Source of the DNA: Rhodococcus jostii RHA1
GTDB lineage: Bacteria; Actinomycetota; Actinomycetes; Mycobacteriales; Mycobacteriaceae
Direction: 5' to 3'
Length of the DNA: 64,000 bases
Assembly (NCBI RefSeq): GCF_000014565.1
Contig: NC_008269.1
Location: forward strand, 1-64,000
The position numbers and the translations under genes were made by a program. Positions 1 to 64,000 of the stretch are shown here, piece after piece. How positions within the stretch are numbered: position 1 is the first letter of the stretch; the number at the start of each line of letters is the position of its first letter. The notes beneath the pieces were generated by a model, which was given only the letters and a program-made list of their open reading frames with translations, was not told the origin of the DNA and ran no database searches.

Positions 1-11
1 CCGCGGCGCTG

Positions 12-34
12 CTCCCGGTGCTCCGCACCGGGAG
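12..34. repeat. perfect 10-bp inverted repeat with 3-nt loop
   Basis: Positions 12-21 (CTCCCGGTGC) are the exact reverse complement of 25-34, leaving TCC as the loop. It could form a strong GC hairpin, such as a bidirectional terminator or part of a transposon or plasmid end. No T-run follows. Confidence 0.7.
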
Positions 35-335
35 ACGGGGGCGAGTCGCTTCGCTCCCCGCCAGGGAGCCGCTGCGCGCCTCTCAGTGGGTCCATTCCCG
101 TTGCCGTCGATCGAGTCGCTTCGCTCCTCTGAGTTTCCGAGATTAGGTTCTCACCTGCACTTTTCATCGTCCCGTTCGATCCGGTACCCACCACACCCCA
201 ACGACGCTGGGGAGGCGGGAGGGTGAGCCCGACCCGCCGCTCACTCGCCTTCCCGCGCCGCTCCATGTCATACCCACAGCATACCACCCACCCCCACGCA
301 GCCCAAAACAATACAAAATCTCGAAACAACCAAAC

Positions 336-349
336 TTGTTGATCAACAA
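336..349. repeat. 14-bp perfect palindrome TTGTTGATCAACAA
   Basis: A perfect AT-rich palindrome inside the AT-rich segment at 300-470. It resembles an operator or a replication or partition site in form only; no adjacent replication or partition gene is visible. Confidence 0.45.
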
Positions 350-708
350 TCGATTCTGAACCTTACAACCTGACGTTTGTGCATAACATACGTAAACACT
401 TATTCCCCAATTGATTACTCAAATACATTGCCAATCAACAACTTTCAAAAACGGTTCGAAAACGGACGAAACCGACACCCGCGCGCCCGCCGACAACCCG
501 GCGCCGGAGCTCCCCCGACACGTTGCCGGCGCCCCCACATCACAAACCGGGGACATGTCATCACACCAGGTCACAGCACCATTACACCCGCGGGTGCCGA
601 GGTCGCGTCGATCCCACCCATAACCACCTGCACACCACCCAGAATGGGCAGCAGGGAATTCAGCAGTAGTTCGCGTCGCTCGCGGCGACGCCTGGGGAGG
701 GAGCGCGT

Positions 709-1075
709 CATGGTGTTCGAGAGATTCTCCGATCAAGCCCGCCACGTGGTCGTCCTCGCCGCCGGCGCCGCCCGCACCCACCACCAGAACTGGAGTCGGC
801 ACCGACCACCTACTCCTGGCCCTGCTCGACGACCCCGCCTCCACCAGCGCTGAAGATCCTCACCGACCTTGTAACCCTGCCCATCAGCGAAATGCGTGAG
901 CACCTCAGACGCGAACTCGCCCAGCAACCCACCCCAGGCCCCGCCCACCGCATCCCCATCCGACTCAGCAACGACGAATACACCCGCGCCCACACCGCCG
1001 CCCACACCGCCGGCCAGAACCTCGAAACCTCCGGTCCACGACCGCATCACCAACACCCTCGAACAACCCGAATAG
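709..1075 (+). pseudogene. Clp N-terminal (ClpC-like) domain remnant, frameshifted
   Basis: Translation from 709 opens MVFERFSDQARHVVVLA, which is the start of a ClpC/Clp-N repeat domain. The expected continuation (GTDHLLLALLDDPA) is found in another frame from about 795, and a further matching segment (MREHLRRELAQQ) lies in a third frame from 892. The reading frame therefore shifts at least twice within about 370 bases and no intact protein can be made. Clp-N domains normally sit on AAA+ unfoldases or occur as small stand-alone proteins of 150-250 residues; this remnant is of the stand-alone size. It lies between repeats and a broken DUF6308 gene, in a zone of decay. Confidence 0.6.
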
Positions 1076-1106
1076 CAAGACGTGTCATCTCTCCAGGTCA
1101 GAGCGC

Positions 1107-1530
1107 TCACCCAGGCTCGTGGTCCTTGCCATCCATCCACGCGATCACATCGAACACCCACAGAGCTGAGATCTCTTCGGGGAGGCCGGCCTCCCCGCGG
1201 AGCGACAGCAACCGGCGATGCAACGCGCCGTCGTCGGTCCGGAGCGCCTCCCGGACCGGGTTCAAATGCGCTCGCTCAGTGCCCAGGACCTCACTGACCA
1301 CCGAGTCCCAAATCGGATACAGCCACGGGCGTTTACGGGCGATCAGCTTCGTCGCCTTCCTCTGGCCGATCCCCGGCAGCGCCCTGAGGGCGGTTTCCAG
1401 GTCCCGATCCGGGCCCACCGGGCATTCAGCGCCTCAGCCTTCGTGTCCAGGATCGCCCGCGCAGCCCTCGGTGGGACCTGCACCGACAGGAACGCCACCG
1501 CGACAAAATCATCCGCAGTACCGAACGGCC
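1107..1530 (-). pseudogene. DUF6308-family protein, truncated and frameshifted
   Basis: The C-terminal 103 codons (1107-1418) contain LPGIGQRKATKLIARKRP and IWDSVVSE, which I recognise from the actinobacterial DUF6308 family of roughly 200 residues and unknown function. The preceding part of the protein (TADDFVAVAFLSVQVPPRAA) is found upstream in a different frame at about 1425-1530, so one frameshift lies near 1418. The N-terminal third is missing: homology stops where the neighbouring RES gene ends, suggesting a recombination junction near 1530. The GIGxxKATKL stretch resembles a helix-hairpin-helix DNA-binding element. No function can be assigned. Confidence 0.6.
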
Positions 1531-2331
1531 CTAATGGCAGTGAATATTGAAGTCGCGTGCGACGCAGTCCAATGGTCTGTTGACGCTCGGCTTACCGATG
1601 ATCTGGCCTTCACGGCAGGTCGTCGGCTCACTGTGTGCAGGGTGGCCGTCGTCGATAGCGCGTAGCCAGATTGCCCAACAGTCCCATTTGCGGTCGTGCT
1701 TCGAGCCGAAGTAGATCCCATGAGGCAGAGACCCGTCATCGAGGACCTGCGCGTGGATCCAGCCGGCGATGCCGGTGGTCAAGATCCGGTCTTCGCTTCG
1801 GAGATATCCGATCGTGAGTTGCTCGACGTCACGGTCCAGAAGCTCCTGGGGCATTACGGCCGCAACTGCGGTGGTGCTTCGTGCACGCTCCATATCAACG
1901 AACCAACCCTGGCGCGGGAGCGTCACTTCGTGAATCAAACGCTCTTGCCGCCAGCCCGCCGCCAGTTTTCCCTGCGGCATGTGCTGGCGGTCAGCCCATT
2001 CTTCCGCCACCACCTGGGCAAGGCTTCGAGTGTCGGAGGGGTCATTGTCGAACAGATCGGTCAGCGGCACTTCGATCGCGGGTCTGAACTGGGCGATCGA
2101 TTCCCCGTATGCAGCCTCGCGCGGGGCTCCGCAATAGATCGTCCGATGCCCCGCGACGTCGTAGCGTCCCCAGGACTCGGGGGAACCGTCCAACTCGCGC
2201 AGGGGTGGGTTCATCGGACCGTAGGAGGTCTTCGCTATCCGCCACGCACGCGAGCCGGTAGCGGCCACAAGAGCTAGTCCGGTCTTCTCACAAGTGCGGG
2301 TGTGAGCCGCGGAACCTAACGCTTGGACCAC
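1531..2331 (-). CDS. RES-domain toxin
   Basis: A protein of up to 266 residues with the RES fold: an Arg in RAWRI near residue 29, the segment YCGAPREAAYGESIAQFRP with conserved Tyr, Glu and Ser, and an overall length close to the family. RES toxins are NAD-acting enzymes, either degrading NAD or ADP-ribosylating a target, and are neutralised by a partner antitoxin encoded just upstream. Here the partner (2350-2727) lies upstream on the same strand with about 18 bases between, so the two are probably co-transcribed. The exact start is uncertain; an internal Met at GPMNPPLRE would be too short for the domain. The 3' end abuts a truncated DUF6308 gene but the domain appears whole. Confidence 0.75.
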   Translation of the reverse strand: MVQALGSAAHTRTCEKTGLALVAATGSRAWRIAKTSYGPMNPPLRELDGSPESWGRYDVAGHRTIYCGAPREAAYGESIAQFRPAIEVPLTDLFDNDPSDTRSLAQVVAEEWADRQHMPQGKLAAGWRQERLIHEVTLPRQGWFVDMERARSTTAVAAVMPQELLDRDVEQLTIGYLRSEDRILTTGIAGWIHAQVLDDGSLPHGIYFGSKHDRKWDCWAIWLRAIDDGHPAHSEPTTCREGQIIGKPSVNRPLDCVARDFNIHCH

Positions 2332-2349
2332 CTACCGGCCGCCTCTCAC

Positions 2350-2727
2350 TCAGTCATCGGTGCCCTCGACAAAGGCCTGAGCGGCAAAAATAACATCTTG
2401 GATCTTGCCCTCACGCAACATCATCACCGGCGCGGTTTCTTCGAGCCTCGGATTGGCGCCGATGAACCAGCTTCGAGCGACACTGTCGTTCTCGGCTTCG
2501 CTGACAAGACGCCAGATTCGGTGCGCGGCGAGCAGTTTGGCGCGGGCTTCGTCTCGCGGTTCGGGCCCGTCTTCCTTCGCCCACTTGTGTGGGAGTTTTC
2601 TATCTCGCACGCCCGCGAGGGTCGCAACGAGTGTGGGCCCGAGATGGCTGTTGAGCTGGCGTGTCAGCTCGTGGATGTTCATGCGGGTGGTTTCGATGTG
2701 CCCGCCGGTCAGCAGTTCAGAGGACAT
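2350..2727 (-). CDS. antitoxin partner of the RES toxin
   Basis: A protein of about 125 residues starting at MSSELLTGG (ATG at 2727). An alternative Met at 2682 (MNIHELTRQL) is possible, and an upstream Met at 2847 is less likely because no ribosome-binding site supports it. It contains a segment (AAHRIWRLVSEAENDSVARSWFIGANP) resembling the toxin-binding region of Xre/MbcA/ParS-type antitoxins, followed by the LREGKIQDVIFAAQAFVEGTD tail typical of that domain. It sits immediately upstream of the RES gene, in the standard antitoxin-first order. Antitoxins of this class usually repress their own promoter. I see no clear classical HTH in the N-terminal half, so DNA binding is not demonstrated. 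Confidence 0.65.
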   Translation of the reverse strand: MSSELLTGGHIETTRMNIHELTRQLNSHLGPTLVATLAGVRDRKLPHKWAKEDGPEPRDEARAKLLAAHRIWRLVSEAENDSVARSWFIGANPRLEETAPVMMLREGKIQDVIFAAQAFVEGTDD

Positions 2728-2847
2728 GGAAGCACCTTCATTCTCAAGTCGGCTCAGGTGCAGCAGCGGCCTGGACCGCCAAACAAATGAGCCTTGGGTG
2801 ATGTACTGGGATGAAGTTGTGCAGCGTTGCCGTTCGAGCGTTGTCAC

Positions 2848-3619
2848 CTAAAGTGAAGGCCGCCCTACCCGGTATCGCGCCGAGTCACGCGGATCAGCGC
2901 TTCCCTGCGGGATACATACCAATACACTACCGAAATGCCACTCGAATGCAACCAGTTTGGTTGGATCGGCATAGAGGAACAGCTCGATCCAGGACGCTGC
3001 CGGGACCTCGTCCACCCCACCCGAAACATGTCATACCCACAGGTCACACATGCTTTCCCGCGATGCCGGCATCAACGCCTAGCAACGATGGCCGCACCAA
3101 AATAGAGCACCCAACGACGGACATGTCATCGATGCAGGAGCGCCCGCGTGATCCGCACACAAGGCGCACGCCTGGCCGCGATCTCGTACTCGGACAGGAC
3201 GCACCGGAGCTACTAACCGTCTTCGTCTCCGCCGAAGACGAATGGATTCACCCGCCCGCTGTCGTGGTCTCCGATCCCATGCCGATCCCGCGGTCCGGAG
3301 CGGTGCTGTACTTCCTCCGCATCCGCACCGACTGCCCCACACTTGGAACCGTCTGCCACGCCCGGACCTGAACTCATCATCCCGCGCGACCTCGACCAAA
3401 GAACCTCACCGAACGGCACGTTCGGCACCGGCGCTGGTATCCGGGCCGTGAGAGAAACGGGCCGAACCGATATCCGCGCCGACCGGAGGGATCGGGTGTG
3501 GTCGTGCTCACCGACCACGACCACACTCCGCAGGGACAGGCGAAGCTCCACGCCCCCGTGCTGCCGAGCGCGTCGCCAAAAAATACAGCAGGTCGCCCAT
3601 CTCAAGTTCGCAGTCCCGC
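2848..3619. other. gene-poor interval between toxin-antitoxin modules
   Basis: No reading frame here resembles a protein family I recognise; the longer open frames on both strands are arginine-rich and lack ribosome-binding sites. The stretch contains two CATGTCAT-type repeats (about 3027 and 3121). It may be decayed mobile DNA. Confidence 0.4.
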
Positions 3620-3934
3620 TCAGTCGACCGCCAGGACCACCCGCAACGCGGCCGACACCGCGTCCAGCTCGCCGCGACTCAAAAACCCCACGCTCTCCCC
3701 TAACCGGGTCGGATCAACCGCGGCGGTCTGCTCCACCAGCACCACCGTGCTGGTCCCGTCGACCACCACCTCCGGGCGAAACGACGCCGTCCGCGCCGAC
3801 GTCGAGGTCGGAGCGACAAGAACCGTCGACAGCGGCAGGAGATCGTTCTGCACCACCACCGCATACCGCTGTCCCCGCTGCTCGTGACCACGCGCGTTCC
3901 GAGGTGCCTTCATCCGGAACACCTCACCACGCAC
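3620..3934 (-). CDS. MazF/PemK-type toxin
   Basis: Reads VRGEVFRMKAPRNARGHEQRG from a GTG at 3934, giving about 104 residues. The RGEVFR start, the GHEQRGQRYAVVVQND motif and the VLVEQTAAVDPTRL segment are diagnostic of the MazF/PemK endoribonuclease fold, which cleaves mRNA at short sequences. The GTG start overlaps the stop codon of the upstream antitoxin gene by 11 bases, supporting translational coupling and this choice of start; an internal ATG at 3913 would remove the first beta strand. The full length matches the family, so the toxin is probably functional. Confidence 0.85.
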   Translation of the reverse strand: MRGEVFRMKAPRNARGHEQRGQRYAVVVQNDLLPLSTVLVAPTSTSARTASFRPEVVVDGTSTVVLVEQTAAVDPTRLGESVGFLSRGELDAVSAALRVVLAVD

Positions 3935-4154
3935 GCAACGACTCCATCGCCCCCAACACCCGCTGAGCCTCCGCACGATCCTCCGGGTCCTCCCGCAACG
4001 CGGCAGCCTCCGCACGCAACTTCGCCTCCTGACGCCGCCGTGCAGCATCGAGAATCGCACCCCGAATCGCACTCGACTTCGTCTCACCCCCCGCGGTGAG
4101 AACGGCCAGCGCCTTCTCCATCTCCGCATCCAACCGGACAGTCGTCGTACCCAT
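3924..4154 (-). CDS. ribbon-helix-helix antitoxin (MazE/VapB-like)
   Basis: A 76-residue protein, ATG at 4154, opening MGTTTVRLDAEMEKALAVL, a classical ribbon-helix-helix DNA-binding start with the beta strand TTVRLD and a helix after it. The C-terminal half is highly charged (RRRQEAKLRAEAAALRE), typical of the toxin-wrapping tail. It directly precedes and overlaps the MazF-like toxin gene, so the pair is a type II toxin-antitoxin operon and probably autoregulated from the 130-base divergent region shared with the ChrB-like gene. The open frame extends upstream of 4154, but that extension has no family resemblance. Confidence 0.8.
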   Translation of the reverse strand: MGTTTVRLDAEMEKALAVLTAGGETKSSAIRGAILDAARRRQEAKLRAEAAALREDPEDRAEAQRVLGAMESLRAW

Positions 4155-4284
4155 ACCCCAAGAATACGCCATGTAACACAGATCGGTATTACCAAGTGAG
4201 TGTGGTGGCGCGCCGCCATCAACCGTCCCCAATCCGAGTAACACGCCTGACAGGCTGAAAAGTAACGCCTGATACATTCTCCTG

Positions 4285-4869
4285 GTGGACGAAGGAGAGG
4301 AGAAGCCGACCCGCTGGCTGATAGCGCTGGTCAAGCTGCCCGCGGAGCCGTCGCGGCACCGGGTGGCGGTCTGGCGGGAACTGCGGAAGGTCGGCGCCCT
4401 CTCGTTGGGTCAGGGAACCTGGGCGGTGCCGAACGTCCCCGCCTTCACCGCCGGCATCGAGCGCACCACCGAACTGGTCGAGCGCGCGGCGGGCGAGATC
4501 ATCTTCCTGCACGCCACCGGTGCCAGCGCCGCAGACGCCGCCCGATTCGAGGCGATGTTCACCGCCGCCCGGGAGGACGACTGGGCCGAATTCCTGTCCG
4601 ACTGCGGAAAATACGAAGCGGAACTGGACAAGGAGATCCGGATCCGGAAGTTCACCCTCGCCGAACTCGAAGAAGAAGAACAGAGCCTCGAGCGCCTGCG
4701 GCGGTGGCACCGCGACCTGAAGGGCCGCGATGTGTTCGGCGCGCACCACGCCGACGAGGCCACAGCGAGGCTGCAGCGCTGCACGCTGCGGTTCGAGGAC
4801 TACGCCGAGCGGGTCATCGCCGCGCTGCACGCCCCCGAGCCGCCATCCGATGTGGGCGGCCGGCGGTGA
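4285..4869 (+). CDS. ChrB N-terminal domain (chromate-resistance-associated) protein
   Basis: A 194-residue protein from a GTG at 4285, with GAAGGAGAGG just inside the frame. The sequence WLIALVKLPAEPSRHRVAVWRELRKVGALSLGQGTWAVP matches the N-terminal domain of ChrB, a PaaX-like winged-helix protein linked to chromate sensing. The long charged helical part (KFTLAELEEEEQSLERLRRW) is also typical. Only the N-terminal ChrB domain is present; the C-terminal ChrB part is absent, as in many actinobacteria. Its stop overlaps the GTG of the MFS gene, so the two form an operon. No ChrA chromate pump is nearby, so a chromate role is inference; it could regulate the transporter. Confidence 0.7.
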   Translation: MDEGEEKPTRWLIALVKLPAEPSRHRVAVWRELRKVGALSLGQGTWAVPNVPAFTAGIERTTELVERAAGEIIFLHATGASAADAARFEAMFTAAREDDWAEFLSDCGKYEAELDKEIRIRKFTLAELEEEEQSLERLRRWHRDLKGRDVFGAHHADEATARLQRCTLRFEDYAERVIAALHAPEPPSDVGGRR

Positions 4870-6065
4870 CGGACTCCAATACGGAGGAGACACACGTCCG
4901 GTGGCGAAGGTGGCCGCTGTATGCGGCCGGCTTCACCACCGCGTTCGGAGCGCACGCCGTCGCAGCGAACCTCGCCTTCGACCTCGAGGATCTGGGCAGC
5001 TCGCTGCTCTACCTCGGCGTCCTGCTGGCCCTGTACGACGGCGCCGAGGTGCTGCTCAAACCCGTTTTCGGGACCCTCGCCGACCGGATCGGTGCCCGAC
5101 CGGTCCTGCTCGGCGGGCTGATCGGATTCGCCGCCGCCTCGGCGGTGTTCGTCATCGTCGACGACTCGGACGGGTTGTGGTTGGCCCGGCTCGGGCAGGG
5201 CGGCGCCGCATCCGCGTTCTCCCCGGCAGCCAGTGCGCTGGTCGCCCGGATGACCCCGACGGCCAAGCACGGCACAGCATTCGGAACGTACGGGTTCTAC
5301 AAGAGCCTCGGCTACACCCTCGGTCCGCTGCTCGGTGGGGCCCTGGTATGGGTCGGTGGCCTCACCCTGCTGTTCGCGGTGATGACCGCGCTCGCGGTCG
5401 CGGTCGCCGGGTGGGCGATGGGCGTGGTGCCCGCCCTTCCGCCTCTGCCGCGGACCCGTCAGACGGTCGTGGACTTGGCGCACCGACTAACCGATCGACG
5501 TTTCCTACGCCCCACCGCCGCACTGGCGGTCGCGACGGCGGCGTTGTCCGTCGGGGTGGGGTTCCTTCCGGTCACCGGTGCCGCCGCCGGGCTCGGCTCG
5601 ATCGCGACCGGGGCGGCGGTGTCGGTTCTCGCAGCCTGCGCCGCCGTGGTGCAACCCCGGGCCGGCCGGGCACTCGATGCCGGCCACCTCTCAGCGGGGT
5701 CCGGGACGGCAGTCGGTTTGCTGCTCACCGCCGCCGGACTGGGGTGCGCGATGCTTCCCGGGCTACCGGGAGTGCTCCTTGCTGCCGTCGCGATCGGCAC
5801 CGGAACGGGGCTGATCACACCGCTGGCGTTCGCGTCGCTGGCGGGTTCGACCCCTCAGGAGCGGATGGGGCAGACCATGGGCGCAGCGGAAGTCGGCCGC
5901 GAGCTCGGCGACGCCGGAGGGCCACTCCTGGTCGCGGGCGCCGCGGCGGCCGCCTCACTCACCGCCGGGTTCGCAGTCCTGGCCGCGCTCACCCTGACCG
6001 CCGGCGCCGCAACAACCGCCACCAGCAGACCGACCCCACCCGCACCCGGTCCCCACCACCGATGA
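4866..6065 (+). CDS. MFS transporter
   Basis: About 399 residues from a GTG at 4866 that overlaps the stop of the ChrB-like gene (GTGA). The protein has roughly twelve hydrophobic segments and the MFS loop signature between helices 2 and 3 (GTLADRIGARPVLLGG, about residues 70-85). Helix 4/5 carries ARLGQGGAASAFSPAASALVARM. Drug:H+ antiporter-like MFS proteins often accompany ChrB_N regulators in actinobacteria. The substrate is unknown; metal oxyanion or drug export is a guess from the neighbour. The C-terminus is a short Pro/Thr-rich cytoplasmic tail. Confidence 0.8.
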   Translation: MTDSNTEETHVRWRRWPLYAAGFTTAFGAHAVAANLAFDLEDLGSSLLYLGVLLALYDGAEVLLKPVFGTLADRIGARPVLLGGLIGFAAASAVFVIVDDSDGLWLARLGQGGAASAFSPAASALVARMTPTAKHGTAFGTYGFYKSLGYTLGPLLGGALVWVGGLTLLFAVMTALAVAVAGWAMGVVPALPPLPRTRQTVVDLAHRLTDRRFLRPTAALAVATAALSVGVGFLPVTGAAAGLGSIATGAAVSVLAACAAVVQPRAGRALDAGHLSAGSGTAVGLLLTAAGLGCAMLPGLPGVLLAAVAIGTGTGLITPLAFASLAGSTPQERMGQTMGAAEVGRELGDAGGPLLVAGAAAAASLTAGFAVLAALTLTAGAATTATSRPTPPAPGPHHR

Positions 6066-6086
6066 CAGACGAAAAATGGTGACGAA

Positions 6087-6428
6087 ATGATCAGCCATAG
6101 AGCGACATTCAACGAATCGCAGATCGATGGCACCTGGTACACCGATGTGACCACGTTCGCCCGGAACACGCACTTGCTCAATACGTCGATGGTCGACGAC
6201 TCCAGCCTCGGGATGACACTGTTCTCGGTGTCATTCCTCACCGCTGCCCACCGGCCGCCGGCTACAGCGTCCCCAGCAATCACGCCGCCGTCGCCGCGAT
6301 GGCCGCGGCACTGTTCCTGATCGATCGGCGACTCGGACTGCTCGCCGCCGCGGCCGCCGCGGTCATGGGATTCTCTCGCGTCTAAGTCGGCGCCCACCAC
6401 CCGCACGATGTGCTCGCCGTTACCTGGT
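6087..6428 (+). pseudogene. PAP2-family phosphatase remnant
   Basis: The first part (6087 onward) reads FNESQIDGTWYTDVTTFARNT, like the start of actinobacterial PAP2 membrane phosphatases. A second frame from about 6270 reads SVPSNHAAVAAMAAALFLIDRRLGLL, with the PSNH active-site motif, and GFSRV-stop-VGAHHPHDVLA, with the SR and GxHHxxD motifs. A TAA stands where an aromatic residue is usual in SRVYVGAHYPHD, and the middle of the protein is lost by a frameshift and deletion. The gene is therefore dead by at least two lesions. It ends against the convergent lipoprotein gene. Confidence 0.65.
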
Positions 6429-7772
6429 GTGCAATCCCGCGACCGCTTGCGTGAGGTTCGCCGCGGTACGGCCGACCGCGGGGAGGTCTTCGCGGTCGGC
6501 CGCCTGCCGCACCTGCTCGAGGGCGGTGTCCACATCCTCGGTTTCCTCGACCCCGGGCCGGGTGCGCTCCCAGACCCGATCCAGCGCCGCCGTATCACCC
6601 CGGACCGAACCGGTGTCGGCGGCGGCGACATCGACCGGAAGCTGGCGTGCCCACAGTGCGAGACGGGCCAGGTCGACGTCGATCACCCGCTGGTGCAGCA
6701 GCCGCAGGTCGAGCTCGTTCTGGGCGACGCGCTGCGCAGCCGATTGTGCGGACCCCCAATCCCGATCGCCGACGGCGCGGGTGAGGGTGTCGATGTCGCG
6801 TTGCATCTGCAGCTCCGTCTGAGGCGGAATGCCCACGGTACGCACCGAATCCCATGCCCGATCGAGTGCCGTGGCGGCCTGCCTCGCGCGTTCGGAGTCG
6901 GCGGCCGCGACCGCCCCGAAAACATCGCCGACGGCGATTGACAGCGCGCCGAACTCCGGCGGAGCCGGACCCGGCCGAGTGTCGGTGGGCGAGGCCAGCG
7001 ACACCGCATCGAGGTCACCAGCGGGGCTTCCGGTGGAGAATTCGCCGTATCCGGGGGCGAAGACCTTTCCCTCCCGTGTCCCGTCCATGTGCACCTCGCT
7101 GACTTCTATGGCGCCGCCGATGTTTCCGCTGGGGCCGGCGACATCCTGGTCGATCTTCTCGACGCGGACCTCCTCGAACACCACCTTCGGGGCGTTCTCC
7201 GGGCGGTACACGTCACCGGCGCGCGGCTGCGCCGGCATGATCATCGCGGCCGGTGTCTGGTCGCCGACCATCCAGGTCCCCTCGGTGTCGGCGACGCTCC
7301 CGTTCTCGAAGTTGACAACGTCCTCGCCGAAGTACCACACCGACCCGTCGTCGGCCTGGGCGAACCAGTCGATCGCCACCTCGTGGATGCGCCCGTCCAG
7401 GTAGGCGACGTACTGGACGATCACCGTCTCGACCGGCGTGCCGCGCCATTGTCTTGGTCCCGGGCAGCCGGGTCACCTCGGTGCGCAGCGGCTCGCCGCC
7501 CACCTGACCGCCGTAGATCGCCTGCGTGAGCGCGCTCGTCGGATGCAGCCGGTTCGTGATCGAGGTCGGTGCGGCGAAGGTCGGTGTGCCGAGGTCGACG
7601 CGCGCAGTGTCCGATGCGAGGGGCAGACAGTCGTCGGTCGGGTCGCCGGATTCGTCGACGACCCTGATGCGCAGTCCGCGGGGGCGGAGTCGTTGCCGCA
7701 CGCGGCCGGGGCGACACCGATCACCGCGCAGAGCGACATCGCGACGAGGCGGCGCACGGGGCCGGTGTTCAT
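6420..7772 (-). pseudogene. secreted lipoprotein of unknown function, two frameshifts
   Basis: The start at 7772 encodes a signal peptide with lipobox (MNTGPVRRLVAMSLC...APAACG). The mature part then continues in another frame from about 7690 (LASDTARVDLGTPTF, TSITNRLHPTSALTQ) and again in a third from about 7440 (VETVIVQYVAYLDGRIHEVA, DWFAQADDGSVWYFGEDV, GDVYRPENAPKVVFEEV). Joined, these give one protein of about 440 residues from an actinobacterial family that I recognise by its YFGEDV and GTW motifs but that has no known function. Two single-base shifts suggest a pseudogene, though sequencing error cannot be excluded because the frame after 7424 stays open for 334 codons. A PepSY gene and a two-component system lie upstream on the same strand. 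Confidence 0.65.
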
Positions 7773-7784
7773 CCCGGGGCCCTT

Positions 7785-8123
7785 TCAGTTGCCGTCGTTG
7801 TCGGGTACGCCGTGTCCGTCGTCGGTGCCCGGCCCGTCGGTCTTGGTGCCGACGACGGTGAAGTTCTGGTCCAGTTGGACGTCGACCTGGTTGCCGTCGG
7901 GCAGGGTCACCTCCACCTCGTAGAGGCTCTCCTCGTCGCCGATCTCGGTGCCGGTGACGGTTCCGCCACCGGTGTGCGCCAGGGCGGCGGCGCTGGCCTT
8001 CGTGAGGGCGTCCCCGGTGATGGGGGTTTCCTGGTCACCACTCGAGGCCACCGCGACACCCGTTCCGATCGCGACCGCGACGCCCACGGCGGCCGCCGCA
8101 AGTCGGACGTGTTTGATCCTCAT
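7785..8123 (-). CDS. secreted PepSY-domain protein
   Basis: A 112-residue protein starting at MRIKHVRLAAAAVGVAVAIG (ATG at 8123), with an N-terminal signal or anchor helix ending near AVASSG. One PepSY repeat follows: ITGDALTKASAAALAHTGGGTVTGTEIGDEESLYEVEVTLPDGNQVDVQLDQNFTVVG. PepSY domains act outside the membrane, often as inhibitors or ligand sensors. The gene lies directly downstream of a histidine kinase and response regulator on the same strand, a frequent arrangement in actinobacteria, so it is probably a target or accessory of that system. An upstream in-frame Met at 8177 lacks a good ribosome site. Confidence 0.75.
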   Translation of the reverse strand: MRIKHVRLAAAAVGVAVAIGTGVAVASSGDQETPITGDALTKASAAALAHTGGGTVTGTEIGDEESLYEVEVTLPDGNQVDVQLDQNFTVVGTKTDGPGTDDGHGVPDNDGN

Positions 8124-8210
8124 CGCATAACTTCCTTCGCTGAAACTCCTCGTGCGATCAAGGCTGGCCCCGGCCACCTGACGGCAGCCTGAACGCTCGT
8201 CGAAACATGT

Positions 8211-9584
8211 TCAGCCATCGCCCGCGGGCAATATCACCTCGACGCGCACGCCGCCGAGCGGCGATTCGGAAATCGACACCGACCCGCCGTGTGCCCGGAC
8301 TATCTCGTCGACGATGGCCAGGCCCAGACCGCTGCCGCCGGTGTCGCGGGAGCGCGCGGCATCGAGCCGGACGAACCGCTCGAGCACCCGCCGCCGTTCG
8401 GGTTCCGGGATTCCCGGTCCGTCGTCGTCGACCGTCAACAGCACGCCGCTGCCCCGCTCGGCGAGCGTGAAGTCGATCCGGCTCTGTGCGTGCCGGGCGG
8501 CGTTGGCTCCGAGGTTGCGGAGGACGATGCCGAGTGCCTCGGCATCGCCGTGCACCCGTGCCGCCGTCACGGCCGCCGTGTCGACTCGCAGGGAGGTGGT
8601 CGCGCGAAGCCGGCGCGCCTCGTCGAAGACGAGGTCGTCGACATCGACCGGCGCACTCGGCGGACGGACGTGTTCGTCCGCGCGGGCCAGCAGCAGCAGG
8701 TCCTCGACGAGGTGCTGCATCCGCAGGTCCTCGGCGAGCACCACCTCGGCCAGCTCCTCGGTGGTGGTTCGGTCCGGATGCGCGAGCGCGACCTCCGCGT
8801 GCTGGCGGATCGTGGTGATCGGTGAGCGCAGCTCGTGCGAGGCGTCGGAAACGAAGCGCCGCTGACTGTTTCGGGCACGCTCGAGGCGGGCCAGCATCCG
8901 GTTCATGGTCGCCGCCAATCGCCCGATCTCGTCGTCGGTCCCGGGCTGCGGTACCCGGTGGTGCAGGTGTGCGGCCGAGACCTCGTCGACCTCACGCCGG
9001 ATCGCCTCGACCGGCGCGAGCGCTCTGCCCACCGTCAGCCAGGTCGTGCCCGCCACCACCAACAGCAGTATCGGCAGTCCGACGATCAGCAGCCTGGTGA
9101 TCAGGCTCGTGGTGTCGAAGACGCCGATCAACGCCCTGGCCACCACCACCGTCCGCGGCCCGGCGGGGGTCTGCGCACCCGCCGCGACCGCGACGAACGG
9201 GTCGTCGTCGAGCGGTGTCACGACCCGCGCGGACTCGTCCGGCTCCAGTCGCACCACCGCGGCTTCGCCGGTGACGTTGCGGCTCGAGGCGAGCACCTCG
9301 CCGTCCGGGCCGAGCACCTGAATCAGCTGCTCATCGCTGCCGGCGACCTCCAATGTCGGCGGTCGACCGGATTCGAGTTGACGCGCCACCTCGTGTGCCT
9401 GCGCCCAGGCCGTCTCCTCGACCTCGTCGATCAGCGTGCCGCGCAGCGCCACGATCAGCGCGGCGGCGCCCACGACCAGTGCGACCGCGACGATCACGGT
9501 CGCCACCGCCGTGGTGCCCGCCCGAACCGTGCCGACGCGCGCACGTGCCCGGCGGATACGGGCGGGCGTGCGGTCAGTCAGCAT
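8211..9584 (-). CDS. sensor histidine kinase
   Basis: 457 residues from the ATG at 9584, which overlaps the response-regulator stop as ATGCTGACTGA. Layout: a transmembrane helix at about 25-48, an extracytoplasmic sensor region to about 160, a second helix at about 162-186, then HAMP, then HisKA with the phospho-acceptor in SDASHELRSPI (His250), and an HATPase domain with N-box, DDDGPGIP and GGSGLGLAIV. All catalytic motifs are present, so the kinase should be active. It pairs with the OmpR-type regulator at 9574-10251; the nearest downstream gene is the PepSY protein, a plausible target. Confidence 0.9.
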   Translation of the reverse strand: MLTDRTPARIRRARARVGTVRAGTTAVATVIVAVALVVGAAALIVALRGTLIDEVEETAWAQAHEVARQLESGRPPTLEVAGSDEQLIQVLGPDGEVLASSRNVTGEAAVVRLEPDESARVVTPLDDDPFVAVAAGAQTPAGPRTVVVARALIGVFDTTSLITRLLIVGLPILLLVVAGTTWLTVGRALAPVEAIRREVDEVSAAHLHHRVPQPGTDDEIGRLAATMNRMLARLERARNSQRRFVSDASHELRSPITTIRQHAEVALAHPDRTTTEELAEVVLAEDLRMQHLVEDLLLLARADEHVRPPSAPVDVDDLVFDEARRLRATTSLRVDTAAVTAARVHGDAEALGIVLRNLGANAARHAQSRIDFTLAERGSGVLLTVDDDGPGIPEPERRRVLERFVRLDAARSRDTGGSGLGLAIVDEIVRAHGGSVSISESPLGGVRVEVILPAGDG

Positions 9585-10251
9585 GGGCGACCAGCCGATA
9601 TCCGGCTCCACGAACGGTTTCGATCACCGGCGGATCCGTCGGCCGCCCCAGCTTGGTGCGCAGCCGCCGCACGTAGACCTCCACGATGTTCGGGTCACCG
9701 TCGAAGTCGAAGTCCCAGACGTGGCCCAGGATGTCCGTCTTTGGCAGCACCTCGCCGGGATGGCGCAGCAGGAACTCCAGGACCGCGAACTCACGTGTCG
9801 TCAAATCGATCTGCTCCCCGCGGCGCCACACCCGGCGGGCCGACGGATCCAACCGCAGGTCCCCGACCTCGAGCACGGTGGGACGCGGCCTCGCGCCCCG
9901 GCGCAGCAGCGCCCGCAGCCGGGCGAGCAGCACCGCGTACGAGAACGGCTTGGCCAGGTAGTCGTCGGCGCCGGTGTCGAGGCCCTCCACCTCGTCCCAG
10001 ATCCCGACCTTGGCGGTGAGCATCAGGATCGGGGTCCAATTGCCCTCGTTGCGCAAGGTTCGGCACACCTGGTAACCGTTCGCCCCGGGCAACATGATGT
10101 CGAGAACGATCGCATCGAACGGGTTCTCGCGCGCCATCCAGAGGCCGTCGGTGCCGTTGTGCACGACATCGACAGCAAAACCTTCCGCCTCGAGCCCCTT
10201 GCGCAGCCCGGCGGCCAGGCGCCGCTCGTCCTCGACCACAAGTAGCCGCAT
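9574..10251 (-). CDS. OmpR-family response regulator
   Basis: 225 residues from MRLLVVEDE (ATG 10251). The receiver domain has the acidic pair (VEDE), phospho-acceptor Asp51 (IVLDIMLPG) and Lys in YLAKPFS. The C-terminal winged helix includes LTTREFAVLEFLLRHPGEV and the recognition segment NIVEVYVRRLRTKLG. Upstream in-frame Met codons (10263, 10311) would add residues not seen in the family. It is co-transcribed and translationally coupled with the kinase gene. The promoter should lie in the 170 bases upstream, next to the dead recombinase. Confidence 0.9.
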   Translation of the reverse strand: MRLLVVEDERRLAAGLRKGLEAEGFAVDVVHNGTDGLWMARENPFDAIVLDIMLPGANGYQVCRTLRNEGNWTPILMLTAKVGIWDEVEGLDTGADDYLAKPFSYAVLLARLRALLRRGARPRPTVLEVGDLRLDPSARRVWRRGEQIDLTTREFAVLEFLLRHPGEVLPKTDILGHVWDFDFDGDPNIVEVYVRRLRTKLGRPTDPPVIETVRGAGYRLVAHAD

Positions 10252-10424
10252 CGTGCAGTCCATGATCGCAGCCCGAAACTGACTCACGGCTGAAAAATGC
10301 GGGCCGGCCAACCCCGGGCGCTGCCGGGTTCAGATCGTGACGGCACGGCGCCGCCCCCGGCCAGTTCCGGGAGGATCTCATCCCACCGTCGAGCGTGTCG
10401 GAGAATGCGGCTAGATGACCGGCC

Positions 10425-11215
10425 TGGGTGACGAACCCCGCGCGGTGGGAGTGCCCGCCGAGTTGGGGACGACGTTCGCGCCGCACCCGGCGGCCAGGGC
10501 GCGCCGGCGGATCGCCGCGTGCACCGACGCCCCGGACAGGGCGGTCTCGGAGAGGTTGCCGTTCTTGCGGATCGACCGCCTGAGCCCACCGGAAGTATGC
10601 GCACGGTGGGCAACTGACATGCGAGGTGGTGAACGGCAAAGCTTTGATCGCGCCGGCGCCTTCCTGGTCGGTCTTCGAGCGGCGTAGCCGAATGTGGATT
10701 CCGTCGAGCCGGTGCACGCTGACGTCGCCGCAGTTCAGGGCGACGAGTTCGCTGCGGCGGAACGCGCCGGCGAAACCCATCAGCAACACAGCGGTGTCGC
10801 GCCGGCCGTGGACCTCGGCGCCCAGCCGGTAACAGCCTGCCGAGCGGCGGTGACGATGGTGACGATGTCGTCGACCAGCAGCGGCGCCCGCGGGGTGCGC
10901 GGGCGGTCGCCCGCGGTGGCGTAGGTGCGGCGGATCCCGGACAGCATGGAGGGGGGTTCCCGAGCGCACCAGCTCGTGAGTGTGCAGGTGGGGTGTCCGG
11001 TGGCGCGGTGGCGGTATCCGATGGCGGCCACGGTCACCGGGTGCGCCGGCAGCACGGTGTGCCTGTGCGCGATGAACCAAGTACTGAACCGCCACGCGGA
11101 GGCGTAGGTGCGGCGGGTTCCCTCGGCCCGCGACGAGGACACCCCGCCGGCGATCCGGGCCGCGGCGTCCTCCGTCAGCTCCGGCGCCAACCCCCACTCA
11201 CCGGTGCGGACGGCG
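10425..11215 (-). pseudogene. tyrosine recombinase/integrase, multiply broken
   Basis: The N-terminal core-binding part reads SSRAEGTRRTYASAWRFSTW at about 11110. The catalytic part continues in another frame (GFAGAFRRSELVALNCGDV at about 10760, with the catalytic Arg). The third part returns to yet other frames (SIRKNGNLSETALSGASVHAAIRRR at about 10560 and the HSHRAGFVTQA box near 10430, which carries the second catalytic Arg). At least three frame changes separate the blocks and the C-terminal Tyr is not found. This is a fossil of a phage- or element-type integrase and suggests that an integrated element once ended here. Confidence 0.65.
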
Positions 11216-11502
11216 AGCAACGCCGACACGGTGACGAGCACGGGTGTTCGGGAGCAGTAGATCGGCCTTGGCCCTACTGGCACTCGATCCGCGGAGACAG
11301 TGGCTGCCTCCACTGCCCAGGTCGGTAGCGAAGACACCGCGCCCGTAGCCCTTCACCACGGACCGCTCGCTGGCGGGACCGGGCGGCCGTCCGGCGATTC
11401 CGACGCCCGGTCGCCTACATCTCGGGTAAGCGAGACGGGTGGGAAACATGGCAAATGCTGGTACTGCCTGCATTACAGGTATCAGAGTCGGGGTCGCTGA
11501 CG

Positions 11503-13005
11503 TCATCGTCGAGCGCCGTCAGGACTGTGCGGCTCCGCCGGCTCCCCAGACGCGGGTGCGGGTCCAGTGGGTTCGGTCGGCACCGGGTCCGGAGGGGCCG
11601 GGGTGTCGGTGTCCGGCGTCTCGTCCGATGGGGTCGGTTCGGGCAGTGGGGTCGGCTCACCCGTCTCAGACAGGAATGTCGGTGTCGCTGTCGCGTCGAC
11701 GGTCGGCGACGTCGCCGGATTCGCCGACGTCGGCGACGGCGACGGCGTCGACACCAGAGTCCGACCGAGGGGCGCAGCGAGCGATGTCGAAGTCACAGAG
11801 GCGCTGACGGATTCGGTGGGAGCATCCACGACGACGGGAGCGGCCGCGGCGGGGGCCCGCACGAGAACCGGTTCGACGACGGGAACATACGCGATGTAGT
11901 CCACGGCGACGGGCTCCGGCGGTGCCTCCGCCGCGGTGGGTGGTGTCCACCCCGCAGCGCGGCGCGACGGGATGTGCGGTCGTTCGGCCTGTTCGACGAC
12001 ACCGAATCCGCCTCGCGAAAGGGGTTGGCTCGCGGCGATGTCGGAGGGGGCCGGGTTCGGCGCGGATTCACGGGCGAACAGCGGGACGGCGAGCAGGGCC
12101 GCAGCCGCGACGGCCGCGACGGCTGCCCACCGCTTCCGAGGTCCCGGCGTCGTCGACCGTGTCGCCGTCCCGATCGGCGCACAGTGCGACGCCGCCGCCA
12201 GGACCGCAGCACCCCGCGCCGCGGTGGTCGCGGGGTCGGGTGCGCACACGATCGCGGTGCCCAGCGCCCCGGACACCAACTCCCCCACCGCCGAAAGAGT
12301 CCCTGCACCGCCGGTGAGCACGACGACGTCGAGGTCCGCGGCGCTCACGTGGGCGAAGTGCAGACAGTCCACGACCAATTCGAGGGTCCCCGACAGGGCA
12401 GCCTGCACCGACTCCTCCGGTACCCCGATGAGGTAACGCCCGCCGAACTCCGTCGAACGCAGTGGCCGACCGACGATCGGGTCGGACCCGCTCCCCACGC
12501 CGAACGCCACCACGGTCAGGTCCAGGCTGTCGGCGCCGAGGTCGTAGACCAGCGCGAGGCCGTCGCCGAGCGGACCGTGTTCGGACTCGAGCCAGGCCAC
12601 TGCGGCGACGGGTTCGGCGACCAGGCCGACCCGGGCCAGTCCCGCGCGGTCCAGTGCCGTCCGCTGCGCGTGCACGTCCCGGGCCGGGTGGACTGCCGGG
12701 TGCGTGAGCACGATCGGTGTGTCGTCCGGTGTAGCGGTCTCGGCGATCAGGCAGTGCGCGGCGGCGGCGACCAGATCCTGTCCGGTGTAGCGGAATCCGT
12801 CGCCGGCGGCGACGGCCTCCCCGATCCGATCGGTGAAGCCCGCCGTCACCCCGGCGCCGTCCGGTGGGTTGCCCAGCCGCACGGTCGACGGCGGGCCGAA
12901 CGTCAGGGTGGATCGGCGGGTCAGCACCGCGTCGACGCCGTCCTCGCCGGCGACCGCGGCAACGGCGCCTGCGGTCCCGATGCTCAGCCCGAGGCCCCGT
13001 GTCAT
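11503..13005 (-). CDS. Hsp70-like membrane protein with proline-rich tail
   Basis: 500 residues. The N-terminal 280 residues form an actin-like ATPase: GLSIGTAGAVAA (phosphate 1), VYDLGADSLDLTVV (about residues 153-166, phosphate 2) and VLTGGAGTLSAV (about 229-240, adenosine motif). A single transmembrane helix at about 292-311 follows an RKR stretch, and the remaining 190 residues are Pro/Thr/Ser-rich and probably extracytoplasmic. The substrate-binding domain of true DnaK is absent. Such Hsp70-family membrane proteins occur in mycobacteria and rhodococci with unknown roles. It is followed 12 bases before its start by the upstream TIGR03118 gene on the same strand, so the two may be co-transcribed. 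Confidence 0.75.
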   Translation of the reverse strand: MTRGLGLSIGTAGAVAAVAGEDGVDAVLTRRSTLTFGPPSTVRLGNPPDGAGVTAGFTDRIGEAVAAGDGFRYTGQDLVAAAAHCLIAETATPDDTPIVLTHPAVHPARDVHAQRTALDRAGLARVGLVAEPVAAVAWLESEHGPLGDGLALVYDLGADSLDLTVVAFGVGSGSDPIVGRPLRSTEFGGRYLIGVPEESVQAALSGTLELVVDCLHFAHVSAADLDVVVLTGGAGTLSAVGELVSGALGTAIVCAPDPATTAARGAAVLAAASHCAPIGTATRSTTPGPRKRWAAVAAVAAAALLAVPLFARESAPNPAPSDIAASQPLSRGGFGVVEQAERPHIPSRRAAGWTPPTAAEAPPEPVAVDYIAYVPVVEPVLVRAPAAAAPVVVDAPTESVSASVTSTSLAAPLGRTLVSTPSPSPTSANPATSPTVDATATPTFLSETGEPTPLPEPTPSDETPDTDTPAPPDPVPTEPTGPAPASGEPAEPHSPDGARR

Positions 13006-13017
13006 GATCTCGTCCTG

Positions 13018-14346
13018 TCAGTTGGCGGTGCGCAGGCGGCCGAAGATGCCGTCCTTCTCGCCGGTGGGACCGGCGGTGAAGTAGAGCGAGTCGCGATCGC
13101 CCAGGCTCTCCCCGTTGCCGAACAGCAGTCCCCACAGGCCCTCGACGGCGACGATGTCACCGGATTCGTCTCGGACGTAGTCGACGAAGGCGCCGGTTAC
13201 GTCGTCGAAGGCGGCGATCCGTCCGGCGCCGCCGAAGTTGCCGACGAGGATCGTGCCGCCGAGTGCGCCGAACTCGGCGGGTGCGACGGCGACACCCCAT
13301 GGAGCGTTGAGCCGGCCCTGATCGCCGAGGACCCGCACCAGATGGCCCGCCGCGTCGAACTCGGCGACCCTGCCGCGGCCGGGACGGTCCCCGGCCGCCG
13401 TCTCCTGCTCGGCGTCGAGTGAGTCTTCCTCGCCCGCAACGAATCCGGTGCCGTTCTCGGCCGCCGTGGTCGTCGCGTACGTGACGAACACCCGGTCGCC
13501 CGCGGTGACGATGTTGAACGGAGCCGGGTCGCCGGGCCGCGCCTGCTTGCCCCGGGCCGGGTCGGCGGGGTCGAGCAGATCGCCCGTCGCGAACGGATTG
13601 GCGAATCCCTGTGTGGGCACCGGCTGCCAGGTCTTGTCGAACTGACGGATCTGCGGGTCGGCCCCGAAGTCGGCGGCCCACAAGGTGTCGTGGCGGCCGG
13701 GTGCGAGGGCCAGCCCGAAGAAGTTCATGCCCGCCGACTCACCGTTGTACATCTCCTTCGCCGGGCCGTCGTGGCGGACGATGCGCCCGTCGGCGCCCTG
13801 CTCGGTCCAGCCCGAGATGCGGCCGGAATCGGTGGCGAAGAGGAATCGGGACGATCCGCCGAGCAGCTCCTGGTTGCCGTCCACGTCGACGGGTTGGCCG
13901 GTGACGACGAAGCTGTCGGAGGTCAGCGGAGCCGGATTGAACACCACACCGGTGGTCTTTCCGATGCCGGCGTCGGAGGTGTCCGCGTCCGCGCCGGGGA
14001 CGGTGACCTCGCGGAGCGCATCCTGATGCAGTGTGCGCAGTGCGGGGTCGGGTGAGGCGGTCACGTCGCCGACGAACTCGAAGGAGTTCCCGCCGGCACC
14101 GACCCAGAAGTGCCCGCCCTCCCCCTGCGGCCGGATCGCCACTCCCCACGCGTTCACCATCGCCGGGACGGTGGTGGCCGCGTCGTACGAGGGGCTGTTC
14201 GCGACGAGAGTGGTGCGGGCATAGTGATTGTCGGGCAGCGCGTGGAGTGCGGTCTCCGACGTCGCGGCCGGTGTGCACGCGGTCGCCGTCGCCGCCGCCG
14301 CCCAGAGCAGCGCGGCCCACGACAGTGTCGTGCGGGTGTTCTTCAT
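13018..14346 (-). CDS. TIGR03118-family secreted lipoprotein
   Basis: 442 residues with a signal peptide and lipobox (ATATACTPAA, Cys near residue 24). The mature protein has the beta-propeller-like repeats of the TIGR03118 family: NAWGVAIRPQGEGGHFWVG, FFGLALAPGRHDTLWAADFG, LNAPWGVAVAPAEFGALGG, LLFGNGESLGDRDSLYFTAGP. The function of the family is unknown; it is usually extracytoplasmic. Length and termini are normal. It sits in a same-strand run with the Hsp70-like gene downstream and a membrane protein gene upstream (33 bases away), consistent with an envelope-related operon. Confidence 0.85.
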   Translation of the reverse strand: MKNTRTTLSWAALLWAAAATATACTPAATSETALHALPDNHYARTTLVANSPSYDAATTVPAMVNAWGVAIRPQGEGGHFWVGAGGNSFEFVGDVTASPDPALRTLHQDALREVTVPGADADTSDAGIGKTTGVVFNPAPLTSDSFVVTGQPVDVDGNQELLGGSSRFLFATDSGRISGWTEQGADGRIVRHDGPAKEMYNGESAGMNFFGLALAPGRHDTLWAADFGADPQIRQFDKTWQPVPTQGFANPFATGDLLDPADPARGKQARPGDPAPFNIVTAGDRVFVTYATTTAAENGTGFVAGEEDSLDAEQETAAGDRPGRGRVAEFDAAGHLVRVLGDQGRLNAPWGVAVAPAEFGALGGTILVGNFGGAGRIAAFDDVTGAFVDYVRDESGDIVAVEGLWGLLFGNGESLGDRDSLYFTAGPTGEKDGIFGRLRTAN

Positions 14347-14379
14347 CGATGGATGCCTCTCTCGGGTGGTTCGGGAAGT

Positions 14380-15081
14380 TCAGTGCTCGGCGTTCCAGAA
14401 GCCGATCCACACCGCTGCCCACCAGCACAGTTGGGAGATCAGTGCGGTGGCCGCGCCCCACACCGTCAGGCGGGTCGGAAGGTGCGCCCCGTCGCTGTGG
14501 GCGATTCGTCGGCTCAGGATCAGTGCCTGCAGTCCGTTGACGGTCAGGACCAGCACGAGGACCAGCTTGGTCCGGGTGAGCGCGGAGGCCAGGTTCGGTT
14601 CGAGGAATGCGCCGCTGGCCACGAGACCGGCGAGGCCGGCCCAGATCGGCAGGTGCAGTCGCTCCGCGCCACCGATCGCCTCGGTGAGCGTCGATCGGCC
14701 GCAGATCCACAGCAGCACCAGGTAATCCGCGATCAGCACCCCACCGAAACCGAGCACCAGCGACGCGAGGTGCACGAAGAGGGCCGCGGTGTGCAGCACG
14801 GGATCCACCCGGACGTGCACGGAGATCCACAGCACCCCGGCGAGCGCCACCGCGGCCACGAGAGCGGCGGCGAGCACGATGACCCAGGAATCGTGCAACG
14901 CCAGAGGGCGTTCGGGTTCCCCCGGTGGCACCGGCAGCAGCCGCTTCCGTCCGCCACGGGGTGCCCGCCCGGCGTGCACCGGACCCCACGACACGGTGTC
15001 GGCGCGAACCTGGCGCGGTGCGAGCGGTGTGACCGGCGACATCAGCATGGGCGACTCGGCCCCGGGATCGGGGATCGTCAC
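14380..15081 (-). CDS. multi-pass membrane protein, unknown function
   Basis: 233 residues. A cytoplasmic N-terminal part of about 65 residues (rich in Pro and Arg) is followed by about five hydrophobic helices: WVIVLAAALVAAVALAGVLW, LFVHLASLVLGFGGVLIADY, LPIWAGLAGLVASGAF, KLVLVLVLTVNGLQALIL and a final one near the C-terminus ending in WAAVWIGFWNAEH. I do not recognise a named family. The Trp- and His-containing helices could hold a cofactor, but no clear motif is present. It is the first gene of the 15081-11503 minus-strand run, with the promoter expected in the long intergenic region upstream. Confidence 0.6.
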   Translation of the reverse strand: MTIPDPGAESPMLMSPVTPLAPRQVRADTVSWGPVHAGRAPRGGRKRLLPVPPGEPERPLALHDSWVIVLAAALVAAVALAGVLWISVHVRVDPVLHTAALFVHLASLVLGFGGVLIADYLVLLWICGRSTLTEAIGGAERLHLPIWAGLAGLVASGAFLEPNLASALTRTKLVLVLVLTVNGLQALILSRRIAHSDGAHLPTRLTVWGAATALISQLCWWAAVWIGFWNAEH

Positions 15082-16165
15082 CGCACCCTCCGGACGACGC
15101 CGGAACCGGTGCGGTCAGCGGCCCCGGTGGGGTCGGCGGAAGTGCTGGGGTCGGTGGACGTGCTGGGGGTGTGCATGGCAAACCGGTCCTGAGGGAGAAG
15201 GGCGCGAACGAAAGTCCGCACGAGTCAACGGGTGCGGGGGTGGCGCACGCTGTCCCGGACGCCTGTCTGTGGGAGCCTGTCAGCTTCTGGAGCCGGTGCC
15301 GTCCTCGAGGAGGCGATGTGCCGGTCCGGTCACGACGGTCTCCTCTCAAATGCGCTCACAGCCGTCTCACAGGATGTAGCTAAGCCTGCCCTTTGTTTGC
15401 GGGCCGCTCAAGTAGAAATGTTTGGGAAACCGAAGTCAACTGATGTGGCCGCAATCACACCAGGCTGACACCACCCCTGACGGACTTTCGGCAGCCTGCC
15501 GACGACGGGCGTTGGGAGGCCGCCTGTTTGCCGAACCGTCACCCGGACACCGGACGAGAACCCGGCCTACGTCGAGCACAAGTTCAGCCCCGCACCCTGA
15601 CCACGCCAAGCCCCGGCTGTTCATCAGTCCCCTACGCACACTGAGGAGGCCTTGCTCGACGTCATGATGGACATCTTCCGCCGCAGGGAATTGGATCTTC
15701 CATGCGACGGAGGCGCGCCACAAGCACCTCGACCGCTGAAAGATCACCCCCGAACCCCCACCGACCGAGGAGACGCCGACCCACGAGACGCCGCCTCACA
15801 CGGACTCGGCACCGACCGGTTCCCCGACTTACCGACACCGGAGCAGGATCCGAGACATCCGTATCGCCCTGGTAGCCAGACGCTTCGACCACTTCGACCA
15901 CTTCGACCACTTCGACCACTTCGACCACACGGTAGGTGAAGTCTGAGTGGTCATGAAGCCACGATCGGTCGTGCTGACAGCCTGCTCACTGTCTCGATTG
16001 CCGCGACAACTGATCCCAGGTCGCGACCTGGCCCTCAGGTGGTGTGGTCCGTGCTGGCTACCGGTTGCGGATCCACGCCCCACTGCGCGGCCAACGGTAC
16101 GGTTCTCTACCCAGTAGTTGTGCCAGCAGGCGAGTTAGGTACGGCATGCCTTATAGACTCGGTCG
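15082..16165. other. about 1.1-kb intergenic region without recognisable gene
   Basis: This stretch separates the divergently placed membrane protein gene and the truncated AMP-ligase. Open frames on both strands lack family resemblance and good start signals. It must hold the promoters for both neighbours. A 9-bp tandem repeat lies at 15883-15927. Confidence 0.45.
15883..15927. repeat. 9-bp tandem repeat, five perfect copies
   Basis: CTTCGACCA is repeated five times head to tail without mismatch. The repeat keeps frame and on the minus strand would read (VEV)n, but no gene context supports translation. Short perfect tandem repeats are prone to copy-number change by slippage. Confidence 0.8.
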
Positions 16166-17068
16166 GTGCCTAGCCAGTCCGTCCGTGTAGAGCGCCCCGG
16201 TGTGCGCTTCGCGCGTGAGCTGGAAGGATTCGGTGACGCACCAGCACTGATCACACCCGACGAGACGGTCACCTACCGCGACCTGGCAGAACGCGTCGAG
16301 CGGCAGGCCTCACAGCTCGGCGGGACCCGCCGTCTGGTGCTGGTCGCCGGCGCCAATGAGATCGATCTGATCGTCACCTACCTCGCGGCCCTGGTCGCCG
16401 GGCATCCGGTGCTGCTGGCACCGGGCGACAATCCCGACAGCCTCGGCGGCCTGATCGCCGCGTACCGACCCGACGTCGTGGTGCGCAGCGCCGACGGGCG
16501 CACGGTGGTCGAGGAGCAGCGTGAGCGCTCCGCGCACCTGCTGCACCCCGACCTCGCCCTGCTGCTGAGCACCTCCGGATCCACCGGATCACCGAAACTC
16601 GTCCGCCTCTCACACCGCAACGTGCAGACCAACGCCGAGTCGATCGCGGAATACCTCGACATCCGCGACACCGACCGTGCTGTCACGACGCTGCCCATGC
16701 ACTACTGCTACGGGCTGTCGGTCATCCACAGCCACCTGGTCCGCGGCGCCGCCCTGATCCTCACGACTCGCTCGGTCACCGACCCCGGGTTCTGGGACCT
16801 CGTCCGAGCCCACCGCGCCACCACCTTCGCAGGCGTGCCCTATACCTTCGATCTCCTCGACCGAATCGGGTTCGACGAAATGGATCTGCCCGACCTCCGC
16901 TACATCACGCAGGCCGGCGGGCGGCTCCCGCCGGACCGCGTCCGAACCTATGCGGAACTGGGACGACGCCACGGTCCAATCCTTTTCGCGGTCCCACAGA
17001 ACGGCTGCGCGGGTCTTCATCGTTGTCTCCTCTGTGCGGTGGCTCGACGGGTGGGGCTGAATATGTGA
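16166..17068 (+). pseudogene. AMP-binding acyl-CoA ligase, truncated
   Basis: From a GTG at 16166 the protein follows an adenylate-forming enzyme for about 270 residues: TYRDLAERV near the start, the P-loop-like LLLSTSGSTGSPKLVRLSH at about 132-150, LPMHYCYGLSVIHSHL, and ITQAGGRLPPDRV. It then stops matching after GRRHGPI, just before the usual YGQTE motif, and the last 25 or so residues are encoded by unrelated DNA (the antisense of an alcohol dehydrogenase start). The C-terminal domain with the catalytic Lys is missing, so the product cannot be an active ligase. The break near 16975 is a recombination junction. Confidence 0.75.
16972..17020 (-). pseudogene. first codons of a zinc-type alcohol dehydrogenase
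   Basis: On the minus strand, GAGGAGACAACG precedes an ATG at 17020 that reads MKTRAAVLWDREKDWTV, the N-terminus of the NDMA- or zinc-dependent alcohol dehydrogenase family. Only about 17 codons remain before the sequence runs into the antisense of the truncated AMP-ligase. It lies 69 bases downstream of the aldehyde dehydrogenase gene on the same strand, so an aldehyde/alcohol dehydrogenase operon was cut here. Confidence 0.6.
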
Positions 17069-17088
17069 TGTGGGCTAGAGGTGATGAA

Positions 17089-18531
17089 CTACACAGGTGG
17101 AAAGTAAATGGACTGCTGCTGTTGATAATTGGCGAGGCCCTCGGGTCCGAACTCGCGACCCAAGCCACTCCCCTTGACTCCACCGAACGGCGCAGCAGGA
17201 TCGGGAATGTAGTGGTTGATCCCGACCGTGCCGGTCTGCACTCGTCGGGCGACAGCTCCAGCGTGCTCGAGATCCTGAGACCACACGGTCCCGCCTAGCC
17301 CGTAACCGGAGTCATTCGCGATGTGCACCGCGTCGTCGATGTCGCCGTACGGGATGATCGACAACACCGGACCGAAGATCTCCTCACGGGCGATCGTTGC
17401 GGAATTGTCGACATCGGCGAAGATGGTCGGTTGCACGAACCAGCCACGATCGCGTTCAGGTCGACCTCCACCAGTTGTCAGACGAGCGCCTTCCGACTTG
17501 CCTTGGGCGATGTAGCCCTCGACACGGTCCCGATGCGTGCTGCTGGCCATGGGACCGACCATGGTCGCCTCGTCCAGCGCATCACCGACAACAGCACTGG
17601 CCGCCATCTGGGTGAACACATCCACGACCTCGTCGTAACGTGACCGCGGCGCCAGAATGCGGGTGCCGACGAAGCAGGTCTGGCCGTTGTTGAGCAACGT
17701 GGCACCGAACAGATCCTGAGCGCTGCTCACCAACTCGGCGTCATCGAGCACGATTGCGGCCGACTTGCCACCGAGCTCCAGAGTGACAGGGCGCAGTAGG
17801 CGCCCACAGGCCTCAGCGATGCTCCGCCCGGCAGGCGTCGAACCCGTGAACGCAACCTTGTCCACGCCCGGATGCTCGACGAGATACGCCCCGAGTTCAC
17901 GGCCACCGGGGACGATGTTCACCACCCCGTGGGGCAAACCTGCCTGCTCCAGCAGCTCCGCGAGCCGGAACACATCGAGAACGGTCTCCGGAGAGGGCTT
18001 GATAACGACGGTGCACCCTGCCGCTAATGCCGGCGCAAGCTTCGAGAAGAGCAACGTCTGAGGAAAATTCCACGGCACGATCGCGGCAACCACACCGACC
18101 GGCTGACGCCGAACGACGACATGGCCACCGAACATACCGGGGCGCTCCTCCTCGAGCTGCTGGTCACGGACCATCCCCGCATACAGGCGGAGAAGCGCCC
18201 CCGGGAACCCGCCTTCAACGGCGCGCGCGGTGGAAATGGGCATACCGTTCTGCTCGCTGACCAACCGCACGATGTCTTCGGAACTCTCACCGATCGCGGC
18301 AGCCAACTTTTCGAGAGTCTCGGCGCGGCGCGAGGGCTCGAGTGAAGCCCACCCCGTCGGGTCGTCGAACGCCCGCCGCGCCGCAGCCACCGCGGCGTCC
18401 GCATCCGCGGGCGCACCCTCAGGAACGACGCCGATGACTTCCTCGGTGCTCGCCGAGGTGACCGAGATGGTCGCCGCTGTGGACGGCGCTACCCACTGGC
18501 CACCGATAAACAAAGACGTGTAGCTGATCAT
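17089..18531 (-). CDS. NAD(P)-dependent aldehyde dehydrogenase
   Basis: 480 residues from MISYTSLFIGG (ATG 18531). The enzyme is complete: Asn155 in PWNFPQ, the Glu252 general base in LELGGKS, and the catalytic Cys286 in NNGQTCFVGTR; the cofactor Lys is in VIKPSPET. It oxidises an aldehyde to the acid; the substrate cannot be read from sequence. Downstream on the same strand lie the first codons of an alcohol dehydrogenase, so it was probably the acid-forming step of an alcohol oxidation operon. An in-frame upstream Met at 18579 is less likely because family proteins begin near the LFIGG strand. Confidence 0.9.
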   Translation of the reverse strand: MISYTSLFIGGQWVAPSTAATISVTSASTEEVIGVVPEGAPADADAAVAAARRAFDDPTGWASLEPSRRAETLEKLAAAIGESSEDIVRLVSEQNGMPISTARAVEGGFPGALLRLYAGMVRDQQLEEERPGMFGGHVVVRRQPVGVVAAIVPWNFPQTLLFSKLAPALAAGCTVVIKPSPETVLDVFRLAELLEQAGLPHGVVNIVPGGRELGAYLVEHPGVDKVAFTGSTPAGRSIAEACGRLLRPVTLELGGKSAAIVLDDAELVSSAQDLFGATLLNNGQTCFVGTRILAPRSRYDEVVDVFTQMAASAVVGDALDEATMVGPMASSTHRDRVEGYIAQGKSEGARLTTGGGRPERDRGWFVQPTIFADVDNSATIAREEIFGPVLSIIPYGDIDDAVHIANDSGYGLGGTVWSQDLEHAGAVARRVQTGTVGINHYIPDPAAPFGGVKGSGLGREFGPEGLANYQQQQSIYFPPV

Positions 18532-19036
18532 GCCGCTCCTCGTGATGTATTGGATGTTGGTCGACGGCACCGCGCGCAAAGCGGTGAGATGCTGAGATAT
18601 TCACTACTGACAGCAGGCTTAATTGGGGTCTGCGAGAGTCCGGTGTGCTCTGCAACAGCGGAGACAATTGCGGCGCCCGTCAGCGAAGCACCGGGTCGCT
18701 GCTCTCCGTACGACCACCTCGCTGACGATCACACATTCCGATAAGGACTCACCGCGACGTCCGCACCGGGAACGCCGCCCGCGGAGTCGGCACCGGGCAC
18801 GCTGCCGCACCACCTCCACCGCCAGTCATGTGATTCATGGCACAGAATGTAATCTACCTACTCGTCGGTCGTCAATAACATTTGCGTCGACGTTTCTTAC
18901 AGGCGCTCGAGTTTCACCCGCTGGGGCCGTGCGTCGACCACCGCCACGCAGCAGCGGGAATCTATTAATTGAAAATGGTCAGGTGGTTGCCTGACGCCGT
19001 GGTTCGATGGCCCTGCAAGGCCGTGCTCTAGAAGGC
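18532..19036. other. intergenic region upstream of aldehyde dehydrogenase
   Basis: No gene recognised. It contains the presumed aldehyde dehydrogenase promoter and ends at the IS630 left terminus. The segment around 18840-18980 is less GC-rich than its surroundings. Confidence 0.4.
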
Positions 19037-20285
19037 TAGTAGACCGTCGCGGCTAAGTGTTGGGATATAGGTGGCGAAGTTTGATGCGGGCGTCGTCGGT
19101 GGTGAAGTGCCACTGGACCTGGCGTTGATCGGCGTTGGTCTGTCGTTGCCAGGCGGCGAGTTCGGCGTTGAGTGTCTCGAGGTCCTCGATGCGCCGGTCC
19201 AGGCACTGGCGGGTCAGCACCGAGAGCTCGATCTCGGCGATGTTGAGCCACGAGCCGTGTTTGGGGGTGTGGTGGATCTCGAGCCGCTGCGCGAGCGCGA
19301 ACGCCTCGGCCGGCTCGAAGGCCTCGTAGAGCGATCCGATGCCGTGGGTATTGAGGTTGTCCATCACCAGCACCACCGTCTCCGCGGCCGGGTAGTCCAC
19401 GCACAGTAGCTCTTTGACCTGCCGAGCCCAGTCGACCTTGGTGCGCCGGGGCTGGGCATCGACACGCCGCCAGCCGGCCAGGGGCTCGACCCAGCAGAAG
19501 ATCGAACAGGTCCCGTGCCGCACATACTCGGAGTCTTCCTTCAGATCGCGCCCCGGGCCTGCAGGGATCGGGTCACGCACGTGAGCGAGGAGCTGGTAGG
19601 GCTTCTCGTCCATGCACACCACCGGGTGAGATGGGTTGTGGGGGCGGGCGTAGACCGACAGGACATCTTCCATCCGGGCTGCGAACTCCGCGTTCGCCTT
19701 TGGTGGGATGGTCCAGCACTTCTTCAGGTGAGGACGAAGTTTCGTTTTTTTAAAATCCGGCCGATGGTCGAGTGGTCCAGGTCGGGGATGTCCTCGACCA
19801 GGGCGACGTGCTTCTCCAGCAACCGCAGCGACCACCGCGCATGACCCGCGGGCGGCTTCGAGCAGGCCAACGCAATCAACCTGGCCTCGACCTCCCCCGT
19901 GATCTGCGACGGCACCGGTGGCAGGTCACGCTGCTTACGACCGATCGTGGCCTCCACGTCCCGACCGGTCTCGGCAAACCGCTTGGCCACCAGCCGCACC
20001 GTCTCACCCGAGACCCCCAACCGTGCCGCGATCACCTTCTTCTCATCCACCACCCCGACCGAGGTGTCCAGCGCCAGCAACACCCGGGCCCGCCGGATCA
20101 TCGAGGCCGGATGCACCCCGGTCGTGGTCAACCGTTCCAAGAACTCACGATCAGCCGAGCTCAACGTCACCGGACGCTTCTTCTGCGAAGGCATGACAAC
20201 AGTCCTGACCGGCAGAGGGGAAGGGGAAGTCTGCCGCCCCCAACCTAAACGAAACAGGCCAGAACTAAGCAGCGACACGCTACTA
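19037..20285 (-). mobile_element. IS630-family insertion sequence
   Basis: The ends are imperfect inverted repeats of about 23 bases: CTAGTAGACCGTCGCGGCTA at 19036 and its partner, the reverse complement of 20264-20286, CTAGTAGCGTGTCGCTGCTT. Both ends include a TA dinucleotide (19037-19038 and 20284-20285), as expected for an IS630/mariner-type TA target duplication. The element is about 1.25 kb with one transposase gene in two overlapping frames. Both ends and all DDE motifs are present, so it may be active. Confidence 0.8.
19053..20194 (-). CDS. IS630 transposase, made by -1 frameshifting
   Basis: Frame A (20194 to 19724, 156 residues) holds the helix-turn-helix domain: [20 protein letters not shown] and [14 protein letters not shown]. 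Frame B (about 19750 to 19053) holds the DDE domain: [11 protein letters not shown] (first Asp), [11 protein letters not shown] (second Asp) and [15 protein letters not shown] (Glu). The frames overlap at a run of seven A residues (19745-19751 on the minus strand) read as A AAA AAA, where a -1 slip moves frame A into frame B. Such A-run frameshifting is common in this family. The start MPSQKKRPV is supported by the usual N-terminus. Confidence 0.8.
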
Positions 20286-20352
20286 GGAGAGGCGTAGCCG
20301 GTTTTTGGAGTCAAGTTTGTGGTGTATGGGTCACGTTCGACTGCTTGATGTT

Positions 20353-21177
20353 TCAGGCTGCGAGTTGCGCTGTGGCGGTGAGGGTATCGACGGCGGTGCG
20401 GTAGGCGGTCGCTGCCGCTCGCAGGCGGCCGGGAGTGGTTGTCGGGGTGGCAAGTTCGGCGAGGCCGGTGCGCAGGACCCGATCGTGGACACAGGTGAGG
20501 AACTTCGCGGTGTCGAGTCCGTGGTCGGTGACCTGATACCGGTGGGTGCCCTCGATGCGGGCGATGAGGTTGCGGGTTTTGAGTCGGCGCAGGTCATAGG
20601 TCATCTGCCCGGCGGACACCGTGTCCGGGTCGAGTCCGCGCAGCTCGGCGGTGAGGGTGCGCAGGTCCTTGTTGGTGAAGCCGTTCGGGTGCAGCCGGAA
20701 GATCAGCACCGCGGAAAGCAGTGCATGGCTGCGCTGGTCAGCGAACCGCAGTCCCGACACGCGGGCACCGGTGGCGGTGGTGACCGGGGCGGTGATGGCG
20801 GCAAGGGCGTCGGCGCCGGTGATCGGGTCGTGGCTGAGTTGTTGGACGCGCAGCAGGCGCCGGTTGGCGGTGTAGCCGATCTCCCGGAGTGCGGGCAGAT
20901 GTGTCAGTCGTTTCCCGATCTCGAAATCGCGGGTGTTGTTGATGGTGGTTTCGGTGCGCAGTGCCCGTCCTTCCGCCGCGGTGAAGCGGTCGGTGATCCG
21001 CGCCAACGGTGCGGTGGAGGCGATCGGCAATCCCAGCTGCCGATGCACGTAGCCGACCAGACCCTTGGCGTACTGCAGGCCCGGCACGTAGACGTTGAGG
21101 TACATGCGGTCGATGCACTCGACCTCGAACAGCACGTGTTCGGTGACGACATCGGCGACGCTGCGCGCTACGGTCAT
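20353..21177 (-). CDS. actinobacterial winged-helix-type protein with large internal deletion
   Basis: 274 residues from MTVARSVADVV (ATG 21177). The N-terminal 70 residues (ECIDRMYLNVYVPGLQYAKG, LPIASTAPLARITD) and the C-terminal 200 residues (LRTETTINNTRDFEIGKRL, LPALREIGYTANRRLL, MTYDLRRLKTRNLIARIEG) match, from memory, the two ends of a widespread uncharacterised family of roughly 550-600 residues. The intervening 290 or so residues are missing and the two parts are joined in frame after ITDRFTAA. The C-terminal winged-helix-like part (YDLRRLKTRNLI) explains occasional annotation as MarR-like. The product is probably non-functional or altered. Confidence 0.55.
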   Translation of the reverse strand: MTVARSVADVVTEHVLFEVECIDRMYLNVYVPGLQYAKGLVGYVHRQLGLPIASTAPLARITDRFTAAEGRALRTETTINNTRDFEIGKRLTHLPALREIGYTANRRLLRVQQLSHDPITGADALAAITAPVTTATGARVSGLRFADQRSHALLSAVLIFRLHPNGFTNKDLRTLTAELRGLDPDTVSAGQMTYDLRRLKTRNLIARIEGTHRYQVTDHGLDTAKFLTCVHDRVLRTGLAELATPTTTPGRLRAAATAYRTAVDTLTATAQLAA

Positions 21178-21491
21178 GGTGGGCTCCGGTGGGTCGGGCG
21201 GCCAGTAGGCCAACCAACCGCTACGACGGTTCATACACCCGATCGACGTCGTCGACCAGGGTCACAACCCCAACCGGCCGGAGCCCCCGACCCAGTGACC
21301 ACCACACGACTCGTCGGGCTGGGGCGAAGCCCCGTTAGTTGTACTCGGCCAGAACGCTGGCAACCCCGGCCGAGAGGGTGGTCTCGTCGAGAATATGAAC
21401 ACATGGAGCGGTGTCCCCGAGTGATCGACGACATCTGCCCGCAGGTCGTCACGAGCAGGAGCGATAGTCAACTCCTGCGGAGGAGGTGGAG

Positions 21492-21981
21492 TCAGGCGAC
21501 CTCGGACGCCGGCGCATCCGGTGACGGTTCGGGGATGATGCCGACGGGCCGTTCGAGGACCTTACCCTTGTGGAACAGCGCGCCGGCCCGCAACAACGCC
21601 ACCAACTGTGGTGCGTTCACCGTCCGCCATCGGGCCCGAGCGGCCTCGATCAGCTTGTAAGCCATCGCCTTACCCGCTGTCCGCGAACGCGGGCCCTTCG
21701 TCACCTTCGTCCGCAAACGCACGGTCGCAACGTCGATTCGATGGGGTTGGTGGTGCTCAGATGCACCCAATGCTCCGCCGGGTAGCGGAAGCACTCGCAG
21801 CACATCGGCGTCGTCGACGATCTTCGCGACCGCCTTCGGGTACTTCGCCCCGTAGTCCAGTTCGAACGGGTGATCGCCCGCTGCGCCTTGTCAATATCCT
21901 CGGCGCCCACGATGTCCTTCATCACCGCCAACGCGCCCGGATGCGCCGACTTCGGCAGTGCAGCAAACACATTGGCTTACT
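21492..21981 (-). pseudogene. IS256-family transposase, C-terminal part
   Basis: The minus strand reads NVFAALPKSAHPGALAVMKD at 21970, then after frameshifts RLRTKVTKGPRSRTAG and AARARWRTVNAPQLVALLRAG near the end, as in IS256 (Mutator-type) transposases. The 5' boundary is exactly the left end of the ISAzo13-type element, and the matching N-terminal part lies at 26520-27216. The gene also carries an in-frame TAA at the rejoined site and at least one frameshift, so it is dead apart from the insertion. Confidence 0.75.
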
Positions 21982-22047
21982 CATGTGACTGTAAGATAAT
22001 AAAGTGTCGTTTTGTGGTTCCAGTCGGGTTGATGCGGTAGGGCGATC

Positions 22048-23004
22048 GTGAGCGAGGTCGACGAGCGATTGCGGGAGCGGTTCGAGGTATTGCTGCCGCA
22101 TCTGAACGAGCGACAGCGGCGTTTGGCTTTGGCGGCGGAGGCCCGGTCGTTGGGGCATGGCGGGGTGCGGGCGGTGGCTCGGACGGTCGGTGTCAGCGAG
22201 ACCACGGTCCGCAGGGGCGTATTCGAGTTGGAGGCCGGCGAGCATCCGACGCCGACGGGTCGAGTCCGCCGTCCGGGTGGGGGCCGCAAGGGTGCGGACG
22301 CGCTGAATCCGCAGCTGGTGCCTGCGTTGTTGGCGCTGGTCGAGCCGGATGAGCGTGGGGATCCGGAGTCTCCGTTGCGGTGGACGACCAAGTCGCTTCG
22401 ACACCTGGCCGAGGAGCTGACCCGGCAGGGCAATCCGGTGTCCGCACCGACTGTGGGACGATTGTTGCGGGACAATGGATTCAGCTTGCAGGCCAACGCC
22501 AAGACTTTGGAAGGCGAGCAGCACCCGGACCGGGACGTGCAGTTCCGCTACATCAACGAGCAGGTCAAGGCGCACCAGGACGCGGGCGAGCCGGTGATCA
22601 GCGTCGATTCGAAGAAGAAGGAACATAACTCGGCCAGCTGCCCACCCCGCGGCGCGAGTGGCGGCCGCAGGGCGATCCGGTGCGGGTGGTCGATCACAGT
22701 TTCTTCACCGGACCGAATGCGGAACGGGCCATCCCGTACGGCGTCCACGACTTGACCACCGACGCAGGTTGGGTCAATGTCGGCGTCGACCACGACACCG
22801 CCGCGTTCGCGGTCGCCTCCATCCGCCGCTGGTGGCAGGCCCGCGGCGCCGCCGACTACCCGCACGCGACCCGGCTGCTGATCACCGCCGACGCCGGCGG
22901 CTCCAACAGCTACCGGTACCGGTTGTGGAAGGCGGAATTGGCCGCACTGGCAACCGAGACCGGGTTGGCGATCACCGTCTGCCATTTCCCGCCCGGCACC
23001 TCGA
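22048..23004 (+). pseudogene. ISAzo13 transposase, N-terminal part
   Basis: From a GTG at 22048: an HTH region (ARTVGVSETTVRRGVFELE), RRPGGGRKG, and the start of the catalytic domain (VISVDSKKKE near 22605). A one-base deletion near 22620 shifts the frame; the next motif block (GPNAERAIPYGVHDLTTDAG, TAAFAVASIRRWW, LLITADAGGSNSYR, CHFPPGTS) continues in another frame. The intron insertion at 23004/25059 splits the codons of CHFPPGTS-KWNKIEH. The gene is thus inactivated twice. Confidence 0.8.
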
Positions 23005-23067
23005 ATAGGGTCGGGAACTGGCGCGGTGACGCAGTACGTGCGTTCCGTTTCCAGCCCCCGCCACCTC

Positions 23068-23101
23068 GATTCCGTGCATGCGGTTCTCCCGCACACGGCT
23101 C
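23068..23101 (-). ncRNA. group II intron domain V
   Basis: The minus strand reads GAGCCGTGTGC, a tetraloop-type turn region, then GCATGCACGGAATC, which folds into the short bulged hairpin of domain V with the catalytic AGC-like triad near its base. It has the canonical 34-nt length and lies just downstream of the maturase stop codon, followed by a domain VI-like stem before the 3' end. Confidence 0.75.
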
Positions 23102-24479
23102 ACCGACGTCGTTCACCACCGGCATTCGGCTTCCCCCGCCAGTCCCGGAAGGGCCTGGGGGCGACGACGTTCCCAGAAAGGCTGACCAGGCCCAGATGGT
23201 CCGGGGAGGCATACGCCACCACGTGCCATCCGAAGCTGCGGGAGCGCTTGTGACGTTTGCCGATGAACAGCGCCATCCGCATCCGCACGTACTCCCTGAT
23301 CACCCCGAAGCGGTGTGCTGAGTTGCCGTACTTGAAGTACGCCGCCCAGCCGTTCAGGAACAAGTTGAGGTCCTGAACCACCACCTCGGTCGGCAGCAGC
23401 AATCGGGAGCGGTCCGTCAATTCCCGGATCCGTTCCCGTGCGTGCCGCACCGCCTTGTCCGCGGGCCAGCGGGCGAGGAAGGGGAACGGCCGCCGCCCGG
23501 GGCGAGCGGGCGCGTTCACCAACCGATGATGGAAACCGAGGAAGTCCACTCCCTCGCCTCCCACCCGAAGGTGCACAATCCTGGTCTTGGCCTCCTTCGG
23601 CTCCAAGCCGAGATCGGCCAGCAGTTCCCGAAGCCGCGTCAACGCGGCCTCGGCCTGCCGCCGGGACCTGCACATCACCAGCGCGTCGTCGGCATAACGC
23701 ACCAGGACCCCGTGCTCGTCCACGTCCCATGCCCGGTCGAGCCGGTGCAGGTAGACGTTGCAGAGCAAGGCGGATGCAACCCCGCCCTGTGGGGTTCCGG
23801 TGACCGGCCGACGGACCTGCCCCTCCTCCATCACTCCCGCGCGCAACATCACGCGCAGCAGCTTCAGGAACGGCTGGTCGCAGACACGTTCCTCGACCGC
23901 CTGCATCAACTTCTCGATCGGAATCGCCTCGAAACAGTTGGCGATGTCCGTCTCCACCACCCACCGACACCCCCGCCAGGACTCATCGATGAGCACCTGC
24001 AGCGCGTCATGGGCACCACGCCGGGGACGGAACCCGAACGAGCACGGAAGGAAATCCGCCTCGAACACCGGCTCCGCCACCAGTTTCCACGCGGCCTGGA
24101 CGATCCGGTCGCGCACCGAAGGAATCGACAGCGGCCTTTGCTCCACCGTGCCGGGCTTGGGGATGAACACCCGACGCGCCGGGAGCGGACGATAGCTGCC
24201 TTCCTTCAGTTCCACGGCCAGTTCGTCGAGGAGGCGGGCAACCCCGTACTCCTCGACCTCCTCCAGGGTGATTCGGTCGATACCCGGCGCGCCGTTGTTG
24301 CGGCGCACCGCGACCCACCCACGCCACAGGACGTCCCTGCGCGAGACCTTGTCCATCAGCGCGTGGAACCGTCGTCCGGGATCGACCTTGGCCGCCCGGT
24401 AGAGCGCATGCTGCAAGGCACGGACCGGATCCGAGGGAGAACGTCCCCCGTCGGCGGGACTAGCCACCTGGGCACTCAC
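23100..24479 (-). CDS. ltrA: group II intron reverse transcriptase/maturase
   Basis: About 459 residues, probably from a GTG at 24479 (VSAQVASPADGG); the open frame extends to 24533. Reverse transcriptase motifs are intact: NNGAPGIDRITLEEVE (RT-1), RPLSIPSVRDRIVQ (RT-2), FRPRRGAHDAL and VVETDIANCFE (RT-3), TGTPQGGVASALLCNVYL (RT-4), LVRYADDALVMC with the YADD active site (RT-5) and VDFLGFHHR (RT-6/7). The maturase (X) domain follows (LNLFLNGWAAYFKYGN). No HNH endonuclease domain is present, so target-primed integration would rely on nicked or replicating DNA. The gene ends at domain V. Confidence 0.9.
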   Translation of the reverse strand: MSAQVASPADGGRSPSDPVRALQHALYRAAKVDPGRRFHALMDKVSRRDVLWRGWVAVRRNNGAPGIDRITLEEVEEYGVARLLDELAVELKEGSYRPLPARRVFIPKPGTVEQRPLSIPSVRDRIVQAAWKLVAEPVFEADFLPCSFGFRPRRGAHDALQVLIDESWRGCRWVVETDIANCFEAIPIEKLMQAVEERVCDQPFLKLLRVMLRAGVMEEGQVRRPVTGTPQGGVASALLCNVYLHRLDRAWDVDEHGVLVRYADDALVMCRSRRQAEAALTRLRELLADLGLEPKEAKTRIVHLRVGGEGVDFLGFHHRLVNAPARPGRRPFPFLARWPADKAVRHARERIRELTDRSRLLLPTEVVVQDLNLFLNGWAAYFKYGNSAHRFGVIREYVRMRMALFIGKRHKRSRSFGWHVVAYASPDHLGLVSLSGNVVAPRPFRDWRGKPNAGGERRR

Positions 24480-25058
24480 CGGGCCCCTCCTCCACATCTC
24501 TACGCATCGACGAAGTAGCGGCCCTTCCCTCACCGGCGGTTATGTTGTCCGCTCGGCTCCAGCAGTACTACGGCCGCCTCTGACGCCCACCCGGCCGGCA
24601 CCCACTTCCCGAGGTCATCGGTTATAGGGCACCCAGCTTCCAGCGGCACCTGCGCGCAGGCCGCCGGGCCGGGGAGGGCCTCTCCAGTTCCCGCCGTCAC
24701 TATCCGAACGTTCCGCGCCCCTTACGCCGGGGAGTTCATCACGACTGCGATTCCAGGCTCTTCGCCGCTTCCATGGCCTTCGCCCTGACACTCCGGGCTC
24801 GGCTCTCCCTTGTCCCACCTCACGATGGGGATTTTCACGACGCGGCAGGCTTCGCTTGATGCTACGGACCACTCGGTTGCTCCCCCTTGAAGGGCTTTTG
24901 ACGCTGGGCTTCGACACCGGGCGTTTCCCCCCGATGCCGCCAGCCTGCTACCGGGCCTCCTGGCAGTTACCCGGACCGGACTTGCACCGGCAAGCGACGA
25001 CGAGCTTACGACTGACGATCAATCACCTACATGACCAACCTCCGTCTTCTGGACGCAC

Positions 25059-25747
25059 AGTGGAACAAAATCGAACACCGGTTGTTCTCCCAGATCACCG
25101 TGAACTGGCGGGGACGGCCGCTGACCAGCCACGAGGTCGTGGTCAAGACCATCGCCTCCACCCGCACCCGCACCGGGCTGCGCGTGGACGCCGAGCTGGA
25201 CACCGGCGACTACCCGATCGGGATCTCGATTGGTCGAGACGAGTTGCGCGCGTTACCCATCCACCCGCACGCCCAGTGCGGAACATGGAACTACACCATC
25301 GAACCCACCCACGCCGACGCCGCTCCGGTTCCCGGCCGCGACCGGGAACGCGAGCGTGCCACGGCCGTCGCAATGCTCGCCGACCCGCGCCTGACCCGAA
25401 TGACCAGCGCCGAACTGAACGAACTCACCGCACGGCTGGCACCAGCCCAGGCCGCGCGCGCCGAGCAACGCCGCTGGCACCAACGCGGCGGCCGGCGCCG
25501 CAATGCCCCGGGTGCCGGCGGGCGACGGCTGCTGTCGGACGCCGCGGCCCTGCTGATCACCATCGTGTACCTGCGGCAGCTCTGCTCCCAGCGGGTGCTC
25601 TCGGAACTGCTCGGGGTGAATCCGAACTCCATCGGCGAAATCATCGCCGAAACGCGGATGCTGCTCGTCGAACACGGCCACCACATCACCCCGACCACCG
25701 GACTGCGCTTCACCACCGCCGCCAGCCTGTCGGACTTTCTCCCGTGA
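25059..25747 (+). pseudogene. ISAzo13 transposase, C-terminal part with extra module
   Basis: Resumes in frame after the intron with WNKIEHRLFSQITVNWRGRP, LTSHEVVVKTIA, GLRVDAELDTGDYPIG and HPHAQCGTWNYTIEP, the conserved end of ISAzo13 transposases. It then continues without a stop into about 120 residues (MTSAELNELTARLAPAQAAR, AAALLITIVYLRQLCSQRVL, LLGVNPNSIGEIIAETRMLL) that form a helix-turn-helix-like module repeated in the next gene. Stop at 25747. Alone it lacks the N-terminal catalytic Asp residues and cannot act. Confidence 0.75.
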
Positions 25748-25793
25748 CGGACCGGCACCCGACACCGCGCCGAATCGGCCGCTCCTCGAAACA

Positions 25794-26201
25794 TTGTCGC
25801 ACCCGGCTCTGACCGGCATGAGCCGCCGGCAACTGGGCGAACTCGTCGAACGCCTCGCCGTCCGGCAAGCCGCCCTGGTCGAACGACGCCGCTACACCAG
25901 CCGCGGCGGCGAACGCATCCCCGGAGGCCGCGGCGGCATCTTCCTCCAGAAGATCACCGATGCCGAACGCGTCCTGGCCACCGTCCTGCACCTGCGCCAA
26001 CTCTGCACCCGCGCCGTCCTTGCCGAACTGTTCCAGGTCAGTCCGCGCACCATCGGCAATGCCCTGCTCGACGTGCGGCCACTGCTCGAACAGGACGGCT
26101 ACACCCCGGTGCCGGCAACCACCCGCTACCGCACCGCCGCCGCCCTCCTCGCCGCCATATCACCACAGGAGGACGACACAACCGAATCGACTGTCCCATG
26201 A
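25794..26201 (+). CDS. small HTH-type protein of the ISAzo13 element
   Basis: About 135 residues (TTG at 25794, or ATG at 25818 giving MSRRQLGELVE). It parallels the module at the end of the preceding gene almost segment for segment: LGELVERLAVRQAALVERRR, DAERVLATVLHLRQLCTRAV, LAELFQVSPRTIGNALLDVR. It is therefore a tandem duplicate of that module. The LxxLFQVSPRTIGN stretch looks like a helix-turn-helix. It lies inside the element's right end, so it is an accessory gene of the transposon; the role is unknown. Confidence 0.55.
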   Translation: MSHPALTGMSRRQLGELVERLAVRQAALVERRRYTSRGGERIPGGRGGIFLQKITDAERVLATVLHLRQLCTRAVLAELFQVSPRTIGNALLDVRPLLEQDGYTPVPATTRYRTAAALLAAISPQEDDTTESTVP

Positions 26202-26519
26202 CACGCAGGACGGCCCGTTGTCATTCAATGCGGCCCGTTTGGTGACTTTGCCACTATGGTTTGGCCCAAGACCTCATCGACGCCGCGACATATCCCGAAG
26301 CGATCAGCAACGCTGCCAACGCCCGGCGCCGCCCCGATGAAACCGCCACCGGGCCGGATTAACTGGCGCGATCCCCTTCCGGCAGAGTCGCAGGTCAACT
26401 TTGATGACAACCAACAGCTTGATCGTCTGCCATCGAATCAGGCCCACCCAGGTCAGCGGCGCGGCACCAGGCCGATCTATCTGTCACCGGACATCGACAC
26501 ATTAATTCCTTACAGTCAC

Positions 26520-27216
26520 CATGGAACCAGCAGCGCTGCTCCCGGGTGTCGGGGAACACCTCCCGCAGCCCCGCCAGAATCCCAGTGCTCCGTCCCCGAC
26601 CGCCAGCACCGGCGCCCGCATCCCACGGCGGTGGCAGTCCCGCAGCAGATCCGCCCACGCGATCGACTCGCGGTAGCCGTCGGTCAACGCCACGAGCTCC
26701 TTACGGCCGCCGGCCGCACCCCGAGCATCACCAGCACGGCACAGTTTCTCCTGCTCGAGGCGCACTTTCAGGTGGATACCCATCCAGCCACAGATGCACT
26801 GAGATCCTCGTTCCCGAGCGCGGTGGCCTCGTCCTGCCACTGTGCGGTCAGCGGGGCGATCGAGGCGGCCGACAATCCGGCCCCGGTGCCGATGAACTGC
26901 TCCAATGCCCCGAAGTCGCTGGTGGAGAGTCCGTGCAGATACAGCGGCGGCAGCGCCTCGCTGACCTGCGTGGACTTTACGTGCCCAGGCCGGCCGGCAG
27001 GATCGCCGAGGAGAACCGCTTCAGCTCGTCCGTGTCCGGCTCGAGGCGCCTGTCGTTTGACCCGCGGGCCCTTGACCCCCTTACCGCCCCGGCGGAGGTC
27101 AACACCTCGCGCGCCTGGTGGTAGCCGTTGCGCACGATCAGCCGCCGGCCGTTCTCGTCGACCTCACCGCAGTGCGTGCCGGGTGATGTAGTCGGCGTCT
27201 TCGTAGGAGTCGTCAT
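26520..27216 (-). pseudogene. IS256-family transposase, N-terminal part
   Basis: From 27216 the minus strand gives VDENGRRLIVRNGYHQAREV and, after frameshifts, RFSSAILPA, the DGIHLKVRLEQEKLC catalytic block, KELVALTDGYRES and APVLAVGDGALGFW, ending REQRCWFH at the transposon junction (26520). The next residues of the family (ANVFAALPKSAHP) are found at 21975 on the far side of the nested insertion. Several frame changes show it is decayed. Confidence 0.75.
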
Positions 27217-27295
27217 TGTTCCGCCAGCGCGCCAACGCCGGTCTTGATCAGAATTCGGACCCCTTGCAGATCATTCTCCGGGAAGATCATTGCTC

Positions 27296-27312
27296 CACCC
27301 GCTCGGCGGGTG
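27296..27312. promoter_or_regulatory. 17-bp palindrome, candidate TetR operator
   Basis: CACCCGC-TCG-GCGGGTG is a perfect inverted repeat 49 bases upstream of the TetR start. The size and spacing fit a TetR-family operator and would allow autoregulation. Direct repeats AGATCATT lie just upstream at 27268 and 27284. Confidence 0.45.
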
Positions 27313-27360
27313 ACGTAGATTCAGTGTCGCAGGTCTAATGCCAAGCTGACAGGAGCGACA

Positions 27361-28041
27361 GTGCCCGGAGAAGGACGAAAGCCGAAAAGGCCCCGGGGCA
27401 GGCCGCGGTTTACCGAACCGTCGCCGGAGTACGTTCGCCGCCATGACGAGATCATCGAGACAGCGGCCCAGGTCTTCCACGTCAGCGGCTACGAGGCGGG
27501 GTCGCTCGACGACGTTGCTGCGGCGCTCGACCTCCGCAAGCCCAGCCTGTACTACTACGTCGACTCCAAGGCGGAGCTGCTCTACCTGATTTTCGACCGC
27601 GCGATCTCCTTGGCGCTCGAGCGCCTCGACGAGCTGGCCACCATCGACGACCCAGCGGAGCGCCTGGCGGCCTTCATCGCGCATCAGGTGCGCATCGTCG
27701 CTGAGGAGCGGAGCCTCTTCTCGGTCTTCTTCGAGAATCGACCGCGTCTCGACGACGACTACGAGGTGCAGATCAAGACCAAGGAGCGCCGGTATTTCCG
27801 CCATTTCGTCGCGGCCGTCGAGCACGCCAGCGGCGCAGGTGTGATTCCGAAAATCGATGCGCGCTTCGGGGCGCAAGCGATCTTGGGCATGTCGAGTTGG
27901 GTCTACAAGTGGTTCGATTCGGACCACGATGATGCGACCCAGGTGGCCGGCGACTTCGTCGAGCTGATCCTCAGGACCCGTGTACAGGTCGACACGGTCT
28001 CGTTCGCTAAAGTCCTTTATCCCGAGGCTCGCCAGAGCTGA
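27361..28041 (+). CDS. TetR/AcrR-family regulator
   Basis: 226 residues from a GTG at 27361 preceded by ACAGGAGCGACA. A basic N-terminal tail (KPKRPRGRPR) precedes the TetR HTH: IIETAAQVFHVSGYEAGSLDDVAAALDLRKPSLYYYVDSK, with the recognition helix KPSLYYY. The ligand domain resembles regulators of acyl-CoA or aromatic-CoA pathways (KstR2/PaaR type), but this is only general likeness. It lies on the same strand as the PaaA-like cluster 1.6 kb downstream, with IS21 debris between, so it may be the displaced regulator of that cluster. Confidence 0.8.
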   Translation: MPGEGRKPKRPRGRPRFTEPSPEYVRRHDEIIETAAQVFHVSGYEAGSLDDVAAALDLRKPSLYYYVDSKAELLYLIFDRAISLALERLDELATIDDPAERLAAFIAHQVRIVAEERSLFSVFFENRPRLDDDYEVQIKTKERRYFRHFVAAVEHASGAGVIPKIDARFGAQAILGMSSWVYKWFDSDHDDATQVAGDFVELILRTRVQVDTVSFAKVLYPEARQS

Positions 28042-28049
28042 TTAACTTG

Positions 28050-28195
28050 CGCCCCGACGCGAGAGCCACCTCGACGGTGATCGCCGAGGCTCCGGCCGCG
28101 TCGAGGTAGGCCACGAAGCGGGGAAGGAGCCGGGCGGCGTCATCGATCCGGTGTCCCAACAACCGACGCAGGCGCAGGTACTGTTCGGCCTGCTC
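28050..28195 (-). pseudogene. tyrosine recombinase N-terminal fragment
   Basis: The minus strand reads AEQAEQYLRLRRLLGHRIDD, LLPRFVAYLDAAGASAITVE, the SAM-like core-binding start of a transposon or integron-type tyrosine recombinase. It breaks off after VALASG. The fragment is fused in frame to decayed istB DNA upstream, so it marks a junction between two mobile elements. Confidence 0.5.
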
Positions 28196-28199
28196 GGCG

Positions 28200-28730
28200 A
28201 AGGCGCTCCCGGGCCAGGGCCCGCAGAGGGTCAGCAGCAGCGGCCGGGTGGTATTCGCGCATGCGCTGGCCGATGGTCCGGTCGGCGTGGCCGCCCGCGA
28301 GATCGGCGAGCATGCGGGCGCATTTGACGAACCGCACGTCCCCGCCGCGCCGGGTGACATGATGCCCAAGCGCCTGTGCCACATGGGTTTTGCCGAATCC
28401 GGCCCGTAGAGAATGACCGATTCGCCGGCGTCGAGCCAGCGGAGGGCGCCCAGGTCCCGCAGCATCGCCGCGGGAAGCTTCGGGTTCGCAGTTAAGTCGA
28501 AGTCCTCGAAGGTGGCCTGTTGTTCGAACTTCGCCCGCCGCAGCCGCTGGGCGAGGGCCGCGGTTTCGCGGCGGGCGATCTCGCCTCACAGAGCACCTGC
28601 AGGAAATCGAGGTGCCCGCGCTTGCCCGTCGCGGGTCTGGGCCAGCCGGGCGTCGAGGGTGTTGAGCATTCCGGTGAGGGTTCAACGTCCTCAGGGCAGC
28701 CAGCAGGCTGGAATCGTGAATAGTCCTTAC
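28200..28730 (-). pseudogene. IS21-family helper ATPase (istB) remnant
   Basis: Blocks of IstB appear in shifting frames: RRAKFEQQATFEDFDLTANP and KLPAAMLRDLGALRWLDAGE, VILYGP (start of Walker A), FGKTHVAQALGHHVTRRGGD and RFVKCARMLADLAGGHADRT. Frame changes within the Walker A region and near the N-terminus inactivate it. The istA start at 28886 is on the opposite strand, so the original IS21 layout has been rearranged. Confidence 0.65.
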
Positions 28731-28885
28731 GACTCCTTGGTGTGGTGGAAGTAGTTGGCGTGCAGAGGGGGTATCGCTGCACGCAGCGACGTCTCTGGCG
28801 GTGCGTTCGGTGTCGAAGGCGTCGGGCCGCGCAGGAACGCCGTCGCGCCGGCGGGCGATCCGTCGTGTTCGGAAGGAGAACGTGG

Positions 28886-29085
28886 ATGATGACCGATCTG
28901 ATGGAGTTGTTCCGGCATTGGCATGCTGGCCGGTCTCATGTGTCAGATCTCGACGGCCATGAGGATCGACCGAAAGACGATCCTGAAGAGCCTGGCTCCG
29001 GCGTTGGAGGCGGGTTGACGCTGGGCGAGGGTGGGAAGTTCGACGAGATGGTCTGGCGGGAGTTGATCGCCAGATGGTTAGTCAG
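28886..29085 (+). pseudogene. IS21-family transposase (istA) N-terminal fragment
   Basis: After GGAAGGAGAACGTGG an ATG at 28886 begins MMTDLMELFRHWHAGRS, the IstA start. The HTH continues in another frame (STAMRIDRKTILKSLAPALEAG), and the first frame resumes with VWRELIARWLV. The fragment ends after about 66 codons. Confidence 0.6.
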
Positions 29086-29600
29086 GCCCCTTCCGGGCCC
29101 TTGTCGGTGGCCCAGCAGGAGCGAACCTGCAGCAGCCCGAACCCCGAGCCGACGCGCCCCACAGGTGGGAATTACGTGACGGACAACCCCTCAACCTGGG
29201 GAATTTCGTGAACGCTGACAACCAGACCGTACGACGAGATCAGGACATTTCCCACCTACACCGACAATGCAGACCGACGGCGGCTTGACTCTTACGTTGA
29301 TCGGAAGTCCATCAGTGGTCCAGCGACGCCACCAGATTCGGCGACACCACCTCCGAATCATTCGGAGACAGGGGCAAGAAGTCATACCGCACTGGGCCCG
29401 AGGCCGACGCCTCGGGAGCACCTGAACTAAACGGTAACGGGACAAGGCCGTGCCGGTCCGGCCGCGGTCGTAGACCTGGGCCGAGGCGCTACACAGCTTC
29501 GCAACCGACGAGCTTTTCGCGGGTGCACGCGGTCGGAAACTGCGCCGACACGCCCTGTTCAAGGGCGTGGTGCGCACCATCCAAATTATTTTGTTCGACT
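29086..29600. other. mobile-element debris without intact gene
   Basis: It contains paired repeats GGAATTACGTGA (29169) and GGAATTTCGTGAACGC (29201), which resemble IS21 terminal repeats. A 38-codon open tail at about 29485-29601 on the plus strand (DELFAGARGRKLRRHALFKG) looks like the end of some real protein but I do not recognise it. No complete gene is present. Confidence 0.4.
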
Positions 29601-29607
29601 AGTCGGT

Positions 29608-29632
29608 TGACACCTTAACAGCTGGGGTGTCA
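29608..29632. promoter_or_regulatory. inverted repeat TGACACC-N11-GGTGTCA, candidate operator
   Basis: Perfect 7-bp arms with an 11-base spacer, 42 bases upstream of the PaaA-like start. The left arm overlaps a TTGACA that could serve as a -35 box. The position suits control of the 29674-33764 cluster. Confidence 0.45.
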
Positions 29633-29673
29633 CGCTGGGCACCACGCTGGACCACGGATGTGAGGAGACCGCT

Positions 29674-30405
29674 ATGACTGCTTCGACAGTGGAGTTGCCG
29701 GGCCGAAAGATCTACGCCGAGGGCGACCCGGAGATCCCGCAGGAGTTCCGTGAGCTGCTGACGCGCATGCTCACGCACCACTTGGAGAACTCCACCAACC
29801 CGAACTACACCGAACTGCTGAATACGCTGTGGGCCAAGGGAATGACCCTCATTCCCGATCAGCGACTCAAGGTGACCTACGCCAAGCTGATGCAGCAGGA
29901 GGTCGAGCATGGGGCCATCACGGCACGCATCCTGGACGGCCTCGGGGTGGGTCCGGTCGACGGGAAGATCAAGCAGTATCTGTTCCACCTGCCGATCGAC
30001 ACCTTCTGTGACCTGGCCTTCTTCAACGCCCTCGGCGACAGGGTCGGCTGCTACATCGGCGAAACCTGGGACGGCGTGCCCTACGCCCCGTTACTTGAGG
30101 TCGCCGATCGCCTCCATAAGGACGAGGTGTTCCATGCGACCTTCGGCATGAACAACCTTCGCCGAATCGTCGCGACGCCGGAGGGCCTCGCCGAAGCCAA
30201 CGAGAAGGTGAAAATCTGGTGGCCGGCAGCGCTCGACATGTTCGGCCGCTCGGACTCGGACTTCTCCGACGTTTACGTCAAGTGGGGGCTGCGTCAGAAG
30301 AATAATGAGGAACTCCGGCAGCAATACATTGTCGATACCCGTCCGATGCTGGAGAAGCTCGGCATCGCGGTACCGGCCGACACTGCGAATCGCCGCTTCC
30401 TCTGA
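29674..30405 (+). CDS. PaaA/PaaC-family diiron oxygenase-like protein
   Basis: 243 residues, ATG at 29674 after TGAGGAGACCGCT. The sequence belongs to the phenylacetate-CoA epoxidase (PaaA_PaaC) ferritin-like family: QEVEHGAITARIL (E76xxH79), FFNALGDRVGCYIG (about 116-129) and LHKDEVFHATFG (E151xxH154) give the two ExxH diiron motifs. The usual first-helix Glu is probably E38 or E47. Known epoxidases need PaaA, PaaB, PaaC and a PaaE reductase, but here a single ferritin-like subunit is followed by two unknown small proteins and a reductase. It is therefore likely to be the oxygen-activating subunit of a related but distinct enzyme acting on a CoA thioester or aromatic; the substrate is unknown. 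Confidence 0.75.
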   Translation: MTASTVELPGRKIYAEGDPEIPQEFRELLTRMLTHHLENSTNPNYTELLNTLWAKGMTLIPDQRLKVTYAKLMQQEVEHGAITARILDGLGVGPVDGKIKQYLFHLPIDTFCDLAFFNALGDRVGCYIGETWDGVPYAPLLEVADRLHKDEVFHATFGMNNLRRIVATPEGLAEANEKVKIWWPAALDMFGRSDSDFSDVYVKWGLRQKNNEELRQQYIVDTRPMLEKLGIAVPADTANRRFL

Positions 30406-30677
30406 TGAACAAGAGCACGTTGGGAGGGTGGACGGTCGATATTCACCGGCCGCACCCCAAGATGACGGTGTATGACGTGAGCCTGTCCGGTTACCACGAG
30501 TTCTTCTCCGTGGCAGTGGGCGCGAAGTCGCTGGTGATCACCTCTCTCGAACCTGGTGAGGACGCCTACCCCGAACCGCAGGTATTCGTCTTCTCCAAGC
30601 CGTACGGATGGCGCGACGACCTCGAGGGCGACGAGGCACTGATGCAGGTGTGGCAAGCCGTCGGTGTGCAGCGCTGA
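30405..30677 (+). CDS. small protein of the oxygenase cluster, unknown family
   Basis: 90 residues. The ATG at 30405 overlaps the stop of the diiron gene by one base, so translation is coupled. The protein is rich in beta-type sequence (TVYDVSLSGYHEFFSVAVG, SLVITSLEPGEDAYPEPQVF) and has no signal peptide or metal motif. Its place matches that of PaaB in paa operons, but it does not resemble PaaB. It may be a structural or effector subunit of the oxygenase. Confidence 0.7.
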   Translation: MNKSTLGGWTVDIHRPHPKMTVYDVSLSGYHEFFSVAVGAKSLVITSLEPGEDAYPEPQVFVFSKPYGWRDDLEGDEALMQVWQAVGVQR

Positions 30678-30702
30678 CGGTTCAACAGAGCAGGGAGCAG
30701 TT

Positions 30703-31008
30703 ATGACGACCTACACAGTGCGCGGCGGCCGCAACGGTAGTCGAGTGCACGTCACCTGGACCGACGGGACGCTCTCCGGTGATCCGCCGACCGTCGACCT
30801 TATGCAAGTCGAGGCCGAATTGGCGCTGCTACACCCACAAGATCGCCTCTCATGGGCCCAGATGGTGGACCCCGAGCAGCTCCTCCCGGCCGACCCGCTC
30901 TCGGAACCCACCGCGACCTGGCGGCTGATCCAGAGTGTGTTCGACACGGTCCAGTCCGGAGAAGGTGATCTTCCAACGGAGGCTGTGGACGTGTTGGCGG
31001 GTAGATGA
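30703..31008 (+). CDS. second small protein of the oxygenase cluster, unknown family
   Basis: 101 residues from MTTYTVRGGRNGSRV (ATG 30703, with GGGAGCAG upstream). Acidic, no Cys motif, no membrane segment. The middle (QVEAELALLHPQDRLSWAQM) is helical. I do not recognise it. Its position between the diiron protein and the reductase suggests a role in the same complex or pathway. Confidence 0.65.
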   Translation: MTTYTVRGGRNGSRVHVTWTDGTLSGDPPTVDLMQVEAELALLHPQDRLSWAQMVDPEQLLPADPLSEPTATWRLIQSVFDTVQSGEGDLPTEAVDVLAGR

Positions 31009-31113
31009 CACTAAAAGTGACACGACGGTGGTCGTCATGAGCTCTTCGGTCGACTCGTTCACAATCCCGGTCCTGCGAGCACGAGAACTCCCGAAGGCGG
31101 GGTAGCTGACACA

Positions 31114-31932
31114 ATGACGATCACCGCGGCTTCGCAGGCATTGGACCTGTGGGCGCTCGAGAGGTGGCTGCGGGCGCGCGGCCTGCCAGTCACCGGTCCA
31201 CTTGCTGCGCAGGTCGTCATCACCGGTGGCCGGTCAAACCTGACGTTCTTCCTGACCGATCAGGCCGGACGCAGGTGGGTCGTGCGCCGTCCGCCTCTCG
31301 GCGCGGTCCTCTCGACTGCACACGACGTCGGCAGGGAGTTCCGGGTTATGTCGGCCCTGGCCGGAACTGCTGTCCCGGTCCCCTCGATGGTGGGGTTGGG
31401 CACGGATGCCCATGACGTCGCCTTCTACGTGATGAACGAGGTGCCCGGACTGGTCCTGCGCGACGGCGTTGCAACGACGACCGCGCTCCTGGGCAAGGCG
31501 TGCGCGCAGGCCGGCGAGGGGCTGGTCGACGCGCTGGTCGACGACCAGGGTGCGCTGCAGGCGGTCCTCGACTGGGAGTTATGCACCCGCGGCGACCCGA
31601 TGGTGGACCTTGGTGTGTTCCTCTACTACTGGACCGAGGCCCACGACCCCGTGACGCCGTTTCTGGACCCGCCCACCATCCTGCCCGGTTTCCACAGTCG
31701 TCAGGACCTGCTCGCACACTACGTACGGGTCAGTGGACGGCAAGTCCAACGATTGGATTACTACCTCGCGTACGCGGCATGGCGCAGCGCCGTGGCCTTC
31801 GAAGGCGTAGCAGGGCGGTCGGCGGCCGGCGCCTACGGACCCCCCGATGCCGCGGAGGAGCACCGACTGGCCGTGGTCACCCGAGGACTGATCGCCCACG
31901 CCCGCGACCTTCTCGAGAAAGACGGGTCATGA
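31114..31932 (+). CDS. aminoglycoside-phosphotransferase-like protein lacking the catalytic loop
   Basis: 272 residues. The N-lobe fits the APH/FadE36-like family found in acyl-CoA gene clusters (VVITGGRSNLTFFLTDQAGR, WVVRRPP, REFRVMSAL), and the C-lobe resumes with VDDQGALQAVLDWELCTRGD (the metal-binding DWE motif at about 153-155). The roughly 100 residues normally between, including the HGDxxxxN catalytic loop, are missing; the join is GEGLVDA-LVDDQG at about residues 134-144, where an 11-bp direct repeat GCTGGTCGACG (31521 and 31533) sits. The frame is kept, so a shortened protein may still be made, but it should not be a kinase. Its stop overlaps the start of the reductase gene. Confidence 0.65.
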   Translation: MTITAASQALDLWALERWLRARGLPVTGPLAAQVVITGGRSNLTFFLTDQAGRRWVVRRPPLGAVLSTAHDVGREFRVMSALAGTAVPVPSMVGLGTDAHDVAFYVMNEVPGLVLRDGVATTTALLGKACAQAGEGLVDALVDDQGALQAVLDWELCTRGDPMVDLGVFLYYWTEAHDPVTPFLDPPTILPGFHSRQDLLAHYVRVSGRQVQRLDYYLAYAAWRSAVAFEGVAGRSAAGAYGPPDAAEEHRLAVVTRGLIAHARDLLEKDGS

Positions 31933-32903
31933 ACGGCGACAACGTTATTTGTCCGCTACGGGTCGATCGTGTGGTACCCGAGTCCGACGGGGTCGTTTCC
32001 CTGCGGCTGGTGCACCCGGACGGACAGCGCCTACCGGACTGGACGCCCGGCGCGCACCTCGATGTCCTGCTGCCGTCCGGACTGCTACGCCAGTACTCAT
32101 TGTGCGGTGACCCTCAGGACGACACCGGCTACCGGATCGCTGTGCTCCGGGAGGCGCGCGGCCGGGGCGGCTCGCGGGAGATCCACGACAGCGCGCTCCT
32201 CGGGTGCACGCTGGGCATCCGGGGGCCGCGCAACCACTTCGCACTGTCCACCGCTCCGCGCTACCTGTTCCTCGCCGGCGGCATCGGCATTACGCCCATT
32301 CTCGCGATGGCCCGCGAGGTCAGCCGACGCGGCGTCCCGTGGCGACTCGTCTACGGCGGGCGCACACGCTCCACGATGGCGTTCGTCGACGAACTCCAGA
32401 ACCTACCGAGCGGTCAGGTCGAGCTGGTCCCCCAGGACGAGCGCGGCCACATTCCGCTCGACGATATCCTCGCCGCGACGCCGCCGGACACACACATCTA
32501 CTGCTGCGGACCCGAACCGATGATCCGAGCAGTGGAGGCCGCATGCGCACGCTGCTCCGCTCTCGACCGGCTCCACGTCGAACGGTTCACCGCGCCCTCG
32601 CTGGCCGAGCAGCCACCGGTCGAACCGGTGGGCGACGGTACCTTCGAGGTCGAGCTACACCGCTCCGGCGTGGTTCTCCGCGTACCCGCGAACCGGACCC
32701 TGCTTGAGGTGGTGCGGGATGTGGTGCCAGGCGTGATGTCCTCCTGCGAGGAAGGTTTCTGCGGCGCGTGCGAGACCAAAGTCCTCGAAGGGGTGCCCGA
32801 GCACCACGACTCGATCCTCAGTGACGCCGAGCGGGCGTCCTGCAACACGATGATGATCTGCGTAGGCCGGGCCCGGTCAGGGTTGCTCGTCTTGGACCTC
32901 TGA
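31929..32903 (+). CDS. oxygenase reductase (PDR/VanB type, C-terminal 2Fe-2S)
   Basis: 324 residues; the ATG at 31929 overlaps the preceding stop (ATGA). Order of domains: flavin binding with RQYSLCGDP (about 55-63), NAD binding with FLAGGIGITPILAM (about 114-127) and YCCGPEPMI (about 193-201), then a plant-type ferredoxin with C-x4-C-x2-C in SSCEEGFCGACETKVLEG and a fourth Cys in ASCNTMM. It passes electrons from NAD(P)H to an oxygenase, by position the diiron protein of this cluster. PaaE reductases also have this set of domains. A homologue begins at 63621. Confidence 0.9.
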   Translation: MNGDNVICPLRVDRVVPESDGVVSLRLVHPDGQRLPDWTPGAHLDVLLPSGLLRQYSLCGDPQDDTGYRIAVLREARGRGGSREIHDSALLGCTLGIRGPRNHFALSTAPRYLFLAGGIGITPILAMAREVSRRGVPWRLVYGGRTRSTMAFVDELQNLPSGQVELVPQDERGHIPLDDILAATPPDTHIYCCGPEPMIRAVEAACARCSALDRLHVERFTAPSLAEQPPVEPVGDGTFEVELHRSGVVLRVPANRTLLEVVRDVVPGVMSSCEEGFCGACETKVLEGVPEHHDSILSDAERASCNTMMICVGRARSGLLVLDL

Positions 32904-33050
32904 TCCGTGACGCGCGCGTCCATCCCCAGAGTGAAGACTGCCGGGACGACACATGAGCTGCCATCGGTCGTCGAGTGCACGATTACTGCGCGATCGAAAG
33001 GTGTGAGAACACATGACGAATACCCACGGCGGCGCGTTCGGTTCTGCGCG

Positions 33051-33764
33051 GTGAGTACGCGGCTCGTGCTCGTCGAGCGCAATGGTGCGCTCGCCCGAGT
33101 GGTACTCAACCGGCCGGACCGCCGCAATGCTCTCGACGACGCGCTCATCGACGCCCTCGACGATGCCCTCCGACAGGTCGCAGCGGCGAGCTGGTGCCGG
33201 GCCGTGCTGGTGACCGGCGCTGGCACTGCGTTCCGCGCGGGCGGCGACATCGCCGCCAACTCCGGTGCCGACGTCCCCGGTGCGATCGTCCGGCAGCGCC
33301 GATTCCTACAGGTCGCCGCGCGACTGCACGAGATGCCCAAACCGACGGTCGCTGCCGTCAACGGTGCCGCGGTCGGTGCCGGTTTCTCACTGGCTCTGCT
33401 CTGCGACGAGGTGATCCTTCTCGGCTCGGCCAAGCTCGGGATGGGCTTCCTGACGATCGGGTTGCCGCCGGACCTGCTGGCCACCTTGACGGTGCAGCGT
33501 CGGGCCGGCTGGACCGTCGCGACGGACCTGTTCCATTCGGGCAGGATGGTCCCGGCGGATGAAGCGGTCCGGCTGCACCTGGCCCATGAGGTCGTCGAGG
33601 ATGACGTCGTGGGTGCCGCAACGCGGCGCGCCGAGGTACTCGCTGCCTTCCCTCCGTTCGCGTTCGCTGCTACCAAGTCGCGGCTGCGCCAGTCTTTCCC
33701 GGCGACTGCGGCCATTGCCGAGCTGGAAGCCTTGGCCGTCGGGGTAGCGGGTAGGGACCCCTGA
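33051..33764 (+). CDS. enoyl-CoA hydratase/isomerase
   Basis: 237 residues from a GTG at 33051 (VSTRLVLVERNGALARVVLN). Crotonase features: NRPDRRNALDDALIDALDDA, GTAFRAGGDIAANSG with the oxyanion-hole segment, and AAVNGAAVGAGFSLALLCDE. The usual catalytic Glu positions are not obvious (GAGFSLAL and IGLPPD), so isomerase or ring-processing chemistry is as likely as hydration. It ends the 29674-33764 cluster, where it could act on the CoA-bound product of the oxygenase. An upstream extension of the frame to 32907 lacks family resemblance. Confidence 0.8.
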   Translation: MSTRLVLVERNGALARVVLNRPDRRNALDDALIDALDDALRQVAAASWCRAVLVTGAGTAFRAGGDIAANSGADVPGAIVRQRRFLQVAARLHEMPKPTVAAVNGAAVGAGFSLALLCDEVILLGSAKLGMGFLTIGLPPDLLATLTVQRRAGWTVATDLFHSGRMVPADEAVRLHLAHEVVEDDVVGAATRRAEVLAAFPPFAFAATKSRLRQSFPATAAIAELEALAVGVAGRDP

Positions 33765-34189
33765 GTTCGGGGCCGCGACTGTGGCCTTTCGGCCGCGCAC
33801 CGAGGCCTCGACTGACGACCGCGCCTGACCGGCCAGCCCGGTCTCGACGTGTCCTCGTCGGTAACCTGGCGTGTACTCATGCGGGTGACCTCGGGGTAAT
33901 CGGTCCCGCCTGGCCAAAGCCGATCGTCCGTGCATCGACACGGGCCGGTTACAGTCGAGGTTTGCGGAGGTGCCTACCCCGAGCCTCCGCAGCGGCGACC
34001 GATCGAACCCGTCGACAGCCTGTCATCACGCAAGACGAGTCCTATATTCCGTCCTGCCCCTGAGGGTCCAAGCATGGCGTCGCATTCGGGACGCCGGAGT
34101 CACAAAGAAAGTTGAGGGGAACGGACCGTCCACCGCAGCGCCTCCGCCTGCGCCTGGCCACGTAGCTGTGTCGAATCGAATCCGGCCAG
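33765..34189. other. intergenic region after the oxygenase cluster
   Basis: No gene recognised. It runs from the enoyl-CoA hydratase stop to the IS1380 remnant. Confidence 0.4.
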
Positions 34190-34610
34190 CTCACCCGTAC
34201 ACCGGGCGCAGCAGCGAGTCGATGTCGAGGAACGCCCGGTCCTCGATGCCGGGCAGCAGCGGGGTGCGAGGCCGATCAGGTGTCGTCGCAGCACCGCCCC
34301 GAGCTGCAGGGTGTGCCCGTAGGTGAACTCGCGCAGGAAGATCCTTAGGCGTCGAGGGGCGTACACCTACTCGAAGAGAATCGGGGTGCCGCCTGCGCGG
34401 ATGGTCCACATCGTCGATGCTGTCGGCTCCGGTGAGCATCCCGCCGATGATCGAGGGTGAGTTTCCCCACCGGGTTCACCGCTCCCGATGCCACCCGCGT
34501 GGAGGCGGGGTCGACATGGGTGTGGATCACACCCTGCCGCCGGCACGAGATTGCGTTCGTCGGACACCGCGGCCCAGCCGTGAGCGTGTGCGATGACTGC
34601 ACTGAAAGCG
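34190..34610 (-). pseudogene. IS1380-family transposase fragment
   Basis: The minus strand contains LTGADSIDDVDHPR near 34430, and in shifting frames REFTYGHTLQLGAVLRRHL and LLPGIEDRAFLDIDSLLRPVYG (near 34190-34250), the N-terminal region of IS1380 transposases. It ends abruptly after VYG. At least two frameshifts are present. Confidence 0.6.
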
Positions 34611-34699
34611 CTTTTCCTCATGTGGACAATCGCGATCTCGGCAATCTCGATTCGCTCACTGCAAGAGGATCTTTCGTCATTCACCCGCCGTCACGCTCG

Positions 34700-35575
34700 C
34701 TACAACCCCCACGGATCCACGCTAAGCCGTGGGTCGACAAGATCGCGGCGACAGTGTTCGAGACGCCGTCTGCGGATCCACTCCGTTGCGGTGGTCCCTT
34801 CGCCCTCGAACATCTTCTGCAGATTGCGGGGCGAGATGTTGTGGGCGCGGGCGATGAGGTGCGAACTGAGCTCCGGGTCGTAAAGCCGGGCATCGATGAA
34901 GGCTTTGATCTGCAAAAGCAAAGCAGCCCGGTTCGTCTCGGGCGGCACATTCGATTCGCAGCCGAGTTGCTCGGACAGTGCCGCCGCGAGCAGGTTGAGC
35001 ACCCCGTTGGACAACTGTTGGTTTGCCGACAGCTCTTCAACGCCCCGCGGCTGTTCGGCTATGCCGACGAGGAGCTTCGAGACCAGGCCGCCGATCCCGC
35101 GCCTACCGGATACTCTCCGGGCCGTCATGTCGTTGAGGGCGTCCGGCGGCAGATGGATCAACTCGTGGGGGAACATCACCACCAACTGCGCGAAGTCCCC
35201 CTCGAAGGAGACTTGGTACGGCCGTCTGGTGTCGTAGATGCTGAAATCCCCCGGAATCAGGGCTGCCTCCCGATCGTCCTGGGTCAAGACACAGTAGCCG
35301 CGGATCTGCATCCCCAACTTCACGTAGCCCGGGTCCGAGCGCCGGATCGCATCCGGCATCCGGCACACCTCCACAGCCCCTCCGCTGACCTCGGAAACCT
35401 GCAGCGAACCGACCACTCCGGTCAGAAGTTCACCCGTGAACGTGCCGGCGGTGTAGGACTTCGCGTCCAGTGGCACGAACGCGTTGGAGACCGTCTCACG
35501 CCAGGCATCGAACTGTTCGCCGGCGGGCAGATCGTTGCAAGAAAAGAGAGAACTCACAGGCTGGTCCTTATTCAA
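34700..35575 (-). CDS. AraC-family regulator truncated in its DNA-binding domain
   Basis: 291 residues from MNKDQPVSSLFSCND. The N-terminal half is the AraC-binding-like sensor domain (VKLGMQIRGYCVLTQDDREA, YDTRRPYQVSFEG). The first HTH of the AraC domain is present (SSHLIARAHNISPRNLQKMF and GTTATEWIRRRRLEHCRRDL), but after VDPRL the family's second HTH (normally about 45 more residues) is replaced by SVDPWGL and a stop. The truncation faces the IS1380 fragment. DNA binding is probably impaired. It resembles activators of aromatic or hydrocarbon operons in rhodococci. Confidence 0.75.
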   Translation of the reverse strand: MNKDQPVSSLFSCNDLPAGEQFDAWRETVSNAFVPLDAKSYTAGTFTGELLTGVVGSLQVSEVSGGAVEVCRMPDAIRRSDPGYVKLGMQIRGYCVLTQDDREAALIPGDFSIYDTRRPYQVSFEGDFAQLVVMFPHELIHLPPDALNDMTARRVSGRRGIGGLVSKLLVGIAEQPRGVEELSANQQLSNGVLNLLAAALSEQLGCESNVPPETNRAALLLQIKAFIDARLYDPELSSHLIARAHNISPRNLQKMFEGEGTTATEWIRRRRLEHCRRDLVDPRLSVDPWGL

Positions 35576-35905
35576 CAGAAGCCGTGCGGCGGGAAGGGCA
35601 CCGCGCTCGGCTCGACGTCGATCTCCATCAGGTAGGAGGCTCAGGCGCCTCTACACCGTCCGGCCGGGCGAACAGCGCCAGTATCGCGACGTGCATCCTA
35701 TGTTCGCGGGACTCGCCGATCGAGTCCGTCGGTGACATCGGAGCAGCAAGGTTCAGCCTCCCATTGGCAGCGCCTCTGGGATGGAGCTGCGTCCCAGAGG
35801 TGCTGGCCCCCGCCTGCAACGATAGGTGCATCACACGGTGGCGACGGTCCGCACGGCGCAGGGATTGTCCAGATAGCGCAGAAACTTTCGGAGCACAGGG
35901 TTTTT
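35576..35905. other. intergenic, no gene recognised
   Basis: Between the truncated AraC gene and an AraC C-terminal remnant. No reading frame with family resemblance was seen. Confidence 0.35.
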
Positions 35906-36250
35906 CGTCAACTACGTCGTGGTCAAGGTTGTCGACGGCGGCTGCCCGTACCGCCCTCGGTAGTCGACGGCAAATCGGCCGAGGTGCCGAAAACCCCAGC
36001 GATAGGCCACATCGGCACCGCGTCGTGGCGCGGATCAGCCAGAATCAGGTCCTCGTGGGAGCGCTCGAGCCGGATGTCTCGGAGAGAGGTCATCGGCGAG
36101 AGACCGACGTACCGCGCATCGTCCTGCAGGGTGTGCACGGTGACACCGACAAGCTCCGCCAGCCCGCTGACGGTCCACGGCTCCTCGGGGTGGGCGTGCT
36201 TCGCATCGATGGCCAGCTTGATGGTGCGCGGGCGGGCCGCCGGTGCCGGC
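35906..36250 (-). pseudogene. AraC-family C-terminal remnant
   Basis: The minus strand reads AIDAKHAHPEEPWTVSGLAE, then VHTLQDDARYVGLSPMTSLR and RLERSHEDLILADPRHDA, the double-HTH region of an AraC regulator. A frameshift then spoils the second HTH (the GF..S..F block). No sensor domain precedes it. It is a separate gene from the truncated AraC at 34700-35575. Confidence 0.6.
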
Positions 36251-36264
36251 CTGCCGTACGAGTC

Positions 36265-36561
36265 GGTGCTCAGAGATCGATGTCCTGACCGGCGACGGCC
36301 AGATCATCACCGCCACCCCAGACGGCGAACACTCGGACCTGTTCTGGGGCTCCCCAACTCCTATGGCACCCTCGGCTATTCGACGCGGCTGCGCATACAG
36401 CTCGAACCGGTGAAACGCTATGCCGCGCTGCGTCACCTACGGTTCGGTACCCCCGAGCAACTGCAGGCGGCGATGGACCGCGTCGTCACCGAACGCAGCC
36501 ATGACGGCGTGGCCGGCGACTACCTCGACGGCGTCGTGTTCACCGCGCGGAAAGTCATCTG
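36265..36561 (+). pseudogene. FAD-binding oxidoreductase remnant
   Basis: The plus strand reads GDGQIITATPDGEHSDLFWG and, after a one-base shift, PNSYGTLGYSTRLRIQLEPV and MDRVVTERSHDGVAGDYLDG, as in the FAD-linked oxidase (DLD/GlcD-like) family. Only about 100 codons remain of a protein usually over 400 residues. Confidence 0.6.
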
Positions 36562-36901
36562 ACACTCGGCACACAGACAGACGAGCGCGGTGAGGCCGAT
36601 ACGGACGCCCTGGATGCGTAGGTGACCGGTGGTCCTGGAGTGTTCAGGCTGTACGGCGTCGCAGCGGAGGAATCGACCGGTTGCATGCTGGGTCGAAGTG
36701 GCCGGACGCCCCCATCAGTAGGTTTCGTCTCGCCCGTCGCGGTGCGCACCCTGCGGCAGGGTTTGGGTACGCGGCTGTCGGCGACCAACTTCGTGCTCGG
36801 CTGGTAAGCCCTTGGGCTTGTATGAATTCTCAAAAGTCCTGCTTGTGCTCCAACTCGATGGCCGGGGGGGCGGCTGAAGCACGGATCGGTATCGATGTCA
36901 G
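36562..36901. other. intergenic, no gene recognised
   Basis: Short stretch between the FAD oxidase and MalT-like remnants; nothing recognisable. Confidence 0.35.
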
Positions 36902-37789
36902 TCATCTTGTCGGCGAATCGTTGCGCGGGAGATCGAGGTTGGGTCGGGGATCGGCGGCCCCGGAGTCGGCTTTCGCGAGGATCAACCGGATCGTCGATTC
37001 CGTCTCCCACCCCGCGGTGATGATCACGACGCCGTCCTCACGATCCGCCGCAGGGCGCTGTGCACCGAGGTAGCGTTCCCCGATCAGTCCGGCGCGGACG
37101 CGTTCGTTCTCGATTCGTGCGGCCAACCGTCCAAGAGACAAGGTGGTCGCGATCTCAGCGCCCTCACGCAGTAGCTGTTCGGCCGACTCGACATCACCCC
37201 GTAAGGCTTTGATCGGCGCCCCGGTGCCGTACGTGGCTAACATGAAATCGACGACTCCACCCTCGGACCCGAGTTTATGACTCTCGTCCAGGAGGCGTTC
37301 CGCCTCGACGAGATGGCCCTGTTCGTAGAGCAGATCGCCCAGGATGGCCCCGGCCAGCCGCTGTGCATGGGACGAATTGCCGGCGATCGTGCGGGCGAGC
37401 TGCTGAGCCTTGCGGAAGTAATCTTCTGCGGCGGTGACGTCGAGTTGCTCCATCGCGGCGATGCCGGCGAAGCAGTACCCATACATCACACTGAACGGGC
37501 CGGTGGTGCGCTGGTAATAGGGCAGCGCCCACTCCTGCCACCGGCCCGCCGACGCGAAGTCGAACGCGTAGATCGCTTGATACGACGCGACGTTGGCTGC
37601 CGCGGACACCACGAAGGGCCGAAGCGACTCGGGCCGCGACAGGCATTCGGAAATTCGCATCTCCAGCTGGCTGACATCGTCCGCGAACAGCTCGCTCACT
37701 CCTTGGACGAGGGACATCTCGACGAGCAGGTCCTCGATTTCGGGGTCGGTGGTCAGCCGTCGTTCGAGCGACGCCCGGGTTCCATCCAC
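36902..37789 (-). pseudogene. MalT/LuxR-type regulator, TPR segment only
   Basis: 295 codons of helical repeats (SAGRWQEWALPYYQRTTGPF, AAEDYFRKAQQLARTIAGNS, LLYEQGHLVEAERLLDESHK, GDVESAEQLLREGAEIATTL) matching the TPR-like region of large MalT/LAL regulators. The N-terminal NTPase domain is absent, and the C-terminal LuxR HTH is replaced by an unrelated tail after IRLILAKAD. It is an internal piece of a protein usually of 850 or more residues, cut at both ends, though the frame is open. Confidence 0.6.
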
Positions 37790-37860
37790 GGACTAGCCCA
37801 CGCACTCCCCGGGGGCCGGGAATGAACGGGAACACGCAACCCAAGGCATGCGATATTGGG

Positions 37861-38685
37861 CTAGTTGGCGAGGAAGTCGTTGAGTAGCTGGTTGAACTTC
37901 TCGGCCCATTCGATCTGTGTCCAGTGTCCAGAGCGGCCGAAGACGTGTAGCTGGGCCTTGGGGATGACTTCCATGAGTCGAATGGAGCTCGACAGTGGTA
38001 CGACGCGGTCCTCGCGGCCGTGAATGACGAGCGTTTCATGAGGCAGGCGTGCCAGGTCCTCCTCGGGAGTGACCAGTGCATCCACGCCGTTCTGCCGCGG
38101 TTCGGGAAACATCGTGGAGAATGCCTCCTGAATGCCCGGTTCAATGCTCGCGCGGTACCGCACTTCGGCCAGCTCGTCGGTCACGAGCTCGCGCGAGTAC
38201 GCGAAGATGTCGAGCAGTCGACGCATATTCTCAATCGATGGCTGGTAACCCCATGCCGCATCGAGGCCATCGGTGAGCGGGAAGGAAACACCCGCACTGC
38301 CCATGAGCGCCAGCCGCCCGACACGCTCCGGGTGCTGCGTGGCGACCCGCAGCGCGATTGCCCCGCCGAAGCTGTTGCCAACCAGGGACGCCCGCTCAAT
38401 GCCGTGCGCGTCAAGGAAACCCACCACCTGGTCTGCCCAGGTCTTGAGGTCATACACCACGCCAGGGGGCCGTTCGGTCCCACCGAACCCGACCATATCG
38501 GGGGCAAGCACGCGGAACCGTTCCGCGAGTGCCGGGATCGTGAGCCGCCAGTTCGCATAGGCAGTGACCCCCGGACCCGACCCGTGGATCAGTACGACAG
38601 GAGGACCGCTACCAGCCTCGAGGTAGTTCGTCCTGATACCGTTCGCGACGATTGAATTATCCTCTGGGGGCACTTCCGTGCTCAT
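37861..38685 (-). CDS. meta-cleavage-product hydrolase
   Basis: 274 residues from MSTEVPPEDNSIVANGIRTN (ATG 38685). An alpha/beta hydrolase of the BphD/EtbD/CumD class: oxyanion segment HGSGPGVTAYANW, nucleophile Ser105 in VGNSFGG, Asp226 in HGREDRV and His254 in RSGHWTQ. These enzymes split the C-C bond of the yellow ring-cleavage product into an acid and 2-hydroxypenta-2,4-dienoate. The bph operon in this window lacks its own hydrolase, so this gene can supply that step although it is 15 kb away. A copy of the shared regulatory motif lies 76 bases upstream (38761-38783). The longer upstream reading frame has no family resemblance. Confidence 0.85.
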   Translation of the reverse strand: MSTEVPPEDNSIVANGIRTNYLEAGSGPPVVLIHGSGPGVTAYANWRLTIPALAERFRVLAPDMVGFGGTERPPGVVYDLKTWADQVVGFLDAHGIERASLVGNSFGGAIALRVATQHPERVGRLALMGSAGVSFPLTDGLDAAWGYQPSIENMRRLLDIFAYSRELVTDELAEVRYRASIEPGIQEAFSTMFPEPRQNGVDALVTPEEDLARLPHETLVIHGREDRVVPLSSSIRLMEVIPKAQLHVFGRSGHWTQIEWAEKFNQLLNDFLAN

Positions 38686-38760
38686 AACTTTCCCTCCGAC
38701 GTAATTCCCGAGCTTGCAGTGGCGCTGTTTTGACCAGTGTGGGCTTGGTCCCAATCCCGG

Positions 38761-38783
38761 ACATCCGTAAAAACTACGGGAAT
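38761..38783 (-). promoter_or_regulatory. shared bph-regulon motif, copy 1
   Basis: ACATCCGTAAAAACTACGGG on the plus strand, that is, inverted with respect to the hydrolase gene. It matches the copies at 44071 and 57687 in 18 of 20 positions. TCCG and CGGG half-sites flank an A-rich core. Likely binding site for BphT-type regulator; inference from shared placement. Confidence 0.6.
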
Positions 38784-38945
38784 ACCGACGCATCAAAGTC
38801 AGTCCACCGAGTACTCCAAGGGTGAGTCCCATGGGGGTGGTGTAAATCGGGTTCCGCGAATCGGGTTCCGCGAATCGGTGACAGTGTCAATCCGAGATGG
38901 TCGCGGCCGCTGTACGCGTCATTTTCAGCCAGCCGACGGGGGCCG

Positions 38946-39300
38946 CTGGTGCGTGATCATGTCGCTACCGTCGCAGTGATGTTGGAATCTCAATTCCCCA
39001 CGGTGGCAGCGATGTTAAATGAATGCAAAGGAGGAGACCACGGCGTTCGCGGACCTCCCGGAGGCGTACTGGCGCAAGATATGGTCGACCAAATCATCGA
39101 GCGCCTGAATAAAGAGGTCAAACGTCGAACCGACGTCGTCGGTATCTTCCCCGACCCTGCAGCGCTGCTGCGTCTGGCGAGGTGTGTATTGATCGAGGCG
39201 CACGACGAGTGACAGGTATCCCAACGCCGCTACCTGTCCGAGGAATCCACTGCCGGGCTCCGCCCGCCTGCGCCGACAGTCATCGGGGCTGACGCACCCG
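38946..39300 (+). pseudogene. IS256-family transposase C-terminal fragment
   Basis: Reads HVATVAVMLESQFPTVAAML, loses frame (expected TAFADLPEAYWRKIWSTN is in another frame), then resumes IERLNKEVKRRTDVVGIFPD and CVLIEAHDE, with RRYLSEES further on. A typical IS256 C-terminus, decayed. Confidence 0.65.
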
Positions 39301-39429
39301 TCCAGGCGATGGTGCTGGACGAAACAACCACACTTACGGCATACTCCCCAACATCACAGTGCCCGGCGCACAACGATTTACACCACTTCACGGGGCTCTA
39401 TCCCTACCCGATCGAACGGCAGTTAAGAA

Positions 39430-40419
39430 ATGCAGATGCGCGCAGCGACGTACCACAAGTCCGGAGAGGCTTCCGATGTTCTCTCCATCATCCAATGCGA
39501 GAAGCCTGAACCGGGTCCCGGGCAGGTTCTCGTTCGAGTCTCCTTTTCCGCAGTGAATCCCTCTGATGTAAAGACCCGCAGCGGCAAGACTCCGCGCCCG
39601 ATAGACGACTTCCAAATTCCTCATATGGACGGGTGCGGTCGGATAGTTGCAGTGGGGCCAGGAGTCCATGAAGGCCGTATCGGCCAACGTGTATGGCTTT
39701 GGCTTGCGGCGCTGGGCAGCAGATGGGGTACGGCCGCCGAATATACCCTCGTTCCCGCGAATCAAGCCGTGGCGTTGCCCGACTCAGCTTCCGACGAACT
39801 GGGTGCGTGTCTGGGAATTCCGGCCATGACCGCCCACGAGTGCCTACTGCATGCAGGACCGGTGACGCACAAGAAAGTCTTGATTGCAGGTGGCGCCGGC
39901 GCTGTAGGCCACTTCGCGATCGAACTCGCGCGATGGGCGGGTGCCACTGTCATCGCTACAGTGAGCACGCCCGACAAAGCTAAACTCGCACAACAGGCAG
40001 GCGCAGACTTCGTCGTAAATTACCGCGACGACGACGTTGCCGACCAGATCACAGCCTTCACCAACGGCGTGGACATCTTTGTAGAAGTCGCCATCGTGGA
40101 CAACTGGAACATCGACCTAGCTGTCGCGGCACCTGGTGCAAGCATCGCCACCTATGCCACCGACGGTCGCGAACTCTCGATCCCTATCCGCGAGTGCATG
40201 GCTGCAGGTCTCGGGCTCCGCTTCTTCCTTCTTTATACACATAGTCGTTCAGCCCTCTCCCTCGCCGCGCAGAGCATCACCGACGCACTTGCCGAGCAAG
40301 CACTAACCCCACTGCCTCATCTCACGTTCCCGCTAGATGACATCGCATTAGCTCACGAAGCGGTCGAGAACGGTGAGTCGAGAAAAGTTCTACTTGACCT
40401 TCGTGACTCCGATACATGA
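39430..40419 (+). CDS. MDR-family NADPH:quinone reductase-like oxidoreductase
   Basis: 329 residues. A zinc-free medium-chain dehydrogenase/reductase: substrate domain with VRVSFSAVNPSDVKTRSGKT, IPHMDGCGRIVAVGPGV, cofactor motif VLIAGGAGAVGHFAIELARW (about 151-170) and GADFVVNYRDDDVADQI. No structural-zinc Cys cluster is present. Likely reduces quinones or enones with NADPH. It is less GC-rich at third positions than its neighbours and lies between two IS256-type remnants, suggesting separate acquisition. The last few residues (RDSDT) run up to the IS256 junction. The ATG at 39436 is an alternative start. Confidence 0.75.
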   Translation: MQMRAATYHKSGEASDVLSIIQCEKPEPGPGQVLVRVSFSAVNPSDVKTRSGKTPRPIDDFQIPHMDGCGRIVAVGPGVHEGRIGQRVWLWLAALGSRWGTAAEYTLVPANQAVALPDSASDELGACLGIPAMTAHECLLHAGPVTHKKVLIAGGAGAVGHFAIELARWAGATVIATVSTPDKAKLAQQAGADFVVNYRDDDVADQITAFTNGVDIFVEVAIVDNWNIDLAVAAPGASIATYATDGRELSIPIRECMAAGLGLRFFLLYTHSRSALSLAAQSITDALAEQALTPLPHLTFPLDDIALAHEAVENGESRKVLLDLRDSDT

Positions 40420-40424
40420 CGGTC

Positions 40425-41395
40425 GCATTGGTCGAGCGCAGCGTACGGGCGAGAGTGGGCGGCACACCCAATCGCAGCACCGTGAGTGTCCCGTCGCGTC
40501 CCTCGCGCAGGCTCGCGGCCGCCGCGAGATGGGTACGGTCGAGTTCCTTCGCCAGGGCGCGCAGCGCGGCCTCGGCCTCGAGCGCCGAATCGGCATGGTT
40601 GGTGTCCGCCATATTCCGCCCGACACTGCTCCGAAGTCGTCGCGGCAGATGATTTTTCACGTCTCGTATCTTGTGTAGCTGACAATGTTGGATCACCGGG
40701 TGATCGAGGACGTCAACGACCGCCTTACGCAGGTCGGTGACCAGCGTCGCGTTCTCCGTCGAGCTCTCCACCAGCGCAACGGGTGCTTGTTCCCGTCGAT
40801 ATCGATGCCCAGGGCGACGATGCAGCACGACTCGGCGTAGTGGACCCCGTCGATCATCAACGCTACCAGATCCAGCCCGGACAGGTCCGCGGCGAGCAGC
40901 TCAGTCAGGGCGGCTTCGGTCAACTTCACGAACCTGCGTGAGACGGCGGACTTGCTTGTCGCCGAGAATGTCTCGGCGGCTCGCCGTCCGACCGGTTCGA
41001 GACCGGCTGTGTAGCGGCGGGTCGAGAGCCCGGCGAGCATCTCCTCCATCGCCATCTTCCCCAGGATCTCGGTGGAGGTGAGCAGCTCGTACGACGGGGT
41101 GGGCCGTTCCCCGGCGCTGTCGGCGGCCCGCACCCGCGGCCGGGTCACGGGCATCCGACGCCCGCTGAGGGTCACCGAGCCGCGTTCGCGGCCATGGCGC
41201 ACCCGCGGTGCGCTGCCGGTCGCGACGGCCTCTCGGCCCGGCCGGGGCGGTCACCTCGGCGTCCATCATCGCCTGCAGGCCGCCGACGGCGGCCCTCGTG
41301 CATGTTTCGGCGATCTTGGCCATCGCCACGCTCACCCGCTCCGAGATCGCGGGCACGGTCTGGTTCTGGCTATTCTTCTTCACGGCGGTCCCCCT
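40425..41395 (-). pseudogene. IS256-family transposase, large decayed copy
   Basis: Blocks in shifting frames: ISERVSVAMAKIAETCTRAA (N-terminus near 41330), SYELLTSTEILGKMAMEEML, LAGLSTRRYTAGLEPVG, LVALMIDGVHYAESCCIVAL (catalytic region, near 40830), LVESSTENATLVTDLRKAVV, VLDHPVIQHCQLHKIRDVKN and LGVPPTLARTLRSTN, where it stops. Internal deletions and frameshifts are present and the C-terminal third is missing. Confidence 0.7.
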
Positions 41396-41600
41396 GCTGT
41401 CGGAATTCTTGGAGGAACGCCCGACACTTACCACATGGCAGGTCTCGAGCTGAGGACCGCCACCTCAACTTCTACGACGCCCGGGGCAACCTCCGGGATC
41501 ACGCCGGGCCAGGACTACATCACGAAACCCGCACCACCCGACCGAAACCAGAGCAAACGACCATGAACCGGCCGCAGCGACACCGGTCAAGGTACGAAGT

Positions 41601-42398
41601 TCACAGAGGCGTCGGACAGCCCTCCACCGGGGCGCCGTCGACGACGATCCTGGCGCTGTCGGGGTAGAACGACACGTGGTCGCCGATGCCCGAAGCCTCC
41701 GCGGTCGTGAACGGGTAGTACCAGGCGGCGTCCTCGACGGGGTCGCTGTCGTCCGATCCGGTGAACGACAGGTACGAGGCCGTGCCCTTGTACGGGCAGG
41801 AGGTCTTGGCGTCGGAGCCGGTGAAGAACTCGGAGCGGACGTCGATGCGAGGGATGTAGTAGCGAACTGGTAGTGAGGTCTCGAACAGCAAGCGTGGACG
41901 GGTGGTGTCGGCGACGAGGGTGTCGCCGATGAAGACCTCCACGTGCCGGGAGGACGGCAGGACGTCGACGCGGACGTAAGGGTCGCGCGGGTGCACGAAC
42001 ACCTGCTGATCCTCCTCGTACCAGGCGTCCATCTTGTGCCAGTAGAAAGCGACATACCAGCTGAGATCGAGGGAGTCCTTCAGCGGTTCGTCGTAACCCC
42101 ACACCGACCGCTCGGCCCGCCGATCGTCGACGACGAGATCCCAGTACCTGGCCTTGCCTTTCCACGGGCACCACGTGGTGGCGTCGAGGGGCTCGAGGAA
42201 GTCGGTGCGCACGTCGTCGCGGGGGATGTAGTAGACCGGCAGGTGCCCCTTCTCAAACAGGTACACCGCGCGGGTGGTGTCCGCGATCACGTGACCTGCG
42301 AAGAACACCCGGATTCGTTTGTGGGTGCGTTCGATCGAGATGCGGCCGTTCTCGCCGGACTGCTGGACCTCGGCAGCGTGCGTCAGAGCTATGGACAT
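41601..42398 (-). CDS. double DUF427-domain protein
   Basis: About 265 residues from MSIALTHAAEVQQSG (ATG 42398, with GGAGAAG upstream). Two DUF427 domains in tandem: the first has FFAGHVIADTTRAVYLFEKG, PVYYIPRDDV and TTWCPWKGKARYW; the second repeats FIGDTLVADTTRPRLLFETS, PVRYYIPRIDV and TSCPYKGTASYLS. The CPWKG/CPYKG motif with Cys and Lys is conserved in both. The family is common in actinobacteria and its function is unknown. It follows a decayed ABM-like gene on the same strand. Confidence 0.85.
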   Translation of the reverse strand: MSIALTHAAEVQQSGENGRISIERTHKRIRVFFAGHVIADTTRAVYLFEKGHLPVYYIPRDDVRTDFLEPLDATTWCPWKGKARYWDLVVDDRRAERSVWGYDEPLKDSLDLSWYVAFYWHKMDAWYEEDQQVFVHPRDPYVRVDVLPSSRHVEVFIGDTLVADTTRPRLLFETSLPVRYYIPRIDVRSEFFTGSDAKTSCPYKGTASYLSFTGSDDSDPVEDAAWYYPFTTAEASGIGDHVSFYPDSARIVVDGAPVEGCPTPL

Positions 42399-42440
42399 CG
42401 ACTTCTCCAAAGTTCGTGGGTCGGTCGGGCGCTCCGCGCC

Positions 42441-42676
42441 CTACCGGGTGATCGTGTTGATCAACTCGAAGACGGCGGGCGGAGGGATCTCGTGAGGTAG
42501 CTTCGATCGGATCACCTCGTCGAAGGCTTGTCGTGGACGTCCCGGGATTCCCAGATCTCGGAGACAGTCAAGCCGTCCCCCCAGGAAATGCGTAGTCGGC
42601 GATGGGAACAAACTCTCTCACGCCCGATCGCTCCGACGACAATCAGCACTCCGGTCATGACGAATGCGCAGTTCAT
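42441..42676 (-). pseudogene. antibiotic-biosynthesis-monooxygenase-like small protein, broken
   Basis: The minus strand gives MNCAFVMTGVLIVVGAIGRE and GDGLTVSEIWESRDVHD, then after a one-base loss FDEVIRSKLPHEIPPPAVFE and a stop at 42441. The sequence fits a ferredoxin-like dimeric alpha/beta-barrel (ABM) protein of about 95 residues with an internal deletion and a frameshift. The family assignment is tentative. Confidence 0.45.
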
Positions 42677-42752
42677 CACCGCGTGGTGGGCCCTAAATAG
42701 TCTGGTGTACAGCATATTTCACGAATCGGAGCACCGGGAAACAGGCCTGGCG

Positions 42753-42920
42753 CTATCTGTCCGATAACGTGCTCTGCGGTCCGGCCTGCGCCAACCGACC
42801 AGTGGGCGTCTCGTCCAGGTCTGCGGTACCGGCGATGTCGTTGTCGACGAGCGAGATGTACCTGCCGTCGGCCGCGACGCCAGCCAGAGTGAGGAGGGTT
42901 GTGAAGATTCGGTCGAGCAT
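42753..42920 (-). CDS. small hypothetical protein
   Basis: 55 codons, ATG at 42920 after GAGAGGTCCACGTC, reading MLDRIFTTLLTLAGVAADGR and ending LAQAGPQSTLSDR. The start signal is reasonable and the composition is protein-like, but I recognise no family. It could be an N-terminal fragment of a longer gene lost to rearrangement. Confidence 0.35.
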   Translation of the reverse strand: MLDRIFTTLLTLAGVAADGRYISLVDNDIAGTADLDETPTGRLAQAGPQSTLSDR

Positions 42921-43049
42921 GACGTGGACCTCTCAGTACGTTCCGGCGGTAGGCCGGATTGATTGCAAACTGCACGGACAGAACGTGATAGCGCGCGGAT
43001 ATGCGGGATCGTCGGTCGCCAGGTGTCGCTGACACCCGGTTCTTGTCCG

Positions 43050-43269
43050 TCAGCTACGGGCCACCGACCCGACAACATCAGGGGCCAAAACGTGATGGTT
43101 GGCGGCGAGTGGCAGGATCGTGTGCTGCCAGTTCGCCCAAGCTGACACCCCCGGTCCAGGGTCCGTGCAACAGCAACACGGGATCGCCGGATCCGGCTTC
43201 GTGATAGTGCGTCGTGATGCCGTCTACGTCGATCGTGTGGCTGGAACTCCCTATCGTCGTGACAGTCAT
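43050..43269 (-). pseudogene. second meta-cleavage hydrolase, N-terminal remnant
   Basis: From the ATG at 43269 it reads HTIDVDGITTHYHEAGSGDP and VLLLHG, then a one-base shift leads to GPGVSAWANWQHTILPLAAN and HHVLAPDVVG before a stop at 43050. It parallels residues 10-66 of the intact hydrolase at 37861-38685, with a different sequence, so it is a paralogue, not a copy. The nucleophile region is gone. Confidence 0.7.
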
Positions 43270-43330
43270 GCGCGGTGTCTTCCGTAGAAGATTGCAGTCA
43301 TTGGGGAAGTAAGGGGTCAGGAGTCGACGG

Positions 43331-43960
43331 TCATGCCCTGTGGGCAAGGCGTTCGGCGGTACCTCGCAGCGACGCCAGCGGGACCACTTCGTGAACCAGG
43401 CCCGCATGGTGCGCTTGTAATGCCGTCACAGGGTTGTGCACGGTCGGGTTTGTGGCGCAGATCGTGCGAAGTCCTGCCGGCAATCCACCCTCCCTGTTGC
43501 TCACATCATCTGCAGGGGTGAAACGAGGCGGCTCGAAGAAGGAGGCGTTGCTGGACGCGACGACGACATCGGCATCACACAAGAATCGGAATGATTCTCG
43601 ACAGGCGATCCCGTTCACGGTCACGATCAGGTGTTTGTCGACGCCGCATTCCTTCGGGCTGATGGCAAAAGCTTCCCATCCCAGGGCGTTGCCGCCGCAG
43701 GAAAGTGGCTGGGGCGGGTCTCCTGCGTCGAACCCCATGCAGAATGCTTCGACACCAGCCGCGGACACGATGATCGAGTGGATGCTCGCGTCGTCCCGAA
43801 CCAGCGACCACAGCTGCTGTAGCCGCTTGGCCATGGTCGCATTGATGGCATTGAGCGCAGTGGTCCGATTCAACGTCACGCGCAACACTCCGTCGTGCTG
43901 ATCGCACAGCACGCGGCTATAGGTGTCCTCTTCTGCCGCAACGAGGTTTGGCAGCACCAT
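43331..43960 (-). CDS. enoyl-CoA hydratase-like protein, C-terminally short
   Basis: 209 residues from MVLPNLVAAEEDTYSRVLCD (ATG 43960). Crotonase features: LRVTLNRTTALNAINATMAK and VEAFCMGFDAG (oxyanion-hole region). The usual second block (VNGxAxGGG) reads VNGIACRESFRFLCDADVVV, lacking the Gly-rich part. The protein ends at TAERLAHRA, about 50 residues short of a normal crotonase, so the C-terminal trimerisation helices are missing. It diverges from the acyl-CoA ligase gene with a copy of the shared regulatory motif between them. Activity is doubtful. Confidence 0.65.
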   Translation of the reverse strand: MVLPNLVAAEEDTYSRVLCDQHDGVLRVTLNRTTALNAINATMAKRLQQLWSLVRDDASIHSIIVSAAGVEAFCMGFDAGDPPQPLSCGGNALGWEAFAISPKECGVDKHLIVTVNGIACRESFRFLCDADVVVASSNASFFEPPRFTPADDVSNREGGLPAGLRTICATNPTVHNPVTALQAHHAGLVHEVVPLASLRGTAERLAHRA

Positions 43961-44070
43961 CACAACCTCCGGTTCCTGTCGATCCGCTGTTCGACACGGC
44001 TTCGTGTGCGTGCTCAACAGTGCTGCGACAGATCGTGTTCCACCATTCAACGATCCACGGCCGCCCACGA

Positions 44071-44091
44071 ACATCCGGGAAAACTACGGAA
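44071..44091. promoter_or_regulatory. shared bph-regulon motif, copy 2
   Basis: CATCCGGGAAAACTACGGAA at 44072, identical over these 20 bases to the copy at 57688. It sits in the divergent region, 111 bases from the hydratase start and 83 from the ligase start. Confidence 0.65.
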
Positions 44092-44173
44092 GTTAACTCG
44101 GCTGCCGCTCGATACCGTGTGGTGTGGCCACGCGGTGTGGCAGTGACGTTGACGTTGTCGTGGAGGTGGACCG

Positions 44174-45712
44174 ATGCACATCCCATTTACGGTTACAGAC
44201 TTTCTGGAGCGGGGAGCGGCCGGTTTCCCTGACAGCGTGGCCGTGATCGACGAGCCGGAACAACCGGGCGAGTCGGTCGGGCAGGTGACTTTTCGGGAAC
44301 TCGCCCACCGCGTGTGTGCCTGGCAAGCAGGATTCGACCGTCTGGGCATCAGGGTCGGCGAACGGGTCGCCGTCGTCAGCCACAATTCGGCCCGACTGCT
44401 CGAGCTCTTGTACGCGGTGCCGGCGAGCGGCCGGATTTGTGTTCCGATCAATTTCCGTCTGTCTCCGGCGGAGGTCGATTACATCGTCGGAGATTGCGGC
44501 GCGTCAGTGCTTCTTGTCGATCCCGAGCTGGAAGAGGCGTTGTCGGGTATCAAGGTTCGGCACCGGTTCGTACTCGGGAAGCACACAGACGCGGATCTGA
44601 TGCGCTTCGATACGGAGCCGGCCCCCTGGGCGTCGCCCACGGAGGAGTCGACGGCAACAATCAACTACACCTCCGGCACCACCGCGCGCCCGAAGGGTGT
44701 CGAGATGACTCATCGTAATCTTTGGGTCAATGCCGTCACACTCGCGATGCACACCCGTGCGTGGGAACGCGATGTGTACATGCACACGTTGCCGATGTTC
44801 CACTGCAACGGTTGGGGGATGCCGTTCGGGATGGCAGGACTGGGCGCGAAGCAGATCGTGTTGCGCAAGGTCGACGGCACCGAAATCCTCCGGCGGGTGG
44901 AGGAACACGGTGTGACGTTGATGTGCGGGGCTCCGGCGGTGTGGAACGCGGTGCTCGATGCTGCCCGGTCCTGGCAGGGAGAGATTCCTGGTCGCGATCG
45001 GGTGCGGGTGGTGTGCGCCGGCGCTCCTCCGCCCAGCCGTACCATCGCGCGCCTGAGCAGCGAGTTGGGGTGGGAACTGCAGCAGATCTACGGGCTCACG
45101 GAAACATCGCCGCTGCTGACTTTCAACCGGTCGCTGCCTGCGGATGACGGTCTTGATCTTGAGGAACGAGCGCACAGACTGACCCGCGCCGGACTTCCCG
45201 CCCTCGGTGCACGGCTTCATATCTCCAACTCGGGTGAAGTTCTGGCGCGTTCGAACGTCGTGATGAACGGATACTGGAACAACCCCGAGGCGACCGACGA
45301 GGCGCTGCGTGATGGTTGGTTCCACACGGGAGACGGCGGGATGATCGACGGCGAGGGCCAACTGACGATTTCCGACCGAAAGAAGGATGTGATCGTCACC
45401 GGTGGCGAGAATGTGTCGTCGATTGAGGTGGAGGAATGCATCTTCAGCCATCCCGGTGTGACCCAGGTCGCGGTGATCGGCGTACCGGACGAGAAATGGG
45501 GCGAGACCGTCAAGGCGCTGGTGGTCACCACGGGTCCCTCCACAGTCTCCGAGGCCGAGATCATCGCACACTGCAAGCAGCACCTGGCGGGCTACAAGGC
45601 GCCGACTTCGGTGGAGTTTCGTGACTCGATTCCACATACCGCGACGGGCAAGATCCAGAAGTTCAAGCTCCGAGCGCCGTATTGGGAAGGGTCGACGCGC
45701 GGCGTGAATTGA
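44174..45712 (+). CDS. acyl-CoA ligase (AMP-forming, FadD-like)
   Basis: 512 residues. Complete adenylate-forming enzyme: TINYTSGTTARPKGVEMTHRN (about 158-178), IYGLTETSPL, GWFHTGDGGMIDGEGQL, ISDRKKDVIVTGGENV, and the catalytic Lys in HTATGKIQKFKL. It activates a carboxylic acid to its CoA ester with ATP. Placed next to the bphTS-bph block and sharing the regulatory motif, it may activate the acid released by meta-cleavage hydrolysis (for example benzoate, propionate or isobutyrate, depending on the growth substrate); this is inference. It is convergent with bphT. Confidence 0.9.
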   Translation: MHIPFTVTDFLERGAAGFPDSVAVIDEPEQPGESVGQVTFRELAHRVCAWQAGFDRLGIRVGERVAVVSHNSARLLELLYAVPASGRICVPINFRLSPAEVDYIVGDCGASVLLVDPELEEALSGIKVRHRFVLGKHTDADLMRFDTEPAPWASPTEESTATINYTSGTTARPKGVEMTHRNLWVNAVTLAMHTRAWERDVYMHTLPMFHCNGWGMPFGMAGLGAKQIVLRKVDGTEILRRVEEHGVTLMCGAPAVWNAVLDAARSWQGEIPGRDRVRVVCAGAPPPSRTIARLSSELGWELQQIYGLTETSPLLTFNRSLPADDGLDLEERAHRLTRAGLPALGARLHISNSGEVLARSNVVMNGYWNNPEATDEALRDGWFHTGDGGMIDGEGQLTISDRKKDVIVTGGENVSSIEVEECIFSHPGVTQVAVIGVPDEKWGETVKALVVTTGPSTVSEAEIIAHCKQHLAGYKAPTSVEFRDSIPHTATGKIQKFKLRAPYWEGSTRGVN

Positions 45713-45732
45713 CACAGGCAGTCCGGGACGAC

Positions 45733-46362
45733 CTAGTCCAAAAGACCTGCGTCCCTGGCTACTCGGGCCAGTTCGGCGCGGGTGCGGATCAGCAGCTTAC
45801 GTTGAATGCTGGCTCGGTGGCTCTCGACGGTGCGCGGAGAGACCGTCAGTTCCTCCGCGATCTCGGTGTTGGTGAGGCCGGAGGCGATCAGCTTCATTAC
45901 CTCGAGCTCCCTTGAAGAAAGAGAGTCGATATTGGCCTCGAGCAGGCTTTCGGAGCCGCCGGGTTCGGTGGTGTCTGCTCGAAACGAGACAAATCCTTCA
46001 TCCTTCATCACGGTGTAGAGGACAGACACGAGCTCCTCGTCCAGGCATTCCTTCGTGATGTATCCCCGCGCACCCCGCGTCTTCGCTTTGTCGACGTATC
46101 CCTTGGCGCCGTACATGCTGAGCATCACGACACGGGTCTCGGGCGAGATGGCTGAAATCTGCTCCAACAGGTCGAGGCCGTTGCAGTCGGACAGTCGGAT
46201 GTCGAGCACCACCAGTTCCGGCGCGAAGTCTCGCACTGCTTGCAGGAGAAGTTCTCCGGTCGGTGCGGACGCCACCAGGTGAAAGTCCGTCGTGGTCTCG
46301 AGGATCCTCCGGATCCCGGACCGGATAATGCCATGGTCGTCACACACCACAACGCTGATCAT
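45733..46362 (-). CDS. bphT: NarL/LuxR-type response regulator BphT
   Basis: 209 residues from MISVVVCDDHGIIRSG (ATG 46362), overlapping the stop of bphS as ATGA. Receiver: Asp8/Asp9, phospho-acceptor Asp54 (VVLDIRLSD), Lys104 in YITKE. The C-terminal LuxR HTH reads SSRELEVMKLIASGLTNTEI and LTVSPRTVESHRASIQRKL. The length equals that known for BpdT/BphT, the activator of biphenyl and alkylbenzene operons in rhodococci. It probably binds the CATCCGGGAAAACTACGG element found at three promoters in this window. Confidence 0.9.
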   Translation of the reverse strand: MISVVVCDDHGIIRSGIRRILETTTDFHLVASAPTGELLLQAVRDFAPELVVLDIRLSDCNGLDLLEQISAISPETRVVMLSMYGAKGYVDKAKTRGARGYITKECLDEELVSVLYTVMKDEGFVSFRADTTEPGGSESLLEANIDSLSSRELEVMKLIASGLTNTEIAEELTVSPRTVESHRASIQRKLLIRTRAELARVARDAGLLD

Positions 46363-49300
46363 CGTCTGATCGGCACCTCCACCATTATCGTCGTACCTTG
46401 TCCTGGTCGGGACTCGACGGACATCCGTCCGCCTACCAGCCGGGCCCGTTCCCGCATTCCAATCAATCCCAGCGACCTGCGCTGTCCGACCAGGTCGAGG
46501 TCGAATCCGGTCCCGTTGTCCTCGACCACGGCCCGCAGGGTGTCTGCCGAGGACACGATCATGACACTCGCCTCCCCGGCGCGACTGTGTCGGCCGATAT
46601 TGGTCAGTGCTTCCTGCACGATACGAAAGACTGCGGTCGTGACCGCCGGCGGAACGGATATCGGCTGTCCCGTTGCGGTGAGTTCGATGCGGATCGGGTA
46701 CATCTGCCGGCAATCTTCCACGTACTGCTCGATGCAGCCGGTGAGCCCTAGATCGTCGAGCCCCGAGGGCCGCAATGACCACGCGACAGTCCGGGCCACC
46801 TGTATCCCTTGGCGGACGATCGTGCGGACATCGGTCGCAGTCTGGCGTGTGGTGGCGTCTTCGGAGTTCTGTAGAGCACTGAGTCCGTCCATCACGCCCG
46901 CGAAGAGGTGGCCGAACTCGTCGTGCAGATCACGTGCGATTCTCCCGCGCTCGGCCTCCTGCACTTCCACTATCCGTTCCATGGACGCTCGCCGAAGGCC
47001 TTCCCGCTCGATGACGGCGCCTGCCAGCGCGGCCAGCACCTCCATGGTCGGCCCGTGGTGCTCGCTCTCACCGAGGGGAAAGGCCGCGACGACCGCGGTT
47101 TCGGTGACATCGTTCCCGACGACCGGCTTGGTGATGCGCTCCGTCAACTTCATTTCGCGGGCCTCACCGGCCGCCCCCGAATCCCCGAGCATCGACGCTG
47201 GAGACGCGTTCGGAACTCTGATCGCATCGACGCTCACCGGTGTATGGCGCGAGATCTCGACTCGGCGCGCGGTGGTCGTCGCGAAAGTTGCGTCTCGGAG
47301 CTTGTCGAGAACCTCGTCGATGTCTTCGGAGGCGACGATGCTGCTCACAGCGTCGAGCAGGGCCTGGTGCCGGGCTGAGCCCCTGCCGACGAGGGCGTCT
47401 CGCGAGTGCGCCGACTCGACGATCCCGCGATCCACCCGGATACCCAGCGGTCGGCACAGTTCGGTCACCGGCGCCAGCGCGCTGAGCGGCCCTCGTCGGG
47501 GTGTGAGCCCCACCAGTGTAGCGACCAGAGCGCATGCGGCGAGTTCGCCTTGCGCCGAGTATCGGAATGCGCTGCGAGATGCTGCGGCCAAGATCATGCG
47601 GCCGCGCCACTTGTGTCCCCGCGAAAACGACATCAACGCCCATTCCCGCAGAACCGCGGGCCGCTCGCCCCAGAAGACGATGGCCGACCACCGGGCACGA
47701 GTGAGCTGCCGTCGTGCGGCCTTGGCCTGGAGCCGGTGTTCCTCCGTCCACCAGGCAGGTGCGGCGTCGTGCGAGAGGCGAAGGACCTGCAGGTGCGCGG
47801 TCAGGATCGGTGCGAGGAAATGATTCCTGATGCCCGAACCGCGGATCAGCTCGTCTGCCTGCCGAAACGCGTCCACAGCCTGCACGTCCTGCTCCGCGTG
47901 GAAAAGTCGCCAGGCCCGCGCCGCATGCAACATCGCCATCGTGTGGCGGTCGCCCGAATTCGTCTGCCGCAGTTCACGAGAGAGCGTCTCCATGCTCACG
48001 TCACCCGGCAGGCACCAGACCCAGATCGCGAGGGCGGTACCCGCGCCGATCCGATCGCCTCTGCGCTTGCCCTCCCAGTAGGTGTCACGCGCAAGCACTC
48101 CCGCATCGTGAAGTTTCCCTTGTCGAGCCAGACACAGCGCCTTTTGCCACATCGCAGCTACCTGTTCCCAACGATCACCGAAAATGTCGAAGGCGGCGAT
48201 TGCGGTGTCGAACGCCGCGATCGCCTCGTCGTACCGGTTGGCAGCGTAGAGAACGAATCCCCGGAAATGGTGCGACTGGGCGATGCCCCAGCCTTCGCCC
48301 GCCGTCTGGCGCAGTCGCAGCGAGCGGTCGGCGAGGCGCAACGCCAGCGGCGCAAGGACGGGTGCTACACCGGAAATCACGGCAGCGGTGGAGTATGCCT
48401 GTGCCCGCTCACGCGTGCTTCGTGCGGCATTCGCGAAACGCACGCCACGGAGGATGGCCAATACCAGCCAGATCGGTGACCTGACGAACCACCATTCGTA
48501 TACCAGCCGGTTGTGGATTCGGGCGGCCAGGCGGTCACGCTCTGTTCCGGCGATTGCTCGGCCCGGCCGGATTCGGCGAGAGAGCCAACCAAGGGTAAGG
48601 AGACCCACCTCGCCGACCGCGAATACGGCCGCGAGCATGGAACTCCGGGGCAAGCGAAGCCCGAGGTCGTGCATGCTCTGTCGCATCCACTCCGCGGCAT
48701 CATCGAATCGTCCTGTCTTGAAGGCGAGTTCGCCGAGCAGAGTGGCAACCCGTGAAGAGTCGAGTCCCGATCGCGCACCGGTCAGCTCGTATGCCCACAC
48801 CAGTTCCTTCGCGGCCAGATCGTAGTTCCCGAGGAGCATGTGGACTGTGCCGAGTCCTTCGTGAACACGGAATCTCGCGATGTCGTCGGCCGACTCGCAC
48901 AGGGCCAGCCCGGCTTCAGCGATCTTGAAGTTGCCCTCCGCGACGTCGAGCGCATTGTGCCTCAGCCCCGCCTCGCCCGCACGCAGGGCGTACGGCACCG
49001 CAGATGCAGCTCTGCCGGAGCGGTCGAAGTGATACGCGATGTCGTAGTCGGCCCGAACCGCAGGGACGCCTTCGAGTGCCCCTGCGGCCCGGAAATGCAG
49101 CTCGCGCCGGGCGTCGTCGGTCAAGGTTCTCAGCACGGCTTCGCGGAGCCGATCGTGCGTGAATTCGAACTCGGCGTGGCCGCCGTCCGCGATGCCGCGC
49201 ACAATTCCGTGCTGGGTTGCCTCCAGCAGGAGCTGATCGACGTCCTTCGGGCTCGCCTCCAGTGCCTCGCACAGAAGCCTGGACGAGAACCGGCGTCCCA

Positions 49301-51155
49301 GGACCGCGCCCTGACGTATCGCCTGCTGCGTGTCCGTCGACAATAGGCTCAGCCGCGCCGAGACGAACACATCCATCTGGGCACTGTCCCGACCAGCCGC
49401 GGCGTCGGAATCCCGGGATTGCGACGGCAGCGGGAGTGACGCCATCCCATTCTCGTCCACCACCCATCGACCCGACTCGCGCGTCAACGCCGACGAGTCG
49501 ACGAGTGCCTGGAAAACTAGCATGGTTTCGAGCGGATTGCCTTTGGAGTACTTCGTGACATAGGGAATGACCTCGTCGGGGATACGGTCACCGATCGACC
49601 GGATCAATTCCTCCGTATCGGCCGCGGACAACGGCTGAAGATCCAGAAACTCGATATCACTGAGTCCCCAGGCCCTCACTTGCGCAACAGCTTCCGTTCG
49701 GCACGAAAATATCAACGAAACGTTCGACTGGGATCGCGTTTCCTCCATCGATATCGTCGAAGCCAGTTTGGCGAGCACCTGCCAGCTGAGATCGTCGGCC
49801 CACTGACAGTCGTCGACCACGATCAGCCCAGGCTGTTCCTTGGTGAAGACGGAGCGAAGAAGTCGAGCGACGGCAGTCGGGGCGGCGGCTACCGCGCGAT
49901 CGCCGAATCCGCCATCGGAGTTCGTCGCCGCGGGCGGATCCCCGAATGCTGCGGTCAGCTCCGGTATCTGTTCGAGTGCTGCCGGGAGCAGCTCACCCAT
50001 TTCTCCGCGCACCCGCTCGGCCTCGCGCGGGTGCGCGGTCAAGTAGGCGACCACGTCGCGGAAAGGGCCGGCGAACAGGCCGAGGGGACGGGCCGCCGCG
50101 TGGTCGAACGCGCCGGCACGCATCACGGTCACCCCGGCCGTCGAGGCGTGCGTGGCGACGGCGTCGAGCAGGCGGCTCTTGCCGACTCCTGACTCACCGC
50201 TCAGGCATGTGACCGCGCCGGACGATCGGCTCGCGCCGTCGGCACATGCGGTGAGGGTGGCGAGTTCGTCATGCCTGCCTACCAGCGGCGGCTCCACGTA
50301 GGCGAGCGATCCGCACTGCCGGGGCGGCGCGACAGCAGACGCGAGAGCGCTCTCCCCACCGCCGGTCGCGACCACCGCCTCGAGCGCTGCGAGCACCTCG
50401 TCGGCGCTTTCGTAGCGGATCGCTGCCCGTGGGCTCAGCAGCTTGAGAAATATCGGGCGCAGCGTAGCCGGGAGGCCGACGATATCGACCAGGTGTGACA
50501 GCTCTGCGTGGGTACCGCGGCGAGGGTTCGCCCTACGCAACGCGCTGGCCGTCCGATTTCCCTCCGCGGTCGACTCGAGGAGTACCCACCCCGCTGCGAA
50601 GATGTCGGCCGTGAAGCCTGCCGTCGGGTGTGCGAGTCCGGGACTTTCCGGAAGCAGATATCGACCTTCCGGCCCCTCGACGGGATGGGTCACGGCAGCC
50701 AATTGAGTCCGCGTCACGCTGGCGTCGAGGAGAACGAGCTGATTGGTGCCCTCCGCGAGCATGATATTCGCTGGCTTCACCCCGCCGTGAGCGATTCCCA
50801 TTCGGTGCAGACGAGCCAGTGCGTAGAACAGGTTGCACATCAGCTGGAGCTGGACGTCGAGCGATTGGGGTGACTCCTGCGCAGACCATTCTCGAATGTC
50901 GAGACCAGCTATGAATGGGCGGACGAGATCGACGTGGTCGGGTCCTTTGTGTGCAATCTGGGTGGGGATGACGTGTGGCAGCCTCGCCCTGCGCATGGCC
51001 TCCAGCTCACCTTCGAGCCAGTGCCAACTCCATGGGAACGTCATCGATAGATCCACCCGCCGGACAACCACACGTTCACGGGTCTCGCCCGACAGGGCCA
51101 GAGTCGTCGTGATGCCCGGACTCTGCCGCAGCACCCTCACGGTGTCGATTTCCAT
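46359..51155 (-). CDS. bphS: giant hybrid sensor kinase BphS
   Basis: 1598 residues from MEIDTVRVLRQSPG (ATG 51155). Order: a Ser/Thr-kinase-like domain (about 1-265), an AAA+ ATPase (Walker A GESGVGKS at 320-327, Walker B IVVDDCQWADD), a long TPR-like region, a GAF-type domain (LDAVSSIVASEDIDEVLDKL), then HisKA_3 with the phospho-acceptor His1411 in RDLHDEFG and an HATPase domain (EDNGTGF, GLIGMRERARLVGG). In rhodococci such kinases (BphS, BpdS) sense aromatic hydrocarbons and phosphorylate BphT. The kinase-like domain has HGGVKPANI instead of HRDxKPxN, so it lacks the catalytic Asp and is probably a sensing pseudokinase. Coupled to bphT. Confidence 0.9.
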   Translation of the reverse strand: MEIDTVRVLRQSPGITTTLALSGETRERVVVRRVDLSMTFPWSWHWLEGELEAMRRARLPHVIPTQIAHKGPDHVDLVRPFIAGLDIREWSAQESPQSLDVQLQLMCNLFYALARLHRMGIAHGGVKPANIMLAEGTNQLVLLDASVTRTQLAAVTHPVEGPEGRYLLPESPGLAHPTAGFTADIFAAGWVLLESTAEGNRTASALRRANPRRGTHAELSHLVDIVGLPATLRPIFLKLLSPRAAIRYESADEVLAALEAVVATGGGESALASAVAPPRQCGSLAYVEPPLVGRHDELATLTACADGASRSSGAVTCLSGESGVGKSRLLDAVATHASTAGVTVMRAGAFDHAAARPLGLFAGPFRDVVAYLTAHPREAERVRGEMGELLPAALEQIPELTAAFGDPPAATNSDGGFGDRAVAAAPTAVARLLRSVFTKEQPGLIVVDDCQWADDLSWQVLAKLASTISMEETRSQSNVSLIFSCRTEAVAQVRAWGLSDIEFLDLQPLSAADTEELIRSIGDRIPDEVIPYVTKYSKGNPLETMLVFQALVDSSALTRESGRWVVDENGMASLPLPSQSRDSDAAAGRDSAQMDVFVSARLSLLSTDTQQAIRQGAVLGRRFSSRLLCEALEASPKDVDQLLLEATQHGIVRGIADGGHAEFEFTHDRLREAVLRTLTDDARRELHFRAAGALEGVPAVRADYDIAYHFDRSGRAASAVPYALRAGEAGLRHNALDVAEGNFKIAEAGLALCESADDIARFRVHEGLGTVHMLLGNYDLAAKELVWAYELTGARSGLDSSRVATLLGELAFKTGRFDDAAEWMRQSMHDLGLRLPRSSMLAAVFAVGEVGLLTLGWLSRRIRPGRAIAGTERDRLAARIHNRLVYEWWFVRSPIWLVLAILRGVRFANAARSTRERAQAYSTAAVISGVAPVLAPLALRLADRSLRLRQTAGEGWGIAQSHHFRGFVLYAANRYDEAIAAFDTAIAAFDIFGDRWEQVAAMWQKALCLARQGKLHDAGVLARDTYWEGKRRGDRIGAGTALAIWVWCLPGDVSMETLSRELRQTNSGDRHTMAMLHAARAWRLFHAEQDVQAVDAFRQADELIRGSGIRNHFLAPILTAHLQVLRLSHDAAPAWWTEEHRLQAKAARRQLTRARWSAIVFWGERPAVLREWALMSFSRGHKWRGRMILAAASRSAFRYSAQGELAACALVATLVGLTPRRGPLSALAPVTELCRPLGIRVDRGIVESAHSRDALVGRGSARHQALLDAVSSIVASEDIDEVLDKLRDATFATTTARRVEISRHTPVSVDAIRVPNASPASMLGDSGAAGEAREMKLTERITKPVVGNDVTETAVVAAFPLGESEHHGPTMEVLAALAGAVIEREGLRRASMERIVEVQEAERGRIARDLHDEFGHLFAGVMDGLSALQNSEDATTRQTATDVRTIVRQGIQVARTVAWSLRPSGLDDLGLTGCIEQYVEDCRQMYPIRIELTATGQPISVPPAVTTAVFRIVQEALTNIGRHSRAGEASVMIVSSADTLRAVVEDNGTGFDLDLVGQRRSLGLIGMRERARLVGGRMSVESRPGQGTTIMVEVPIRR

Positions 51156-51335
51156 GTTGTTCCCTAGATCAGCGACTTCGCTGTCACGGTCCAGTCTCCC
51201 CAACAAACCAGACTCGCGCCATGAGCGGCTGGGTAACCACAATGTGGGCCCGGAGGGGATCCCGGCACCGTGGTCACCGACTGCTATCCCGGAGGTTCGG
51301 GAAGGACCTACCCGAGACTTCGGAAGGTAGCCAGG

Positions 51336-51755
51336 TCAAGTGGCCTCTTGATCCAATGCGCGGGGCCCGAGCTCGCTCAACTTGACGATGATGTAATTGA
51401 ACTGCGGGATGTTCTTCAGCAGGGGTCCCATCTTCCCCTTCACCGAGATCTGCTTGGTGACCAGCGCGATGTTGACGGTGAGCTCGCCTGTCACCAGCAT
51501 GCGCCGCCAGTTCTCGCTGTTCACCGGTGAGCACGAATTCGCTGGGTGGCGCGTCGTCCGCGTTGGCATGTTCGACGACGTCGGACATGACGCCCCTGCC
51601 GAAGTCCATGCGGACGACGAGGGTTAGCTTCCCGGTGTACACATGTGTCATCCCGAAGGTCATCTTGTCGGCCTTCTTCAGCCAGACGTGGTCATTGTTG
51701 AGTGTTTCGGCGAGGGCGTCGGGTACCGAAAGTGGGCCTGGTGTCGTTCGCTGTT
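51336..51755 (-). pseudogene. SCP2-like sterol-carrier protein, frameshifted
   Basis: Reads ALAETLNNDHVWLKKADKMT, FGMTHVYTGKLTLVVRMDFG and PPSEFVLTG in one frame, then from about 51527 NSENWRRMLVTGELTVNIAL and MGPLLKNIPQFNYIIVKLSE in another. Joined, these form one SCP2/sterol-carrier-like lipid-binding domain of about 130 residues. No start codon with ribosome site is visible at the 5' end. One extra base near 51527 explains the shift, so it is either a pseudogene or a sequencing error. It lies directly after bphB in the bph operon. Confidence 0.55.
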
Positions 51756-51781
51756 GTTTCTTCCTGTCCGAGGGCAGCGTC

Positions 51782-52597
51782 TTACAGGTCGTTTCCGCCG
51801 GCCGTCTCGGCCAAGCCGCGCACACCCATCCCGCCGTCACAGTTGATGATCGCGCCGGTTGCCGTCCTCGAGTTCGCCTTCGAAGCCAGCAGAACGTAGT
51901 GCCCGGTGTAGTCCGCAGCCTCGGGCAGCTCCTGCAGCACTGTGCACTGTTTGACCAGATCACCGAGGGATACCGCTGAGGTGATGGTGGTTTCGCCCAT
52001 TCCGAGCGAACCAGGTCCCCTCAGATCGGTGGGCATTGCGCCCGGAGCCACCCCGTTGACGCGGATCTTGGGGCCGAGTTCGAAGGCCAGTTCCTTGATC
52101 AGCCCGACTACCGCGTGCTTCGACGCGGTGTAGAGCGGGCCGCCGCCGCCGGGGTAGAAGCCGGCGTTCGACACGGTGTAGATGATCGAGCCTCCGGTGG
52201 CGGCGAGCTCCTCGACCGCCGCACGTGCACCGTGCAAGTAGCCCTTGACGTTGATGTGGAACATTTCGTCGAAGAGGGCGTCCAGTCGGTCCACCGGGAT
52301 ATCGACCATCTTCGTCGAGAAGTCCCAGATCGCGGCGTTCGCGACGAACGTGTCGAGGCGACCGAACTGGCGAACCGTTTCCTGGACGACGCGCGCATTG
52401 TCGTCGTACTTGCGCACGTCGCCTTCGACCACGAGGACATCCTCGCCGAAGTCGTTGGCAAGCTTCTCAGCCTTCTCCGCCGACTTCTCCAGGACACCCA
52501 CCCGGGCTCCCTCTCCCAGGAATCGCTCGACCAGCGCCCGGCCTAGGCCCGACCCTCCGCCGGTGACGATCATGACGTTGTCTTCCAGCCAACCCAT
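51782..52597 (-). CDS. bphB: cis-dihydrodiol dehydrogenase BphB
   Basis: 271 residues. SDR enzyme with TGGGSGLGR cofactor motif (12-20), NAAIWDF (about 87-93), and the catalytic Ser143, Tyr156 and Lys160 (TVSNAGFYPGGGGPLYTASK). The NAAIWD and GFYPGGGGPLYTA segments are characteristic of biphenyl/benzene cis-dihydrodiol dehydrogenases, which oxidise the cis-dihydrodiol to the catechol with NAD. It follows bphC in the operon, with 37 bases between. Confidence 0.92.
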   Translation of the reverse strand: MGWLEDNVMIVTGGGSGLGRALVERFLGEGARVGVLEKSAEKAEKLANDFGEDVLVVEGDVRKYDDNARVVQETVRQFGRLDTFVANAAIWDFSTKMVDIPVDRLDALFDEMFHINVKGYLHGARAAVEELAATGGSIIYTVSNAGFYPGGGGPLYTASKHAVVGLIKELAFELGPKIRVNGVAPGAMPTDLRGPGSLGMGETTITSAVSLGDLVKQCTVLQELPEAADYTGHYVLLASKANSRTATGAIINCDGGMGVRGLAETAGGNDL

Positions 52598-52634
52598 CAG
52601 AATCCCTTTCTTCGTCTTGTGAGTTCGGTTCGTC

Positions 52635-53588
52635 TTACGCTTGCGCCGGGGCGCTCAGCGTGGCATCGATGTCAATCAATTCATCCTCGATTGCGTTGCT
52701 GCTCACTTGCCTGTCGCGCTCGGCAACGAATTTGTGACCCCAGATGCTGATCTTGTCGTAGCGCACGACGGACCAGCCTGGTTCGACCTGGCGAGCGCCC
52801 CAGCCGTATTCGACGGCAAATCCGGAGGGGGTCGCGCCGTAGAATGAGAGCATGTGGTCATTGGTGTGGCGGCCAAGCGTCATGACCACTGTCCCGTCCG
52901 CATCGAACTTGTCGTAGGCAAGGCCCACGTCATCCATATGCTTGGTCTCGAGCATGAAGTGGTGAGTCTTCTTTGCTCCCGGGAGACCGGCGAGCGCCAG
53001 GGTGTGGTGTCGACCGTTGCAGTGCAGGAAGTGGAGTTTGACCGTCAGTTCATCGTTGAGCTTCCAGTCGATGATGTCGGAGAGATGGAAGCCCAGGCCC
53101 TTGACATAGAAATCCAGGGCAGCATCTATATCCGGCACAGCCAGCACGTAGTGGCCGAACCCCTGGTCGCCGGTTGTGAAGCCCGAGACCCCGGTCGGCG
53201 AGATGAACGGCTTCTCGAACAGCTCCGTCGCGCCATAGTAGATCTCGACCCGGGTGTTTGCCGTGTCCGTGCACGAAATCAGTCCGAGGACACCGCGATC
53301 GGCCGCCAACTCGCCGCTCTCTGTTGTCACCTCGATGCCATGCGCTTCGAGACGCTTCTTGATCGCGAGTAGCGAGTCCGCGCTATCGACCTCGTAGCCC
53401 GAGAGCGAGATGTCATCCGACGGGCCCTTTTCGACCATCAGGCGCCAACTGCGGGAGTCAACCCTGAACCGCGCCGAATTCTCGCTGCTCGAGGCCTCCA
53501 TGGCCCCCAGTTTTTCCGTCATGAAGGCGCGCCACGCGGGCACATCCGCAACCTCGAAGCCCATGTAACCGAGTCTCTGAACGCTCAT
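52635..53588 (-). CDS. bphC: extradiol ring-cleavage dioxygenase BphC
   Basis: 317 residues, two-domain type I extradiol enzyme. Fe(II) ligands His146 (GFGHYVLAV), His210 (KTHHFMLE) and Glu260 (FAVEYGW) are all present at the positions expected for 2,3-dihydroxybiphenyl 1,2-dioxygenases; His195, His241, Asp244 and Tyr250 around the active site are also kept. It opens the catechol ring next to the substituted carbon. It lies between bphAd and bphB on the minus strand. It could equally be named etbC or ipbC depending on the true substrate. Confidence 0.92.
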
Positions 53589-53898
53589 TTCTTACCTTTC
53601 TTGGAGTGTGATTTGCGCCGTCGGCCGTAGGTTGTGAAATCACCCAGGGACCTCGGGTATGGCTTTCCTGTTGTTGCCGTGCTCGACGGCCCGAAGGAGA
53701 TTGGCTACCCGGCGACCCGAGCCGACTCGACCGCTGGTTTGGGAGATGCGACTCGATCGCGGTGCCTGCGTTGGCTTCCTACCCCATCTTTCGACCTGCG
53801 CTCGGTCCAGCGGAGCCGGCCACCGTGGGGTGCACGTCGTCGCCGGACCGGTGGCCCGGCAGAGCGGATGAGTGATCGTCCCTAGCGGTCCTCGGTGA
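53589..53898. other. intergenic gap inside the bph operon
   Basis: About 310 bases between bphAd and bphC without a recognisable gene. The gap is long compared with the rest of the operon and could hold a promoter or processing site for bphC-bphB. No motif copy was found in it. Confidence 0.4.
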
Positions 53899-56032
<2,134 letters not shown>

Positions 56033-56115
56033 AATTCTTCCTAATCAGTCGGGAGTTCTGTTCAGGTGGAGAGCCGGCGATGGCTCCACCGCGGTCCGCT
56101 CGCCGCCCGCCGCGG

Positions 56116-57540
<1,425 letters not shown>

Positions 57541-57686
57541 TTAGTGCGTTCAATGGAACTCAGGTCTGCTTCGTAAATGCCTTCGGCTACGTCGCCGACG
57601 GTGAACCACGGCCCTACGGAAAAACTTCCGATCCATTCGCCGTGCTCACTCGCTGGCATCCATAGTGATCCAGATCTCATCGGCGA

Positions 57687-57707
57687 ACATCCGGGAAAAC
57701 TACGGAA
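57687..57707 (-). promoter_or_regulatory. shared bph-regulon motif, copy 3
   Basis: CATCCGGGAAAACTACGGAA at 57688 on the plus strand, identical over 20 bases to copy 2. It lies upstream of bphAa and is inverted relative to it, as for the hydrolase. The rest of the 57499-57944 interval holds no gene. Confidence 0.65.
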
Positions 57708-57944
57708 CCCGCCGGTCCGATGGATCGACGGACCTGCTCCATGTTTCCGCTGCGAGGACACTGCCGCGGCGGGGGTGTCGAGACCGTACGGTAGGAGTTG
57801 TCAGCGGACCGCATGACCGCCTCGGAATGCTTGTGGGACTGGGAAGCTCGACCATGTAGGGCAGAAACCGCGCCGCACGGTCGATGGAGGAAGAGCGCTT
57901 GGCAACGGAACTGGAGGATGCCCGGCGCCGAATCATCGAACTCA

Positions 57945-60014
57945 TTAGCCCGAAGTTGCGCCTCCGTTGACGAGCAAACCCCTGTTGACCAGGGACCAGG
58001 GGAGGATGGTTGGAATTGGCGCGATGGAACCCGGTGTGGTGAGAGCGGCATAGTGCCCAGCAGTCTGGGGTCGGCCGCCGGAGCTGGACCGGACACCCTC
58101 GTGTTCAGAGGTAAGCACATCACCGGAGATGTGGACCGACACGGTAACTCCCGCGTTGCGCGGCAGGTCGAGCGTCGGACGGAGGGTGATGGTGATGTTG
58201 TGCCGTTTGCTGAGTTCGCTGACGACGAACAGACCCATGTGGCGCGCGGTGTCTGGGGTGACCTCGGGTGTCGAGGCGACTCGGTCGTTGAGTTCGTGGA
58301 GGTCGGACGGCGCCATTCCGATTCCTCGGTCTGCGATCTCGATGACGACACCGCCGTCGATGGTGCGCGCGCAGGTGGTCGTCACAGCACTGTCGGGCGG
58401 GGAGAAGTGCAGGGAGTTGTCGAGAAGTTCGGCCAGAACATGCACGAGATCCCTTCCCGCGGCGCCGGTCAATGTCACCGGCGGCATCGCGCAGACCCGA
58501 ACACGCTGATAGTCCTCGACCTCGGAAATGGCCGCGCGCATGGCGTCACCGAGCAGGATGGGCGCCGGACGGCCGCGGCGATTGTCATTGCCCGCCAGGA
58601 TCAGCAGGTTGTCGCCGTTTCGGCGCATCCGGGTGGCGAGGTGGTCGAGGCGGAAGAGGTTGTCGAGGCGCTTGGGGTCGCGTTCTTCGAACTCGAGTTG
58701 TTCGATCATCTCCAGTTGCAGATCGATCAGCGATCTGCTGCGCCGGGCGAGGGTTTCGAAGACGTTGTTCATCTGCAGCCTCAGCTGTGCCTGCTCGCTG
58801 GCGAGCAGCAGTGCCTGGCTGTGAATGTCATCGATGGCACGGGCAAGTTGGCCGATCTCTTCGTGGGTGTGCACGTCGATGGGATCGAATTCGAGGGTGG
58901 AGGCGTCCGCACCGGACTTGAGTCGTCCGACCGCGTCCGGCAGGTCTGCGTGAGCCACTCGGAGAGCGCCACGCCGCAGTCTCCGCAGGGGCTGCAGCAG
59001 GGATCGTGCCACCACCACGGCGAGCAGAATCGCCGCGAGCAGCAACGCAGTGACAACCCCCGTATCCCGCCAAGCCTGGGTCCGCAACGCCGCCGACTTC
59101 GCTACCACTGCATCCTTCAGATCGGCGGACGCCGTGGCGATTGCGTTGGAATAGTCGTCGACGCTCGCGATCAGCGAGTTCTTCAGATCGGTCAGTGCCC
59201 GGTCGGCACTCTCGCGGTGAGCGACCTCCGGCAGCAATGCGGTGCGGTCATTCACACCGTTTCGGAGCGTCGTCATGGTTGGGTCACCGGGCGGGTACCG
59301 TTGTTCGACCTGGTCGAGCAGCGCGGACTCGGTTCGGAGGTTGGCCAGAAGGTTGACGGACTCGGCTTCGAGATTCGCACCCGATTCGCCGGTGAGAATT
59401 GCCGTCGAGGCGACAACTGACAGGCCCTGGGCCGAAACCAACTTCTGGGCCGCCCACAAACCCTCGAGGCGCACGGTCTCGACGACCACCTCGGGGTCGG
59501 CGATCGGCGCGGTGATCGCGCCCACCGCGCTCGACAGGGCAGATCTGATGGACGCGAGTTGCGCGGTGAGTGCCTCTGTTGATGTCGGTCCCCGCTTGGC
59601 CTGTGCGCTCAAGGCACGCGCACCGGAGAGGGCGGTCGCAACGTCGGATGCTGCGCCCTCGTCGAGTGTATTTGCGGTATTCGCGTTCTCCACGTCCACA
59701 ATTGAGGCGTCGAGGTTGTCGCTCATCGATGTCGAAATGGTGCGTAGCGCCAACGTTCCCATCACAACGGCCGCGTGCCCGTCCAGCTCGACGAGAAGCG
59801 GGAGGATCTGCGCCCTTTCGGAGACCGTGGTGAAGTCCGCTGCCGCCGTGAGGCTTTGTTGTACGCGAAGAAACCCGAGTCCTGCCGCGACCGTGAGGGG
59901 AACGGTCAGTACGACCGCCATCTTCCAGCGCAGCGGCCAGCCTGCAACACCCCGCGCCGACCATATCCCGCGGGGTCGCCGGAAACCGCCGACAGCGGCG
60001 GGTGTGCGACTCAT
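57945..60014 (-). CDS. conservon-type sensor kinase with nitrate-sensing-like domain
   Basis: 689 residues from MSRTPAAVGGFRRPRG (ATG 60014). A transmembrane helix (about 32-50) and a long extracytoplasmic helical domain resembling NIT-type nitrate/nitrite sensors (AQILPLLVELDGHAAVVMGT, DYSNAIATASADLKDA) are followed by a second helix (about 345-365) and HAMP. The kinase part has the region of DHLATRMRRNGDNLLILAG in place of a normal H-box, then HATPase motifs (LAELLDNSLHFSPPDS, DRGIGMAP). These features fit CvnA-like kinases that normally stand before Roadblock/LC7, DUF742 and GTPase genes; none of those is here. The C-terminal tail is short. Confidence 0.8.
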   Translation of the reverse strand: MSRTPAAVGGFRRPRGIWSARGVAGWPLRWKMAVVLTVPLTVAAGLGFLRVQQSLTAAADFTTVSERAQILPLLVELDGHAAVVMGTLALRTISTSMSDNLDASIVDVENANTANTLDEGAASDVATALSGARALSAQAKRGPTSTEALTAQLASIRSALSSAVGAITAPIADPEVVVETVRLEGLWAAQKLVSAQGLSVVASTAILTGESGANLEAESVNLLANLRTESALLDQVEQRYPPGDPTMTTLRNGVNDRTALLPEVAHRESADRALTDLKNSLIASVDDYSNAIATASADLKDAVVAKSAALRTQAWRDTGVVTALLLAAILLAVVVARSLLQPLRRLRRGALRVAHADLPDAVGRLKSGADASTLEFDPIDVHTHEEIGQLARAIDDIHSQALLLASEQAQLRLQMNNVFETLARRSRSLIDLQLEMIEQLEFEERDPKRLDNLFRLDHLATRMRRNGDNLLILAGNDNRRGRPAPILLGDAMRAAISEVEDYQRVRVCAMPPVTLTGAAGRDLVHVLAELLDNSLHFSPPDSAVTTTCARTIDGGVVIEIADRGIGMAPSDLHELNDRVASTPEVTPDTARHMGLFVVSELSKRHNITITLRPTLDLPRNAGVTVSVHISGDVLTSEHEGVRSSSGGRPQTAGHYAALTTPGSIAPIPTILPWSLVNRGLLVNGGATSG

Positions 60015-60330
60015 CGGGCGCCTCTCGGATCGGGTGGGCTCGGACAGCGAAAGAACGCCGATGAGCGCCGAGGTGCGAACCAACTGCGTCCGAACTGGCC
60101 TCGCCGCCACGACCGGGCGCATGGTGGTGGGCAGCCGAGACGCCGACCGCGGATCGGCCTCCTGAGCGGGTCGCTACATCGCTGTTCGAGAAGATTCGTG
60201 GCCACGAGCACAGGCGGTGGAGCGCAGATGGCTGCTCGTGGGTTCGCGGCGCCATTCGCCACCCGCGCCCAGGGCACCGAGGTAGTCATCATCTGTTACC
60301 TGCACCATTCAGGTGTCGGTCATCCCACAT

Positions 60331-60735
60331 CTACCGGGCGGAGGGCATCCGGCGTCCGGCGTGCTGACGGCCTAGCGGCCGGTACCCACCCTCGCGCCGC
60401 TCCGGTCGCCACGCTTCGACGAGTACAGCGCTCAGCCTGCGCTTGTGCGCCCTGATCATGGCCAGGTCCTGCGGCTTCGATGCCAGCGCTGCCTGCAATA
60501 AGACGATGAATCGATCCCGGGTGACGCCGTGGTTGACCATCAATTCACCCGGACCGGATCCGCCGAAGGGCGCCCACCGTATCGCGAAGTCGACTATCCA
60601 GCACTCATCCGAGGTCAGGACTTGCAGCCGATTGAGGTGCTCACTGTCCATGCGGCACTGTTGCACCCAGTTCGGTTGCTGGACTTGCTCTATCGGCTCT
60701 GACGACGACGCGCTGTGCGCCACGGGTAGATTCAT
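60331..60735 (-). CDS. small DUF3263-like protein
   Basis: 134 residues. The central part (LTSDECWIVDFAIRWAPFGG and GVTRDRFIVLLQAALASKPQ) resembles the small actinobacterial DUF3263-type proteins thought to bind nucleic acid, but the match is from general likeness only. It lies upstream of the sensor kinase on the same strand with 316 bases between that hold no gene. The Arg-rich C-terminus (RPERREGGYRPLGRQHAGRR) could contact nucleic acid. Confidence 0.55.
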   Translation of the reverse strand: MNLPVAHSASSSEPIEQVQQPNWVQQCRMDSEHLNRLQVLTSDECWIVDFAIRWAPFGGSGPGELMVNHGVTRDRFIVLLQAALASKPQDLAMIRAHKRRLSAVLVEAWRPERREGGYRPLGRQHAGRRMPSAR

Positions 60736-61061
60736 CAGCTGACCTGCTTGCTACTCGGTCGAATAATGTGTGCGTCGCACGTAGTGGCCGAATCGCCTGA
60801 CTCGGCAGAAAGATCACACCTCGCACCGCGGGTGGGCTCACGGCCGGGGCGAGATCCTGCGAGGTATCTGCAAATTTACGCGCATATGATCTGCGCCACT
60901 ATCCAGTGTGCGTCACACGCTGTACGTATTGCGACAGCGCCGGTTTCGGAGCGAGGTGCATCGCGGACTGTCATGTGCGATGAGTTCGGTTCCGAATACG
61001 TGCGAGCGAATGCCTCGCCGATGTTCGGCGGCTTCCCGACGGAACACTCCGCTGACAGATG
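60736..61061. other. intergenic, no gene recognised
   Basis: Region upstream of the DUF3263-like gene and downstream of an AraC gene. It should carry the promoter of the former. Nothing else seen. Confidence 0.4.
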
Positions 61062-62087
61062 TCAGGCTGAGCGCAGGGTGTGGGACGGGCTGACACCATA
61101 GATTCGTCGATACTCCTGGGAGAATCGGCCGTAGTGGTAGAAGCCCCAGCGACTGGCAATGCCGGACACGGTGTCGGTTTCCGCGTCGGCCGCCATGAGG
61201 TCCTCGTGGGCTCGCTTCATCCGGGCGTTCCGGATGAACTCGATCGGGGTGGTGTCCAGGTACTCGCGAAAACCGCGCTGCAGTGCGCGGACGCCCACAC
61301 CTACTTCTCGGGCAATCAGTTCAGGAGACAACGGCGTCGCCGCGTGTGCGGTGATGTACTCGACGGCTTCGTTGATCGGAGCCGGGGCGGTACGCATCGC
61401 CGGCCTGGTGAGCTCCTCGGCGTACTGGTGTTCGGTGAGATTGAGCAATCCCACCGCGATCGAATAGGTCAAAGGCGCCGCGAGAAGGGGATTCGCCATG
61501 AACGTCCCTTCGATTTGGCTGCGGTAGGTATCGAGCACGAGGCGGCGCCAGGCACGCCCGTTGACGGTGGTGAGATCCAGCCCGCCGTGCAGTTGAACCG
61601 GTCGCGAGACGGGCCGATCGAGCAGATCCTGGATCGCGGTCTGCATGGTGGAGCGATCGAGTTTCATCGCGAAGACGTGCAATTGGCTGGTGCGCGGGGT
61701 GAGGACGCGAGCGTCGGAGCCCGTGGAGTAAACGACCGCGTTGCCCTGCTCGACTGCGGTCTCCTCGCCCCCCGATTCCGAGAGCAGCCGACCCGACATC
61801 GGGATGTTCACGTGATAGCCGTCGATGGCCGGGCAGTAGAGGTCCGTGTTGTTGTTGTAGCGCAGCTGCCCGGAGACCATGGATCCCGCAACCACCGCCT
61901 TCAGGTCGGCGTGAAATCCGGAGCCGGCACCGACCCGCGTGAGTTCGTGGGGATGAAAGACCTCGCCGACACCGGCGACGGCTTCTTCGACGTCTTCGCT
62001 GTGCAGATTGATCGAGGTACACGGAGGGGCGCCGCGTCCCGCCGCGGACGACGCGGTCTTCTCCGGCCCCATCCAGTGGTCAGCCAC
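61062..62087 (-). CDS. AraC-family regulator, complete
   Basis: 341 residues (GTG at 62087; an ATG at 62072 is possible). N-terminal sensor domain (YNNNTDLYCPAIDGYHVNIP, MSGRLLSESGG) and a complete double HTH: SPELIAREVGVGVRALQRGF and SGIASRWGFYHYGRFSQEYR, ending YGVSPSHTLR. It belongs to the AraC-binding-like group that controls aromatic and hydrocarbon operons, as do the truncated AraC at 34700 and the gene at 62261. Its target may be the oxygenase genes starting at 63621. Confidence 0.88.
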   Translation of the reverse strand: MADHWMGPEKTASSAAGRGAPPCTSINLHSEDVEEAVAGVGEVFHPHELTRVGAGSGFHADLKAVVAGSMVSGQLRYNNNTDLYCPAIDGYHVNIPMSGRLLSESGGEETAVEQGNAVVYSTGSDARVLTPRTSQLHVFAMKLDRSTMQTAIQDLLDRPVSRPVQLHGGLDLTTVNGRAWRRLVLDTYRSQIEGTFMANPLLAAPLTYSIAVGLLNLTEHQYAEELTRPAMRTAPAPINEAVEYITAHAATPLSPELIAREVGVGVRALQRGFREYLDTTPIEFIRNARMKRAHEDLMAADAETDTVSGIASRWGFYHYGRFSQEYRRIYGVSPSHTLRSA

Positions 62088-62260
62088 GTAAGTCTGTTCA
62101 CCTTTCCGGCACTGCGACGCGCACTCGCCGAGTGCGCAGAGTATGACTCACATCACATTTTATGCCAAATGGGCATCGCGCTAGAAAAGTGGGCCACTCG
62201 ACCGTGCCCCTAGGGCGCTCGCACGCGGACGCGCCCGAGGCCGTCGCACCGGGGCCGATC

Positions 62261-63193
62261 TCAGCGCTTCAACGTCTCCGACGGGGTGCTGCCGTACCGG
62301 TCGCGGTACGCCGCGGCGAACCGTCCGGTGTGGGTGATCCCGCACCGAAAGGCGATGTCTGCGACGGTGGCCGGCGGACCGGCCGATACAAGTTCGGCGT
62401 GCGCGCGCTCCAGACGGACTTCGAACAAGTATTCGAATGGTGTCTGATTCATGCACTCCCGGAAGCCTTGCTGCAGTCGGCGCACACTGACTCCCGCCAG
62501 TTCGGCCATCTCCCCGGGTGTCCAGGCGCGGGCCGGATCGGCATGTATCGCGTCGATGACCCTTTTGACGATGCGGGGGCGCGCGCCGCGATGACTGTCC
62601 TCTTCGTCCGGCGTGGCCGCGAGGACAAATGCCGTGGTGAGGGTGCCCGCGAGCTGGGTCAGCACGAGGCTGTCACGCCAGAGGCCGGCATCGTCAGCGA
62701 CCTGATGGAAGACGGTGTGGACGAACTTGAGCCAGCTCGCCCCCCGGCCGCTGCGGAGATCGATCTGCATCGGCAGTTTTCCCGGGCGACCCAGCACGCG
62801 GTCCATTTCATGTTGCAGATAGCTCTTCTCAACCTTGAACCCGATGAGGCGGCATGAGGGACTCCAGTGCGGGATGACGGTTCGGGTGTCCGGCGGACAG
62901 ATGGTCGCCTGGCCGGGCAGCGACAGGACCGCGGTCTTCCCGACTACCGACTCGAACCGTCCCGAGACCGGAATGTTGACGCCGTAGGCTCCGGGGTGGT
63001 CGGTCGCGACGGACACCTCGGCGCCGAGTCGCATGCTGGTGATCCGGCACGATCCGATCGTCGCCGTCTTCAGGGCCGATCGAGACGCAGCTCCGGTCGT
63101 CAGCGGCCTCATCTCGTGCGGAAAATACGCTGCGGCGACAGCCTCGTGCACTTCGTGCCAGTCGGTGAATCGGGTAGTGCTGTATGTGCCCAT
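62261..63193 (-). CDS. AraC-family regulator, complete
   Basis: 310 residues from MGTYSTTRFTDWHEVHEAVA (ATG 63193); the frame stays open well upstream but without family likeness. Sensor domain (DHPGAYGVNIPVSGRFESVV, CPPDTRTVIPHWSP) and double HTH (TPGEMAELAGVSVRRLQQGF and DIAFRCGITHTGRFAAAYR, ending YGSTPSETLKR). It is a diverged paralogue of the preceding gene in the same orientation, and it diverges from the reductase gene at 63621, which is its likely target. Confidence 0.88.
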   Translation of the reverse strand: MGTYSTTRFTDWHEVHEAVAAAYFPHEMRPLTTGAASRSALKTATIGSCRITSMRLGAEVSVATDHPGAYGVNIPVSGRFESVVGKTAVLSLPGQATICPPDTRTVIPHWSPSCRLIGFKVEKSYLQHEMDRVLGRPGKLPMQIDLRSGRGASWLKFVHTVFHQVADDAGLWRDSLVLTQLAGTLTTAFVLAATPDEEDSHRGARPRIVKRVIDAIHADPARAWTPGEMAELAGVSVRRLQQGFRECMNQTPFEYLFEVRLERAHAELVSAGPPATVADIAFRCGITHTGRFAAAYRDRYGSTPSETLKR

Positions 63194-63620
63194 CAGGGTG
63201 TACAAACCTCCCACTGTCTTGCGCCTGTCGCCCGAAGAACCTCCCGGACGGGCCCAGATCGTAAACGCCATTGTGAGCCCCATCACTAGATATTTGTCAA
63301 GGAAGAACGGCGCATCGGGGACCCTGAAAATGGATCCCAGGGTCTTCGAGCCGCGTGCGGCAGACGCAGGCGACCCGAACACCACTGCACTGCTGAATCT
63401 TTCGCGACCTGACGCCCGTGCAATCCGGCACAGAAGCAGTGTGTCGAAAAGCGGATAGGACGCGACGCGTCCTGGATAGCTATGAGCTCGGCCACACCAT
63501 AGCTTTGTTTGTGAGATCGCACTCCGCCCGCATGTTCGCGACCGGCGGTTGCGATCCGACAGACCAACCGTGTCTTCATCGACCGATGATCGCCCGCTTC
63601 CCCGCCCCATGGAGGCTGTT
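63194..63620. other. divergent promoter region
   Basis: About 430 bases between the AraC gene and the reductase gene. It should contain both promoters. I see no copy of the bph-regulon motif here. Confidence 0.4.
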
Positions 63621-64000
63621 ATGTCCCCCGAGAACCCTGATCCGAACACCACCCTCACACTGGTGGTGGACGAAGTCCGCAAGGAATGCGACGACGTGCT
63701 CACGCTGAGCTTGATCGACGGCACCGGAAGTACCCTCCCGACCTGGGAGGCCGGCGCACACATCGATCTGCACCTGGCGAACGGCTTGGTGCGGCAGTAC
63801 TCGCTGCACAACACGCCCGGCGACAGTTCCCGCTACGAGGTCGCCGTCCTTCGAGATCCCAACAGCCGCGGAGGGTCACAGCACATCCACGACGAGGTGA
63901 AGAAGGGCGGCACACTCACAGCGTCATTGCCGCGCAACAACTTCCCACTCGAGCCGGCAGAAGAGTATCTCTTCGTCGCCGGAGGGATCGGCATCACGCC
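63621..64000 (+). CDS. oxygenase reductase (PDR/VanB type), partial at window end
   Basis: From MSPENPDPNTTLTLVVDEVR (ATG 63621) 126 codons are present and the gene runs past 64000. Flavin-binding segment LVRQYSLHNTPGD and the start of the NAD domain LFVAGGIGITP are visible, so this is a paralogue of the reductase at 31929-32903. It is the first gene of a new plus-strand unit, probably with its oxygenase outside the window. Confidence 0.85.
   Translation, partial: MSPENPDPNTTLTLVVDEVRKECDDVLTLSLIDGTGSTLPTWEAGAHIDLHLANGLVRQYSLHNTPGDSSRYEVAVLRDPNSRGGSQHIHDEVKKGGTLTASLPRNNFPLEPAEEYLFVAGGIGIT

Follow-up and report, generated by a model that had tools for sequence, protein, structure and literature searches.

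The closest described systems are the 1,2-phenylacetyl-CoA epoxidase PaaABCE and the benzoyl-CoA epoxidase BoxAB. The latter consists of the diiron protein BoxB and a separate BoxA, with BoxC as a crotonase-fold partner. BoxB is a diiron acyl-CoA epoxidase. In PMC4498308 the diiron ligands of PaaA are given as E72, H75, D126, E155 and H158, and PaaE is placed in reductase class IA, as a relative of phthalate dioxygenase reductase; PMC9493321 and PMC13186573 were also drawn on. The locus studied here is a plasmid-borne cluster of Rhodococcus jostii RHA1, encoding proteins A, B, C, D, E and F in that order. Coordinates refer to the window, the stretch of 64,000 nucleotides that was analysed (NC_008269.1, positions 1 to 64,000).

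Locus organisation

All six ORFs of the initial annotation were found where it placed them, and the A and B ORFs indeed overlap by one base (30405).

27361..28041, + strand: TetR-family regulator (TetR_C_24; Pfam)
28140..28685, - strand: remnant of an IS21 istB gene, lying between the regulator gene and the operon
29593..29612, + strand: upstream element GTTCGACTAGTCG-GTTGACA, a putative -35 with an overlapping putative operator (conservation)
29674..30405, + strand: A, PaaA-like diiron subunit, 243 aa (Pfam PaaA_PaaC, NCBIfam, alignment, tree)
30405..30677, + strand: B, 90-aa protein of a family without a name (database relatives, predicted structure)
30703..31008, + strand: C, 101-aa protein of a family without a name (database relatives, predicted structure)
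31114..31932, + strand: D, APH-like ORF, HGD segment absent, probably decayed (Pfam, sister comparison)
31929..32903, + strand: E, PDR/VanB-type reductase with a C-terminal 2Fe-2S domain (Pfam, NCBIfam, sister annotation)
33051..33764, + strand: F, crotonase-fold protein with a PaaG-type Asp (Pfam, catalytic-position alignment)

The length of C (101 aa) and the start of F (33051) follow the annotation of a sister plasmid; the longest reading of C starts at a GTG at 30664 and the longest ORF of F at 32907. Pfam matches are PaaA_PaaC for A (62.2 bits), APH for D, NAD_binding_1 and Fer2 for E, and ECH_1 for F. Insertion sequence remnants surround the cluster and also separate the TetR regulator from A. 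The window also holds a separate acyl-CoA ligase (44174-45712) and an aldehyde dehydrogenase (ALDH, 17089-18579).

The diiron subunit

A is, as proposed, a PaaA_PaaC protein with two ExxH motifs, E76/H79 and E151/H154. Alignment identifies E76, H79, D122, E151, H154 and probably E38 as its diiron ligands. The five PaaA ligands are invariant in 140/140 aligned sequences (138 distinct), a set made up of the best 120 of 462 database relatives of A and the locus copies. E38, which is E in 139/140, is the probable equivalent of the sixth PaaA ligand, E42, in a different alignment column; E47 was rejected for this role, being E in just 71/140. The A family forms a single clade (99/99) separate from PaaA and PaaC, to which a long-branch warning is attached. 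The A of one locus (L012) was missed by the gene caller and is outside both the 140-sequence set and the tree, yet was counted by HMM. Judging from the alignment, the lysine bridge of PaaA (K68, E49, E72, D126) is not conserved in the A family, where K68 is replaced by L and E49 by W (138/140 each). Against the PaaA equivalog TIGR02156 (cut-off 280), A scores 68.7 bits versus 510.6 for the host PaaA, and Pfam at E ≤ 0.1 returned PaaA_PaaC alone, with no sMMO/TMO-type hydroxylase domain. To judge by its sequence, A is a PaaA-type diiron protein.

The PF05138 count and the PaaB model bore out the view that the locus holds one PaaA-like subunit and no PaaB or PaaC. The three PF05138 genes of the genome are A and the canonical chromosomal paaA and paaC, and canonical PaaB, PaaE and PaaK are encoded as well. 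Since the host has these canonical genes, the A cluster is hardly its phenylacetate epoxidase. PaaA-like genes are found elsewhere too, for example adjoining a radical SAM gene in Alteromonas.

The small proteins B and C

B and C had been reported as unrecognisable, and they stayed so: Pfam, NCBIfam, hhalign and a PDB profile search gave no sequence match to PaaB or another oxygenase subunit. Neither has a Pfam match at E ≤ 0.1 or an NCBIfam family. Pfam scans of family members gave weak hits, each in a single member: two families among 25 B members (best DUF3389, E 0.061) and eight among 31 C members (best Med20, E 0.038). The Pfam PaaB model matches the host PaaB (143.5 bits) and neither B nor C. 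As candidate PaaB homologues both were rejected, with hhalign values of 0.2-0.3% (B) and 0.14% (C) in what is a weak test, the PaaB side being one or two sequences. PDB profiles returned weak, unrelated proteins for B (best E 0.03) and nothing at E ≤ 1 for C. The predicted model of B is a beta-meander with a C-terminal helix; that of C is confident and has no good PDB match. Thus, judged by sequence, neither protein is PaaB; they may share a fold with it.

At E ≤ 1e-3, B has 47 database relatives and C 49 (alignment A2 excludes the C of L002). B lies immediately 3' of A in 15 of the 19 related loci described below, and C is present in seven of them and in two further genomes. As conserved families that recur near A, B and C are associated with it more than by chance. 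B was not found in three genomes (L005, L008, L009), nor C in 10 of 13 searched, so neither seems strictly required.

Related loci

The 19 related loci come from Actinomycetota and one Chloroflexi MAG; Frankia, a mycobacterium, rhodococci and Acidimicrobiia are represented. Near-copies are found among them (eight loci of Acidimicrobiia type, L010 and L012-L018, and four from Frankia, L003, L004, L006 and L007), which leaves about nine independent cases. MaoC-N and MaoC genes each occur in 16/19 loci (0/20 control pieces), crotonases in 13/19 (3/20), CaiB-type CoA-transferases in 11/19 (1/20) and PaaK-like ligases in 6/19 (0/20), as counted with HMMs built from the same 19 loci. The MaoC-N label is Pfam-based for L001 alone; proteins of the same cluster from L008 and L019 remained unmatched in Pfam at 1e-5. 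The flanks fetched around A contain a TetR_C_24-type regulator at 6/19 loci and E at 1/19; a relative of E (E ≤ 1e-10) is present anywhere in the genome in 9/19. The Mycobacterium sp. SM1 locus (L001) combines A, B, C and E with a PaaG-type crotonase, an HGD-containing APH and genes for ligase, thiolase, SDR and MaoC proteins. In L005, the genes directly after A encode a ChsH2-like OB-fold protein and one with a thiolase fold; in L011, both types adjoin a second PaaA-like gene. The window ALDH, used as a query for a PaaZ-type enzyme, matched none of the 19 loci.

These neighbours could also be read differently. It is rather unlikely that A hydroxylates an alicyclic, terpenoid or steroid-side-chain acyl-CoA, with no aromatic epoxidation, the product then passing to a MaoC hydratase and retro-aldol cleavage. 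The MaoC-type pairs, the CoA-transferases, the ChsH2-like and thiolase-fold proteins of L005 and L011 and the lack of a PaaZ-type ALDH match in the 19 loci would fit such chemistry, whereas the PaaK-like ligases and the PaaG-type crotonases of the window and L001 favour a PAA-like route.

Recurrence of the gene order, which had been suggested as a check, applies to the A-B pair; the exact order A-F was seen solely in a near-identical sister plasmid. The idea of a minimal or new diiron oxygenase for a CoA thioester gains from the CoA-thioester context of the relatives and from recurrence in actinobacteria, but not for the six genes as a unit. With D probably decayed and E near A in 1/19 loci, the minimal unit would be A plus B and/or C.

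D, E, F and the sister plasmid

The phosphotransferase-like nature of D is supported by its APH match, but the HGD motif of active kinases is missing and D is probably decayed. F is a crotonase by its ECH_1 match, as annotated. Its catalytic positions, though, are PaaG-like rather than hydratase-like as aligned: the PaaG-type Asp is present (residue 189 in the long ORF; its codon is at 33471), and both hydratase Glu residues are missing.

E scores 76.3 bits with the PaaE model (cut-off 420.8; host PaaE 465.4) and is annotated as PDR/VanB on the sister plasmid. Reductases of this type are often linked to Rieske oxygenases. This annotation, the rarity of E next to A, the missing lysine bridge and the occurrence of PaaA-like genes in other settings (the radical SAM neighbour, Alteromonas) would suit a diiron protein of other function (desaturase, oxidase or peroxide handling), with E serving an unrelated oxygenase. 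We regard this as quite improbable: PaaE itself is of the phthalate dioxygenase reductase-related class IA (PMC4498308), and CoA-pathway neighbours dominate the related loci.

Between the sister plasmids, synonymous/nonsynonymous changes number 3/1 in A, 5/1 in E and 5/0 in the TetR gene, few in all; B and C are unchanged. D has 0/7 and a 10-residue length difference, F 1/6. The palindrome in the upstream element is perfect in the window copy (10/10) and matches 2 to 8 of 10 in six other copies. A perfect palindromic operator was therefore rejected, and conservation holds for the whole block alone. A sigma-70 scan found no + strand site at the element and flagged a - strand site (29613-29585) that overlaps it.

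With the ligase and MaoC proteins of L001 as queries, no match was found within the window. In the host genome, the ligase has relatives of 30-32% only, and the MaoC-N search gave an empty answer (run without a positive control). The window copy may be a remnant, lacking the relatives' ligase and MaoC-N genes. That it is a non-functional plasmid remnant left by insertion sequences seems doubtful. The state of D, the changes in F and the IS remnants that flank the cluster and separate the regulator from A are consistent with decay, as are the genes not found; A, E and the TetR gene, however, look to be under purifying selection on those few changes, B and C are unchanged, and both the ligands and the upstream element are preserved.

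Proposed role

We consider it somewhat probable that A belongs to an oxygenase for CoA thioesters that lacks PaaB and PaaC and is partnered by B (in one subclade also C), in a PAA-like pathway. The basis is homology, conserved ligands, recurrent linkage and the absence of PaaB and PaaC from the locus. A would be the catalytic diiron subunit, inserting oxygen into a CoA thioester as PaaA does, and B, or B with C, would form a complex with it in place of the PaaB/PaaC assembly partners. On the window plasmid, E most likely passes electrons from NAD(P)H via flavin and 2Fe-2S to A, and an epoxide-like product would be isomerised by F, as by PaaG. In the fuller clusters a PaaK-like ligase would first make the CoA ester, and a MaoC-type pair, a hydratase-type crotonase, SDR and thiolase would complete breakdown; we infer this order of steps. 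The substrate acid would hardly be phenylacetate. More tentatively, B and C may be alternative or joint assembly or regulatory subunits of a PaaB/PaaC-less acyl-CoA oxygenase, which would serve an as yet undescribed route of CoA-dependent acid degradation in Actinomycetota and Chloroflexota. If so, Paa-type acyl-CoA oxygenation would be possible without the PaaB-PaaC scaffold, two families of 'hypothetical protein' could be assigned a function, and it would become possible to test a degradation pathway that recurs in Frankia, the mycobacterium, rhodococci, Acidimicrobiia and the Chloroflexi MAG.

Comparison with known systems

Judged on titles and the beginnings of abstracts, no paper describing an A-B-C oxygenase system was found. 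The locus tags ro0801-ro0804, which we take to be the series for the cluster region, were found in none of the publications checked for them, at least among the matches listed.

The cluster resembles BoxAB in encoding a putative diiron oxygenase subunit together with a crotonase-fold protein. The NCBIfam matches of A are PaaA and PaaC models alone, and the BoxB family, presumably included in the libraries, is absent from its NCBIfam and Pfam matches at E ≤ 0.1. We know of no B- or C-type protein in BoxAB. A single-chain PaaA/PaaC homologue, PDB 4mud, matches A weakly (E 5.3e-5).

Unlike PaaABCE, the A cluster has a single PaaA_PaaC subunit, lacks PaaB and PaaC and encodes two unrelated small proteins; in A, the lysine bridge is not kept, and with 243 aa against 317 aa in the host PaaA the C-terminal extension is missing. 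It shares with PaaABCE the family of A and the five aligned diiron ligands, a reductase with a 2Fe-2S domain and, in relatives, PaaK-, PaaG- and MaoC-like neighbours. Since the relatives of A lie among genes for organic-acid breakdown, the system probably represents a known degradation strategy in a variant not yet described.

Protein A is a PaaA-type diiron protein

Protein A (29674–30405) matches the Pfam family PaaA_PaaC (62.2 bits, cut-off 28.5) and lies below both NCBIfam cut-offs (PaaA, 68.7 versus 280; PaaC, 18.9 versus 133). Its small neighbours B (90 residues) and C (101 residues) match no Pfam or NCBIfam family at E ≤ 0.1, so the initial annotation of a PaaA_PaaC-type protein beside two unrecognised small proteins was correct. 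The solved structures closest to A are PaaA subunits (E ∼ 1e-11 to 1e-10), followed by 4mud (5e-5). We aligned 140 sequences (138 distinct): the window protein, 19 copies from related loci in other genomes (L001–L019; the copy L011_9070 is a divergent paralogue) and, out of 462 database relatives, the best 120. Five of the E. coli PaaA ligands, as listed in the available part of PMC4498308, align with E76, H79, D122, E151 and H154 of A, which are invariant in 140/140 aligned sequences. E38, invariant in 139 sequences (L011_9070 set aside), probably stands for E42 of PaaA as numbered in that excerpt, although the alignment columns differ. At the lysine-bridge positions of PaaA, again as given there, the A family carries L for K68 and W for E49 (each in 138/140 aligned sequences).

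In a tree with two PaaA and two PaaC sequences, the A family forms a clade of its own (99/99 support); the outer branches are long, and the tool warns of them. Its distribution at 1e-40 is sporadic: 2/401 genomes of the family, 1/397 of the order, 1/396 of the phylum and 2/28 of the genus have A, our own genome being counted each time. L011 holds a second PaaA-like gene (9070–9858, minus strand), divergent from A (29% identical) with the five ligands kept; thiolase-fold, ChsH2-like and MaoC-type genes come after it. A single PaaA-like gene, 30% identical, also occurs on an Alteromonas plasmid (L052, 6932–9287), where it adjoins annotated radical SAM and MaoC genes.

B and C recur with A

The genome scan for A gave 19 loci, from Mycobacterium, Frankia, Acidimicrobiia, other Actinomycetota and one Chloroflexi MAG; several of these genomes are MAGs and perhaps incomplete. 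B directly follows A in 15/19 loci and lies one gene further in L019; it was not found in the loci and genomes of L005, L008 and L009. C is present in seven loci (L001, L002, L004, L005, L006, L008 and L009). When 13 genomes were searched, C turned up in three, namely L001 (already among the seven), L003 (a contig-edge piece) and L007, and not in the other ten (L010–L019). Together, these searches place C in all nine genomes with at least 73% identity between their A and that of the window (L001–L009), and B or C in each of the 19.

The Pfam PaaB model detects the PaaB of the host Rhodococcus with 143.5 bits; Pfam scans of family members (25 for B, 31 for C) gave only scattered single weak matches, and the C profile had no PDB match at E ≤ 1. 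In a large protein set B has 47 relatives and C 49, called 'hypothetical protein' wherever their source names them; one B relative, P0166, bears an unrelated Pfam domain. Twelve longest-contig sizes are common to both lists, which suggests, without proof, that B and C relatives sit on the same metagenome contigs. The C relative P0198 contains the C-terminal motif of B within its N-terminal half; by fusion or by read-through, it links the two families. The AlphaFold2 model of B (pLDDT 85.3) has six strands, of which the first is very short, and a helix at the C terminus, and that of C (pLDDT 91.5) runs through three strands, helices and a fourth strand to a final helix; no convincing PDB match was found for either model.

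Neighbouring genes and possible chemistry

Neighbour HMMs were built from the 19 loci they count and the controls, 20 pieces of 20 kb spaced evenly along the host chromosome, come from one genome, so the following counts are descriptive contrasts. MaoC-N and MaoC genes each occur in 16/19 loci versus 0/20 control pieces (the exceptions being L002, L003 and L007, all short contigs), crotonases in 13/19 versus 3/20, CaiB in 11/19 versus 1/20, and PaaK-like ligases and the TetR type of the window in 6/19 versus 0/20 each. The reductase E (31929–32903) recurs in 1/19 versus 0/20. The proposal of a minimal or new oxygenase system is partly supported: the missing PaaB and PaaC and the recurrent A–B pair are in its favour, but it does not extend well to E. 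In L001 (Mycobacterium sp. SM1) family scans agree on an enoyl-CoA hydratase-type crotonase, a MaoC pair, thiolase, SDR, acyl-CoA dehydrogenase and PaaE-like reductase; the PaaK-like ligase scores 217.7 versus 646.3 for PaaK. The MaoC-N-like proteins of L008 and L019 had no Pfam match at 1e-5.

The chemistry may be ring epoxidation, to which the PaaK-type and PaaG-type neighbours point, or it may be alicyclic hydroxylation, which the ChsH2-like, thiolase-fold and MaoC neighbours favour, as does the failure to find an ALDH in the 19 loci with a window aldehyde dehydrogenase as query. The relatives' ligase and MaoC genes had no match in the window; a search of our own genome gave only 30–32% relatives for their ligase and none for their MaoC-N. 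Elsewhere in the window are a different acyl-CoA ligase (44174–45712) and an ALDH (17089–18579). Either other genes supply those steps or the window copy is a remnant.

E shares 60% identity with the L001 reductase and keeps the 2Fe-2S site CEEGFCGAC. The crotonase-fold protein F (33051–33764) and L001_15688 carry an Asp aligned with that of a host PaaG-like protein (TIGR02280, 209 bits, under the 345 cut-off) and neither hydratase Glu; the other aligned locus crotonases have both Glu, except L019_2869 (neither Glu nor Asp). In Pseudomonas PaaG, D136 acts as a proton relay according to the available part of a review (PMC9493321), and from the alignment we infer that the Asp of F would be the same residue.

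Replicon and sister plasmid

The genome (9.7 Mb) has four contigs, and the window opens one of 1,123,075 bases, which we take to be plasmid pRHL1 of Rhodococcus jostii RHA1; two others have 7,804,765 and 442,536 bases. The cluster is also carried by a same-genus genome (G266), on a contig equal in length to the linear 468,864-base Rhodococcus pseudokoreensis plasmid NZ_CP070614, which matches window positions 26500–36000 at 98.8%. Synonymous/nonsynonymous differences from the sister plasmid are 5/0 for TetR, 3/1 for A, 0/0 for B and for C, 5/1 for E, 1/6 for F and 0/7 for the APH-like D (31114–31932), which also shows a 10-residue length difference. On these small numbers D looks to be under relaxed constraint, and perhaps F is too. 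D aligns with the L001 APH, is 78 residues shorter, and has gaps where the active-kinase motif HGD falls; with this segment gone and only nonsynonymous changes, it is probably a decaying gene within the operon.

Elsewhere in the window lie a group II intron reverse transcriptase/maturase (23100–24533, minus strand) with a transposase fragment nearby (25031–25747), and a biphenyl-type degradation region (46359–57522) encoding a 1627-residue kinase/AAA/TPR sensor, a BphC-like dioxygenase and a Rieske oxygenase alpha subunit. Near the contig end, positions 12–34 form a perfect inverted repeat of 10 nt around a 3-nt loop, which could belong to a linear-plasmid end.

A conserved element upstream of A

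One block is common to seven upstream regions (window, L001, L002, L004, L005, L008 and L009):

29593–29612, 61 bases before A: conserved block GTTCGACTAGTCG-GTTGACA

The 13 bases before GTTGACA have a mean pairwise identity of 0.57 in these regions, which were picked because the block is present; 5,000 random draws reached at most 0.40. Among the other regions inspected, L010 is without TTGAC, the motif reads TTGACC in L011 and L019, and L006 is almost a copy of L004; L003, L007 and L012–L018 were left out of the comparison. A sigma-70 scan at 29593–29612 gave no plus-strand site and flagged an overlapping minus-strand site. We would guess that the element is a putative TetR binding site.

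Comparison with phenylacetyl-CoA epoxidase

The host chromosome carries canonical PaaA, PaaC, PaaE and PaaK (each above its NCBIfam cut-off) as well as PaaB. In the known epoxidase, according to the available part of PMC4498308, PaaB and PaaC hold PaaA, which is fed by a class IA reductase. Unlike PaaABCE, the window cluster has neither PaaB nor PaaC, and the parsimonious reading would put B and C in the place of that assembly. The cluster is a real, recurrent variant of the Paa-type oxygenases, apparently undescribed in the literature searched and in the family libraries.
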